A stretch of 49,887 nt of DNA from Pseudomonadota bacterium (GTDB lineage Bacteria; Desulfobacterota; Desulfobulbia; Desulfobulbales; Desulfocapsaceae): positions 1-49,887 of the forward strand of contig JAHJKP010000047.1 in NCBI GenBank assembly GCA_018821985.1. The letters run 5' to 3'. The notes beneath the pieces are model-generated. The model was not told the DNA's origin, did not search any database, and saw nothing but the letters and a program-made list of their open reading frames with translations. This document shows positions 1 through 49,887 of this stretch, piece by piece. Numbering within the stretch: the stretch's first letter is position 1; the number at the start of each line of letters is the position of its first letter. A program made the translations under genes and the position numbers.

Positions 1-1
1 C

Positions 2-73
2 GAGCGTTTGTTGGGCCCATTCTCAGAATTGGCCCTTGACGGAGCTACCATCGGAGGAAAAACTATTAAATGA
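2..73 (+). CDS. 3' end of an unrecognised protein-coding gene
   Basis: Frame 2 is open from the window edge to a TGA and reads as 23 residues ending in ALDGATIGGKTIK. The composition looks like real protein, and a C-terminus of the form L.LDG...GK.I is vaguely like Clp-type ATPase ends, but the piece is too short to assign. About 190 bases with no visible gene follow before the convergent ketosynthase gene. Confidence 0.3.
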   Translation, partial: ERLLGPFSELALDGATIGGKTIK

Positions 74-229
74 CCAAAAATAGAGACAGGTAACACTACA
101 ATTTCAAAGAAAAAATAGGATCTATTACGTATATAGACTGTGAATGTCAGATTAAGTGTGACGGTTTTCGCCTTAGCTATCAGATTCGATCTAAGATTCT
201 ACAGATAAGCAAAAATTTGCAATAAACCA

Positions 230-246
230 AGCAGGTGAAGCCTGCT
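230..246 (-). terminator. Possible terminator hairpin after the KS-CLF gene
   Basis: A perfect 6-bp stem (AGCAGG/CCTGCT, 5-nt loop) starts 16 nt past the stop codon of the leftward ketosynthase gene. On the minus strand it is followed by TGGTTTATT, only a weak T-rich tail. It is the best terminator candidate for the leftward ACP-KS pair, but the short stem and imperfect tract make this tentative. Confidence 0.3.
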
Positions 247-262
247 GACGAGACCATCAATT

Positions 263-2398
263 TTATTGACGCCCAAATTCCATACAGGTCACATTTTCTC
301 CAAATCCCAGAACCAGAATTTTTTCCCCGGCTGGAATCTCAGATGACTCCATAAGATGCACCGCCATCACTGCTGCAACCGCAGAGGCAGAGGCAAATTC
401 TCCAGTAAATTCCCGGTAATGGATGACAGGGATAGTGATCCCTGATTTCTCCAGGAAGCTGTCCAGCTGGGCCTGCCCTTCCTTTGCTTCAGCAGCCGGG
501 ATGCCGGCCAGGATCATTCTGCAATTTCTTTGCAGGGGCTCTTTGCCGCCCGATGCTGTAATCAGTTCATCAATAACCTGAGTGGTCTTTTTGCGAAAAA
601 AGGTGAGCTGCAGTGAGAGCTTTCCCGGCATGGCCTGGCGACAGAGATACAAGCAGCCTCCTCCATCGGCAAGGGGGGTGGCTGGCTGGAGGGAGGGGTC
701 GAAAAGCGGCGAAAACTGGCTGTGGGCTTCATCAGCGGCCAGAACAAAGGCGGAATTTGATCTGTCATCCCTGTCCAGGAAAGTGTCTGCAGCAAGCAGG
801 GCCTGTTCAAAAGAATAATCGCCACCGCTGCTGGTGATATTGGCCCCTGTTGCCTCGTGCATAATGGCTATCTGTCCTGCCGCACTGTTGTGTACCGAGC
901 CTACAAAGTCAATGGGGCTGGGAAACTGTTCCTGGCTCTGTTGCAGTTTGTCCAGAAAATCATAGGTCTCGGAGAGGGATCCCCAGCCGCTTCCCATAAA
1001 GACGCAATGCGGGGAATGGTCAAGGCCGGAATCCTTGCGGGCAGCATCAGCCAGGGCCAGGGCGATTCTGGAAAAGCGCTTGAGTCTTCGCACCTTCCGT
1101 ACCGGAAGTTGCTCTGAAATAGTCTCCAGGTCAAGGGTCCCGGCCATTGTCTCCCTTTGGCAAAACCTTTCCAAGCTTTGTTGCGTGTGTCCTGCTCCAG
1201 TGATACACGCCTTACCGAGGAGAGTCAGGCATCTGCTTTGGCCGGCAGGTTCGGGAGAAGAAAAGAGGTCAGGCTGAGCAACGATAAGACACGCGTTATT
1301 GCCGCCAAATCCCAACGAGTTGGAGAGTACCGTTGAGATGGGCAGGTCGGCAGGCTGGAGGATTGGGGTCAGCTGGCATTCGGGGTCAGGTTGCCGACAT
1401 CCGGTGTTGGCCGGTACAAACCCCTTTTGCAGGCAGATTGCGGCAATCGCTGCCTCTATGGCCCCAGATGCGGCCAGCCCGTGTCCCGTTGCCCCCTTGA
1501 TTGATGAAAGTGGAGGCGGCTGCGGGAAGATTGAGCGTACTGCTTTGGATTCAGCACGATCATTCTCCGGAGTACCGGTACCGTGCAGGTTGATATAGCC
1601 GATATCCTCTGCCTTGAGAGCTGCATTGTCTAAGGCCTTCTGCATGGCTCTGGAAGCGCCTTTGCCCTCTGGATGGGGCGATGCCGGGTGGTAGGCGTCG
1701 CAGCTCAGGCCGCAGCTCAGAATCTGGCCCAGTGGTTTTTGGGGTTTTATGGTGCTGAGTAACAACATGGCAGCACCTTCAGCAACCGACATGCCTTGTC
1801 GGTTTTTGTCAAAGGGTCTGCTGCCAAGGGGGTCAACAAGCTGCAGGGAATGAAACCCGAAATAGGTTAAATGGCAAAGTGAGTCGACGCCTCCGGCAAG
1901 AATCCATTCCGCCTTGCCGGATTGCAGCATTTTCAGGGCCATGCCGATGGCAACGGTCCCGGAAGAACAGGCGGTGGATACCGTGAGTGCCTGTCCGCTG
2001 CATTGGACTTCCCTGGCAACCTCTTCCGCAACCGTGGTCAGTCCGTGGTATCTATAGTTATGAGCGTCCCGATCCTGAGCTGCCAGCAGTTCTTCTGTGG
2101 TGAGGATGCCGCCGGTGGTAGAGCCAATGATTACCGCATCAGGCGGGTGGGTGCAGCCTTCCATGGCTTGTCTGGCGGCGGTAATGGCCAGACGGTGTGT
2201 TCGCGGGAATGTTAAATCCGGGAGGTTCTGTACCTGCCCGACTGGCAGGGGAGGAGGCTGTTGAATGGCAAAAACATGTAAGGGGCTAATGGCTGATTCG
2301 TTCTTTCTGAGAGCCTGCTCAGTGGCATCAAGCCCATAGCCCAACGGGCTGATGATACCAATTCCAACAATATAGACGTTTCTTTTTTTGCTGCTCAA
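263..2398 (-). CDS. Fused beta-ketoacyl synthase / chain-length factor (KS-CLF)
   Basis: A 711-residue protein made of two thiolase-fold ketosynthase units. The first (about residues 5-380) has the full condensing triad: C144 in TACSSG, H272 in LHGTGTPE and H306 in KGATGHG. The second (about 390-700) resembles the chain-length-factor ketosynthase domain of aryl-polyene clusters. Its active-site region reads ITSSGGDYS, with no cysteine, so it should be catalytically dead and act as the dimer partner that sets chain length. KS and CLF are normally separate genes, so the fusion gives fixed 1:1 stoichiometry. Expected role: repeated decarboxylative condensation of malonyl-ACP in the cytoplasm, paired with the dehydratase and ketoreductase at 6.6-7.8 kb. 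The start is TTG; no ATG lies between the upstream ACP stop (5 nt away) and the conserved KRNVYIVGIG N-terminus. No clear ribosome site is visible, so translation is probably coupled to the ACP gene. Confidence 0.9.
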   Translation of the reverse strand: MSSKKRNVYIVGIGIISPLGYGLDATEQALRKNESAISPLHVFAIQQPPPLPVGQVQNLPDLTFPRTHRLAITAARQAMEGCTHPPDAVIIGSTTGGILTTEELLAAQDRDAHNYRYHGLTTVAEEVAREVQCSGQALTVSTACSSGTVAIGMALKMLQSGKAEWILAGGVDSLCHLTYFGFHSLQLVDPLGSRPFDKNRQGMSVAEGAAMLLLSTIKPQKPLGQILSCGLSCDAYHPASPHPEGKGASRAMQKALDNAALKAEDIGYINLHGTGTPENDRAESKAVRSIFPQPPPLSSIKGATGHGLAASGAIEAAIAAICLQKGFVPANTGCRQPDPECQLTPILQPADLPISTVLSNSLGFGGNNACLIVAQPDLFSSPEPAGQSRCLTLLGKACITGAGHTQQSLERFCQRETMAGTLDLETISEQLPVRKVRRLKRFSRIALALADAARKDSGLDHSPHCVFMGSGWGSLSETYDFLDKLQQSQEQFPSPIDFVGSVHNSAAGQIAIMHEATGANITSSGGDYSFEQALLAADTFLDRDDRSNSAFVLAADEAHSQFSPLFDPSLQPATPLADGGGCLYLCRQAMPGKLSLQLTFFRKKTTQVIDELITASGGKEPLQRNCRMILAGIPAAEAKEGQAQLDSFLEKSGITIPVIHYREFTGEFASASAVAAVMAVHLMESSEIPAGEKILVLGFGENVTCMEFGRQ

Positions 2399-2403
2399 GG
2401 AGA

Positions 2404-2661
2404 TTATTTGGGAGAGTTTTTACGGATATAATCAGCGAGTGAGGAAAGGGAGGAAAAAATCTTTTCGGCGATTTCTTTGTTGTTGATAATCACGCCGTAA
2501 TCCTTTTCAACCATGACCACAATTTCCAGAACATCAATGGAGTCGATACCTAGCTCCCCGCCCACCAGCTGTGCGTTTTCGTCAAACTCTTCCGGAGTAA
2601 CATCTGTCAGGTTAAGGATTTCAATAAGTCTTTTTTTAAGTTCTTCTGTTAAGTTATCCAT
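2404..2661 (-). CDS. Acyl carrier protein
   Basis: An 85-residue acidic four-helix carrier protein. Serine 41 in the GIDSIDVLEI motif is the predicted 4'-phosphopantetheine attachment site, and length and helix pattern match PP-binding ACPs. It lies 5 nt upstream of the KS-CLF gene on the same strand, so the two are co-transcribed, and it is probably the carrier on which that synthase extends the chain. It is one of three ACPs linked to the lipid locus (the others at 16.5 and 43.7 kb). The three differ clearly in sequence, which suggests separate partners. It is not the housekeeping AcpP, since no fab/acp housekeeping context is present. Confidence 0.9.
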   Translation of the reverse strand: MDNLTEELKKRLIEILNLTDVTPEEFDENAQLVGGELGIDSIDVLEIVVMVEKDYGVIINNKEIAEKIFSSLSSLADYIRKNSPK

Positions 2662-2738
2662 GGCCCTATTATTGTAATATTTATTACCTTATCGGCTGCT
2701 GTGAAGAGCGGCGGGGAAATTTATTATCACTGTCTCAT

Positions 2739-2766
2739 AACGAACTGGAAAGATGAACAGTTCGTT
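2739..2766. promoter_or_regulatory. 9-bp dyad upstream of the ACP/KS-CLF pair
   Basis: AACGAACTG and its exact complement CAGTTCGTT are separated by 10 nt, about 80 nt upstream of the leftward ACP start. The rest of the stretch from 2662 to 3002 is AT-rich with no convincing gene. The dyad could be an operator or a transcript hairpin; the sequence does not say which. Confidence 0.35.
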
Positions 2767-3002
2767 TCAGTAATCAAGAGTATATATGAAAAGAAAAAAA
2801 ATAACGACTGGAAATATTTGTCATATGCTTTGCTGGAAGTGCAAATATTTTTAGGATAATCAATGCCAGAATTGAAAATACTACAGCCATCAATATCGAA
2901 GTCGATTAGAGGCGATTTACCTATGAAGAGGAAGATTTTCAAAAAGTGGTGCCCAAGATTTGTAAAACTAACTGACTAAAATACCTCGCCAAGAAAAAAA
3001 GA

Positions 3003-3625
3003 TTAAAGGGCGGAGAAGGACTTGTCGAGGTCAACGATTCTGGAAGTGCCGTCATAATCTCTGGTTACCACCTCTTCAAGTTGAGAGATCCTTTTTACCA
3101 GGGTTTTCAGTTTATTCAGGTTGCTTTTGATACCTTCCATTTCTCTGTACGGTTCAGAGTCCTGTTCAAAATCGTCCTGAAGAAGTTCCAAGTTGCCCAT
3201 GGCCACAAACAGCGGGCTGTTCATCTCATGGGCCACCGTTCCGGCCAGAGCCTTTATCGATTCCAGCTTTTCTCTGGCATGGGCCTTTTGTCTGTCCTGT
3301 AAAAAGCCTGTGGTGACTGCCACGATGTTAAACAGGCCGATCTCCAGAAGTCGATCCAGGTCATCTGGAGTAAAACCTCACCAGTGGAACGCTGAATATG
3401 TGAGATAAAAAGCTGTGATGCTCAGGGCGGTAATAACTGCCCAATGCAGACCATACCAGAATGCACTGAGGATGATCGGTAGAAAATACAGCTCTCGAGC
3501 CACTATGTGTCCTTTCTCAAAGTCGCGGGAAACAAGGAGGTGCAGTCCACTGATCCCGATGACATAAGAACAATGGTCAGCAACCTTTGTTTGTCCTGGG
3601 GTTGTTGAATATTCGTAAAAAACAT
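3003..3625 (-). pseudogene. Decayed membrane sensor histidine kinase (HisKA part only)
   Basis: Read leftward from an ATG with a good GGAG ribosome site, the frames join into one protein: a short N-terminus, two or three membrane segments (ISGLHLLV..., ELYFLPIILSAFWYGLHWAV...), a linker (DDLDRLLEIGLFNIVAVTTGF), then a HisKA dimerisation helix with the H-box AHEMNSPL. Two lesions break it: a frameshift near 3560-3566 and an in-frame TGA at 3378-3380, right after a tryptophan codon. The frame ends 70 residues after the H-box with no HATPase catalytic domain. What remains is a kinase-dead relic. A degraded NtrC-type regulator lies next to it on the other strand. Confidence 0.75.
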
Positions 3626-3734
3626 CTTTGTCTCCGCAGGATTATTTTATCTGGCAGCATTCAGCGTTTTCTGCATGTGCAGATATTCCTTGTGGCTTAT
3701 TTTTTCCTCAAGCGTTACTCAAAAAAATAAAAAT

Positions 3735-4064
3735 GACATTAAAGGCTTTCATCCTCAGAGCCTGGTACTGATGACCCGATATTCCTGACCGGGCAACATC
3801 AGGGAGCTGGAAAATAGTATTAAACGGGCGGTCATCCTCTGCCTTGGTGAGCAGATCAGCCCCAAAGAACTGCCGCCTCAAATGCTGCCAACAGACTTTC
3901 AGCTCTACGATGAGCCGGCAAGCATATCCGTTGGCCAGACTTTAAAGAATGTGGAACGCGAAGCCATTCGCGCAACTCTTGAACAGACCGAAGGAAATAA
4001 ATCGAAAAATGCAAAACTGCCTGGCATTGCTCACCAGACTTGGCTCAGTTTGTCCTGCCAATAG
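3735..4064 (+). pseudogene. 3' remnant of an NtrC-family sigma-54 response regulator
   Basis: The frame carries the end of an AAA+ sigma-54 activator domain (the PGNIRELENSIKRAV motif) and then a Fis-type DNA-binding end (LKNVEREAIRATLEQTEGNKSKNAKLPGIAHQT). An in-frame TGA at 3786-3788 replaces the invariant tryptophan of the WPGN(I/V)REL motif. The receiver domain and most of the ATPase domain are missing, and the last residues (WLSLSCQ) no longer match the recognition helix. It is a truncated relic, probably of the same two-component pair as the neighbouring kinase remnant. The 145 bases that follow, up to 4209, hold nothing I recognise. Confidence 0.75.
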
Positions 4065-4209
4065 AGATCCGAACCACCAACCCTGGGGATTTTACCTATC
4101 TCTGTAGTCAGTGTGCAAGGTCGGTCAAGGGGCTGCTCTGTGAGGGCAGAAGAAACTCACCCGCCCCTCTGGCAGTAATGGGCCATAATCAGGGTCATTA
4201 AGGGCGTAT

Positions 4210-5445
4210 TCATTGTTTGTTATCCTTAGATATAGAATGGAGTTGTACTGGGCTGACGGTCTGGCAAGAACCGCCACATCCGCAATCTATATCCGCTGTT
4301 GGTTTATGGCCATGAGCGTGACCGTGACTGTCTCCGGTGGAACAGGATCCGGATGTGCAGCCACAGCCTTTTCCATTGCTGAACCAGCCCATGAAGATGG
4401 TGTACAGAGGGTGGATAGAGAGGGCGAGCAGGACAAACGTTGCAGATGTCATCAGCCAGCCGGGCAGGATTTCGGCAGCCTTCCCGACAACGGCAACGGC
4501 CGAGATACCAAAGGAGAGGTAGACGGCATCGACTGCAAGACCGCAAAGTACACTAATGACGGCAATGGAAGACAGGTATAAAACTGTTGCCCGCTTACCA
4601 AGAAGGCCAACCAGTACGGAAAGGGAGGTAATATTCGTGGCCGGGCCGACCAGCAGAAAGACCAGGGCTGTTCCCGGGCTTACCCCTTTCATGATAAAGG
4701 CAGCTGCAATGGGAGTTGAGGCCGTGGCACAGATATAGAGCGGGATGCCAAATGTCAGCATGAGCAGCATGGACAGAAGTCCGCCGCCTAAGTATCTGCC
4801 TATCACTGCGTCGGGAACCAGGACACTGATCAGTCCTGCCAGCAGAATACCGACAAAAAACCAGCCGGCAAGATCAGCCCAGAGATCAGTAGCCGCATAT
4901 TTGACGCCTATGTTGAGTTTTTCAAGGAGACCATGATGGTGTTTATGATCCTTGGGAGGGCAGTCTATTCCATCACAACAGTTGTCTATGGGACAGCTCA
5001 GATCAGGACTTGCTTGTTTGGTTTTGTCGGGAGGATTAAACAGGTTTTCCGTACATCCGGCTACAAAGGCGGAAAGAAAGGCGGATAGTGGCCGGGCAAT
5101 GGTCATGATGGGATCAAGCAGGGCCCAGGTAATTGAAATGGAGTCCACGCCGGATTCCGGGGTGGAAATGAGAAAGGCCGTGGTGGCCCCATTGTTGGCC
5201 CCCTGTTTTTTCAGTGAGGCTGCTGCCGGTAACACACCGCATGAACAGAGCGGAATAGGAATACCAAGAAGAGCTGCCTTAAATACTGAGCTGAAACGAC
5301 CTTCCCCCAGATGGGCTGCCACGTAGGCCGGAGATAAGAACATCTTGAGCATCCCGCCAACCAGGAGGCCAAACAGGATATAGACTGAGGCCTGCTGCAA
5401 CATGTGCCAAGAGGCAAGCAGAACGTTATAGATAAAGTCTAGCAT
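4210..5445 (-). CDS. SO_0444-type Cu/Zn efflux permease (ArsP_1/DUF318 family)
   Basis: A 411-residue inner-membrane permease with about eight hydrophobic segments in two blocks, split by a hydrophilic Cys/His loop (CPIDNCCDGIDCPPKDHKHHH). The first block has the hallmark IPLCSCGVLP motif; the second has the repeat-like GIPLYICATASTP and LLVGPATN motifs of the PF03773 family. The C-terminal tail is metal-binding in character (GCGCTSGSCSTGDSHGHAHGH... and CGCGGSC). The family exports metals; the SO_0444 subgroup is associated with copper and zinc. The start lies 2 nt after the stop of the ArsR-type regulator, so the two form an operon repressed from the site at 5849-5868. Substrate is inferred from the Cys/His content and family only. 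Confidence 0.85.
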   Translation of the reverse strand: MLDFIYNVLLASWHMLQQASVYILFGLLVGGMLKMFLSPAYVAAHLGEGRFSSVFKAALLGIPIPLCSCGVLPAAASLKKQGANNGATTAFLISTPESGVDSISITWALLDPIMTIARPLSAFLSAFVAGCTENLFNPPDKTKQASPDLSCPIDNCCDGIDCPPKDHKHHHGLLEKLNIGVKYAATDLWADLAGWFFVGILLAGLISVLVPDAVIGRYLGGGLLSMLLMLTFGIPLYICATASTPIAAAFIMKGVSPGTALVFLLVGPATNITSLSVLVGLLGKRATVLYLSSIAVISVLCGLAVDAVYLSFGISAVAVVGKAAEILPGWLMTSATFVLLALSIHPLYTIFMGWFSNGKGCGCTSGSCSTGDSHGHAHGHKPTADIDCGCGGSCQTVSPVQLHSISKDNKQ

Positions 5446-5447
5446 AA

Positions 5448-5828
5448 TTATATTTCCTCCCTGAGGTGTTCTAAGGCCAGATGGATGAGTGCGCTGACAT
5501 GATTATCATTGAGTCGATAATAGAGGATCGGTCCTTCACGACGATTGGTCACAAGTTGTTGTTGTCTCAGTTGACGTAACTGATGACTGACAGCGGATTC
5601 GCTCACCCCGACAAACATAGCCAGATCACAGACACACATCTCCTCACGATCAAGAGCCCGAAGAATGCGAAGACGATTGGGGTCACCCATGGCCTTGAAC
5701 AAGTCCGCCAACTGCTCATTCTCTCTTAAGGGCAAAGCATGTTCTCTTGCGGCCTGAACCCTTTCCTGATGGATACACCTGCATTCACACTGTTCACTTT
5801 GCCCCAATAGACTTTCTTCTTTTTTCAT
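5448..5828 (-). CDS. ArsR/SmtB-family metal-responsive repressor
   Basis: About 126 residues forming a winged helix-turn-helix (MGDPNRLRILRAL... VSESAVSHQLRQLRQQQLV... EGPILYYRLND). Three possible metal sites are visible: an N-terminal CECRC cluster, the ELCVCDL-like CVCDLA motif on the helix used by ArsR/CadC sensors, and DNHVSALIHLALEH near the C-terminus, which matches the alpha-5 zinc site of SmtB/CzrA proteins. Binding of metal should release it from the operator and induce the efflux permease that begins 2 nt downstream. Two adjacent ATG codons are possible; the second (5828) has better spacing from the AGAGG ribosome site, while 5831 would add one methionine. Confidence 0.88.
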   Translation of the reverse strand: MKKEESLLGQSEQCECRCIHQERVQAAREHALPLRENEQLADLFKAMGDPNRLRILRALDREEMCVCDLAMFVGVSESAVSHQLRQLRQQQLVTNRREGPILYYRLNDNHVSALIHLALEHLREEI

Positions 5829-5848
5829 CATTACCTCTATATTTTATC

Positions 5849-5868
5849 ATATGACCATATGCTCATAT
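5849..5868. promoter_or_regulatory. ArsR/SmtB-type operator
   Basis: A 20-bp imperfect inverted repeat, ATATGACC-ATAT-GCTCATAT, with one mismatch between the arms, sits 20 nt upstream of the repressor start. It resembles the ATATGAnC...GnTCATAT sites bound by SmtB/CzrA-type proteins, so autoregulation is expected. A run of 11 C residues follows at 5875-5885. Confidence 0.65.
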
Positions 5869-6014
5869 ATAAAGCCCCCCCCCCCTCGCAGATTGTCAAG
5901 TATGATAAATACAAAACAGCACCCTGCAGACTCCCGTCCTGCTGTCTAAAAACAAGGCGGTCTTTTTCATCCCATACTCTCCCTTCTGTTTAATATTAAG
6001 ACATCGAGGAAATC

Positions 6015-6500
6015 TGCCGTCAATGTTTTCTCAGTTTACGTTTGGTAGCCCAATGGTTCTCATTGCGACAATTGTGGAATCTAAACCTCGATTTTTTTTC
6101 GGTACAATTTTCTAAGACACCCAAAAGCCGTTGCAGTTTTAGTTTAATGCAATTTGACATATAATAAACCAGAAGTATGGCGCAAACGCCTTGGGCTTGC
6201 AACGAATTCTTGAATTTGGTAGTTACTGAACCGTTTGGGCATGGTTTCATAAGTTGTGACGAGCGATGGTTCGTTCGGGTCGAGATTGCCTTAATGGCAC
6301 TATTGAAGTAGATGAGTCTTTTCTCGGTGGAGAAAAAGCAGGAAAATGAGGTGGTGGTATAGTAAGCAAAGACCTTGTTGTGATTTTTGCCCAGATGGAT
6401 GGTGGGAAGCTTCGAAGAATTTGTCTCCAGCGAGTGCCAAATGCATCTGAAAAGAGTTTGGAAAGTGCTATTCAAAACATATAAGAAATTTATGGGAGAA
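6015..6500 (+). mobile_element. Remnant of an IS1595-family transposase
   Basis: Joining frames recovers a typical IS1595/ISSod11-like transposase: an N-terminal zinc-finger fragment (CDNCG), the linker QKYGANALGLQRILEFGSY.TVWAWFHKL, and the DDE-type core start LNGTIEVDESFLGGEKAGK followed by VSKDLVVIFAQMDGGKLRR. At least five in-frame stops interrupt it. Several are consistent with C-to-T or G-to-A change, for example TGA in place of the tryptophan expected in NAIWHI and in place of the arginines expected after HKL and GEKAGK. The frame dies at about 6490 and no clear terminal inverted repeats were found, so the element is dead and truncated. It lies just upstream of the rightward lipid genes and may mark an old rearrangement. 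Confidence 0.75.
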
Positions 6501-6646
6501 AATCTGTATAGGCGTCAAGATTCAACTAATAAGGACAACATATAGTATGTGCTTGAGTCAAGTTCATACCCAGTTAATAATACTATGGGCTTGCCAGTTT
6601 TTCCGGGCCGGATCAAAATCAAAAAACGAGACAAGTTGTGGAATTC

Positions 6647-7081
6647 ATGATAACAGCAGAACTTTCGGGTATTACTCTCGAAGACTTGATCCCGCATCGT
6701 GGCCGCATGGTGCTGATTGATGATATTCTGGAGGTCGATTCCAGCCATGCCCTTACGGCTTCTGTGATGAGCGCATCCTACCCCCTGGCCGATGCAAACG
6801 GTGTGCATCCGTTGATCATGGTGGAGCTGGCAGCCCAGACTGCCGGGGTGTGTAATGGTCTGGACCGCATTAAAACCAAGGGCATTGATTCGCTTAAGAT
6901 GGGCTGGTTGGTGGGGGTGAAGCGGGCACAGTTTTATATTGAGTATATTCCTCTGGGCAGTACGGTTTTCACCCGTTCCGAGAACAGTCACAACTATGAA
7001 AATCTGCGGGAAGTTTCCTGTGTGGTACATCTGGATAAGAGACTTATTGGAGAAGTGACATTACAACTTTTTCAGGCATAA
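6647..7081 (+). CDS. ApeP-like 3-hydroxyacyl-ACP dehydratase (hotdog fold)
   Basis: About 144 residues of the FabZ/ApeP hotdog type. The catalytic pair is visible as the histidine in LIPHRGRMVLIDDI and the glutamate in HPLIMVELAAQ. The protein removes water from 3-hydroxyacyl-ACP to give the trans-2-enoyl chain. With the ketoreductase 9 nt downstream and no enoyl reductase anywhere in the window, repeated cycles would leave conjugated double bonds, as in aryl polyenes and flexirubins. It opens the long rightward gene array. ATG at 6647 is preferred; an in-frame GTG at 6638 would add three residues, and neither has a strong ribosome site. Confidence 0.85.
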   Translation: MITAELSGITLEDLIPHRGRMVLIDDILEVDSSHALTASVMSASYPLADANGVHPLIMVELAAQTAGVCNGLDRIKTKGIDSLKMGWLVGVKRAQFYIEYIPLGSTVFTRSENSHNYENLREVSCVVHLDKRLIGEVTLQLFQA

Positions 7082-7090
7082 CAATATATT

Positions 7091-7828
7091 ATGAAAGAAA
7101 AAAACAACCAAAAAGTGGCTATCGTTACTGGGGCAGCCAAGGGAATCGGCAGGGCCATTGCCGTGGAGCTTGCCTTGGCCGGATATTATACGGTGATCAA
7201 TTACTTGTCTGATGAGGCTGGGGCGGAGCATACCCTGGCAATGGTGGAAGAGGCTGGAAGTTGTGGCGAGGTCTATCCTTTTGATGTCCGGGATGGCCGG
7301 AAGGCGGAAGCGGTGATTGAAGACATTGCTCAGCGGCTGGGCAGGATTGATGTCCTGGTCAATAATGCCGGAATCATCCATGACGGTCTGTTCATGATGA
7401 TGGAACCGGAGAGCTGGCACTCCGTGCTTGATACCAGTCTCACCGGCTTTTATAATATGACCCGGCCGGTCATCGAAAAAATGGTGCGCAGCCGCAGCGG
7501 GGTGGTGATCTCCCTGTCGTCGGCCTCGGCCCTTATGCCCAATCGCGGTCAGGCAAATTATTCGGCGGCCAAGGCCGGACTGACCGCGGCCAGCCGGGTG
7601 GTAGCCTCGGAAGTGGCCCGTCTGGGTATTCGAGTCAACGTGGTGGCCCCTGGCCTTATTGAGACCGATATGATTAAGGATGCCCCCAAGGAGTATATAA
7701 AAAATTTGATTCCCATGGCCCGGATCGGCAGACCTGATGAGGTGGCAAAAGTTGTGGCCTTCCTCTGTTCCGACGATGCTTCTTATGTGACTGGACAGGT
7801 TCTCTCGGTCAATGGCGGGATGTGTTAG
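7091..7828 (+). CDS. FabG-like 3-oxoacyl-ACP reductase
   Basis: A 245-residue short-chain dehydrogenase. It has the NAD(P)-binding TGAAKGIG near residue 14, the structural NNAG motif, the catalytic serine region SLSSAS and YSAAK (Tyr-Lys of the Ser-Tyr-Lys set), and the C-terminal [12 protein letters not shown] common to FabG. It should reduce 3-oxoacyl-ACP to 3-hydroxyacyl-ACP for the dehydratase encoded 9 nt upstream. Pairing with a dedicated dehydratase marks it as the ketoreductase of the polyene/lipid pathway rather than housekeeping FabG. The LolA-like gene follows after 2 nt. Confidence 0.9.
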
Positions 7829-7830
7829 CC

Positions 7831-8430
7831 ATGCGCTCCTTGATAGTGGTGCTGTTCCTGGCAGCAGGCCTTGGATTTTTGTCTCCGGCCCAGGCGCAGG
7901 ATGCCGCAGGTCTTTCTCCTGTGCGCGTGGACTCTGTGCAGGCTGAATTCACCCAGGAAAAACATCTGCCCATCCTTGTTCGTCCTATTATCTCTAAAGG
8001 GACCTTTGTGTTTCAGGCACCTGCATCCTTACGCTGGGAATATCTCTCGCCCGTACACACCGTTCTGCTTATGGATGATGGCCGGACCCGTAAATTCATA
8101 GAGCGTAATGGCCAATTTGTCGAAGAACAGGGAATGGGCGTGGATTCCATGGCGATTGTCCTCCAGGAGATCACCGGCTGGCTTGATGGGCATATCAGTG
8201 ACACCCCCACCTTTAAGGCCAAGGTCCAGGAGGGGGGGCTCATCGTGCTCACCCCGAAAGAAGCGGCGCTGGCCAGGATCATCAGCCGTATTGAATTAAG
8301 GCTGGCAGGCCAGTCCGGTCTGATGGAATCGGTAACGCTCTATGAAGGGCCGGATTCCTTTACCAAATTGATTTTTTCCCATGGTGTCTTGAATGAGAAG
8401 ATTCCGGCAGCAACATTTATGAAACCATGA
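7831..8430 (+). CDS. LolA-like periplasmic lipoprotein/lipid carrier
   Basis: A 199-residue protein with a clear signal peptide (MRSLIVVLFLAAGLGFLSPAQA, predicted cleavage before QDAAG). The mature part matches LolA-type carriers: VQAEFTQEKHL at the start, an SKGTFVFQAPASLRWEY strand pair, then MDDGRTRKFIERNGQF. LolA folds are half-barrels that hold lipid chains while crossing the periplasm. Dedicated LolA homologues are regular members of aryl-polyene clusters, where they are thought to help move the product to the outer membrane. The start is ATG at 7831; an in-frame GTG at 7822 would overlap the fabG-like gene but would add nothing to the signal peptide. Confidence 0.8.
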   Translation: MRSLIVVLFLAAGLGFLSPAQAQDAAGLSPVRVDSVQAEFTQEKHLPILVRPIISKGTFVFQAPASLRWEYLSPVHTVLLMDDGRTRKFIERNGQFVEEQGMGVDSMAIVLQEITGWLDGHISDTPTFKAKVQEGGLIVLTPKEAALARIISRIELRLAGQSGLMESVTLYEGPDSFTKLIFSHGVLNEKIPAATFMKP

Positions 8431-8522
8431 AGGGTACCTTGAAAAATAAGGATTTTCGTTCAAGATCAAGGCATGCGAAAAATTTTACCGCAGGCATATA
8501 CTAATATTCTGAGGATAAAATT

Positions 8523-9245
8523 TTGAGCATAATGCAGAGATTGGGCGAAAAGACCATTTTGCGAGGAACCCTGAAGTCTGTTTTACCTTTTTTGCTCCTC
8601 CTGTTGCTGGCGGCCTGTTCAGTTCTGCAGCCTGTCCATCTGCCGGATCTGACGGCTCTGGATGCAGTCGATGACCATCAGGCTGGGCAACTCCTGCAGA
8701 GATGCAGAGAGAATTTTGTCACGGGAAACTGGCAGTTTGTTCATTCCATTGCCTTCAAGAGGGCTGATGGGGGCGGTGCCACGGTAATCGGGGTTACCGT
8801 TCTTGACGGACAAAAACTTCATTGTGCTCTCATGACAGTGGAGGGCCTTGTTCTCTTTGAGGCCGAACTTGCTCAGGAGAAACTTACAGTGAGCCGGGCC
8901 CTGCCGCCTTTTGATAAGCCGGAATTTGCCGGAGGCTTGATCCGTGATGTGCAGGCCATCTTTCTGCCCCCGGCAGGAGGGGAGCCGAAGACGGGAAGGC
9001 TTGTCGGCGGAGAGCTTGTCTGTCGCTATCACGCAGACAACGGTCAGATAACAGACCTTCTGATTGATGACGACGGCAGCCGGATGAATATCTATGATCT
9101 CGATCTGAACAGAAGCCGAAGCATCGTTGCCGGATCACCCATCTCTGTGGCTGCCGAGAGAGTACCTGAAACGCTGGAGCTAACCGCCTCCGGTTTGAGC
9201 GCTTATACCTTAACTATGACACTGATCAGTGCTGATAAAATATGA
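8523..9245 (+). CDS. Outer-membrane-type lipoprotein, DUF3261-like
   Basis: A 240-residue protein with a lipoprotein signal: a hydrophobic core followed by the lipobox LLAACS, the cysteine becoming the lipidated N-terminus. The mature part is a beta-rich domain with no catalytic motif I can see. Size, lipobox and position after a LolA-like gene fit the DUF3261 lipoproteins of aryl-polyene clusters; this assignment is by pattern and context. A plausible role is receiving or anchoring the lipid product at the outer membrane. TTG at 8523 is preferred because GAGG lies about 10 nt upstream; ATG at 8532 is the alternative. Its stop overlaps the next start by 4 nt (ATGA). Confidence 0.65.
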   Translation: MSIMQRLGEKTILRGTLKSVLPFLLLLLLAACSVLQPVHLPDLTALDAVDDHQAGQLLQRCRENFVTGNWQFVHSIAFKRADGGGATVIGVTVLDGQKLHCALMTVEGLVLFEAELAQEKLTVSRALPPFDKPEFAGGLIRDVQAIFLPPAGGEPKTGRLVGGELVCRYHADNGQITDLLIDDDGSRMNIYDLDLNRSRSIVAGSPISVAAERVPETLELTASGLSAYTLTMTLISADKI

Positions 9246-10507
9246 AATTTAAACTCATCTATCCCAAGTGGGCCAAGCTGGACCGGCAGACCGAATTTCA
9301 CCTGCCGCCGCATGGCCCGGTTGTTTTTGCCGCCACCCTGCCCGATTATGTTGACGTGGACTTTGTTGATGAAAATCTGGAGACCATTGATTTTGATGAT
9401 CCGGTCGATATGGTCGGGATCTCGATGATGCTCACCGTGCAGGTCAAGCGCGGCTGGGAGATTGCGGATCTCTACCGGAAAAAAGGGATCAAGGTTATCT
9501 TTGGCGGCATTGCCACCATGCTTCATGCCGAGGAGACCATGGAACATGCAGATTCTGTCTTTCTTGGCGAGGCCGAGAGCCGGATGGAACAGGTAATGGC
9601 CGATTTCCGGCAGGGCAAACTCAAACCTCGTTACGATTTTATGGACGAACGGCCGGACATAGCCCTGGTCGGCCCGGCGCGCCGGGATCTGCTCAACCGC
9701 AAGCTTTACAACTACAAGGGCGTGCAGATGGTGGATCTGGTCCACGCCTCGCGCGGCTGTAGATTCAACTGCTACCCCTGCGCCGTCTCCTTTCTCGGCG
9801 GGCGGGTCTTCCGCCCCCGGCCCATTGACAAGGCAGTGGCCGAGATGGCCGGCATCGACAACAACCGCCTCTTCATCGTCGACAACTCCCTGGCCCAGAA
9901 TACCCAGTGGGAGATGGAGCTGTTCCGGGAGATGATCCCCCTGAAAAAGAAATGGTGCTCCCATCCCATTGAAGACAAGCCCGAGGTCCTTGATCTCGCG
10001 GCCCAGGCCGGGGCCTGGTATGTGTACCAGGCAGTCTTTGACACCTCGGACTATATCAAGGAGCGGATCAAACGCTACCACGACCACGGCATCGGCGTCG
10101 AGGGCACGATTCTCCTCGGACTCGACAATCACGATGAAGATTTCATCAAACGGCTGATCGATTTTCTCCTCGAGATCGAGCTTGATCTGGCCGAATTCAC
10201 GGTCCTGACCCCCTTTCCCCACACCAAGGCCTGGAAGGAGCTGAACCAGCAGAACCGCATCCTCTCCCAGGACTGGAACGACTACTCAGCGGACAAGGTG
10301 GTCTTCCAGCCCAAACAGATGAGTTCGGACAAGCTGCAGGAACTGCTCGATTATGCCTGGAACACCTTCTATCACGATGAATCGCAGAAGATGAAGATGG
10401 CGAAACTGTTCCAGCAGGTGGTGAAAAAAGAGATGGCCGACGACACCTTCAAACCCCGGGACAGAAGCCTGGCCGATCAGTCGTTTGGCCGGGATGTGAG
10501 CAGATAG
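9242..10507 (+). CDS. Cobalamin-binding-type radical SAM protein
   Basis: A 421-residue protein with an N-terminal Rossmann-like B12-binding-type domain (about 1-140, including VIFGGIATMLHAEE and SVFLGEAE) and a radical SAM barrel. The [4Fe-4S] cysteines are C173, C177 and C180 in RGCRFNCYPC. A DxHxxG base-off cobalamin motif is not obvious, so cofactor binding through the N-domain is inferred from the architecture. Class B radical SAM enzymes commonly methylate unactivated carbons, but members also do ring formations. The target here is unknown, most likely the acyl chain or head group of the cluster lipid. Its ATG overlaps the lipoprotein stop, which indicates translational coupling. The gene is noticeably GC-rich from about 9.6 to 10.5 kb compared with what follows. 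Confidence 0.85.
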   Translation: MKFKLIYPKWAKLDRQTEFHLPPHGPVVFAATLPDYVDVDFVDENLETIDFDDPVDMVGISMMLTVQVKRGWEIADLYRKKGIKVIFGGIATMLHAEETMEHADSVFLGEAESRMEQVMADFRQGKLKPRYDFMDERPDIALVGPARRDLLNRKLYNYKGVQMVDLVHASRGCRFNCYPCAVSFLGGRVFRPRPIDKAVAEMAGIDNNRLFIVDNSLAQNTQWEMELFREMIPLKKKWCSHPIEDKPEVLDLAAQAGAWYVYQAVFDTSDYIKERIKRYHDHGIGVEGTILLGLDNHDEDFIKRLIDFLLEIELDLAEFTVLTPFPHTKAWKELNQQNRILSQDWNDYSADKVVFQPKQMSSDKLQELLDYAWNTFYHDESQKMKMAKLFQQVVKKEMADDTFKPRDRSLADQSFGRDVSR

Positions 10508-10598
10508 AATGCGGCCGATCTTCAAGGGACTAGGGGTAGGGGTAAGGAAAGAAACATGTCGCTATTCTCTATAACTTTTTAGCCCTTCAGGTACCCAT

Positions 10599-11153
10599 AT
10601 GAAACTTCTTGTAACTCTTCTTACTGGAATCGCGTGGCCTGTTGCTGTGATTTGGATTGCCTATCTGTTTAAAGGTGAGCTACGATTGTTACTGCATCGA
10701 ATGTCACAACTGAAGTACAAGGATGTTGAAGCAAAATTTGAAATTGGTCTTGCTGAGGCTGAGGCTGAAGCTAAAGTAATTGCAATTGAAAAATCAGCAC
10801 CATCTGTTCTTCCACGTCCAGAGATTGCATCAAAACTAGTGCTGTTGCGTCGCATAGCAGATGTATCGCCACGTGCAGCAATAATGGAGGCATGGGTGCT
10901 AATCGAAGATGCCGCAGGAAAGTCTGGTTTTGTGCAAGGTGCAGCAATGCCTCGCGTTAATCCTCATTTATTCGTTGACGAGTTGGTTCGCCTTGGCAAG
11001 CTACCCTATCGGAGTGATGCTTTGCTTGTCCAAATGCGCAGACTTCGAAATCAAGCTGCACATTTGCCTGACTTCAGTCTCAATCAAGATGAAGCTGATC
11101 GCTATCTGCAATTGGCAGCCCGGATGTCGGAGCTTATTCTTAATGCCGAATAA
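10599..11153 (+). CDS. Unrecognised membrane-anchored protein with HEPN/DUF4145-like end
   Basis: A 184-residue protein with one N-terminal membrane helix (LLVTLLTGIAWPVAVIWIAYLF), an Ala/Glu-rich stretch (GLAEAEAEAKVIAIEK) and a C-terminal helical domain with RRLRNQAAH, the R-N-x-x-x-H pattern of DUF4145/HEPN-type proteins. Function is not known. Base composition is clearly more AT-rich than the neighbouring lipid genes, and the product has no obvious lipid role. Together with the next gene it looks like an insertion between the radical SAM gene and the AMP-ligase gene. A weak AGG lies 9 nt before the ATG. Confidence 0.6.
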   Translation: MKLLVTLLTGIAWPVAVIWIAYLFKGELRLLLHRMSQLKYKDVEAKFEIGLAEAEAEAKVIAIEKSAPSVLPRPEIASKLVLLRRIADVSPRAAIMEAWVLIEDAAGKSGFVQGAAMPRVNPHLFVDELVRLGKLPYRSDALLVQMRRLRNQAAHLPDFSLNQDEADRYLQLAARMSELILNAE

Positions 11154-11195
11154 AGCTAACTCTGCGTTCAAGAGTAACGCACTCATGGAGGAGAC

Positions 11196-11606
11196 ATGAA
11201 AAGTAGTATTTTATTGGTTGTTGCAGCAATTATATCCGGAATTGCTGCACAGAACCAAACATCCGCTCAAGATTTTGTGACGATTCTTCAGAATGCATTT
11301 ACAAATCAACAAAGCAATATTCAAATTCAGGGAGAAGGTGTTGTTATTAGGCTTTTATCTGACGATCTCGCGGTGCCACGTCACCAGAGGTTTATATTAC
11401 GAATAAGTCCTAAGCAAACAGTACTTGTTGCTCATAATATTGATATTGCAGACAGAGTTCCAGACTTACAGATAGATAGCACCATAGAGTTTTATGGAGA
11501 GTATGAGTGGAGTGTGGAAGGTGGTATCATCCATTGGACACATCATGACCCAGATGGTGAACATATAGATGGCTGGCTTAAATATGCTGGCAAAATATAC
11601 CAGTAA
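11196..11606 (+). CDS. Secreted DUF3465-family protein
   Basis: A 136-residue protein with an N-terminal signal peptide (cleavage near ISGIAAQNQTSAQ) and the pattern of DUF3465: GEGVVIRLLSDD, RHQRFILRI, VLVAHNIDIADRVPDL, FYGEYEW and GGIIHWTHHDPDGEH. The family is small, periplasmic or secreted, and of unknown function. A strong GGAGGAG ribosome site precedes the ATG. It is AT-rich like the preceding gene and unlike the flanking lipid genes, so both were probably acquired together. The 160 bases that follow, up to the AMP-ligase start, show nothing I recognise. Confidence 0.75.
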   Translation: MKSSILLVVAAIISGIAAQNQTSAQDFVTILQNAFTNQQSNIQIQGEGVVIRLLSDDLAVPRHQRFILRISPKQTVLVAHNIDIADRVPDLQIDSTIEFYGEYEWSVEGGIIHWTHHDPDGEHIDGWLKYAGKIYQ

Positions 11607-11766
11607 ACAATACTCCTTAAAAAAATGAACATAGTACAAAATAAGATCCGGGTTCTAAACTCATAAGAATTGCCCAACAATAACCTCTACCAGTTACTCA
11701 AGACGTTGAATTAAAGAATTGTTCTCGCACAAAAATGCAGGGAACAATGTCATAAAAGAACTATCC

Positions 11767-13134
11767 ATGTTGAATAATTCCCAAGACATCCAAGCCCTGC
11801 TAATGGGGCCAAAGTTCCCGGACAAGGAGTTTATCCGCTCCGGCGCCACCTTCGGCGAGGTCTATGCCATGGCGGCCGGGCTGCGCACCACCTTGGCTGC
11901 TCCTGAATATCAGGGTGCCGCCATCTGTCTGGCCGTGGATAACCGGGCGGTTATGGCCGCTGTCCTCCTTGCAGCCCTTCATTCTTCTCAGCCCAACGGC
12001 CCAACCCTGCTGCTGCCCTTTGCCCTTTCCACCCAGGCCCTGGCCCGGATGCAGCAGCTCACCGGCTTTACCGCTGCCATTTGCGATATTGACAGAGAGC
12101 TGCCGGAGGGCACCACCATCATCCGCCCGTCATCGGGGACATCGGCGGATCTTGCCGCCAGCGCCCCGATCTCACCACAGGCGGAACTGCTGCGGATCTT
12201 CACCGGCGGCTCCACCGGCACACCGCAGATCTGGTCAAAGACCGGGGAGAATCTTTTCGGTGAGGGATTCTCCCTGGCCCGTCACTTCGGGATTACCGAA
12301 AAAGACTGTATTGTCGCCACCGTTCCTCCTTACCATATCTACGGCCTGCTCTTCTCCGTGATCCTGCCCCTGGTCTCGGGGGCCTCGGTGATCATGGATA
12401 GCCCCTCGTACCCCGGGGATATCGTTGAGGCGATCCAGCAACAGGAGGCCACCATTCTTGCCGGCATCCCCCCGCATTACCGGGCCCTGCGGGGGAAAAA
12501 GGTGGCTGGCTCCTCCCTCAGGCGGGCCTTCTCTTCCGCCGGGATGCTGGATGCAGACGACAATGAGGCCTTCTTTCAGCTCAATCAGGTGGGCATTGTC
12601 GAGGTGTACGGTTCCACCGAAACGGGCGGCATCGCCACTCGCAACAGGTCTGTGGGCGAGACATCCTTCACAACCTTCCCCTCGGTTTCGTGGACGATCA
12701 AAGAAGAACGCCTCTGCGTGCGTTCCTCCTTTCTCTCGCCGGAACTGCCCGTGGCAGGCGACGGCTTTTTTACCACCGGCGACCGGGTGGAGCAATGCGG
12801 GACGAACCAATTTATGCTCAAGGGTCGGGTGGACGGGGTGACCAAGGTGGGGGGCAAGCGGGTGGATCTGGAAGAGGTGCGTGCCATCATCAAAAAGGTG
12901 CCCAAGGTCAGTGACTGTGTGGTTATGGCCCTGCCTGACGCCGGGGGCCGGGAACACCGGATTGTGGCCCTGATCCAGGGGACGGAGGTGGATATGGAGC
13001 TGCTCAGGAAAACCCTGGCTGCATCGCTCGAATTCTACGCCCTGCCCCGTCAGCTCAAGACCATCGACCGCATTCCCCTGCAGGCAAACGGTAAGTACGA
13101 CCGGGATGCCATCATCCAGCTTCTGACCACATGA
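11767..13134 (+). CDS. Acyl-activating AMP ligase (ANL superfamily, ApeH-like)
   Basis: A 455-residue adenylate-forming enzyme, shorter than usual because the N-terminal part is reduced. Motifs are intact: the ATP loop FTGGSTGTPQIWSKT, VYGSTETGG, the TGD aspartate, the hinge GRVDGVTKVGGKRVDLEEV, and a C-terminal catalytic lysine in LQANGKYDR. It activates a carboxylic acid as acyl-AMP and probably loads it on an ACP or CoA. Compact AMP ligases of this kind occur in aryl-polyene clusters, where they prime the chain. No gene for an aromatic starter (ammonia-lyase or chorismate lyase) is visible, so the substrate may be a fatty acid. ATG at 11767 is preferred over an upstream in-frame TTG at 11719. 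Its stop overlaps the next gene by 4 nt. Confidence 0.85.
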   Translation: MLNNSQDIQALLMGPKFPDKEFIRSGATFGEVYAMAAGLRTTLAAPEYQGAAICLAVDNRAVMAAVLLAALHSSQPNGPTLLLPFALSTQALARMQQLTGFTAAICDIDRELPEGTTIIRPSSGTSADLAASAPISPQAELLRIFTGGSTGTPQIWSKTGENLFGEGFSLARHFGITEKDCIVATVPPYHIYGLLFSVILPLVSGASVIMDSPSYPGDIVEAIQQQEATILAGIPPHYRALRGKKVAGSSLRRAFSSAGMLDADDNEAFFQLNQVGIVEVYGSTETGGIATRNRSVGETSFTTFPSVSWTIKEERLCVRSSFLSPELPVAGDGFFTTGDRVEQCGTNQFMLKGRVDGVTKVGGKRVDLEEVRAIIKKVPKVSDCVVMALPDAGGREHRIVALIQGTEVDMELLRKTLAASLEFYALPRQLKTIDRIPLQANGKYDRDAIIQLLTT

Positions 13135-14843
13135 GCACCATGCGCCACGCCTTTGCCAGCGGTTACGAAAACCTGTCGGCCTGGTCCGACCTCCTTGACC
13201 GGATCAACGTCTTTCCCGTGGCCGACGGCGATACCGGAGCCAATCTGCGTATCAGCCTGGCTTCGTTGCGGGACTGTGAGGCCGACAAGGCACAGACCCT
13301 GGAGCTGCTGACCCGCTGTGCCACCGGTAATTCCGGCAATATCGCCGCCGCCTTTTTCCAGGAGTTTTTGCAGTCAGAAGGCCTTGCTGATCTGGCCGGG
13401 AATGCACAACGGGGCCGCGACAAGGCCTGGGCAGCCCTGGCCCGCCCTAAGAACGGCACCATGCTCAATGTCTTTGATGTTTTAGCCGCCAGCCTCTCAA
13501 ACCGCACCGATCCAATCCTGCTCTATCCATTACTCTGCAGCGAGTTGCAGGAGGCGGTTCTGGCCACCACCCAGATGCTGCCCGATCTCCGGCAGGCAGG
13601 CGTCGTCGATGCCGGGGCCCTGGCTATGTATATCTTCTTTGAAGGCTTTTTCCGCCAGCTTGCCGGGCAGCCCGCCGCCCTTCCCTCGATCCCCAAGCTC
13701 TTTGCCGGCAAGCTGGTTATCAGCGCCGATTTCCAGGCCAGCCCCAACGCCAGTTTTTGTGTCAGTGCCCTCATCCAGACCGAGGACAAACAGACTGGAG
13801 CCGATAAGATCCCGGTGGAATGGGGTGACAGCGTGGTCGTGCTGCCGGCGGAATCCGGGATCAAGGTCCATATCCATACCAGCGACCGCCAGCAGCTGCG
13901 CAGCCGGCTTTCTTCGCTGGGCGAGATCGTCGACTGGTCCGATGAGGCCATGGATCAAAACGATCCCAGCCGCTTTACCGGCCCGGAAGAGAGGCAGATT
14001 GTCCACATCATGACCGATGGCGCCGGCTCCCTGAGCCGGGAGATGGCGCGACGCCATGGCATCACCCTGCTTGACAGCTACATCCTCGCCCAGGGGCAGA
14101 GCAGGCCGGAAAGCCTACACGATCCGGCCGAGATCTACGCCCTGATGCGGCAAGGGGTTAAGGTCACCACCGCCCAGGCCTCAACTTTTGAGCGCCATCA
14201 GCACTATCAGAGCGTGTGCCAGCAATTCGGCCAGACCCTCTACCTCTGCGTCGGGTCGGCCTTCACCGGCAATGTTGATATCGCCAGGCGCTGGAAAGAA
14301 GGTAACGATCCGGCCAACCTGCTGGAGATCGTCGACACCGGCTCCGCCTCCGGCCGCCTGGGGCTCATTGCCCTGCTTGCCGCCCGCTATGCCGAACACG
14401 CCACCTGCGCTGAAGATGTCATTGCCTTTGTCTATAAAACAATGACCGACTGCGAGGAATATGTCTTCATCGACCAGCTGCGCTACCTGGTGGCCGGAGG
14501 CAGGGTAGCCCGGACCAAGGGAATTTTTGCTGACCTGCTCCATATGAAACCGGTGATCAGTCCGGTGGGCAACGAGGTCCGCAAGGCAGGCGTTGTGTCC
14601 AGCCGCAAGGGTCAGCTCGCGCTTGCCCTTGCGAAACTGCGGCAGGGGGCGCCCGGCGTGGCCCCGGTGATCATGCTCCAGTACTCCGACAATGAAAAAT
14701 GGGTGACAGAAACAGTGCAGCCGGAAGTGCGCCAGCTGGCTCCGAAGGCCGAGATCCTGCTGGTCCCCCTGTCTCTGACCTCCGGCGTGCACATGGGGCC
14801 GGGGACTTGGGCCATGGCCTGGGCGGGAGGGCAGACAAGATGA
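13131..14843 (+). CDS. Fused fatty acid kinase: FakA (DAK2) plus FakB (DegV)
   Basis: A 570-residue fusion. Residues 1 to about 190 are a DAK2 kinase domain with NVFPVADGDTGANL (Mg-ATP aspartates), ATGNSGNIAA and VDAGALA. About 195-280 match the middle domain of FakA (GDSVVVLP... IKVHIHTSD). From about 290 to the end is a DegV/FakB fatty-acid-binding fold (IVHIMTDGAGSLS... YLVAGGRVARTKG... LLHMKPVISP). In Firmicutes FakB presents a fatty acid to FakA, which makes acyl-phosphate. Here kinase and substrate binder are one chain. Position after an AMP ligase and before glycosyl- and acyltransferases suggests it supplies an acyl-phosphate donor for the cluster lipid. Both ends overlap neighbours by 4 nt (ATGA). 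Confidence 0.88.
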   Translation: MSTMRHAFASGYENLSAWSDLLDRINVFPVADGDTGANLRISLASLRDCEADKAQTLELLTRCATGNSGNIAAAFFQEFLQSEGLADLAGNAQRGRDKAWAALARPKNGTMLNVFDVLAASLSNRTDPILLYPLLCSELQEAVLATTQMLPDLRQAGVVDAGALAMYIFFEGFFRQLAGQPAALPSIPKLFAGKLVISADFQASPNASFCVSALIQTEDKQTGADKIPVEWGDSVVVLPAESGIKVHIHTSDRQQLRSRLSSLGEIVDWSDEAMDQNDPSRFTGPEERQIVHIMTDGAGSLSREMARRHGITLLDSYILAQGQSRPESLHDPAEIYALMRQGVKVTTAQASTFERHQHYQSVCQQFGQTLYLCVGSAFTGNVDIARRWKEGNDPANLLEIVDTGSASGRLGLIALLAARYAEHATCAEDVIAFVYKTMTDCEEYVFIDQLRYLVAGGRVARTKGIFADLLHMKPVISPVGNEVRKAGVVSSRKGQLALALAKLRQGAPGVAPVIMLQYSDNEKWVTETVQPEVRQLAPKAEILLVPLSLTSGVHMGPGTWAMAWAGGQTR

Positions 14844-15541
14844 AAGTGGCCGTTGTTATCCCGGTATATAATCACGAGCAACGGATTGGTGAGGTGATCC
14901 GGGAGACCCTGAAACTAGGTCTGCCCGTCATCGTCGTTGATGACGGCTCAACCGACAGCACCCCCGACATCCTCAACCGTATCCCCGATATCACGGTGCT
15001 CCGCCACCCGGAAAACCAGGGCAAGGGGGCGGCCCTGCTCACCGGATTTGCCGCGGCCGTGGAACTGGGTTGCGACCGGGCCATCACCCTCGATGCCGAT
15101 GGCCAGCACAAACCAGAGGATGCAGCAAATCTTCTTCGTGCGGTGCCGGATGGACAGCGGCTGATTATTATCGGCAACCGTCAGGGGATGAGCGGGGAGC
15201 ACGTGCCCTGGACCAGCAGGTTCGGGCGGAAATTTTCCAACTTCTGGGTCTGGGCGTCGGGCGGGCCGCTGGTGAATGACTCCCAATCGGGCTTCAGGCT
15301 TTATCCTCTGCCCGAGGCCCTTGACCTTGATGTGCAGGCCAGGCGCTTCCAGTTTGAAGTGGAGATCCTGGTTGCGGCCCGCGGGCGGGGAATTCCTGTC
15401 CTTGAGGCACCGGTGCAGGTGGTCTACCAGAAGGGCGCTGAGCGTATATCCCATTTTCATCCCTGGAAAGATTTTTTTAGGAATTCCACCACGTTCAGCA
15501 GACTGATATGGAGACGGATTTTCTTAAGGGGCAGACAGTGA
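14840..15541 (+). CDS. Family 2 glycosyltransferase
   Basis: A 233-residue GT-A fold enzyme starting MKVAVVIPVYNHEQR. It has the nucleotide-sugar motif VVDDGSTDST and the metal-binding LDADGQHKPED, as in dolichyl-phosphate mannose synthase-like GT2 enzymes. It lacks C-terminal membrane spans, so it is soluble or peripheral. Aryl-polyene clusters carry a similar glycosyltransferase next to acyltransferases, consistent with attachment of a sugar to the lipid. The ATG overlaps the preceding stop (ATGA) and the following GTG start overlaps its own stop (GTGA), so three or more proteins are translationally coupled. Confidence 0.85.
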   Translation: MKVAVVIPVYNHEQRIGEVIRETLKLGLPVIVVDDGSTDSTPDILNRIPDITVLRHPENQGKGAALLTGFAAAVELGCDRAITLDADGQHKPEDAANLLRAVPDGQRLIIIGNRQGMSGEHVPWTSRFGRKFSNFWVWASGGPLVNDSQSGFRLYPLPEALDLDVQARRFQFEVEILVAARGRGIPVLEAPVQVVYQKGAERISHFHPWKDFFRNSTTFSRLIWRRIFLRGRQ

Positions 15542-16407
15542 GGGGCGGCTGGTATCAGGCCCTGGTGACGGTAACAAAAATATGCGGCTCCTGGCTTTTT
15601 GTTGTTGTCTCACGAATCATTGCCGCAGGGTTTTTTGTTTTTTCAAAAAACGTCCCGGAAAGCCGTCGCTTTTACGCCTTGCTCTATCCGCAAAAAGGAG
15701 CCTTGTATCACCTCTGGTGTACCTTTCGCCAGTATCAGAGCTTTACCACGATTCATCTTGACCGTTTTCTCTCCATTCATCAGCGGGAAACAAGGTTTAC
15801 CTCGCACGACTGGCAGAAGCTGGAATCGGTTGTAAACCTGAAGGGGGCGATTCTGCTCATGTCTCATCTGGGAAACTGGGAGATGGCCGCCCATCTGCTC
15901 AAGAAACAAGAGAGCAGGCTGAAGCTTCTCCTTTATATGGGCGTAAAAGATAAAGAAGATCTTGAGCGTTTGCAGAAAGAACACCTGCACCAATCCGGGG
16001 TAACGATCATAGGTGTTGAGAAAGATGGGGGCTCGCCCTTTGATGCGCTTGAGGGCATCCGTTTTCTGCAGGACGGGGGGCTTGTCTCCATGACGGGTGA
16101 TATCGTCTGGCGTTCCGACCAACGTAAGCGGAAGGTTAATTTCTTAGGCGGTGAAGCCTTTGTCCCGGAGGCACCCTATATTTTTGCCCTGGTTTCAGGT
16201 GCGCCGATATTTGTTTTTTTCCCCTTTCGGACCGGAAAAAACAGCTACGAATTTATCCTCTCCGATCCCATCTACATCAAGCGCGGAGATAAAAGCGAGA
16301 GAGATGCGGTCATTCAGACAGCTGCCCAGCAATACGCAGATCTTCTGGAAGAAAAACTCCGCGCACATCCCTTTGAATGGTATCATTTTGATCGCTTTGT
16401 CCAGTAG
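15538..16407 (+). CDS. LpxL/HtrB-type acyltransferase
   Basis: A 289-residue inner-membrane acyltransferase with an N-terminal hydrophobic segment (GSWLFVVVSRIIAAGFFVF) and the catalytic HX4E motif HLGNWE. The layout (LLMSHLGNWE..., then GLVSMTGDIVWRSD..., then EAPYIFALVSGAPIFVFF) follows lipid A late acyltransferases, which move acyl chains from ACP to a glycolipid. In aryl-polyene loci homologues acylate the product. GTG at 15538 is chosen: it overlaps the preceding stop as GTGA and has AAGGGG six to seven bases upstream. An ATG at 15508 would add ten residues but lacks a good ribosome site. Confidence 0.85.
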   Translation: MRGGWYQALVTVTKICGSWLFVVVSRIIAAGFFVFSKNVPESRRFYALLYPQKGALYHLWCTFRQYQSFTTIHLDRFLSIHQRETRFTSHDWQKLESVVNLKGAILLMSHLGNWEMAAHLLKKQESRLKLLLYMGVKDKEDLERLQKEHLHQSGVTIIGVEKDGGSPFDALEGIRFLQDGGLVSMTGDIVWRSDQRKRKVNFLGGEAFVPEAPYIFALVSGAPIFVFFPFRTGKNSYEFILSDPIYIKRGDKSERDAVIQTAAQQYADLLEEKLRAHPFEWYHFDRFVQ

Positions 16408-16536
16408 CATTTCAGCAGCTTTTATGGCTGCTTTCGGCAATAATTCATTTTCATTTTGAACAGAAACTGTGTACTGTCGATAGGCAATAACGGTGAACAT
16501 CACATTGTCTGAATCTTTTCCCTCCGGCCCGGCACT

Positions 16537-16794
16537 ATGAACAGAGATGAACTGCAAGAAAAAATTATAACAATTCTGGAAGATGATTTTGAGTTTTCGC
16601 ATCCGGGACTCACGGACAATCTCCGCGATGATCATGGCTTTGACAGCATTGACGCCATAGAGTTACTGGCAAAAATAGAAACCATGCTCGGTTTTCAGCT
16701 GGCCCGGGCAGAAAAAGAAAAGGCCATGTCCATCAGGACTATCAACGATATTCTCGATTATATCGAAGCCATACAAGCCGCTCATCCCAGCTGA
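16537..16794 (+). CDS. Acyl carrier protein
   Basis: An 85-residue carrier protein with the phosphopantetheine serine in HGFDSIDAIELL. The 129 bases upstream carry a short stem (AGCAGC/GCTGCT, 16414-16432) followed by only two T residues, which may be a weak attenuator. The ketosynthase gene follows after 13 nt, so this ACP is probably its carrier. No clear ribosome site precedes the ATG. It resembles the ApeE/ApeF-type ACPs of aryl-polyene clusters in size and context. Confidence 0.88.
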   Translation: MNRDELQEKIITILEDDFEFSHPGLTDNLRDDHGFDSIDAIELLAKIETMLGFQLARAEKEKAMSIRTINDILDYIEAIQAAHPS

Positions 16795-16807
16795 TCTTCA
16801 GGCCGCC

Positions 16808-18055
16808 ATGAAAAGACGAGTCGTCATTACTGCATGTTCCGCCATCACCCCCATTGGCTACAAGCCCAGCGACATTATAGACAGTCTGCTTCAGGGCAGA
16901 TCCGGGGTCAAACCCCTGCGCGACGACGGCCTGCTCACCCAGCATATTCATTCCCGTGTCTTTGGCACGGTTGATTATCCCATGGACTACGGTTTTACGC
17001 GTAAAGATACCAAGACCATGGGGCCTGTAGCCTTTTATGCCTGCCAGGTGGCAAAGGATGTGCTTGCCGCTTCCGGGTTGGACCAGGAATTTATCACCTC
17101 CGGACGCCTGGGTGTCTCCTTCAGCTCCACCCATGGCAGCCCCACTGTACAGCGTAATATCTACAAGACCTTTTTCAGCAAGCTGCCCTCTGAGTTTTCC
17201 TCCATTGGGGCGGTCGATTATCTCAAATCCATGGTGCATACGACGACGGTGAATATTACCCGGATGTTCGGGATCACCGGCAGGGTCATTGCCTCGTCAA
17301 CGGCATGTACGACGTCGAGTCAGTCTATCGGTTTTGGATACGAGATGGTCAAGTACGGGATGCAGGATGCCATGATCTGTGGCGGGGCTGATGAGTATGA
17401 TACCACAACAGTTGCTGTCTTTGACAACCTGCTGGCCTGTTCAGTGGCGTATAATGACCGGCCCGAATGCACGCCGCGCCCTTTTGACACGAAGCGTGAC
17501 GGTCTGGTGGTGGGTGAGGGGGCCGGTGCCGTGCTGCTCGAGGAGTATGAATCGGCAAAGCGGCGTGGTGCCACTATTCTGGGTGAGGTGATCGGATTTG
17601 GCTGCAATAATAATGGCGGTGATCTGATCCTGCCCAATCTTGACGGGATAACGACAACCCTGCGGCTGGCCCTGAAGGATGCCGACATCAGACCGGAGGA
17701 TGTGGATTTTGTCAGCGCCCATGCCACGGCCACGAAGATGGGGGATGTTATTGAGGCCCAGGCCATTGATGCAGTGTACGGCGGCAAGCCTCTGGTGACC
17801 GGACTCAAGAGCTATATGGGCCATACCATGGGGTCTTGCGGAGCCATCGAGATGATCTTGACCCTGTACATGATGGAGCAGGGTTTTATCGCCCCGACCT
17901 TGAATCTGGAGACCGTTGATGAGCGCTGCAGTATGCTCAATCATGTGCGGAAGATCACCAAGGCAGAGACCCAAATAGCCGCCATCCAGAATTTTGCCTT
18001 TGGTGGAGTGAATACCTGTCTGCTCATTGCCAATGGCAGAAATGCAGGTGTGTAG
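16808..18055 (+). CDS. FabF-like beta-ketoacyl-ACP synthase
   Basis: A 415-residue condensing enzyme with an intact Cys-His-His triad: C167 in SSTACTTSSQ, H305 in SAHATATKMGD and H339 in SYMGHTMGSCG. The motifs diverge from housekeeping FabF (HATAT in place of HGTGT, CTTSSQ after the nucleophile), as in ketosynthases of aryl-polyene and related secondary-lipid clusters. It is the second elongating ketosynthase in the locus, besides the KS-CLF fusion at 0.3-2.4 kb, so one may start and the other extend the chain, or they may use different ACPs. It follows an ACP by 13 nt. Confidence 0.9.
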   Translation: MKRRVVITACSAITPIGYKPSDIIDSLLQGRSGVKPLRDDGLLTQHIHSRVFGTVDYPMDYGFTRKDTKTMGPVAFYACQVAKDVLAASGLDQEFITSGRLGVSFSSTHGSPTVQRNIYKTFFSKLPSEFSSIGAVDYLKSMVHTTTVNITRMFGITGRVIASSTACTTSSQSIGFGYEMVKYGMQDAMICGGADEYDTTTVAVFDNLLACSVAYNDRPECTPRPFDTKRDGLVVGEGAGAVLLEEYESAKRRGATILGEVIGFGCNNNGGDLILPNLDGITTTLRLALKDADIRPEDVDFVSAHATATKMGDVIEAQAIDAVYGGKPLVTGLKSYMGHTMGSCGAIEMILTLYMMEQGFIAPTLNLETVDERCSMLNHVRKITKAETQIAAIQNFAFGGVNTCLLIANGRNAGV

Positions 18056-18104
18056 TCCTCCGCAGAGTTGTTGGGGGGGGCGTGTTGTCGATTTTGTTGT
18101 GACC

Positions 18105-18869
18105 ATGGCCTGCTGGTCCTATTTTATCCTGGGATTTTTGTTTTTCTTTTCATTTTTTTATGGTGCTGCGTATCTCTTCTCTTCTCAGCGGGAACATGCC
18201 TTCCAGCACCTCAATCATCTTTTTTTTAAGGGTTTTTTGGGTCTGCTCCGTATTCTTTCTCCCCGCCAGGAGTGGAGCATTGACCAGAATATCGGCAAGA
18301 TCGAATCATCAATTGTCGTCTGTAATCACCTCTCCTATCTGGATCCGCTTATTCTCATCTCTCTGTTCAGACGCCAGAAAACTATCGTGAAGACAACATT
18401 TTTTCGAGCCCCTGTCTTTGGCTGGTTGATAAAGACTTCGGGCTATCTGCCTGCTACCACCGAAGGAGAACACGGGCTGAGAATGATCGAACAGGTGGAA
18501 AAAATGGGAGAGTTTCTGAGCAGCGGCGGCAATCTCTTTGTCTTTCCGGAAGGAACCAGAAATCGTGACGGGAAGATCGGCCCATTGCATAAAGGGGTTT
18601 TCAAGATAGCCCGTATGCAGAGGTGTCCCATCTATGTGTTGAGCCTCTGTAACACGGACAGCTTGTTTACCCCGGGGAAGTTTCTCTTTAACACCAGGCA
18701 GAGAAAGAGTATCAGCATGACGATCCTTGATCGTATTGAACCCGAGGCAGAACATTGCCCGGTATCGGTTGTTGACTTGGAAAAAAAGGTGAGGGAAATC
18801 TTTCGGCTCCGGACGAAGTCCTGTGACCAGAAAGGCGGGCCTAGCAAACAAGTTGAGGAGTGGGCATGA
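18105..18869 (+). CDS. PlsC-type 1-acylglycerol-3-phosphate acyltransferase family protein
   Basis: About 254 residues with one N-terminal membrane helix (YFILGFLFFFSFFYGAAYLF) and the PlsC motifs: HX4D as NHLSYLD (H75, D80) and VFPEGTRNRDG. The family esterifies acyl chains to lysophospholipid-like acceptors at the cytoplasmic membrane. Its presence besides the LpxL-type enzyme indicates at least two acylation steps. The start is uncertain: ATG at 18105 has no strong ribosome site, and an in-frame GTG at 18099 is possible. Its stop overlaps the following ATG (ATGA), so it is coupled to the next radical SAM gene. Confidence 0.85.
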   Translation: MACWSYFILGFLFFFSFFYGAAYLFSSQREHAFQHLNHLFFKGFLGLLRILSPRQEWSIDQNIGKIESSIVVCNHLSYLDPLILISLFRRQKTIVKTTFFRAPVFGWLIKTSGYLPATTEGEHGLRMIEQVEKMGEFLSSGGNLFVFPEGTRNRDGKIGPLHKGVFKIARMQRCPIYVLSLCNTDSLFTPGKFLFNTRQRKSISMTILDRIEPEAEHCPVSVVDLEKKVREIFRLRTKSCDQKGGPSKQVEEWA

Positions 18870-20356
18870 AGGTTCTGCTGATCTCCATGCCGGATGTGGT
18901 GCCGGTGATTATCCATGAAGCGGCAATCCATATGCCCAATCACGGTATTGCCTGTATCGGCGGGAATATCGACAAGGATCATGATGTCTATCTCGTCGAC
19001 CTGGTCCGCAAGCGTCGCTCGGTGAAAAAGTATCTGACCAAGGTCATAGCAAAAATCAAGCCGGATCTGGTGGGACTCTCAGCCATGGCCTGGCAATATG
19101 ATACCTGCATCAAGATAGCGCGCCTGATTAAAGAGTTGCAGCCCGAAGTGAAACTTGTCATTGGCGGCTATCATGCAACCTTGATGTCTGCGGAGATCGC
19201 TGCCTCTCCGGAAGCAAAATGGATTGATTTTATGGTTCGAGGGGAAGGTGAGGAGGTCTGTCGCCGTCTGGTTAATGCTCTGGATGGTCGAGATAACCTT
19301 GCCGGGATACCTTCACTCTCCTACAAGAAAGACGATGCCTTTATTCATAATACCCGGGCAGAAAATCTTGATCTGGCAACATTGAAACTGCCAATCCGCG
19401 ACAAGCGCAGGTTGACCTGGGGCTATCATGTGATGAACGCCAATGTGGAGATGCTGGAGACCTCCCGCGGCTGCACCCGTTCATGCAATTTCTGCAGCAT
19501 GAAGCATATGTACGGTCGAACCTTCCGTACTTATCCCATCAGTCGTGTGCTGGAAGATATTGACGATATTTACTACCAGCGAAAAGTCAGGACGGTTTTT
19601 ATTACTGATGACAACATGGTGTTGAATCCTTCCCGGGTGATGGAACTCTGTGATGTCATTATTGCCAGGAAATATAAAAATCTGAAGCTGATTGTACAGG
19701 CGGATTGTATTACCATGGCAAGGCGTGAAGATATGGTGGCAAAGATGGCTGCGGCCGGTTTCTGTTCTGTCTTCCTGGGTATCGAAAATGGTTCGAAAAA
19801 GAATCTGGAGGCTGCCGGCAAGGGAGATATTGTGGCGGCCTCGAAAAAGGCTGTTGAAAATTGTCATAAATATGGAATGATGGTCATCGGCGGCCTCATT
19901 TTTGGGTTTCCGGAGGATGATGTCCAGTCCATCAAGGAAAACTATGAATTTTTTAAAGATATTGGAGCGGATGCCGCCTATTGTCAGATCATCACTCCTT
20001 ATCCGAAAACCGGTATGCGTGAGCACCTGCTCTCGGAAGATCTTGTCACCAATAAGACTGATTATAAAAAATATAATGGACTGTGGGCCAATGTGCGCAC
20101 CAGGTATCTTGATGCTGCAGAACTGCAGTATCAGTACTGGTATCAGCGCCAGGTGGTGCTCAGCTGGTGGGATCCGCCTCTGCCTGCCCGCCGGCAGGGA
20201 AGGCTTTGGACCGGGATCTGGCGGTTTGTCTTGAAACCATTTTTGAAATTGCATTATCGGCGAGTGATGAAGAAGTATGGATGGGAGGGCCGCTATCAGC
20301 AAGAGATTCAACACTGGAAGCGGATGAATACCTTTAATGACCTTGAAGAATATTGA
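18866..20356 (+). CDS. Second cobalamin-binding-type radical SAM protein
   Basis: A 496-residue protein with a B12-binding Rossmann-type domain (about 1-140; LVGLSAMAWQYDT, VKLVIGGYHATLM, FMVRGEGEE) and a radical SAM barrel whose cluster cysteines are C203, C207 and C210 in RGCTRSCNFC. The C-terminal 90 residues are basic and aromatic, perhaps a substrate or membrane-contact region. A classic DxHxxG cobalamin motif is not apparent. It is only distantly similar to the first such protein at 9.2 kb, so the two likely do different steps such as C-methylation or ring closure. ATG at 18866 is chosen over GTG at 18860: it overlaps the PlsC stop and has GAGGAG upstream. Confidence 0.88.
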   Translation: MKVLLISMPDVVPVIIHEAAIHMPNHGIACIGGNIDKDHDVYLVDLVRKRRSVKKYLTKVIAKIKPDLVGLSAMAWQYDTCIKIARLIKELQPEVKLVIGGYHATLMSAEIAASPEAKWIDFMVRGEGEEVCRRLVNALDGRDNLAGIPSLSYKKDDAFIHNTRAENLDLATLKLPIRDKRRLTWGYHVMNANVEMLETSRGCTRSCNFCSMKHMYGRTFRTYPISRVLEDIDDIYYQRKVRTVFITDDNMVLNPSRVMELCDVIIARKYKNLKLIVQADCITMARREDMVAKMAAAGFCSVFLGIENGSKKNLEAAGKGDIVAASKKAVENCHKYGMMVIGGLIFGFPEDDVQSIKENYEFFKDIGADAAYCQIITPYPKTGMREHLLSEDLVTNKTDYKKYNGLWANVRTRYLDAAELQYQYWYQRQVVLSWWDPPLPARRQGRLWTGIWRFVLKPFLKLHYRRVMKKYGWEGRYQQEIQHWKRMNTFNDLEEY

Positions 20357-20481
20357 TGGCGTCGCAAAAAGTCGCCAACTGCTGCGTTGCTGCACCTTGT
20401 CTTGTCACTGCGGCGTACTTAAGTACGCCTCATTCCTCGAAATGTGCGCGCCTTGCATTTGACGATTTTTGCTTAGCCATC
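20355..20481. repeat. Palindromic intergenic repeat element (REP/MITE-like)
   Basis: The 187-nt gap between two radical SAM genes contains a self-complementary block. Its ends are imperfect inverted repeats (GATGGC...GCAAAAAGTCG at left; CGATTTTTGCTTAGCCATC at right), and its middle has a perfect 16-bp palindrome, GCGTACTTAAGTACGC, at 20413-20428. The left end overlaps the TGA of the preceding gene. It has no coding potential. The form fits a dispersed intergenic repeat and could fold into a long hairpin in RNA, slowing or ending transcription between the genes on either side. Confidence 0.7.
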
Positions 20482-20543
20482 CCCCCAAATGACTTTTTGT
20501 GAGAGTATCAATCTTAATTTGAAAATGATGGTGGTAAAGAGTT

Positions 20544-21590
20544 ATGCAACTCTATAATCTTGAATTTACTGAGCAGGAAATAAAAGAGGCGGTGGCCGCA
20601 GGCAGGTTGTTGTCCATGGAAATCGAATTCAGTCGTGTCTGCAATTTCCGTTGCTCCTACTGCTATGTCCCCGAGAAACGTGAGTTATCCGGTGAATTCT
20701 CACGGGACGAGATCAAGGATGTCCTTCTCCAGGCCAAGGAACTGGGGGCGCGGAAAATTATTATTTTAGGCGGGGAGCCAAGTATTTATCCGCACCTTGT
20801 TGAAATGATACTTTTCCTGAAAGAGCACAACCTGGAAATTGAAATGTTCACCAATGGGACCGGGGTGGATGCGGAACTCGCCGCCATTCTGGCAGAGGCT
20901 CAGGTGCGGGTGGTCTTGAAACTGAACTCGAGAGACAGGGTTGTTCAGGATCAATTAGCCGGGCGGACGGGCGCCTTCGACATCATCCAGACGGCATTTG
21001 CCAACCTCAAGGAGGCGGGCTATCCGTCGCAGGATCTCTTTCTTGCCCTCAGCACCATTATCTGTCAGCAGAATATCAATGAGCTGCCGGATATGTGGAC
21101 GTGGCTGCGTGATGAAGGGATCGAACCCTATTTTGAGGTGATTACTCCCCAGGAAAATGCCTTGGAAAACAGCTGGCTGTCAGTTGATTCAGGCCAGTTG
21201 AAGACATTATTTACCCAGCTCTCGGAAATTGATCAGCAGAAATATGGACGTCATTGGGAGCCGCAGCCCCCGCTGGTGGGCAATAAGTGCATGCGCCATC
21301 AGGTCTCCTGCCTGGTGACAGCGAGCGGAGATGTCATGCCTTGTGTCGGTGTCACCATCCCGCTGGATAATGTGCGCAAAAACAAACTGGCCCATATCCT
21401 GAAAAACAGTGAGGTGGTCAATAACCTGAAGAACTACCGGGAGATGATCAAGGGAGAATGCCGTGACTGCGACAAGGCGGATGAATGTTATGGCTGTCGC
21501 GGTGCCGCATACCAGCTCACTGGTGATTACCTGGCGTCAGATCCCACCTGCTGGCGAAATGCGACGGCAAAGAACGTCGCGTGTAAATAG
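20544..21590 (+). CDS. SPASM-domain radical SAM protein
   Basis: A 348-residue radical SAM enzyme with cluster cysteines C33, C37 and C40 in RVCNFRCSYC, the GGEPSIYP motif for SAM binding, and a C-terminal SPASM domain with many cysteines (CMRHQVSC, MPCVG, GECRDCDKADECYGCRG, PTCW) for auxiliary Fe-S clusters. SPASM enzymes usually modify peptides, but no precursor peptide gene is visible nearby, and the neighbours are lipid genes. The substrate is unknown. The following oxidoreductase starts 3 nt after its stop, so the two are co-expressed. Confidence 0.88.
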   Translation: MQLYNLEFTEQEIKEAVAAGRLLSMEIEFSRVCNFRCSYCYVPEKRELSGEFSRDEIKDVLLQAKELGARKIIILGGEPSIYPHLVEMILFLKEHNLEIEMFTNGTGVDAELAAILAEAQVRVVLKLNSRDRVVQDQLAGRTGAFDIIQTAFANLKEAGYPSQDLFLALSTIICQQNINELPDMWTWLRDEGIEPYFEVITPQENALENSWLSVDSGQLKTLFTQLSEIDQQKYGRHWEPQPPLVGNKCMRHQVSCLVTASGDVMPCVGVTIPLDNVRKNKLAHILKNSEVVNNLKNYREMIKGECRDCDKADECYGCRGAAYQLTGDYLASDPTCWRNATAKNVACK

Positions 21591-21593
21591 CTT

Positions 21594-23087
21594 ATGGCCT
21601 CTCGCTCGTCTTTGCCCAGAGATGTCCTGATAATAGGCTCCGGTGTCGGCGGTCTCAGCACCGCAATTATTCTTGCTAAACTGGGCTTTGAGGTGACCGT
21701 CCTGGAGAAGAATGGTCAAGCGGGTGGCGTGATGCGCAGCTACACTCGAGACGGAATTGAGTGCCCCGTTGGTGTCCATTATCTTGGTTCCCTTGACCAA
21801 GGGCAGATCCTGCGTAAATTTTTTGATTATTTAGGGGTTAGCGCCACGATTCCAGTATCGCGCATGGGTGAAAATGGCATAATCGACCGCTATCTTTTCG
21901 ATGGTGCCGCCGACCATGCGCATCCGGCCAGTTTTGACCTGCCGCAGGGCATGGACGCCTTTGCAGAAAAGCTCAAACAGACCTTTCCCGACGAACGAGC
22001 AAAGATAAACAAAATAGTAGCACCAATCCGCAAAGCAGCAGACCAGCTGCATGCACTGGACTTATTATATGCAACGGCAAACGATTTCTCCCTTCTTGAT
22101 CAGTCCCAGCCCCTGGGGGAGATTTTAGACGATCTTCACTGTTCGCCTGGCTTGCGAAGTGTTCTGGCCATTCCCGCTTGTTGGATCGGCGTGCCCTTGA
22201 ATGACTGCCCGGCCTATTATCACAATATGGCCCTAGCCTCCTATGTCTCTTCTTCGTATCGGTTGCAGGGGAGTGGGGCGGAGATGGCAGATGCTTTGGT
22301 TGACCGTCTGCAGGAATTGGGGGGTAGAATTGTGACCGGGGCCGAGATCAGTAAAATTAATGTCAGTTCGCGGGTGGTGACCGGGCTGCAACTCAAATCA
22401 GGAGAGAGCTTATCAGCCTTCACAGTTATTGGAGCGCTGCATCCGAAAGTTGTTTTACAGATGCTTCCGGAAGGAGCCGTGAAACCGTCCTATCGGCAAC
22501 GGATCAGCGGACTGGAAGATACTCACGGTATCTTCTCAGTTCATGCCAGCCTCGATGGTACCAGCCATCCTGAAATTCCTTACAACATCTTTAAGATAGA
22601 CAGGGGTCATGATGGGAATGTCCGGGATCTCAAGTATTACCAGATCCGGAAAAGTGAAAGGGAAGGTATCAGCCTCCTGTCAATCCTCACATCCGGCAAG
22701 GATGAGTTGTGGGCGTCCGCGGAGAACACGAAAAGCGGTCGCCGGGGCAATGACTATCTCGAAGTAAAAGATCAGCATGCCTCGCAGCTGATCCGAGAGG
22801 CAGAAGAGCTGTTCGGCTCCTTTAAGGGTCTGAAGGTTCTTGATGCCTATACGCCCCTGACCATGCGTGACTGGGTCAATAGTCCGGGCGGGAGTGCCTA
22901 CGGAGTGCTACGTTCTTCCAGCCAGACGCTGTCCACGGCCCTGCTGAACCGAACGTCGGTGAAAGGCTTGTATCTTGCCGGCCAGAACGTAATGGCCCCA
23001 GGAGTTATCGGTACCATTATGGGCTCTTTCAGTACCGTAAAATTGATTCTGGGAGCAGATGAGTTTGGCAATCTGGTCCGTTTATGA
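21594..23087 (+). CDS. CrtI/retinol-saturase-like FAD-dependent oxidoreductase
   Basis: A 497-residue flavoprotein. The N-terminal dinucleotide-binding loop is GSGVGGLSTAIILAKLGFEVTVLEKN, and the C-terminal signature VKGLYLAGQNVMAPGVIGTIMG is that of the phytoene desaturase / all-trans-retinol 13,14-reductase group. Such enzymes desaturate, isomerise or saturate conjugated polyene chains. In this locus the polyene chain built by the KS/KR/DH set is an obvious candidate substrate. CrtI-like genes are also part of the proposed ladderane-lipid gene sets. No carotenoid synthesis genes (crtB, crtE) are present here, which argues against an ordinary carotenoid role. Confidence 0.87.
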   Translation: MASRSSLPRDVLIIGSGVGGLSTAIILAKLGFEVTVLEKNGQAGGVMRSYTRDGIECPVGVHYLGSLDQGQILRKFFDYLGVSATIPVSRMGENGIIDRYLFDGAADHAHPASFDLPQGMDAFAEKLKQTFPDERAKINKIVAPIRKAADQLHALDLLYATANDFSLLDQSQPLGEILDDLHCSPGLRSVLAIPACWIGVPLNDCPAYYHNMALASYVSSSYRLQGSGAEMADALVDRLQELGGRIVTGAEISKINVSSRVVTGLQLKSGESLSAFTVIGALHPKVVLQMLPEGAVKPSYRQRISGLEDTHGIFSVHASLDGTSHPEIPYNIFKIDRGHDGNVRDLKYYQIRKSEREGISLLSILTSGKDELWASAENTKSGRRGNDYLEVKDQHASQLIREAEELFGSFKGLKVLDAYTPLTMRDWVNSPGGSAYGVLRSSSQTLSTALLNRTSVKGLYLAGQNVMAPGVIGTIMGSFSTVKLILGADEFGNLVRL

Positions 23088-23097
23088 GGAGTCGGCT

Positions 23098-23646
23098 GTG
23101 ATACGGATGATCCTCTTTATCCTCGGTACCGTTTTTTTTGTGCGTATCTCCTGGCGGGCGTTAGCCAATCCAGGGACACACGGTTTTTACAGGTTTTTTG
23201 TTTTTGAAGGGCTCTTGTCCTTGATTTTACTGAACCACCCCTACTGGTTCAGAGACCCGTTTTCACCGCTCCATCTTTTCAGCTGGTTTCTTTTGCTTGT
23301 CTCAATCCTTTTTGTGATCCAGTCGGTCCTGATGCTTAAACAGCGGGGCGGTCATGCCCAACGTACGGAAATGCCTGCAAATTATTCTTTTGAAAATACC
23401 GTCCATGTGGTGGAAGAAGGCTTGTATCGCTATATTCGTCATCCGATGTACAGTTCGCTGCTCTTTCTGGGATGGGGAGCATTCCTGAAACATGTCACGC
23501 CGGTAAACATTGGACTGATTGTGATGGTGAGTGTCTTTCTTATCGTTGTGGCCAAGGTCGAGGAATGCGAGAATGTCCGCTTTTTTGGGGCAGCATATGT
23601 AGATTACAGGCAACGGACCAGGATGTTTATTCCGTGGGTCTTTTAA
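23098..23646 (+). CDS. ICMT/PEMT-like integral-membrane methyltransferase
   Basis: About 182 residues with four or five membrane segments and the C-terminal signature of isoprenylcysteine carboxyl methyltransferase-like enzymes: EEGLYRYIRHPMYSS, then E-x-E (VAKVEECENVRFFG), then YVDYRQRTRMFIPWVF. These enzymes methylate carboxyl, amine or phosphate groups of lipids with SAM at the membrane. GTG at 23098 is chosen because AGGAG overlaps the previous stop at the right spacing; ATG at 23107 is also possible. It is the last intact gene of the rightward lipid array. A copy of its final 12 codons is found 20 kb away, at 43679-43717. Confidence 0.82.
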   Translation: MIRMILFILGTVFFVRISWRALANPGTHGFYRFFVFEGLLSLILLNHPYWFRDPFSPLHLFSWFLLLVSILFVIQSVLMLKQRGGHAQRTEMPANYSFENTVHVVEEGLYRYIRHPMYSSLLFLGWGAFLKHVTPVNIGLIVMVSVFLIVVAKVEECENVRFFGAAYVDYRQRTRMFIPWVF

Positions 23647-23660
23647 GCTGCAGCTTTTTC

Positions 23661-24147
23661 TCGTCCTACTCTGGCTGGATAAAGTCTGCCAGGGTGTTAA
23701 TGCTTTTCAGCTGCCGGCGGAAGGCCTTGGTCGGGCAGGTGTATTCCTGAACTGGCTTTGCAGGCCCACGGAGATCTGTAGTGCATCCAGTGAATCAAGT
23801 TCAATTCCGCTTGTATTTGAGAGAATCTGGATGTCGTCTCCTCCACCTCTTCCTGGCTGATGTTGGTAAGTTGCTGCATTGACTGAGACATATGAAATGT
23901 TGGCATCATAACAGCGCCAATCGGCTCTTCCAGCAAAATATGATGCTCCCCCGATTATTATTCCCATTACTCTTCATCTTATCGACTTTTTGTGCCACAT
24001 TCGGTAAAAAAGAGCGATATCCTCTGGATATTTTCCATATGTAGTTGGATGGTACCATTACCATTACCAGTTCCGTCTGCAAAAGATGTCACCATATCCT
24101 GTTTCACCTCGGAAGCCACGATCGAGTTACAATAGTGAAGCAGAATT
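23661..24147 (-). pseudogene. Decayed duplicate of the ACP and ABC-permease genes
   Basis: This stretch aligns closely, in the same orientation, with the intact ACP and ABC-2 permease genes at 43.73-44.86 kb. The first 180 bases match the 3' two-thirds of the ACP gene (e.g. ATAAAGTCTGCCAGGG, CCCACGGAGATCTG), including its serine region, now altered. The match then jumps to permease sequence near 44.16 kb (GATGTTGGTAAGTTGCTGCA) and again to near 44.67 kb (ATTACTCTTCATC), so two internal blocks are deleted. Frames are broken throughout. It directly follows the methyltransferase gene, as the intact ACP follows the methyltransferase tail copy at 43.7 kb. It is non-functional. Confidence 0.85.
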
Positions 24148-24331
24148 AATTATAATTTTTTTTTGAATGCCTTGCAATTAAGTACACTAAAGTATAGACC
24201 TTTCTTGAGAAGTTTGATGCGGCACTCATTTTAGCTTGAAGAAATTGCCTCCAGTGTTTTTCACAAACGCTCTTGGTCATGTTCGGTAACGATGGTCCGG
24301 CCCTGATAAATCACCACCCGTTGCCAATGCT

Positions 24332-24382
24332 TCAGCACCTCGTCGTTTTTCTCGATCAAGCTGTCATTGTGTTGCTAAGATG
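24332..24382. repeat. Copy A of a short repeat upstream of two island genes
   Basis: CTTCAG..CTCG.(T)GTTTTT.TCGATCAAG.TGTC and what follows matches, at roughly three quarters identity, the sequence at 38492-38547. Both copies lie shortly upstream of island genes. On the minus strand both read as similar short peptides (SLIEKNDEVLKHW and LIEKNIETLKYC), so they may be relics of one lost gene. The wider gap 24148-24448 otherwise shows only an open minus-strand fragment (24247-24370) that I do not recognise. Confidence 0.5.
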
Positions 24383-24448
24383 CAATATGCACTGATCCAA
24401 GCTGGGAATGTGTATATTACTGGGACAGGGGAGCGTGAGGGGAAAAAC

Positions 24449-27400
24449 ATGGTTAAATTGATTGCATGTCAGCTTCTCAGTGTCTTCTTATGTCTGTCCT
24501 TTGTCAATGCCCACGCCACGGAGGACTGGCCGCACAATGCCAACAGCGGTATCGGCTGCCCCTCCTGTCATAACTTGGCCTCGTCTGAGCCAAAGTTTCT
24601 GCCGCCCCTGACTCATACCTCTCAGAACCTTGACGATACTACCGCCAACGGTCTCTGCTGGAGCTGCCACACTGGCGGCACCTTGCCTCCTGACGAACCT
24701 CATTACTTGACCCAGGCACCTCATGTCTTGACCCATTCCAGCCTGAACACCAGCAATAAATATGGCAACTGGACCGTTGAATGCTGGGTCTGTCACAATC
24801 AGCACCTTCAGAATCAGCTCAAAACATACGGCGCTGCCAGCTATGCATACACCGGTGGTTTAGTAACCCGAGTGGATGCGACAACGATAACGGTTGCCAC
24901 CGCCGCATGGACTGTCGATCAGTATGCGGGCTATGTGGCAATACCCAATACTGCCCAGATCAACTACAACTACAAGATCATCAGCAACACAGCCACCACC
25001 CTCACGGTAAAAGGGCCAATAGACCTGGCCTATGCTGCAGTCGGCAACACTTTGGGCATCAGTTACAGCAAATTAATCAGGTCAAGCATTAATCTGGCCG
25101 ACATAAAAGGGGTCACAAAAACCGGGATCAAAGCCGTCAAATTTTTCAACTCCACCGGAAACAACTCCTTTGCCGATGGCGATGGGAATGTGAACGGTAT
25201 CTGCGAAGTCTGCCATACCCAGACCAACCACTTTACCAACGACGGAACCAAATCCGGTATTGGCCTGCATGTTGGCCTGCCGGGAACTAACTGCACGACA
25301 TGTCATCCGCATGCTACAGGCTTTAAGGCTGCCTGTAACGGCTGCCACGCCTATCCCCCGGCAACAAATGCCCATAACGTCCATGTCGGTGACCTGAAAT
25401 ACGAATGCAGTGAATGTCATTTCAACAACGACCACAACTCCACCAATATATCAACCTCCCCGTCCCACTTCCTGGCCGACTATAACCGCAATCTGGTGGA
25501 TGTAGCCTTTGATCCGGCCGGTTTCAACTCGGATGCCAACAACGGCACAACACAGGGTCTCCCTGTTTATAACCGCAATGCAAGCTCTGCCCAGGCGACT
25601 TGCGCCAACCTGACCTGCCACAACCCGGACAACAAATTCACCGGCAAGGGCGTCGCTTCCAGTACAAACAACAGCCCTGTCTGGGGCAGCACCATTACCG
25701 AATGCTCTGGCTGCCACTATACAACAGGCAGCGCCGCTGATGGAGCGCGAGACAGTCATAAACGGCACACAGCGGCGGCGTCGATCTACAGCACGGGAGT
25801 GGATTGCACCGGCTGCCATGCTGATATCAATGTGACCGATCCTGAGATAAAAGGAACTGATTCCCGTCATGCAGATAAGGTGCTTAATATCGACCAGGTT
25901 GGTACTTATCCTGTGCATGTCAACGCCAGTCTTCCCAAACGGACTGGGATCACAGCAACATACATAGACGGCGCATCCGGCACTACCACTGGCAGTACAT
26001 GTGACAATGTATATTGTCATGGCGGATTCCCCCCCACGACGGAATGGACAAACCTCAACACGGGAAACAACTATAGATTCACCTGGGGTTCGACCAATGT
26101 CGACGGGAGTGGTAATTGCTATTATTGTCACAAGTTCGGCCGTAGCGCTTTTTCAGGTACGACGAACCAGTCTCACTATGCCCATATAGACGAAACTGGC
26201 GTAAAATATAAAAACGGCCCGAAAATAGCTGAATACAGTTGTGGCACTTGCCATAACTCAGGCGGGGGAGGACCTCTGCACTGCGACGGCCAGGTCGGCA
26301 TGTATGGATCGGCCGATTACACTGTGGCCGCAACCCTGGCTGATACCACCATCTGTGACAAATGCCACGGCACTGCCGCAGGTATTGCCGAGGCCAAGGC
26401 CAGTTGGTCTCTCAACGTTAAAACTGATCGCCACCGAGTAACAGACTGTTTATATTGCCATAACAGTACAACCCCTGCGAGCAGCAGAGCTGATGGCAGC
26501 GGTATCAATGCCCCGGCGGTTGATTATTTCCTGACTACCGGTCATGGTAAAACAAGTGGAACCTTCAAGGTGACAGGCAATAACGGTCCCGCTTATATCT
26601 GTGGAACCTGTCATGATCCGGATAGTACGCATATTGACCACAAATCCGGTGTGGAACTGCGGCTGAAAACAGTACCAACTGATGGCCTCGATTTTACCTC
26701 GCCGTCCAGTGAGGTGTGTCTCGATTGCCACAAGGTCGGCAAAACCACCCCCGGTAGCCTTGGGTATGATGCCTCCAAAGAGGCTTCGGTCCATTCAGGG
26801 GGGGTGCGGGACAGCTATAATACCAGCGCGTCCTCAGTCTTCCCGGCCTTCGGGGATAACGGGAATTATGCCGCAAGTCCCGGCTATCAATGCGCCGACT
26901 GTCATAATGTTCACGGGACAGGCAATGTGGCCATGATCAAACCATCTATCAACGGCAAGGTGGGTGGAATTAACAACAGCGTGGCCATCACCGGTCTGAA
27001 CGAGGCAACTGCAACCGACCTGAGAGGCCTGGATCCTTCGACCGCGTCCAATGATGGAGTGTGTGACGCCTGTCATGCCAAATCGGGATCTTCTCACCCG
27101 GATACGGCTCACGCCAACAATCATTATCAAGGCGATACCGGTCAATCGTGCATGGCCTGCCACAGTCATGCCTCCAGTTTTGCAGCCTCCGGACCGCACG
27201 CCAAGATTACCGATATGACCGGCAGCGTATCTGACAAGATTGTTGATTTCGGTAGTGTAGTCGCCACGGCAACAGCAAACCAGACGATCACGATCAAAAA
27301 CTCCGGCACAACGAACCTGATCATCGGTTCGATTTCCGTCAGTAATCCTCTTAATGCCCCATTCTCCATGGTCAGCGGCAGCGATAACTGTTCCGGCATG

Positions 27401-30400
27401 ACAATAGCGCCTACAGCCAGCTGTTTTTTTACAGTCAGATTTGCACCTACAGTAATCGGGCCATTCACCGACACCTTTGATGTTCCCAGTAACGATGCAA
27501 GCAGTCCGGCCACGATCACCGTCAATGGCACGGCAACCGCAGCCGGACCGGATATAACCGTTACCGATTCCATAGTCCCCGTTTCAGACCTCACGCTGCC
27601 CTACGGCAAACAAGTTTTGAATGTAGGGGTCAGTAAGATCATCACCCTGACGAATGACGGTGTAAGTCCTTTGATTTTGGGGGCAGTCCCCTCGACCAAT
27701 CCTCTGGCAGCGCCTTTTGCCATAACTGCCAACACCTGTGCAAATCAGACCCTGGCTGCGAGTGCCTCCTGCACCCTGACCGTCATCTATACCCCAACCA
27801 CGACCGGCCCTCATGCCGATAGTTTTGATATTACCAGTAATGACCCGGACGAGGGGGCCATCACCTTCCAGGTCAGCGGTACGGGAGTCAATCCGGTATA
27901 TGCATATATTACCACCTCTCCGTCAAACGGGACGATCTCCCGGATACGAACCAATGACAAAGTAAAGATTGCCGGCATAACTTCCGCATATGCCAGCAAA
28001 CTTGCAGTTCTTCCAGATGGTTCAAAAGTTTATGCGAATGGCGCCTCAGGATCTAGTTCTCCTTACACAGGATATATAAAGGTATATAACGCCAATCTTG
28101 GGCTTATCACATCAATCACCCTGGGAAACTCTGGCTTTTTCCCAAAAATGGCGACAGCCCCCAGCGGTTCTTACGTGTATGTGGCACGCAGAGAATCACC
28201 CACCCTTGGGACTTATCTCTATCAAATAAGCGCTATTGACACCGCCACAAACACATTCGCTCTCAATGGCCAGATCCCGGAGTATGTGGATAATATTAAA
28301 GCTCTGGCTGTTTCTCCTGATAGTCAATATGTATATTACACTTATAGTTGGAATGGTACTCCCGCCATTAACACTTTGACCGTTCGCCGTACTCTCGACC
28401 TCTCCCTGGTCACTACTATACCGGTAGGCATTAACCCCACAGAAATGGTGGTTCTCCCGGACAATTCGAAGATTTATCTGCTCAGCTCAGGCAATGACAT
28501 CTCCGTCATCAAGACATCAGATTTTACCGCCCTCTCCCCCATTACCGTCGGGGGTGGCCAGAAAGGTCTGGTGCTTTCACCTGATGGCAGCAGACTATAT
28601 GTTGTCAGCAGTGACAGTTCCAAAAACACTGACACCATCACCTTTATTGACACGGCGACAGATACAATCCTCCAGACCGTTGATGTGACGCGCACCCTCA
28701 GCTGCACATTCAGGAGTATGGCAATAACCCCGGACGGCAAACAGCTCTATATTACTGCTACGGGTACCACCTCTGCCGCCACGGATTATGTGGCCGTTGT
28801 TGAAACCGATTACAGTTCTCAACCGGTCCAGGTAACGGTTGGCAATGCTCCGATTATTTATGGTAATTTCATCCAGACCGACGACCCCAATGCCACCTGG
28901 CCGGATATTCAACTCACTGACACGGCTGGATTGGCCTATGACCATGGGGTTCCTTTCGGGAATTTGACGGTAAATCAGACGGCGTCGGCCAAAACCATTA
29001 CCGTTACCAACAAGGGCAGCGCAAATCTGGTCATCGGTAACATTGCCACTGCCAATCAGCTGGCTGCTCCATTTTCAATCCTCAGCAACACTTGCTCCGG
29101 CCAGACCCTTTCCCCTGCTGCAACCTGCACCCTCTCCGTTTCCTATACTCCGACCACGACGGGGATTCTCTACGATAGTTTTGATATTCCCAGCAATGAT
29201 CCCAACGAAAAAATTGCAATCGTTACATTGAGCGGCACAGGAGTCGTTCCAGGTATTATCGTAACCGACAATGTATTACCGGCAGATGACCTGCAAATGC
29301 CATTTGGCAACGCAGTTGTCACTTCAACAAATTCCAGAATAATTACGGTAACAAACCAAGGTCCCGGGTCTCTCGTATTCAGCGGAATTACTACCAGCCT
29401 ACCGTTCGCCATCAAAGTCGGTGGTTACAGCCCTGCCTGCGCCAGTTATATGACGGCTCCAGGTCTTCCATCTGGCGGGACATGTCAGATTTATGTCAAT
29501 TTTGCTCCGACTGCCACAATCAACTACAGCAGCATGGTAAACATTCAGAGCAATGATCCGGTCAAAAGCCTGGTCTCGGTTGCTGTGACCGGAAAAGGTA
29601 CAACGGCGGGACCTGATATCACCCTCACTGACATTTATTCATATACCTCGCCTGCTATAACAAACATTGATTTCGGCTATTTCGAGATTAATGCCACTCA
29701 GGCAGCTAAATATCTTTATGCCAGAAACGACGGAACACAAAATTTGACCACTGGGCAGATGTCACTGCCTGCCGGGCCTTTTTCGATCAATGTGGACCAA
29801 CTGTCCAATAAAACTCTTACTCCAGGTACCATCAGCAACTACTCGTACTTATATTTTGATCCGACCAGTGTCGGCACCTTTAATGCGCAACTTTCAATTC
29901 CCTCCAATGATCCTGACGAAAATCCAGCACTCTTGAACCTGACGGGCATCGGTTATGAAAACATGCTCGCCTTCATCCCCGATGGTACGGTCATTAAACC
30001 CTATACCATTTCCTACAACGCGAACGGGAACCTGACCAATACAGCCTTAGCCATCATCGGCCTCGACTATTCCTGGTCTGCCCCGCCCCTCTCGGGTTGG
30101 TCCTCCTCGAAGCCTTTCGGCTTTTACGCGTCACCCAGCATCACCTATCTCACCGACGTCACCCTGAACCCCACCATTCCGAAAAACGAACTCCGGTTCT
30201 ACCAGACGTCAAACCGAACCCTTCTTGCCACGGTTAACGTGGGCAATAATCCGAAAGGAGTTGCAGCGACACCAAACGGCAAATACATCTATGTTGCCAA
30301 CTATGACGACAACACGGTCAGCGTTGTTGCCCGGGCCACTCAGACTGTCGTGGCCACAGTCCCCTCAGGCAATGGTCCTACCGGGGTTGATGTTACGCCG

Positions 30401-33400
30401 AATGGCGCATATGTCTATGTCACCAACTTTACCGACAATACGGTTTCGGTTATCAGCACTACTGACAACTCCGTTATAAAAACCATAACCGTCGGTGCTA
30501 ATCCAAACGGGATAGCTGTATCGCCGAATGGCGCATATGCCTATGTCACCAATTATGGAGACAATACCGTTTCCGTAATCCAGACCTCAGATAACACAGT
30601 CGTCGTCACTATCAATGTTGGAATCAACCCGTTCGGCATAGCCTTTACCCCGGATGGATCCCGCGTTTACGTGACCAATTACACTGACAACTCTGTTTCT
30701 GTTATCAAAACATCTGACAATACCATTATCAAAACGATCACCGACGTCTTGTCTCCCAAGGGTATAGCCTCAACCCCAGATGGCAGGTTCATCTATGTTG
30801 TGACCTACACCGCAAGTTACTCAACTAGCCTTGTTCATGTAATCCAGACAGTCGACAATACAGAGGTCGCAACACTAACCAATACCTACACTTCAGTGAA
30901 CGCCTTTGGAAAATTCATAACTCCCATAAGGAACGGAGAGGATGGTGATGGCGTACCGGATGCGGAAGATAACTGTACGTTAGTATCAAATCCGTTCCAG
31001 ACCGACAGTGACGGGGATGCCATAGGTGATGTCTGCGACCCTTGCCCTGCTGATATTGATAACGATTCGGATGGCGATGGCATCTGTAACGGTGCCACTT
31101 TCCTGGCCCCTAAAACCGGTATCAATGACAATTGCCCGACTGTCAGCAATGCCAGCCAGGTAGATACCGACGGAGACGGAATCGGTGATGCCTGTGATGT
31201 TTGTCCAGACGATCCAAATAATGACAGCGATGGCGACGGCATCTGCGTTGGCGCCAGATTCAATGGCCCGAAAATCGGCGGTAATGACAACTGCACAACT
31301 ACCAGCAATACCGACCAACTGGATTCCGATTGCGACGGTGTTGGCGATGCCTGCAGTCCTCCGGTATATAGCCCGCCCGCTTCCCTTAATGTAAGTATCC
31401 AGCAGAATCTCGCCAATAGCATGGTCTCATGGATCGACAACTTCAATGGAGCGAACGGCTATCGGATCGAACGCCAGGATGGAGTATGTGGCGTTGACAA
31501 CACCAACAGTTTTTCACCGCTGGCAACCATTTATCAGCTTGATGATTTTGCCACAGGCATTGATCTGGCAGGCTGGGTGCCGGCAGCTAACGTGCAAACC
31601 ACCAGCACTCAAGGCGTCGTCCCGGCAAGTGCCTCAGACTCCACTGGTTCCGCGTCGGTAACCTGGCTGAACAGTGCTGTCAAGTTGCATAGCGTGACCA
31701 ACGGTACCGGCACCGCCGGTTTCAACACTTCAATTCTTGCACCGAAAAATTTCGTCGGGATTATCGGGGACAAAGATTTTGACATCCAGTACGACTTCTC
31801 CTTGCCCAATGGCACCATCACTGCTACCCAGTACTTTTCTTATGTCCGGCTGGACATGTATCTGCCCACCACCAATGGTAAGCAGAACAACATGTTCGTT
31901 GCCAGGATGAAAAATGGCTTTGTGTTTAACGCCACTATTAATGGGGTAAGTGAAGGAGGTACGTTCACCACCACCGCCACGTCAGGCACCTTGCGGATGA
32001 TCCGCAGCAACCGGCAGCTATCCGGCTATTACTGGGACGGCACAAACTGGAAATTAATATACAAACACAGCCAGCCACTGACTGCTGATCTTACCCCAAT
32101 ATGGGTCGGCTTAGTCCAGCATGCCAATCGTGGTGAAGTTCAAGATATCACTGCTACAGTTGACAACTTCCGTTTCAATACCGTCGGCGGTCTGCCAGTG
32201 GCTGCGCTGAAGATGAATCTTGATGAAAGCAGCTGGCCCGCGTCACCCGGTGTAGTGCGCGACAGCGCCGCATATGGCATAACCTCCGGTGATGTTAGCA
32301 ACAACCATGGCACTGTCTTCGGCGGCGCTACTACCGTGATTGACACGGAGCGCGGAACAGTGGGTAGTTTTGACGGTGTTGACGATTATGTTGCCATACC
32401 TGCTAACGGCACGCTGCAAAATGTGATCAGTACCAGTTTCAGCTTTGCAGCCTGGGTCAAGCCAGCTGATTTGCCGCCGTCACTTACTCCCCAACCACCT
32501 GCTTCTGATTGGATCTACACCGTGATAGCAAGTTCCTATCCTCCCGATGCCCTCATGTACAATAATACAGGGACGTTTGCGTTCCGTGTTTTCAACACGG
32601 CCTGGGCCCAGCCATCGGTGACAACTCCCCTTTCGTACGCCCCCGGAGTATGGCACCATGTGGTCGGAGTTACCGATGATATCGCTAAGACCCTGACCTT
32701 GTACGTGGATGGCCAGCAAGTGGTTCAGGGTCCTTATACCGGTACCCTGATGAATCCCGCCGGACCTTCTTTTCATATAGGCAACAGTAATCCAGGCGGC
32801 GATTGGGATTTCCGCATGAAGGGAAATGTTGATGATGTACGGATTTATAACCGGGCCTTGTCCGCCACTGAGGTAGCAACACTCCATGGCAAGAAAAAGC
32901 AGTATGTTGATAGTGGGTTAACTGCAGGTTCTGACTACTGCTACCGGGTCTATCCTCTTAAAACCGATTCCTGTCCCAACTGGCAGAACCAGGCGGCACA
33001 GGTTAACTATAAATATACCCCTCCAAGCAATACTCCTCCCGCCACGCCGGTTAATACCCTCCCGGCAGCTGGTGCTACAAGTGTTGCCCTTTCCCCAACA
33101 CTTACCGCCTCCAGCTTTTCCGACAGCGATGCCGGTGATACTTTCCAGGCTAGTCAGTGGTTGATAAGCACGGGCAGCGGGGCGGCCTTTGATGCAGGTA
33201 TTGTCTACGATAGTGGCATAGCCAACGGCTCGACCAGTCATACCGTGACCGGCACCGGAACATTCGGCACCACTTATTTCTGGAAAGTTCGCTATCAGGA
33301 CAGCAAGGGCGTCTGGTCCAGTGATTCGAATGAAACAAACTATACCACCTTCAGCAATGTTGCGCCCAACCAACCTGTAAACCTGACCCCAGCCAATGGT

Positions 33401-34330
33401 GCAACCGGGGTAGACAGAAAACCAGTTCTTACCGCCTCAGCGTTTGTCGATGGAGATGTTGGAAATACTCACCAGGCGAGCCAATGGCTGATCAGAAATG
33501 CCAGTGTCAATGTCTATGACAGCGGCATAGTTGCCGGCTCGACAACTCATACTGTTACGACAGCCTTGGCCGGCAGTACTCTTTTCTACTGGAAGGTACG
33601 TTATCAAGACAACAACGGGGTATGGTCGAGTTATTCCAATGAGACAACATTTACGACCAACAGTTTGGTCAGCGAATGGAAATTAAATGAGGGGAGCGGA
33701 ACAACTGCGGCTGATTCTTACGGCAGTAATACCGGAACACTCTTGGGTACCAGTTACTGGTCAACCGGTTTTACTGGAAATGGACTTACCTGTAGTGGTG
33801 ACGACAAAGTCTCCTGGGTATATTCCGGTGGGAGACTGGCAAACAACTTTACCCTGGAAGCCATGGTGCAGGTGACAACAACGCATGAAGTAGAGACTGA
33901 ATCTACAGTTACCACTGGAGGTACCAGCGGCCAGAAATATGTTTTCGGCGCCAATATGTACAGTGGAACTGAACCTGGTATGGGGGTATCGATGGGTACA
34001 AACGGCATTTCAGTTTATGAACACAGTGGTGGGTATATGCCTCCGTTGGCGATATATAGTGGGGCCATTCCAGCCTCTGTATGGCAGCATATGGTCGTCA
34101 CTTATACCAACAAACAGCCACGGATTTACCTCAATGGCAATTTGGTGCGAACAGGACTTGTGTCGCCCAAAACCAATGTTTATATCACAACTTCGTTATG
34201 CCAGGATGACTCTAATTATGGCCCCTTTGCTGGAAAGGTGGATGAGGTGAGAATTTACGGCAATGCCTTGAACGACACCGAAGTTCGTGCCCGTTGTGTC
34301 GCGATGAAGGGGGTAGGCCAGTGCCCGTAG
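24449..34330 (+). CDS. Giant secreted multiheme cytochrome fused to propeller, Ig-like, TSP3 and LamG domains
   Basis: A 3293-residue protein with a signal peptide (MVKLIACQLLSVFLCLSFVNAHA). Residues 37 to about 905 carry 18 CXXCH motifs plus two CX4CH motifs (CANLTCH, CDNVYCH), the mixed pattern of Geobacter-type CxxxxCH/CxxCH proteins, so up to 20 c-type hemes. Then, in order: two Ig-like choice-of-anchor-D domains (about 915-1150); a YVTN-type beta-propeller (about 1150-1485); three more Ig-like domains (about 1485-1835); a second YVTN propeller (about 1835-2160; repeats like YVTNYTDNSVSVI); calcium-binding thrombospondin type 3 repeats (about 2165-2310; DSDGDGIGDACD); a LamG-like region (to about 2815); two fibronectin-like repeats (ASQWLI); and a final LamG domain. 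It is presumably exported and surface-bound, linking electron transfer with adhesion. ATG at 24449 is chosen over 24380: it has GAGGGG and a proper signal peptide. No C-terminal anchor or sorting signal is seen. Confidence 0.9.
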   Translation: MVKLIACQLLSVFLCLSFVNAHATEDWPHNANSGIGCPSCHNLASSEPKFLPPLTHTSQNLDDTTANGLCWSCHTGGTLPPDEPHYLTQAPHVLTHSSLNTSNKYGNWTVECWVCHNQHLQNQLKTYGAASYAYTGGLVTRVDATTITVATAAWTVDQYAGYVAIPNTAQINYNYKIISNTATTLTVKGPIDLAYAAVGNTLGISYSKLIRSSINLADIKGVTKTGIKAVKFFNSTGNNSFADGDGNVNGICEVCHTQTNHFTNDGTKSGIGLHVGLPGTNCTTCHPHATGFKAACNGCHAYPPATNAHNVHVGDLKYECSECHFNNDHNSTNISTSPSHFLADYNRNLVDVAFDPAGFNSDANNGTTQGLPVYNRNASSAQATCANLTCHNPDNKFTGKGVASSTNNSPVWGSTITECSGCHYTTGSAADGARDSHKRHTAAASIYSTGVDCTGCHADINVTDPEIKGTDSRHADKVLNIDQVGTYPVHVNASLPKRTGITATYIDGASGTTTGSTCDNVYCHGGFPPTTEWTNLNTGNNYRFTWGSTNVDGSGNCYYCHKFGRSAFSGTTNQSHYAHIDETGVKYKNGPKIAEYSCGTCHNSGGGGPLHCDGQVGMYGSADYTVAATLADTTICDKCHGTAAGIAEAKASWSLNVKTDRHRVTDCLYCHNSTTPASSRADGSGINAPAVDYFLTTGHGKTSGTFKVTGNNGPAYICGTCHDPDSTHIDHKSGVELRLKTVPTDGLDFTSPSSEVCLDCHKVGKTTPGSLGYDASKEASVHSGGVRDSYNTSASSVFPAFGDNGNYAASPGYQCADCHNVHGTGNVAMIKPSINGKVGGINNSVAITGLNEATATDLRGLDPSTASNDGVCDACHAKSGSSHPDTAHANNHYQGDTGQSCMACHSHASSFAASGPHAKITDMTGSVSDKIVDFGSVVATATANQTITIKNSGTTNLIIGSISVSNPLNAPFSMVSGSDNCSGMTIAPTASCFFTVRFAPTVIGPFTDTFDVPSNDASSPATITVNGTATAAGPDITVTDSIVPVSDLTLPYGKQVLNVGVSKIITLTNDGVSPLILGAVPSTNPLAAPFAITANTCANQTLAASASCTLTVIYTPTTTGPHADSFDITSNDPDEGAITFQVSGTGVNPVYAYITTSPSNGTISRIRTNDKVKIAGITSAYASKLAVLPDGSKVYANGASGSSSPYTGYIKVYNANLGLITSITLGNSGFFPKMATAPSGSYVYVARRESPTLGTYLYQISAIDTATNTFALNGQIPEYVDNIKALAVSPDSQYVYYTYSWNGTPAINTLTVRRTLDLSLVTTIPVGINPTEMVVLPDNSKIYLLSSGNDISVIKTSDFTALSPITVGGGQKGLVLSPDGSRLYVVSSDSSKNTDTITFIDTATDTILQTVDVTRTLSCTFRSMAITPDGKQLYITATGTTSAATDYVAVVETDYSSQPVQVTVGNAPIIYGNFIQTDDPNATWPDIQLTDTAGLAYDHGVPFGNLTVNQTASAKTITVTNKGSANLVIGNIATANQLAAPFSILSNTCSGQTLSPAATCTLSVSYTPTTTGILYDSFDIPSNDPNEKIAIVTLSGTGVVPGIIVTDNVLPADDLQMPFGNAVVTSTNSRIITVTNQGPGSLVFSGITTSLPFAIKVGGYSPACASYMTAPGLPSGGTCQIYVNFAPTATINYSSMVNIQSNDPVKSLVSVAVTGKGTTAGPDITLTDIYSYTSPAITNIDFGYFEINATQAAKYLYARNDGTQNLTTGQMSLPAGPFSINVDQLSNKTLTPGTISNYSYLYFDPTSVGTFNAQLSIPSNDPDENPALLNLTGIGYENMLAFIPDGTVIKPYTISYNANGNLTNTALAIIGLDYSWSAPPLSGWSSSKPFGFYASPSITYLTDVTLNPTIPKNELRFYQTSNRTLLATVNVGNNPKGVAATPNGKYIYVANYDDNTVSVVARATQTVVATVPSGNGPTGVDVTPNGAYVYVTNFTDNTVSVISTTDNSVIKTITVGANPNGIAVSPNGAYAYVTNYGDNTVSVIQTSDNTVVVTINVGINPFGIAFTPDGSRVYVTNYTDNSVSVIKTSDNTIIKTITDVLSPKGIASTPDGRFIYVVTYTASYSTSLVHVIQTVDNTEVATLTNTYTSVNAFGKFITPIRNGEDGDGVPDAEDNCTLVSNPFQTDSDGDAIGDVCDPCPADIDNDSDGDGICNGATFLAPKTGINDNCPTVSNASQVDTDGDGIGDACDVCPDDPNNDSDGDGICVGARFNGPKIGGNDNCTTTSNTDQLDSDCDGVGDACSPPVYSPPASLNVSIQQNLANSMVSWIDNFNGANGYRIERQDGVCGVDNTNSFSPLATIYQLDDFATGIDLAGWVPAANVQTTSTQGVVPASASDSTGSASVTWLNSAVKLHSVTNGTGTAGFNTSILAPKNFVGIIGDKDFDIQYDFSLPNGTITATQYFSYVRLDMYLPTTNGKQNNMFVARMKNGFVFNATINGVSEGGTFTTTATSGTLRMIRSNRQLSGYYWDGTNWKLIYKHSQPLTADLTPIWVGLVQHANRGEVQDITATVDNFRFNTVGGLPVAALKMNLDESSWPASPGVVRDSAAYGITSGDVSNNHGTVFGGATTVIDTERGTVGSFDGVDDYVAIPANGTLQNVISTSFSFAAWVKPADLPPSLTPQPPASDWIYTVIASSYPPDALMYNNTGTFAFRVFNTAWAQPSVTTPLSYAPGVWHHVVGVTDDIAKTLTLYVDGQQVVQGPYTGTLMNPAGPSFHIGNSNPGGDWDFRMKGNVDDVRIYNRALSATEVATLHGKKKQYVDSGLTAGSDYCYRVYPLKTDSCPNWQNQAAQVNYKYTPPSNTPPATPVNTLPAAGATSVALSPTLTASSFSDSDAGDTFQASQWLISTGSGAAFDAGIVYDSGIANGSTSHTVTGTGTFGTTYFWKVRYQDSKGVWSSDSNETNYTTFSNVAPNQPVNLTPANGATGVDRKPVLTASAFVDGDVGNTHQASQWLIRNASVNVYDSGIVAGSTTHTVTTALAGSTLFYWKVRYQDNNGVWSSYSNETTFTTNSLVSEWKLNEGSGTTAADSYGSNTGTLLGTSYWSTGFTGNGLTCSGDDKVSWVYSGGRLANNFTLEAMVQVTTTHEVETESTVTTGGTSGQKYVFGANMYSGTEPGMGVSMGTNGISVYEHSGGYMPPLAIYSGAIPASVWQHMVVTYTNKQPRIYLNGNLVRTGLVSPKTNVYITTSLCQDDSNYGPFAGKVDEVRIYGNALNDTEVRARCVAMKGVGQCP

Positions 34331-34506
34331 TATGACAAGGAATAAAGCGTCAGTGAGCAGCGAAGGCGTTGACAATGAAGCGACTGCCAGGCCTCGCCGG
34401 CAGATGGATGAGGTCAGTGATACGGTGATGAGAAATAACAAATGATAGACGACAAGAAATCTGAGGATGCAGGAGTGAAGAGAAGTAATAAGGAGGATTG
34501 GCAGCC

Positions 34507-37140
34507 ATGAAAAAGGGAAAATTCGGAGCGTTGGTATCCTTTTCTCTACTGATCCTGGTAGTGGCAGAAATTACTTTCACTCTCGGAACCACCGCCCTTG
34601 CCGCGACTATACCGGTTGTTTCGCCGCTGCCATCGATCGATGCTCAGGTGGACATGCCGACAGCAGTGGCGCTGGACGCCCAGGGACGTGTCTACGTGGC
34701 CGAGTCCGAAAACAACCGGGTACGTGTCTTCACCCAGAGTGGCCAATTCGTAGCCACCCTCAACGGACCGGTCAAGCCCATCAGCGTGGCCGTTGATGCG
34801 GCGGGCAGGATCTATGTCGGCAGTGCCTTGCAGCGCAGCGTCACCGTCTTTGCTGCCGACTTTAGCAAACTGTTTCAACTTGGCAGTGGCGACGGAGAGT
34901 TCAGCGAGACTGCTGATATTGATATTGACAGCAGCGGCCAGATCTACGTGGTGGACAAGGACAACAACACAATCCGGGTCTACAGCGCTGCCGGGGTGCT
35001 GCTTAAAAGTATCGGCGCCAAGGGCAGCAACAACGGTCAACTCTACCACCCCACCTCTCTAGCCTTCGATTCCATCTCTTCCGAACTGGTCATCATCGAC
35101 CATCCGCAGATTTGGGACGATGTTTCCCAAGGCATGGTCGATGGCGCACGCATCCAGTTCTTCGCCATGGATGGAACCTTCCGACGCGGCTACCCAAAGT
35201 TTGGCTACAACATGAATGCAGGTCAGCTGGTCAAGCCCACGCAGGTGACGGTTGACTCGGAAAACCGGGTCTATGTCAGCGACTCCCGGTGGCAGAAGGT
35301 AATGGTTTATGGCAAAACCGGCCTCTTTCTCGGCATGATCGACAACAGCGCCCATCCATTGCGCACGCCGCTGGGGCTGAGTATGGCCGCGTCCGGTCGC
35401 CTGTATGTGGCTTCCCTGCTTAGTGGCAAGGTGGATGTCTACGGGATCGATGCGTATTCGGGTATGGACATCGCGCCCAATACCCTTAACTTCACGGCCA
35501 CCGAGGGTGGTAACTCCCCTGATCCACAGACAGCCACCATTAAAAACAGCGGCAAGCAGGCCCTGACCTGGACCGCAGCTACAACAACGGCGTGGCTCAA
35601 CCTGGCTTCCGCGGCCGGCACCCTGCAGCCGGCGGAAACGGGTACGCTGACCGTAGGGGTCAAAAACGACGGTCTGGCCCAGGGCACTTACCAAGGCAGC
35701 ATCTCCGTAATGACTCTGGGCATGGCGGAAAAGATGGCGGTAACATTGACGGTCAAGCCCAACCCCCTGCTGGTCAGCCCGGCCAGTCTCTCGCTTGTGA
35801 CCACGGCGGGCGCACCTTCCTACGCCTGCACAGCCCTGTTGTCTGTGGACAACGCCGAAACCGAAAACTTGGACTGGAGCGCGACCGCGGATCAGAGCTG
35901 GCTCAAATTAAGCAAGGCCACAGGTACCACGCGTGACCAGATTGAAATCGATGCGGATGCCTCGGATCTTGCGCTCGGCACCCATACCGCGACCATCACC
36001 TTCACGAACAAATCTACCGGCGGCAGCGTACTGATCCCGGTCACTCTGAACATAAATGAGCCCAACCCCCTACTGATTAGCCCTGCCAGTCTCTCGTTTA
36101 CGACCACGACGGGAACCAGCCCGTCTCCCTTGGCCCTGTCCGTGAATAACGCCGGGACCAACCCCTTGAGCTGGAGCGCGGCCACAGACCAGAGCTGGCT
36201 CAAATTAAGCAAGGCCACAGGTACCGCTCCTGGCCAGGTTGAAATCAATACAAATATCTCGGCTCTTCCTCCCGGCACCCATACCGCGACCATCACCTTC
36301 ATCAATAGCTCCACTGGCGGTAGCGTACTGGTCCCGGTCAGTATGAGCATAAGTGAGCAAAATCCCTTGCTGGTCAGCCCTGCCAGTCTCTCACTTACGG
36401 CCACAAAGGACACCAGCCCGTCCACGCTGGCCACCACGACGAGCACCAGCTGGTCCACCCTGACTTTGTCAGAAGTTAACGCAGGGACGACATCTCCCCC
36501 CTTGAACTGGGGCGCCACTACAGACCAAAGCTGGCTCAAATTAAGTAAGGGAAAAGGCGCTACGCCTGACCAGATTAAAATCGTCACGGATGTCTCAGCT
36601 CTTGCGCCCGGCACCCATACCGCAACCATCACCTTCAATAATAAATCCACCGGTGGCAGCGTATTGGTCCCGGTCAATTTGATCATAAGCGAGGCCAACC
36701 CCTTGCTGGTCAGCCCTGCCAGTCTCACGTTTACGACCAGGAGGGGCATTAACGCTCCCACTTTGGCCCTGTCCGTAACTAACGAAGCAGGAAAAGCTCC
36801 ATTGGACTGGAGCGCGACGGCGAACCCGAGCTGGCTCAAATTAAGCAAAGACAAAGGTACCACAGGTTCAACGTCGCCTGACGACAAGGTTGGAATCGAT
36901 GCGGATGTCTCGGATCTTGCACCCGGTACCCATAGCGGGGCCATCACCTTCATCAATGACTGCACCGGCGACAGCGTACTGGTCCCGGTTACTCTGAAGG
37001 TCGGCATGTTCCCGTGGCCAATCATCATTCAGAACATCGCCATTGTCGGCGATTGGCAGCATAAACACGACAAGAAAGATACGGATTTAACGAGCAAGGG
37101 CCTGCACCCAGCAACGATCAACGGATCGGAAACCAAGTAA
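34507..37140 (+). CDS. Secreted NHL beta-propeller protein with BACON-type repeats
   Basis: An 877-residue protein with a signal peptide (cleavage near TTALAA). Residues about 40-320 form an NHL-type propeller (GRVYVAESENNRVRVF, GRIYVGSALQRSVTVF, GQIYVVDKDNNTIRVY, NRVYVSDSRWQKVMVY). Five tandem Ig-like BACON domains follow (about 320-840), each of the form LLVSPASLSLVTT... WLKLSKATGT... GTHTATITF. No heme or catalytic motif is present. The N-terminal propeller is clearly paralogous to that of the protein at 38.6 kb. NHL propellers recur beside multiheme cytochromes in metal-reducing bacteria and are thought to assist their assembly or docking; that role is inferred here. ATG at 34507 has GGAGG 10 nt upstream; TTG at 34498 is too close to it. 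The 166-nt gap before it holds no clear gene. Confidence 0.88.
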   Translation: MKKGKFGALVSFSLLILVVAEITFTLGTTALAATIPVVSPLPSIDAQVDMPTAVALDAQGRVYVAESENNRVRVFTQSGQFVATLNGPVKPISVAVDAAGRIYVGSALQRSVTVFAADFSKLFQLGSGDGEFSETADIDIDSSGQIYVVDKDNNTIRVYSAAGVLLKSIGAKGSNNGQLYHPTSLAFDSISSELVIIDHPQIWDDVSQGMVDGARIQFFAMDGTFRRGYPKFGYNMNAGQLVKPTQVTVDSENRVYVSDSRWQKVMVYGKTGLFLGMIDNSAHPLRTPLGLSMAASGRLYVASLLSGKVDVYGIDAYSGMDIAPNTLNFTATEGGNSPDPQTATIKNSGKQALTWTAATTTAWLNLASAAGTLQPAETGTLTVGVKNDGLAQGTYQGSISVMTLGMAEKMAVTLTVKPNPLLVSPASLSLVTTAGAPSYACTALLSVDNAETENLDWSATADQSWLKLSKATGTTRDQIEIDADASDLALGTHTATITFTNKSTGGSVLIPVTLNINEPNPLLISPASLSFTTTTGTSPSPLALSVNNAGTNPLSWSAATDQSWLKLSKATGTAPGQVEINTNISALPPGTHTATITFINSSTGGSVLVPVSMSISEQNPLLVSPASLSLTATKDTSPSTLATTTSTSWSTLTLSEVNAGTTSPPLNWGATTDQSWLKLSKGKGATPDQIKIVTDVSALAPGTHTATITFNNKSTGGSVLVPVNLIISEANPLLVSPASLTFTTRRGINAPTLALSVTNEAGKAPLDWSATANPSWLKLSKDKGTTGSTSPDDKVGIDADVSDLAPGTHSGAITFINDCTGDSVLVPVTLKVGMFPWPIIIQNIAIVGDWQHKHDKKDTDLTSKGLHPATINGSETK
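35760..36990 (+). repeat. Tandem DNA repeats encoding BACON domains
   Basis: Four near-identical units of about 300-335 bp lie inside the NHL/BACON gene. Each begins near CTGGTCAGCCCTGCCAGTCT (about 35769, 36069, 36369 and 36708) and contains GAGCTGGCTCAAATTAAGCAA. The high DNA-level identity indicates recent expansion or ongoing homogenisation within the gene, and makes copy number liable to change or to assembly error. Confidence 0.8.
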
Positions 37141-37462
37141 CCGGTTGGAAATACTTCCTGGCTGCAGAATGCTGGACCAGAGCGGTATTATTGCAAATAA
37201 AAGGCTCTCGTCAGCAGAAATTGTGGGTGTTTTTCAAGATAATAATAAAGTAATTGCCTGAAATTACCTGTCATATAATTGTCATTAAGACAAGCCTCAG
37301 GATTTGCCGGGAGACAGAGCCAGTGAAGAGGTTGTATGGATCTGCCCTCAAAGAGCAGGAAAATGACGGTCATCGTATCAAATATATCACTATTCAAGAA
37401 TATATTTTTGACAACCGATGTCTTTTCAATATACTATGATGAGTGGCCAGCACTTTTGAAGT

Positions 37463-37634
37463 CTCCGGCTTTGCCGGAGGTGATCTAACTATCCACCATA
37501 AAATGGTCGGGTTTAAGCCCGACAAAAGAGGGTGAGAGAGCAGACCCCATTGTCATGTTGAAATCCGATCTATCTTCATAACCCCATTGTTTGATGATGG
37601 TTTTTTTTGTTTAAACAAGCAGTTATGGTGGATA
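37463..37634. repeat. Hairpins and inverted repeat in a 538-nt intergenic gap
   Basis: The gap 37141-37678 has no gene. It contains a 7-bp hairpin CTCCGGC-TTT-GCCGGAG (37463-37479), a second stem GTCGGG/CCCGAC (37506-37523), and a 12-bp inverted repeat TATCCACCATAA (37490-37501) / TTATGGTGGATA (37623-37634) enclosing about 120 nt. The hairpins resemble the ends of IS200/IS605-type or REP elements, but no transposase is present. Alternatively this may be the structured leader of the OmcE-like gene 45 nt downstream. Confidence 0.5.
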
Positions 37635-37678
37635 ACTACATGTGTAGTTTAGTTCTGAGGTCAAGGAGACCTTAAATT

Positions 37679-38407
37679 ATGGCCATGAATGTTGAGAGTA
37701 AACAGCAGATGATTTTTTTTGTCACTCGGAATACTGTCGGGTTTCTAATGATTGGCGTCTTGATTCTGTTTCCGGTGACAATGAATGCCGCTGTAAAGAA
37801 TACTCACCACGATTTCTCAAACAGTGGATTGACCAATAATGGTGAAACCTGCGTTGTTTGCCACACGCCGCACAATGCCAATACTACGGTCTCGCAGTCG
37901 CCACTCTGGAACCACCAGGTTACAGTTAACTCGTATACATTATATAACAGTTCAACATCAGATGCCACAGCGACCCAGCCCACCAGCATCACCAGGCTTT
38001 GCCTGTCCTGCCATGACGGAACGGTCGCGCTGGGCTCATTCGGGGAGAACACAGGGACCACTTACATGCGGGATCAAACAAGTAGAGCAGTGCCGATCAG
38101 CATCGGCACTGCCTTGTACAATCATCATCCCGTGGCTATAACCTATGATAGTGCACTCGCTTCACAGGATGGTGGACTCTATAACCCTGATGTACATCCT
38201 TCCGGTCTAGGCGGGACTATCAGCCACGATTTGCTGAATGGAGGTGTGATGGAGTGCAGTTCCTGTCATGATGTTCACGTCGCGCGGGGAACTGGAAATT
38301 GCACAGACTGCCATGATTTTACCTATCCCAGCTATTACCTGAACACAAAATCCCTTGTTAAATCTAACGTGGGAAGCGCGCTTTGTTTTACCTGCCATAA
38401 GAAATAG
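37679..38407 (+). CDS. OmcE-like pentaheme c-type cytochrome
   Basis: A 242-residue secreted cytochrome with a membrane-type signal (GFLMIGVLILFPVTMNAA) and five CXXCH motifs: CVVCH, CLSCH, CSSCH, CTDCH and CFTCH. The frame of conserved residues (HDFSNSG, CVVCHTPHNA, LWNH, CLSCHDGTVALG, HHPVAITYDSALASQDGGL, GGVMECSSCHDVH, GSALCFTCHKK) follows the tetraheme OmcE of Geobacter, which polymerises into extracellular filaments. Here one extra heme motif (CTDCHDF) is inserted between the third and last. Extra histidines for bis-His ligation are plentiful. Filament formation is inferred from this likeness only. It is flanked by two NHL propeller genes. AAGGAG precedes the ATG by 10 nt. A decayed partial copy lies at 43.45 kb. 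Confidence 0.85.
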   Translation: MAMNVESKQQMIFFVTRNTVGFLMIGVLILFPVTMNAAVKNTHHDFSNSGLTNNGETCVVCHTPHNANTTVSQSPLWNHQVTVNSYTLYNSSTSDATATQPTSITRLCLSCHDGTVALGSFGENTGTTYMRDQTSRAVPISIGTALYNHHPVAITYDSALASQDGGLYNPDVHPSGLGGTISHDLLNGGVMECSSCHDVHVARGTGNCTDCHDFTYPSYYLNTKSLVKSNVGSALCFTCHKK

Positions 38408-38491
38408 ACCCTTTGACCTATTTCTGTAAAGAAATGGTATTGATCTCGGTCGTCAATAGTTGACACCAAACCAAGCATGCTACTTTTTGCA

Positions 38492-38547
38492 GTACTTCAG
38501 TGTCTCGATGTTTTTTTCGATCAAGATGTCTTCATTGTCTTAAGATC
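38492..38547. repeat. Copy B of a short repeat upstream of two island genes
   Basis: This matches 24332-24382, sharing CTTCAG, CTCG and a TCGATCAAG core. It starts 85 nt after the OmcE-like stop and ends 30 nt before the next start. It may be a relic or a shared regulatory leader. Confidence 0.5.
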
Positions 38548-38576
38548 GTTAGGGGATAGAGAGGAGTGGAACCATT

Positions 38577-41117
38577 ATGATTAAGGCAATGTTCCAGGGG
38601 ATATTCGTCAGTCTGTTTCTTTGGTTATTAGTCTCGGCATTATTTATACTGCCAGCAGAGACAATTATGGCAGCGGACATCCTGGATTATGTGCGTCTTG
38701 CCCCGCTCACAGCCCAAGTCGACACGCCGACCATCGTAACAATTGGTCCTGACGGTCGGGTCTATATTGCCGAAACCAGTAATAACCTTGTTCGGATCTT
38801 CAGTCCGAGCGGCAGTCTTATCCATTCTATTACCGGTCTCAGCAAACCGATCAGTCTGGCGGTGGATGCGGGCGGCAGAATCTACATCGGCAACCTCGGC
38901 CGTGGCAATGTCGAAGTCTATGACACCTCCTTTGCATACCTGTTCAAGATCGGCCAAGGCAACGAAGAATTCGGCCAGCCCAATGATATCGATATAGACG
39001 CATCCGGTTTAATCTATGTGGTTGATAAGACCAACTCGGCCATCAAGCTCTACAATCCTGACGGTACCTACAACTCCTCCCTCGGCCAATCCGGCAACAA
39101 CAACGGCCAATTCCATCACCCGGTATCGCTGGTCATAGATACAGCAACAAATGAGCTAGTTGTCCTTGACCTGCAGCAGCGCCGGGATACATTTAATCCT
39201 GATACCATGATCGACGGGGCTCGTATCCAGTTCCTGCAACTAAACGGCACCTTTAAACGTGGCTATGCCAAGTTCGGCTACCACATGGATAACGGCGAGT
39301 TGGTCATGCCCATGCATATAGCCGTAGATGACCAGAGCAGAGTGTATGTATCTGACTCCCGTATGCAGAAGGTGATGGTTTACAATAACAATGGTGCTTT
39401 TCTAAGCGTGATCGACAATGCCTCGAAGCCACTTCGCACCCCAATGGGCATGGCGATGGGCAAGACCAATAAACTATATATAGCCTCACTGCCTGCCGGC
39501 CAGGTTGAGATCTATGGTATCGACAGCTACATCAATATGGCAGTCAGCCCCGCTTCCCTCTGTTTTGAAGAAATCTATGGTGAAGCAAGCGGCAATCTCA
39601 AGGATATTATCATAACCAATACGGGCAACCGGCCACTTACTTGGACGGCAAGTTCTGAGGATCCGTGGCTGATCCTGCCTGGCACCCAGGGAATCAGCTC
39701 TGAAGACGGACCGACAACAGTAAATGTCGGGGTCGACATCGACAACTTAGAGCCCGGCCAATACAAGGGGAGCGTGACCATTACCGCAGATGGGGTCGTA
39801 ACGGAGACAGTTACCGTCACCCTGACTGTCCAACCCAATACGAGGCTCTCCGTTTCACCTCCTGCCCTGACCTTTGTCTCCACGGTTGGCAACACTCCTG
39901 CCGCCCAGACCCTGGCCATCGAAAACACCGGCGGCGGAACGCTCAATTGGAACGCCAGTGGAGACCAGAGCTGGCTGATCCTTAACGCGGCATCCGGCAC
40001 GGCTCCATCCGCCCTCAAGGTATCTGCAGATATTACCTCACTCCCGGCCGGCAGCTATAGCGGCACGGTTACGGTCACCAAACATGGCTTTTCCCCTGAG
40101 ACAACAATCATCCCGGTCAGCATGACCGTGAGCGAGCCTCCAGAATCTCCCGCGCCACCTGTGGAGCCTCCACCTATAGTCAACCCAGGCGGCAATTCCA
40201 CGCATAAAAATTGGACGACTACCCACATCCTGCCCGGCACATCGCTGAACGGCATCTGGGGCAGCTCAAACAAGAATGTGTTTGTCGTCGGCGCGGAAGG
40301 GTCCATCCTTCGATATAACGGCAAGACCTGGTCTGAAATGGTATCCGGCACATCCACCATATTTTACGGCATCTGGGGCAGCTCGACTGAGAATGTGTAT
40401 GCTGTAGGTGAAAACGGACTTGTCTTGCACTTTGACGGCCACAACTGGTCACCTGTTCAGGGTATAGTTCAGGACTCGTTGCGCGATACCTGGGGAAGCT
40501 CAGCCTCCAACGTTTATTCGGTAGGCCGGAACGGCTCGATTATAGAATCCTTTTCTTCTGTAGCAGATTCAGGCATTGCCCTGAACGGCATTTGGGGCAA
40601 CTCCGAATCTGATATTTTTGTGGTGGGTGATAACGGAACCATCCTTCACTTTGATGGCCGCGGTTGGAGCCCTATGATCTCTAATACCGCCCAATGTTTA
40701 AACGGCATCTGGGGAAGTTCCCGCTCAGATGTCTTTGCAGTGGGCGAGGAGGGCGCCATAATTCATTATGACGGAACCAGCTGGAGCAGTATGGACTCTG
40801 CGACCACAGCCCCCCTGCAGTCCGTCTGGGGCAGCTCGGGAGAGGATGTCTTTGCCGTGGGCGCCAACGGCCTTATTCTCTACTATAACGGGACCAGCTG
40901 GCACCCTGTTACCACGACGGTAAAAGACAATTTAAATGATGTATGGGTCTCTGATAAGTCCGAGCTTTTTGCCGTCGGGGAGAACGGTACCGTGGTCTAC
41001 GGCAAGGCCAAGTTCCCTTTGCTGAATTTCATCCAGCCCCTCATTTTGTTCAATGCTGCTAAACAGAATATGATCAAGAAAACTGAAGAGGAACAGTTCT
41101 CGACTGACGACAAGTAA
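38577..41117 (+). CDS. Secreted NHL beta-propeller protein with BACON repeats and a second propeller
   Basis: An 846-residue protein with a signal peptide (cleavage near ETIMAA). Its N-terminal half parallels the protein at 34.5 kb: an NHL propeller (GRVYIAETSNNLVRIF, GRIYIGNLGRGNVEVY, GLIYVVDKTNSAIKLY, SRVYVSDSRMQKVMVY) and two BACON-type domains (about 320-520). A proline-rich linker (PPESPAPPVEPPPIVNPGG) leads to a second propeller of about seven repeats, each of the form LNGIWGSS..DVFAVGE.G.I.HYDG..W. No heme motif is present. The paralogy with the 34.5-kb protein, and its place between two cytochrome genes, suggest each propeller protein serves a neighbouring cytochrome. GAGGAG lies about 10 nt upstream of the ATG. 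Confidence 0.88.
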   Translation: MIKAMFQGIFVSLFLWLLVSALFILPAETIMAADILDYVRLAPLTAQVDTPTIVTIGPDGRVYIAETSNNLVRIFSPSGSLIHSITGLSKPISLAVDAGGRIYIGNLGRGNVEVYDTSFAYLFKIGQGNEEFGQPNDIDIDASGLIYVVDKTNSAIKLYNPDGTYNSSLGQSGNNNGQFHHPVSLVIDTATNELVVLDLQQRRDTFNPDTMIDGARIQFLQLNGTFKRGYAKFGYHMDNGELVMPMHIAVDDQSRVYVSDSRMQKVMVYNNNGAFLSVIDNASKPLRTPMGMAMGKTNKLYIASLPAGQVEIYGIDSYINMAVSPASLCFEEIYGEASGNLKDIIITNTGNRPLTWTASSEDPWLILPGTQGISSEDGPTTVNVGVDIDNLEPGQYKGSVTITADGVVTETVTVTLTVQPNTRLSVSPPALTFVSTVGNTPAAQTLAIENTGGGTLNWNASGDQSWLILNAASGTAPSALKVSADITSLPAGSYSGTVTVTKHGFSPETTIIPVSMTVSEPPESPAPPVEPPPIVNPGGNSTHKNWTTTHILPGTSLNGIWGSSNKNVFVVGAEGSILRYNGKTWSEMVSGTSTIFYGIWGSSTENVYAVGENGLVLHFDGHNWSPVQGIVQDSLRDTWGSSASNVYSVGRNGSIIESFSSVADSGIALNGIWGNSESDIFVVGDNGTILHFDGRGWSPMISNTAQCLNGIWGSSRSDVFAVGEEGAIIHYDGTSWSSMDSATTAPLQSVWGSSGEDVFAVGANGLILYYNGTSWHPVTTTVKDNLNDVWVSDKSELFAVGENGTVVYGKAKFPLLNFIQPLILFNAAKQNMIKKTEEEQFSTDDK

Positions 41118-41141
41118 AACACGGCATAAAAATAGGTTAAC

Positions 41142-43280
41142 ATGAACATTAAATACGCAATCACCGTTTCCACGAAACTGCTCTTGTCGGTTTTTCTGGT
41201 CTTTGTATCCTCATATGCCACTGCAGAAGGCCTAGATGAACCTCACAACGCTGTAAACAGTATCAGCTGTGACAAATGTCATGATGTATTTGCCTATGAC
41301 CAGCCAAAGCTCATGCCTCCTTGGACAGTTCATGCCCCCCAGAATATAGATGACACTCAGCTCAATTCACTTTGCTGGAGTTGCCATAACGATATTCCCG
41401 TTCCTTATGTTAAGACTCACTCCAGCCTGCAAACCGGCACTGAATACGGTAATTGGACGGTTGAGTGCTCGGTATGTCACGACCCGCATGTCCAGGAGCA
41501 AAACAACTTAAACGGAAGTACATATGGAAAACTAATCCGCAAACAGATTTCCCTTGATAGAATAACAGGTGCAATTCCCCAAAAATCAGGCAGCAAAACA
41601 GTTAAGCTCCTCGGTCAGACTGGTGCGAAATCCTTTGCCGATGGAGACGCAGTATATGACGGAGTTTGTGAGGTCTGCCACACCAAAACCAGCCATCATC
41701 GAAATGACGGCACGGGAACCGAGCAATCCCATTACAACGGATTCCGTTGCACTAGTTGTCATTCCCATGTAAATGGATTTGACGGTTTCGACCACGCCGT
41801 GGCGGCCGTCAAGCCGGAGGACCCCATCCCGGCGGAGAACAACTGCACGAACACGGGAGGATGTCACGGAACTCCTGGTCTTGCCTGGGGATCCTCTGGT
41901 CCTGACTGGATTGCAGGCGTACACGGCAGTCAATGCGGGCGCTGCCATGTCGATCCGCTTGGAGGTGGTTCCATCGTTGCTGATCCCCCTGATATGCACA
42001 TTCCTCCAGGTGGCGGTTCTTGCAGCGACTGTCACGGCATCTTCACCACAGTCCATTCTCACTATGACCATAACGCGGCCTCTCAGAGCGGCAAAGTGGC
42101 AGTCTTCCCCCCACACGGTCACGATGATGCAGAGGACAATATTTTCGAAGTCCAGGTCGACTGTACCACCTGCCACGCAATGGATTTGAAAAAAGCCCAC
42201 GGCAATGATTGCACGACGTGCCACCGCACCCCCTATAATACGCTGCCTAAGTCAACGCCGTTCTGGAACAGAACGTGTCAGCAGGGAGGATGCCATACTG
42301 TCTTCCACGCAGGTTTGACGACGGCGCATGATCCCTTCTCGGATCCCTATGATCCCGACCTCAGCTGTTCTCTCTGCCATATTATAGAGGGGGATACACC
42401 GCTGCAGGCCAAGTGCCTGAACTGCCATGCAACGGTAGGAAACCTTGCCGTGCCGATAACATCCTCGAATGCCCAGGCCTCGTATAGCGGAGCGGCCCAG
42501 ATCGTCTTCTCGATCACTGTGGGTGGAAAAGTAGGCGTCGGAAGAACCTTCTACAAGCTTGACGGGGCAGCTGTTACCGGGGGCTCGCAAGTGGTAGTCA
42601 GTGCTGCCGGCTCGCATACTCTTGAGTTCTGGTCAATAAGTCAAGGTGGCATACTCGAGTCATCGCATAAAAATACATCCTTTACCATCACTGCGGACAT
42701 CACCCCACCGGCAACAACATCGAACGCCCAGGCCGCCTACTACCAGAACGCGCTGATCACCCTCACGGCAACAGACGCCAGCGATCTAGGCGTTAAAAAC
42801 ACCTACTACACCCTCAACGGCGGTCCCACCCAGACCGGCACCACGATATCTATACCTGAGACGATTGGGACTATCGCCTACACGCTGCTCTTCTGGTCCG
42901 AGGACTGGTCAGGCAACATCGAGCCCCAGCACAGTGTCAGCTTCACCGTTACCGGTGGTAGCGGGACCCTCCGCCTGGTCTGGGAGAACAGCGACACGAA
43001 CGGCTCACCTTGCATCGTTGACTCCAAGTCTAGGGCATGGTGGACCATTAGCCGCCTGAACGCCGGAGGTGGTGTCGAGGCCATCCTGGCAACTGGTAAC
43101 TCTGGTGGCTTCCCTGGTACCTGTCCTGGATGGAGCGGTGTCAATGACGTTTCCGTTCATGTAAACCTAACAAAGCATTATCGAGTGTCAATCGACTGGG
43201 AGACCACTGATGATGGGGGCACTGAAGTCTTTCAGTTTGACGTTCATACAAACGGCGAGGTTATCCTGCAGAGATACTAG
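41142..43280 (+). CDS. Secreted multiheme cytochrome with OmpL47-type Ig-like C-terminus
   Basis: A 712-residue protein with a signal peptide (LLLSVFLVFVSSYATA). It has eleven CXXCH motifs, one CX4CH (CQQGGCH) and one CX5CH-like motif (CTNTGGCH), so about 12-13 hemes between residues 45 and 430. The first four heme sites and their spacing match the N-terminus of the giant cytochrome (CWSCH... SSL..G.EYGNWTVEC.VCH... KSFADGD...GVCEVCHT), so the two are paralogues that diverged after gaining different tails. Residues about 440-600 are two Ig-like domains of the OmpL47/chitobiase-C type (TSSNAQA.Y...FYKLDG; TSNAQAAYYQNALITLTATDASDLGV), then a unique beta-rich end. It is presumably exported. The start follows the propeller gene by 24 nt. 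Confidence 0.88.
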   Translation: MNIKYAITVSTKLLLSVFLVFVSSYATAEGLDEPHNAVNSISCDKCHDVFAYDQPKLMPPWTVHAPQNIDDTQLNSLCWSCHNDIPVPYVKTHSSLQTGTEYGNWTVECSVCHDPHVQEQNNLNGSTYGKLIRKQISLDRITGAIPQKSGSKTVKLLGQTGAKSFADGDAVYDGVCEVCHTKTSHHRNDGTGTEQSHYNGFRCTSCHSHVNGFDGFDHAVAAVKPEDPIPAENNCTNTGGCHGTPGLAWGSSGPDWIAGVHGSQCGRCHVDPLGGGSIVADPPDMHIPPGGGSCSDCHGIFTTVHSHYDHNAASQSGKVAVFPPHGHDDAEDNIFEVQVDCTTCHAMDLKKAHGNDCTTCHRTPYNTLPKSTPFWNRTCQQGGCHTVFHAGLTTAHDPFSDPYDPDLSCSLCHIIEGDTPLQAKCLNCHATVGNLAVPITSSNAQASYSGAAQIVFSITVGGKVGVGRTFYKLDGAAVTGGSQVVVSAAGSHTLEFWSISQGGILESSHKNTSFTITADITPPATTSNAQAAYYQNALITLTATDASDLGVKNTYYTLNGGPTQTGTTISIPETIGTIAYTLLFWSEDWSGNIEPQHSVSFTVTGGSGTLRLVWENSDTNGSPCIVDSKSRAWWTISRLNAGGGVEAILATGNSGGFPGTCPGWSGVNDVSVHVNLTKHYRVSIDWETTDDGGTEVFQFDVHTNGEVILQRY

Positions 43281-43452
43281 CGGCAGGCCTGTCACTTAGA
43301 TTGAGTTCTGCTCGAGGTATTCAATCGCCACTTATTTTTGATGTGGGAACTATAATTATTAGGACTGGAAATTATGCCATCATTCCGAGTAAGAATGAGT
43401 TTTTGAGAGAAGCTCTAAATTGTGGGACTCTCAGGGGCGACTAACGTTCGTG

Positions 43453-43618
43453 TTAAAACAAGTCGAGCAGTTCCTCTCATGATGTTCACGTTCCCCGGAG
43501 AACTGGAAGTTGTACAGACTGCTATGATTTTACCTATCCAAGTTATTACCTGAACACAAAATCCCTTGTTCAATCCAATGTGGCCAGCGCACCTTGTTTA
43601 ACCTGCCACAAGAAATAG
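43453..43618 (+). pseudogene. Decayed partial copy of the OmcE-like cytochrome gene
   Basis: The sequence matches the OmcE-like gene at 38076-38407 with a 165-bp internal deletion at a GCAGT microhomology, and the likeness continues some 40 nt past the stop (CCTTTGACCT). The remaining frame reads DVHVPRRTGSCTDCYDFTYP... CLTCHKK. The heme site CSSCH has become SSSSH, and CTDCH has become CTDCY, so two of three remaining heme sites are lost. It has no start or signal peptide. The region 43281-43452 before it shows nothing else I recognise. Confidence 0.85.
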
Positions 43619-43678
43619 GTCCTTTGACCTGTTTCTTATAAAGAGATCGTTTTGAAATGATCCCCCCTGAACACGCCA

Positions 43679-43717
43679 GGCAACGGACCAGGATGTTGAT
43701 TCCTTATGTCTTTTGAT
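43679..43717 (+). pseudogene. Duplicated 3' tail of the ICMT-like methyltransferase gene
   Basis: Twelve codons and a stop (RQRTRMLIPYVF) copy the end of the methyltransferase at 23.6 kb (RQRTRMFIPWVF). The copy begins abruptly at 43678 and runs into the ACP gene exactly as the original runs into the decayed ACP copy. It marks the right boundary of the cytochrome island. Confidence 0.8.
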
Positions 43718-43734
43718 CCGCGGTTTTTTTTGTC

Positions 43735-44004
43735 CTATTCTGGTTGAATAAAGTCTGCCAGGGCGTTAATGCTTTTCAGGTGCCGCCTGAAGGCCTTGCT
43801 GTCGGGAAGGTGTATTCCGAACTGGCTTTGCAGACCCACGGAGATCTGCAGTGCATCCAGCGAATCAAGTCCAAGTCCGCTTGCATCGGAGAAAATCTGG
43901 ATGTCGTCATCTAACTCTTCCGGGCTGATGTCCGCAATATCACATTCTTCGATGATCATTACTTTCAGTCGTTGTTTCAACGCCTGGTCTAAAGAACCCT
44001 TCAT
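43735..44004 (-). CDS. Acyl carrier protein of the dar operon
   Basis: An 89-residue carrier protein with the phosphopantetheine serine in GLGLDSLDALQ. It is the last gene of the leftward darA-darB operon, and its ATG overlaps the permease stop by 4 nt (ATGA). Dialkylresorcinol loci include an ACP alongside DarA and DarB, so this one may carry the beta-ketoacyl or acyl chain to be joined. A decayed copy lies at 23.66-23.84 kb. Confidence 0.87.
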   Translation of the reverse strand: MKGSLDQALKQRLKVMIIEECDIADISPEELDDDIQIFSDASGLGLDSLDALQISVGLQSQFGIHLPDSKAFRRHLKSINALADFIQPE

Positions 44005-45194
44005 ATTCCCCTTTTCATTTTTGCATTGAGTATCATTCCGGCAGCAAGCAGTAATCCTGCACCGAATCCAGCCAATGTTAGAGATTCTGTAATAACCGCC
44101 CCAGCTCCCTGGCCGCGCAGAAAGATATCAAGGAAGCCTTCAAGCCCCCAGGACATCGGGGAGATGTTGGTAAGTTGCTGCATCGACTGAGACATATAAA
44201 ATTTTGGCACCATAACACCGCCAATCGCTCCCATCAAAATATTGATGATCCCGCCGATTGTGGTCGCCTGCTCAACAGTGTCCGCTGTGACCGCAATCAA
44301 AATTGAAGTTCCTATGGCGGCCAGACTCAACCCGAGGGAAACCATAAACAGGCCACCGATCGAATTGCCAAGGGTTAACGCATCCCCGCCGAACAGTGGC
44401 ACCAGGAAGATTCCGACCCCGATCATCAGCCAGACCTGGATCTGGTTAATAATGATATAGGGGGCAAGTTTACCCGCAAAGAGGACGGGAACCGATATAT
44501 TCATCGCACTCATGCGCATCAAGGTGTTCTGCTTGCGCTCATTGATAAAGACCGTCGACATCGGAATGATGACGAAGAACATCCCGAAAACAATCCACGA
44601 CGGGACGCTTTGCTGGGTGGAGGTAGGCTTTTTATTTATTCCCATGGCATTGAAACGTACCTGTATCAGGTTGTCCCTATTACTCTTCATTGCCTCGAGC
44701 TTTTGTGCCACATCCGGCAAAAAAGGAGCGAGCTCTTCTTGGATCTTTTCCATACGCAGTCGGATGATACCCAGCACTAATTCCCCCTGCACAAGTGTCA
44801 GCATCTCCTGTTTTACGTCGGAAGCAACATCGAGTTGCAGCAGTGAAGCAGATTGCTCTTTGACAAGATTTTGGGCTAATCCTGGCGGAATGGATATGAT
44901 GAAATGCAGCTTCCCGTTCAAGGCCTCTTGTCGCTGGGCTGCATTGGTGATAGGCTCCTTGTGTTCTTTCAGTCTCCCGTTGGAAAGTAAAAAGGTTCGC
45001 AGCTTAGCACTTTCCGCGGTGTTGTCCTGATCGATAACAGCATAGCTTAACAGTGCACGGTCACCGCCAAAGGTATCTTTGAGGGCTATCGACATGATCA
45101 GAATAAAAATGGCAGGCATAATGAAAAGTGCGGCCAGCGCATACTTGTCACGCCAGAGAAGAATAAACTCTTTGAGCAGCATTGCTTTAAACAT
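44001..45194 (-). CDS. ABC-2 type transporter permease
   Basis: A 397-residue permease with one N-terminal membrane helix (YALAALFIMPAIFILIMSIAL), a large extracytoplasmic region (about 40-220), then five C-terminal helices, the layout of ABC-2/YhhJ-like exporters. It pairs with the ATPase encoded just upstream, whose stop overlaps this start region. Linked to DarA/DarB it probably exports the lipid or polyene product. ATG at 45194 is preferred; GTG at 45197 would add one residue. Parts of this gene are duplicated as a relic at 23.85-24.15 kb. Confidence 0.85.
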   Translation of the reverse strand: MFKAMLLKEFILLWRDKYALAALFIMPAIFILIMSIALKDTFGGDRALLSYAVIDQDNTAESAKLRTFLLSNGRLKEHKEPITNAAQRQEALNGKLHFIISIPPGLAQNLVKEQSASLLQLDVASDVKQEMLTLVQGELVLGIIRLRMEKIQEELAPFLPDVAQKLEAMKSNRDNLIQVRFNAMGINKKPTSTQQSVPSWIVFGMFFVIIPMSTVFINERKQNTLMRMSAMNISVPVLFAGKLAPYIIINQIQVWLMIGVGIFLVPLFGGDALTLGNSIGGLFMVSLGLSLAAIGTSILIAVTADTVEQATTIGGIINILMGAIGGVMVPKFYMSQSMQQLTNISPMSWGLEGFLDIFLRGQGAGAVITESLTLAGFGAGLLLAAGMILNAKMKRGI

Positions 45195-46110
45195 CACAGT
45201 TTCCTTGTGACGTTAAACGGATAAAGAGGGCCTCGAGATTCGTGGTCCCATAGCGGATTTGCTTTATATCTATTTGTTCTTCTTCCAGAGCAGCAAGGAT
45301 CGCTCCTAGTTGTGTGGCATCCGGCTCGTCCATCATTACTGTTGCCGCATCGATCACCTTCAGCATTGCATGTTTTTGGGCAAGGGTATGCAGTTGTGCT
45401 TCGTGCGAGTGGCGCAGTTCGATGACCACAGAGTCGGCCTTCTCTTCATGGAGCATCGCATCAAGCAGACCATGACGAATGATACGGCCCCGGTCGAGGA
45501 TGGCCACCTGGTCACAGATTTTTTCGATCTCCGGCATATAGTGCGAGGTATAAATAACGGTCTTCCCATCGTTTTTAAAGGAACGAATGGTTTCCAGGAT
45601 ACTCGTACGTGATTCGGGGTCGATCCCTGCCGTCGGTTCGTCAAAATAGAGGAGTTCAGGGTTGTTGAGCAGGCCGATGGCAATATTCAATCGACGTTTC
45701 TGGCCCCCGGAAAGAATGCCGGCCTTGTGATCAAGCAGCGGGTCAAGCCGGTTGACGGAAACCGCATAATCGACATTGTGGCGCAGCTCTTTGCCGCGGA
45801 TTTTTTGAATCCCGGCAAAAAAACGTAAATTTTCAAGAACGGTAAGGTTATCGTAGAGGGCCAGAGACTGGGGGGTAAAAGAGCTACGCTTGCGGATGGC
45901 TTTCAGCTCTTGAGAGAGCGGCAGCCCGAAAATCTCGATCTCACCCTCTTGAAAATCAATCAAGCCGTTGAGAATCGACACCAGTGTTGTCTTGCCAGCG
46001 CCGTTGGGTCCCAGCAGGCCTAAAATAACGCCTTTTCCGACGTTCAGATTGATGTGATCAAGGGCAATATGATTATTGTAATGCTTGACGAGGTTTTTGA
46101 TGGAGATCAT
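45187..46110 (-). CDS. ABC transporter ATP-binding protein
   Basis: A 307-residue ATPase with Walker A GPNGAGKTT, Q-loop SFTPQSLALYDNLTV, signature LSGGQKRR, Walker B LLYFDEPTAGID and switch histidine TSHYMPE. The C-terminal extension after residue 220 is typical of ABC-2 drug or lipid exporters. It starts 3 nt after the BtrH-like stop and overlaps the permease gene, so ATPase and permease form one exporter. Confidence 0.92.
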   Translation of the reverse strand: MISIKNLVKHYNNHIALDHINLNVGKGVILGLLGPNGAGKTTLVSILNGLIDFQEGEIEIFGLPLSQELKAIRKRSSFTPQSLALYDNLTVLENLRFFAGIQKIRGKELRHNVDYAVSVNRLDPLLDHKAGILSGGQKRRLNIAIGLLNNPELLYFDEPTAGIDPESRTSILETIRSFKNDGKTVIYTSHYMPEIEKICDQVAILDRGRIIRHGLLDAMLHEEKADSVVIELRHSHEAQLHTLAQKHAMLKVIDAATVMMDEPDATQLGAILAALEEEQIDIKQIRYGTTNLEALFIRLTSQGNCDV

Positions 46111-46113
46111 TTT

Positions 46114-47121
46114 TTAGACCAGATTGCCTTCCAACAGTTTCCTGTAGACGGCAGCTTCGGCATCGGCGACGCTTTCAAGTTTTGTTTTCAGGGCCAAAAA
46201 ATCAGTGGTCTGGCTTTCTTTGCTGCGAATCGCCTTGGCAAGCATCAGGGCGAATTCGCGCCACTGATCTCCGACAAGGGTCATCATTTCCGATGTCTCG
46301 CTTAGGAGAGGATTGTCAAGGAGTTTGCCGGCCTCCTGCAAGAATGAGGCGTAGATAAAACGAAAGCCCGCTCCCCCGGTTCCAATCTCTTCCTGCATGC
46401 GGACAATGTGCCCTAAAAAGAGTTTTGCATAGCGGCGGTCCTTCTGCTCAAGTTTGCCGATGGCTTTTGCTAAATATCTGATGCCACGGATACCGGCGAT
46501 CGGCACCGGGGTCTTCAGCATTGCCTTGGCATTCTTCCTGATCGCTTTGGGGATAACGACAGCAAAATTAATCGACTCAGGAACATGAACCGGATAGTAA
46601 AGTAAGCCCTTGGGCGCCATCACTCCCTTGACGAAACGTGCCTTTTGCAGGGCTTGCGTCTCACAGCGCACCGGAGTTTCAAAAACCGGGTCGCTGATGA
46701 GATATTCGTCACCCTCTTTCTTGTAGATGATCAGGTTGTGGGCATTAAAATGGAAGCGCATCTCTTCGGGAAAATAGGGCAGCCAGAAGACGGATGTCTG
46801 CGCACCGACGATCTCGCCCTGTTCCAGCAGGGAATCAAGGGTTTTGCTACCCTCTGCAGGATGAGAAAAGGTCTGCATCTTCATCTTGATGCCAAGATTT
46901 TTCTGCAAGCCCTTGATGATCGCTCTCGGTCTACTGCGATAGGCAATCAGCGGCATGCCGCCAAGTTTCACAAAGGGAAGATAGGCAAACATCAGCGCAC
47001 CCGACAGGCCGAAGACCATCGCTTCTGAGAGCGGCAGGCCATAATGGTGCATCATCAGTGACATCACCCCGCTTTCACAATGGGCAGAGTGGGCGTGTTG
47101 GAAACTTTGGTCAGGCACCAT
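46114..47121 (-). CDS. BtrH N-terminal-domain protein
   Basis: A 335-residue protein. The N-terminus (FQHAHSAHCESGVMSLMMHHYGLPLSEAMVFGLSGAL) has the conserved cysteine-serine and histidine pattern of the BtrH N-terminal domain, a papain-like fold. BtrH itself is the ACP-to-antibiotic acyltransferase of butirosin synthesis. A later His-Asn pair in FHFNAHNLIIYKKEGDEYLISDP could complete the catalytic set. Here it may transfer an acyl group from one of the ACPs, for example to join polyene and resorcinol parts or to release the product. ATG at 47121 overlaps the previous gene's end by 11 nt. The longer open frame upstream, to 47409, only shadows that gene and was not used. Confidence 0.8.
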   Translation of the reverse strand: MVPDQSFQHAHSAHCESGVMSLMMHHYGLPLSEAMVFGLSGALMFAYLPFVKLGGMPLIAYRSRPRAIIKGLQKNLGIKMKMQTFSHPAEGSKTLDSLLEQGEIVGAQTSVFWLPYFPEEMRFHFNAHNLIIYKKEGDEYLISDPVFETPVRCETQALQKARFVKGVMAPKGLLYYPVHVPESINFAVVIPKAIRKNAKAMLKTPVPIAGIRGIRYLAKAIGKLEQKDRRYAKLFLGHIVRMQEEIGTGGAGFRFIYASFLQEAGKLLDNPLLSETSEMMTLVGDQWREFALMLAKAIRSKESQTTDFLALKTKLESVADAEAAVYRKLLEGNLV

Positions 47122-47527
47122 TTGCTCTTCTATCCGGCAGCTCGCGCAGTTCCTGTATACTGATGCCAAGAGTATCCGCATAGCGGGCAAACATCTTGGC
47201 GGAAAGTTTGTCAAAGGCCGTGGGCCTGAAATGGCGTTTGATGCGCCATTGAAACATTCCCGTTGCCTGGGCCAGGGTCTGCAGGTCCATCCGGCGGTCG
47301 TACATATGAAAATATAAGGGCGAGGCCTGGCCTGAGAGCGCTTGGTCGTAGGCCAGGCTCGAGAGACGTTCGAGCTCTTTAAGCGCCTGTTTTGTAGCTG
47401 CTTCTTCAACGTCCCAGCCTGATGAGGCTATAATGCCATACTTGCCGTTTTCATCGGTGGCATAGATTGCTTTTTTATTGTTGGCGTAGGTGGATATATT
47501 GTGTTGAGGTACCTTGCTGTTATCCAT
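47111..47527 (-). CDS. Small conserved protein with Xre-like helix-turn-helix character
   Basis: 138 residues, not confidently recognised. The N-terminus is polar (YATDENGKYGIIASSGWDVEEAA). The C-terminal 70 residues are helical (DLQTLAQATGMFQWRIKRHFRPTAFDKLSAKMFARYADTLGISIQELREL), which looks like a Cro/Xre helix-turn-helix. Its ATG directly abuts the darB stop (TAA-ATG) and its end overlaps the BtrH-like start, so it is an integral part of the operon. It may be a regulator or a small structural partner; the sequence alone does not decide. Confidence 0.65.
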   Translation of the reverse strand: MDNSKVPQHNISTYANNKKAIYATDENGKYGIIASSGWDVEEAATKQALKELERLSSLAYDQALSGQASPLYFHMYDRRMDLQTLAQATGMFQWRIKRHFRPTAFDKLSAKMFARYADTLGISIQELRELPDRRANGA

Positions 47528-48676
47528 TTATACCACCGTAAGATGCATAAAGGCGGTGGAGAAACGTCCGCTTTCTGGAATGTAACAGAGGAGTGTCTCT
47601 CCTTTTTTCAGACGACCCGAGTTGAAGAGTTCTTCAAGGATGATATAAATCGAGGCTGAACCGGTGTTGCCTTTTGAACTGAGATTGGTAAACCACTTTT
47701 CCTGGGGTATATCGCATCCTGCCAACTGCATCCCCTTGTGGACTTTGTCGCGGAAAAAGCCGGAAGAGTAGTGCGGCAGGTACCAGTCTATCTTTACTGG
47801 ATCAAGTTTCCCCTGGGTCACAAGCTCCTGTAGGGGTCTGGTCACTGTGTATTCGATAATCTTGTCATTGAGCAGCTTGACGTCCTGTTTGATCGCAAAG
47901 ATTGACTGCTCCAGCCATTCCTGCGGCAGGTATTCACGCCATCCCTTTAAAGATCCATCCTTATTTTTTTCTGACCCGGCATACATGCAGGTGTCGAGTT
48001 CACCGGCGTAGGAGCGTTGAAAGATCCAGTCAATCTGCAGAGAGTTCCCGGCATCATTGGGCGTATCGCTCAGCCATACTGCTCCGGCACCGTCGCTTAA
48101 CATCCAGCGGAGAAAATCTTTTTCAAAGGCGATCTCCGGAGGTTTGGCAAGAAGCTCAGTCTGTGACAGGGTCTCTTCGCTAAAATTGCTGCTGCGCATG
48201 ATTGAAGAAACATTCTCCGAACCGGTGGCCACACAATTTCTGCTCTGGCCGGCAAGTATTGATAGATAGCCGTATTTCAGGGACATTACCCCGGAAAGAC
48301 AGATGCCTGCCGTTGCTATTGCCTCACAGGGAGGGATGCCAAGCTCACCGTGCACCATCAGGGCATGATTCGGCATCAGCTGGTCGGGCAGGGTCGTGCC
48401 GCAAGCGAGCACTTCGATACTGTTGATATTACACCCCTGTTTCCCGAGTGTCCGTATCGCTTCGGCCGCCAGCTGAGCATTGCTATGGGTCGTTTTTCCC
48501 GTTTCCGGGTCAATTGCATAGTATCTGGATTGTATCTGGTTGCGGCGCAGAATCAGCTTGCGTGCCCGGGATGGCCGTTTGCCAATCTGTCCGAGAACGG
48601 ACTCCATGGTTTCGTTACTAACGGGCTCATTGGGTAAAAAAGCTGCAACATGAGTAATGTAAACCTGGCGAGACAT
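47528..48676 (-). CDS. darB: DarB-like beta-ketoacyl synthase III
   Basis: A 382-residue KAS III-type condensing enzyme with Cys126 (ATAGICLSG), His302 (LPHYSSG) and Asn337 (SSKGNTGS), the Cys-His-Asn triad of FabH-like enzymes. Directly downstream of a DarA-like gene it corresponds to DarB of dialkylresorcinol synthesis, which joins a beta-ketoacyl thioester with a second acyl thioester, after which DarA closes the ring. It lacks nothing obvious in the active site. ATG at 48676 is chosen because GAGGG lies just before it and the SRQVYITHV N-terminus fits the family; a longer frame upstream overlaps darA. The gap to the darA stop is 10 nt. Confidence 0.85.
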   Translation of the reverse strand: MSRQVYITHVAAFLPNEPVSNETMESVLGQIGKRPSRARKLILRRNQIQSRYYAIDPETGKTTHSNAQLAAEAIRTLGKQGCNINSIEVLACGTTLPDQLMPNHALMVHGELGIPPCEAIATAGICLSGVMSLKYGYLSILAGQSRNCVATGSENVSSIMRSSNFSEETLSQTELLAKPPEIAFEKDFLRWMLSDGAGAVWLSDTPNDAGNSLQIDWIFQRSYAGELDTCMYAGSEKNKDGSLKGWREYLPQEWLEQSIFAIKQDVKLLNDKIIEYTVTRPLQELVTQGKLDPVKIDWYLPHYSSGFFRDKVHKGMQLAGCDIPQEKWFTNLSSKGNTGSASIYIILEELFNSGRLKKGETLLCYIPESGRFSTAFMHLTVV

Positions 48677-48686
48677 TTTCCCTCTG

Positions 48687-49598
48687 CTATCTTCCTGAAG
48701 GCTCTTCATAAGAGGCAACGGCTTCGTCGATTGCTCTTTTTTGAAATGGATACATAACTTTACGGATTACTATATTCAACGGGACAATGGTTACCACTAA
48801 TGTCAGCAGGAAGATCGCATAGATCGTGATGACTATATTGCGCCCCTGCGAATTCGGTGCACCGGCTTTTTTGATCAGCTTGCTCCAGATTAAAAAGCTG
48901 CGGTGGGCGATGCGTTCGGTGGCAATAAGTTTACCGTTGACGTTTACGGCACCCATATTGCGCAGCATGGGACTATTATTCTGTTCTTCCCCTTTCTGCA
49001 AGGCAGAACATAACTGTTCGCCAAAACGAGATGATGCGGCAATTTCTTCCTCGGCAACACCGGCTTTTGGAAAGAACCAGAAGGCATCTTTTTTCCCGGT
49101 GAGCATCCAGCGCGGTGTGGTGACAAAGGTGTAGAGTGATTTTCCCTGATCGGTCAGGGCCACGTTGCCCAGCAGGCGGGCCCCAAGATTGGCCAGGAGT
49201 CCTTTCATCTTTTCCTGAGCCATCAACCACATATCACGACAGGCGATCACCGTTACCACCGGCTTACCCTTGAAGAGCTTTTTGGCCTGGTCGCTTTGCA
49301 AGAATCCGGTCACAGGAATGGAAGGTGAGAGAAACCATGAGGTGTAGCCCAAGACGATCAAGTCGTATTCGTCCGTCGTCTCGATGGGTTCCACCTCACA
49401 ACCGTCAAGATATACTGCCTCGGGAAAAACGTTGAAAAATGCATAAAAAGACCATGGGTACGGATACGGGACTACTGGTTTGATTTCGCAATAATCACAC
49501 TGCACGTCATCGCACTGTTTCAGTGGTGCGACGATTTTATCCATGACCCTTTTCAGTTGTCCGCTTTGCGAATAATAGAGAACTAATACTTTCTTCAT
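48687..49598 (-). CDS. darA: DarA-like dialkylresorcinol condensing/cyclising enzyme
   Basis: A 303-residue protein with an N-terminal flavodoxin-like fold (MKKVLVLYYSQSGQ, then YDLIVLGYTSWFLSPSIP), as in the DarA family of flexirubin and dialkylresorcinol clusters. It ends with a membrane helix (IYAIFLLTLVVTIVPLNIVI). DarA acts after DarB to cyclise the diketo chain into a cyclohexanedione or resorcinol ring. The strongest support is family likeness plus the adjoining darB, ACP and ABC exporter genes. ATG at 49598 gives the canonical start; an upstream in-frame start at 49670 would add 24 atypical residues. It is the first gene of a seven-gene leftward operon. Confidence 0.82.
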   Translation of the reverse strand: MKKVLVLYYSQSGQLKRVMDKIVAPLKQCDDVQCDYCEIKPVVPYPYPWSFYAFFNVFPEAVYLDGCEVEPIETTDEYDLIVLGYTSWFLSPSIPVTGFLQSDQAKKLFKGKPVVTVIACRDMWLMAQEKMKGLLANLGARLLGNVALTDQGKSLYTFVTTPRWMLTGKKDAFWFFPKAGVAEEEIAASSRFGEQLCSALQKGEEQNNSPMLRNMGAVNVNGKLIATERIAHRSFLIWSKLIKKAGAPNSQGRNIVITIYAIFLLTLVVTIVPLNIVIRKVMYPFQKRAIDEAVASYEEPSGR

Positions 49599-49736
49599 AC
49601 CTGCAATCCAACCCTTAGAGAACAGGGGGATAATAATTTTCCGGATGTTTATAACGACCTCATTCCACAACGTACCTTCAATCGTCGGATATCTCTCCCA
49701 GAGGAATAATTACTGGCGAGGATGTCAAGAATATCC

Positions 49737-49753
49737 TTGAGAGAGCCTCTCAA
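49737..49753. promoter_or_regulatory. Perfect 7-bp inverted repeat before the dar operon
   Basis: TTGAGAG-AGC-CTCTCAA lies 10 nt past the stop of the upstream MORN gene and 139 nt before darA. A TTGACA-like box (minus strand, 49728-49723) follows, but no good -10 match is evident. It may be an operator or a terminator stem; no T-run follows. Confidence 0.35.
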
Positions 49754-49763
49754 TTATGCATTG

Positions 49764-49887
49764 TTATTCAATAAAGTCACCATCTTCCCAGTTGCCGCTC
49801 TTGCTTGTTCCGTCAGCGGCGGTGAGCGTCCCTTTGCCGTGCTGGAGGCCATCCAGCCATTGACCCTCATATTTGCGGCCATCCATC
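49764..49887 (-). CDS. MORN-repeat protein, C-terminal part (cut by window edge)
   Basis: The minus strand is open from the window edge to a TAA and encodes about 40 residues. They contain MORN-type repeats, DGRKYEGQWLDGLQHGKGTL then ADGTSKSGNWEDGDF, with the typical Y-G-x-W spacing. MORN proteins bind lipids or act as scaffolds in membranes. The start lies outside the window. It is upstream of, and co-oriented with, the dar operon. Confidence 0.7.
   Translation of the reverse strand, partial: MDGRKYEGQWLDGLQHGKGTLTAADGTSKSGNWEDGDFIE

Follow-up and report, generated by a model that had tools for sequence, protein, structure and literature searches.

A candidate five-heme subclass of the OmcE family of extracellular cytochrome wires, marked by an added heme and a co-occurring histidine

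Introduction

In the tetraheme filament protein OmcE of Geobacter sulfurreducens (7TFS), heme 2 takes a histidine from the adjacent subunit, and in the six-heme OmcS filament the interface heme is ligated across subunits, as described in the excerpted text of PMC12203936. Four of the five known wires follow a strict (TS)n heme pattern and OmcZ is branched, according to the excerpt of PMC11936953. The OmcZ filament of Geobacter sulfurreducens has eight hemes, and the excerpted account places all of its ligands within one subunit (PMC9473688). Five-heme cytochromes with a proposed link to nanowires are described from cable bacteria in the excerpt of PMC11976967, where they are ExtKL homologues with an AvECN-like heme arrangement; this description sets them apart from the protein reported here, and they were not taken as the same protein. 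A pentaheme of Thermodesulfobacteria was not so taken either, being described in the source excerpt as similar to an OmcS-like protein.

Here we analyze omcE5, a gene for a five-heme OmcE-like cytochrome in a 49,887-nucleotide stretch of DNA (the window) from a member of the Desulfocapsaceae (contig JAHJKP010000047.1 of assembly GCA_018821985.1). In our literature search, which was weak in that the primary OmcE and archaeal-wire papers lay outside it, neither a five-heme OmcE subclass nor its operon was described.

Results

The initial annotation had claimed five ordered motifs in positions 37679-38407, including the spaced motif HHPVAITYDSALASQDGGL, and a CTDCH before the last heme. All of these are present, with CTDCH placed after the third OmcE-type heme and ahead of the last one. 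The features of the gene are listed below.

37663..37668, + strand: AAGGAG, putative ribosome-binding-like site, from the sequence
37679..38407, + strand: omcE5, five-heme OmcE-like cytochrome of 242 aa, assigned from the open reading frame, the OmcE relationship, the genus copies and dN/dS
37679..37789, + strand: candidate signal peptide of omcE5, from the hydrophobic N-terminus; probable cleavage, judged by eye, after A37, with mature start AVKNTHHDF
37805..37807, + strand: H43, subclass-specific histidine and candidate distal ligand of the added heme IV, from alignment counts
37808..37810, + strand: H44, distal-ligand candidate, invariant column of the 80-row alignment A2
37850..37864, + strand: heme I motif CVVCH, starting at residue 58, from the sequence
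37871..37873, + strand: H65 (CHTPH), distal-ligand candidate, invariant column of A2
38000..38014, + strand: heme II motif CLSCH, starting at residue 108, from the sequence
38126..38128, + strand: H150 (HHPV), distal-ligand candidate, invariant column of A2
38255..38269, + strand: heme III motif CSSCH, starting at residue 193, from the sequence
38276..38278, + strand: H200 (CHDVH), distal-ligand candidate, invariant column of A2
38300..38314, + strand: heme IV motif CTDCH (C208-TDC-H212), the added heme, from the sequence; missing from aligned four-heme relatives
38384..38398, + strand: heme V motif CFTCH, starting at residue 236, equivalent to the last OmcE heme, from the sequence

Five CXXCH motifs are not a chance occurrence in this gene, since only ~0.02 would be expected at its length from its own composition (0.0008 from an assumed typical composition) and since the motifs are conserved in the copies of the genus. 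In the alignment, CTDCH sits in an insertion of ~14-17 residues that four-heme paralogues do not have.

The initial annotation had also called the protein OmcE-like, and this identity was borne out over the full length and by the predicted fold. A phmmer search of PDB sequences with the omcE5 product matched OmcE (7TFS, E 2.7e-17) and chain N of 9YUQ (E 3.2e-17), an entry of 16 chains in which it is named 'Putative multiheme cytochrome c' and for which our literature search gave no paper. A profile of 80 relatives raised these matches to E 2.9e-42 and E 8.1e-40, the latter over the whole length of chain N, which has four CXXCH motifs in the alignment against five in omcE5. The same profile gave a weak and partial match to OmcS (E 5.6e-4), which has no full-length match, and OmcZ was not among its PDB matches at E up to 0.01.

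The AlphaFold2 model of the omcE5 product (pLDDT 78.9, pTM 0.70) has a hydrophobic N-terminal helix at residues 5-30, and in the predicted structure the heme IV loop (residues 204-222) falls below a pLDDT of 50, so that the model does not locate heme IV. With this model, the sole Foldseek match was OmcE (7TFS, E 6.3e-7); 9YUQ was absent from the Foldseek matches, and the searched library may not include it. Alignment of the model to 7TFS by VIA-align gave Z 13.3 over 169 residues, with 2.6 Å rmsd and 37% identity. The two proteins share a hydrophobic N-terminus and carry the four core CXXCH motifs in order and four distal-histidine candidates at the same positions. They differ in that omcE5 has one heme more (IV) between the third and last OmcE hemes, and H43 where OmcE has lysine. 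At the level of the family, the relationship drawn from sequence homology and the modeled fold is secure; given its five CXXCH motifs, we file omcE5 in a five-heme subclass and not as a tetraheme OmcE proper.

The wider family was examined at 79 listed loci, which come from the best 80 of a longer genome-contig scan, were confirmed with the five-heme query and are not a measure of prevalence. At their focus, 15 have the same five-heme arrangement and 64 are four-heme (62 by count, with L050 and L092 read from their frames). Two of the 15 (L033 and L034) are, in our reading, second records of L020 and L019 from the genus, and the 13 remaining, non-genus loci are from Calditrichota (2), Bacteroidetes/Bacteroidales/Bacteroidia (5), Chlorobiota (2), Melioribacteraceae, Deferribacteres, Bacterium BMS3Abin03 and Desulfobacterium; members in the genus of the window are recorded as Desulfocapsaceae and Desulfobulbaceae. 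Judged from these sequences, heme IV (CTDCH) defines an OmcE subclass that spans several phyla. A search across the phylum, with up to 15 candidates scored per genome, found the five-heme C-terminus in 3 of 395 genomes, all in the genus of the window; in view of this scoring depth and of the Desulfobacterium locus (L076), we do not claim restriction to the genus.

The extra fifth heme of the initial annotation was supported, and its case was strengthened by a histidine that co-occurs with it. Position 43 is histidine in 19/19 five-heme proteins vs 0/66 four-heme proteins in the alignment with the genus copies and OmcE, and in 19/19 vs 0/68 in the tree alignment; in an enlarged alignment, H43 precedes the universal H44 in 21/21 members of the subclass vs 0/68 four-heme proteins. 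In a class-specific test on this enlarged set, the only columns that mark the subclass are H43, R203 (20/21 five-heme vs 1/68 four-heme), C208, C211, H212 and S225. The columns of H44, H65, H150 and H200 are invariant in A2, and H65 is kept in 20 of 21 five-heme proteins, the exception being one of three tandem copies at L042.

Three relatives with five hemes, L049:1609, L082:10693 and L087:9281, carry the extra one after core heme II and before core heme III, and only one histidine at the N-terminus; at position 43 they have V, S and R, respectively (H43 in 0/3). Hemes seem to have been added to the OmcE scaffold in more than one place.

Among all 108 OmcE-family proteins of <330 aa with at least 3 CXXCH in the 79 loci, 18 have both the HH pair and heme IV (including L065:7563, a five-heme copy cut by the contig end), 89 have neither, one has the pair alone and none has heme IV alone. 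The single exception, which breaks strict co-occurrence, is L057:9158, a four-heme paralogue adjoining a five-heme gene. It has a long loop at the heme IV site with no CXXCH there, and no histidine after heme I; because the long loop was kept and that histidine is missing, it may be a five-heme copy after loss of the heme.

These counts point to H43 as the likely distal (sixth) ligand of heme IV. Other histidines considered for this position were set aside: H79 is also present in 64/66 four-heme rows (OmcE has arginine), H173 is missing from L033, H183 is missing from L034, and H149 is present in only 8/19.

A tree was built without the insertion and without the H43 column (87 rows, 174 columns). 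On it the subclass requires two changes, although a tree with the subclass forced into one clade was not rejected (p-AU 0.40). The phylogenetically independent pairs for H43 and heme IV number 1-2, which leaves a sign test without power, and we attribute the association to constraint shared over a long time, not to a series of separate gains. The histidine and the added heme may have a joint origin that took place on just one or two occasions.

Five more five-heme copies were found in three genomes of the same genus (two each in G002 and G009, one in G006), with 77-81% identity to omcE5 and all five motifs kept in each. Counting that of the window, 4 of the 17 genus genomes searched have an intact five-heme copy and 13 have none, several of these 13 being incomplete. 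The dN/dS of the genus copies against omcE5 is 0.24-0.31, from which omcE5 is judged to be under purifying selection. A decayed second copy lies downstream in the window.

43467..43655, + strand: what is left of the 3' end of another omcE5 copy, now decayed; 85.7% identity over 189 bases to 38256-38443

Two TAA codons fall within the protein match of this remnant, and its heme motifs are broken. Fragments of omcE5, with one TGA in each, are also carried by G009.

The other genes around omcE5 are the following.

24380..34330, + strand: giant 3316-aa multiheme protein with 18 CXXCH and Ig-like, beta-propeller and LamG_3 domains, from sequence and domains
34498..37140, + strand: NHL-repeat and BACON-domain protein, from domain matches
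38577..41117, + strand: second NHL-repeat and BACON-domain protein, from domain matches
41142..43280, + strand: 712-aa multiheme cytochrome with 11 CXXCH and an OmpL47-type domain, from domain matches and sequence

The 3316-aa protein is a candidate giant surface cytochrome or adhesin, and relatives of it are found near omcE5 in G002 and G009 too. In G002 (L116, L117), the giant cytochrome and NHL/BACON genes lie between two five-heme genes, one of which directly precedes a four-heme series; in G006 and G009:C101 (L113, L115), the five-heme gene has no such neighbors in the stretch read. On another contig of the genome of the window (L112), four-heme OmcE, propeller, five-heme cytochrome, barrel and propeller genes follow one another, and the contig ends inside the next gene. 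Elsewhere in the window, a run of ketoacyl synthase, AMP-binding, B12-radical SAM, acyltransferase, glycosyltransferase and amine-oxidase-like genes (7091-23646, + strand) has the look of a cluster for lipid or polyene biosynthesis.

By our own labeling of the genes, 36 of the 79 loci listed, many of which are cut, encode in order a four-heme OmcE, an NHL propeller, a (usually five-heme) cytochrome and a ~650-aa protein. An example is L040:4175-9891; a ~13-heme cytochrome is often next. Predicted from 48 relatives, the ~650-aa protein is a large beta-barrel with ~30 strands of at least 10 residues (pLDDT 90.7). Of its 827 structural matches (E up to 10), the 50 listed are outer-membrane proteins including TonB receptors, LptD, ushers and MtrB, with TM-scores that are all low, the top among the matches listed being MtrB at 0.37. 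From this prediction, the barrel may sheathe an electron conduit or serve as an export pore.

Outside the genus, the five-heme gene is mostly the last of this conserved operon, behind the genes for four-heme OmcE, propeller, outer-membrane barrel and multiheme cytochrome. At 9 of the 13 non-genus five-heme loci it comes immediately after a member of the ~13-heme family (9 to 20 CXXCH); at L057 one four-heme OmcE intervenes, and the arrangement is absent from L070, L075 and L076. The cut five-heme copy at L065 likewise comes after a ~13-heme family gene. A four-heme OmcE is encoded in 12 of the 13 non-genus genomes with a five-heme protein, the exception being G061, which has three five-heme copies.

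Several of these operons also contain divergent four-heme OmcE paralogues. Seven of eight that were picked and read lack a histidine after heme I (L035:10816, L040:10884, L043:11461, L048:10680, L045:14890, L061:16255 and L057:9158), and a strict count of CXXCHxxH gives further ones. From their sequences, cap or minor wire subunits are possible roles for these paralogues. Lipobox counts were weak (27/53 and 46/104), and we draw nothing from them.

Discussion

We give about an even chance to the reading that the omcE5 product builds an extracellular wire of the OmcE type as the subunit of a five-heme subclass, with heme IV held by H212 and H43, a polymer joined across the subunit interface and a side branch as an exit for electrons. 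Heme IV would be bis-histidine ligated by H212 and H43, so that the HH pair, at mature positions ~6-7, would grip two different hemes, H43 holding heme IV and H44 its neighbor. The four core hemes would keep their own ligands and form the usual stacked and T-shaped chain, and the subunit would polymerize via the same bond as OmcE, a histidine reaching across the interface. Because all four core distal histidines are retained, the protein probably keeps the subunit interface of OmcE as well, and a polymer with five hemes per subunit is plausible from the sequence.

Two histidines, H200 and H65, are candidates for the one that crosses the OmcE interface. We claim neither, since the alignment to the OmcS profile and the loss of the histidine after heme I in the paralogues point to different ones. 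In OmcS, His16 is the donor across the subunit interface.

The least sure step, based on heme-count parity alone, is that heme IV would be a side branch near the subunit junction. A side branch is favored because the chain could not take up a fifth heme in line and still alternate strictly. The altered heme spacing proposed in the initial annotation may or may not hold: with heme IV as a side branch, the main chain would stay as it is. The proposed analogy is the side-branch heme of OmcZ, as given in excerpts of PMC9473688 and PMC11936953; heme IV would then give an otherwise insulated wire an OmcZ-like point at which electrons leak out. Their entry to the wire would be via the outer-membrane barrel and the multiheme cytochromes encoded with the family.

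The five-heme protein need not be the main wire, since 12 of the 13 non-genus genomes also hold a four-heme OmcE. This co-occurrence, together with the usual place of the gene, last in an operon that also encodes a barrel and a multiheme cytochrome, makes a minor subunit a serious rival to the homopolymer. Such an adaptor or cap would join a four-heme OmcE wire to the outer-membrane conduit, its extra heme bridging the two, or would end the wire, in the manner of minor pilins. The position behind the conduit genes (9 of 13 loci, L057 with one four-heme OmcE between, and the cut copy at L065) and the accompanying four-heme OmcE favor a joint or cap, and paralogues without the histidine after heme I (7 of the 8 read) are as expected if some subunits end the polymer. 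The multiple five-heme copies and the retained ligands favor the wire: every candidate interface histidine is kept (H65 in 20/21), and the two intact copies each in G002 and G009 and the three in L042 exceed what a cap would need. Moreover, the assembly of the window has omcE5 on a different contig from the four-heme operon, and L070, L075 and L076 do without the operon-end arrangement. On balance, we regard the minor-subunit role as possible but doubtful.

Multiheme electron shuttles are common, and the protein could also be a secreted or surface-bound pentaheme monomer that keeps the OmcE fold and forms no polymer. This is improbable in our judgment, as its two close PDB relatives are the OmcE filament and 9YUQ with 16 copies of one chain, and the candidate interface ligands are retained. 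That omcE5 is a degenerating duplicate without a distinct role is already disfavored and very improbable: the decayed copy 5 kb downstream, the G009 fragments with stops and the 13 of 17 genus genomes searched without an intact copy would fit it, but the dN/dS against the window copy and the intact copies in four genus genomes speak against it.

Returning to the wire, we put forward more tentatively a fuller picture, at somewhat below even confidence, of a cross-phylum OmcE-type subclass in which a side-branching fifth heme, held near the junction by the HH pair of the N-terminal arm, makes the wire leaky or joins the conduit to it, and in which the conserved operon would supply the conduit, the wire and its end caps together. 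With its one extra heme, a single ligand to match and an operon that includes an outer-membrane barrel, such a subclass is a natural experiment. It points to H43 as the residue expected to bind the heme, implies a chain with a branch and provides, in several phyla, candidates for the adaptor and the cap.
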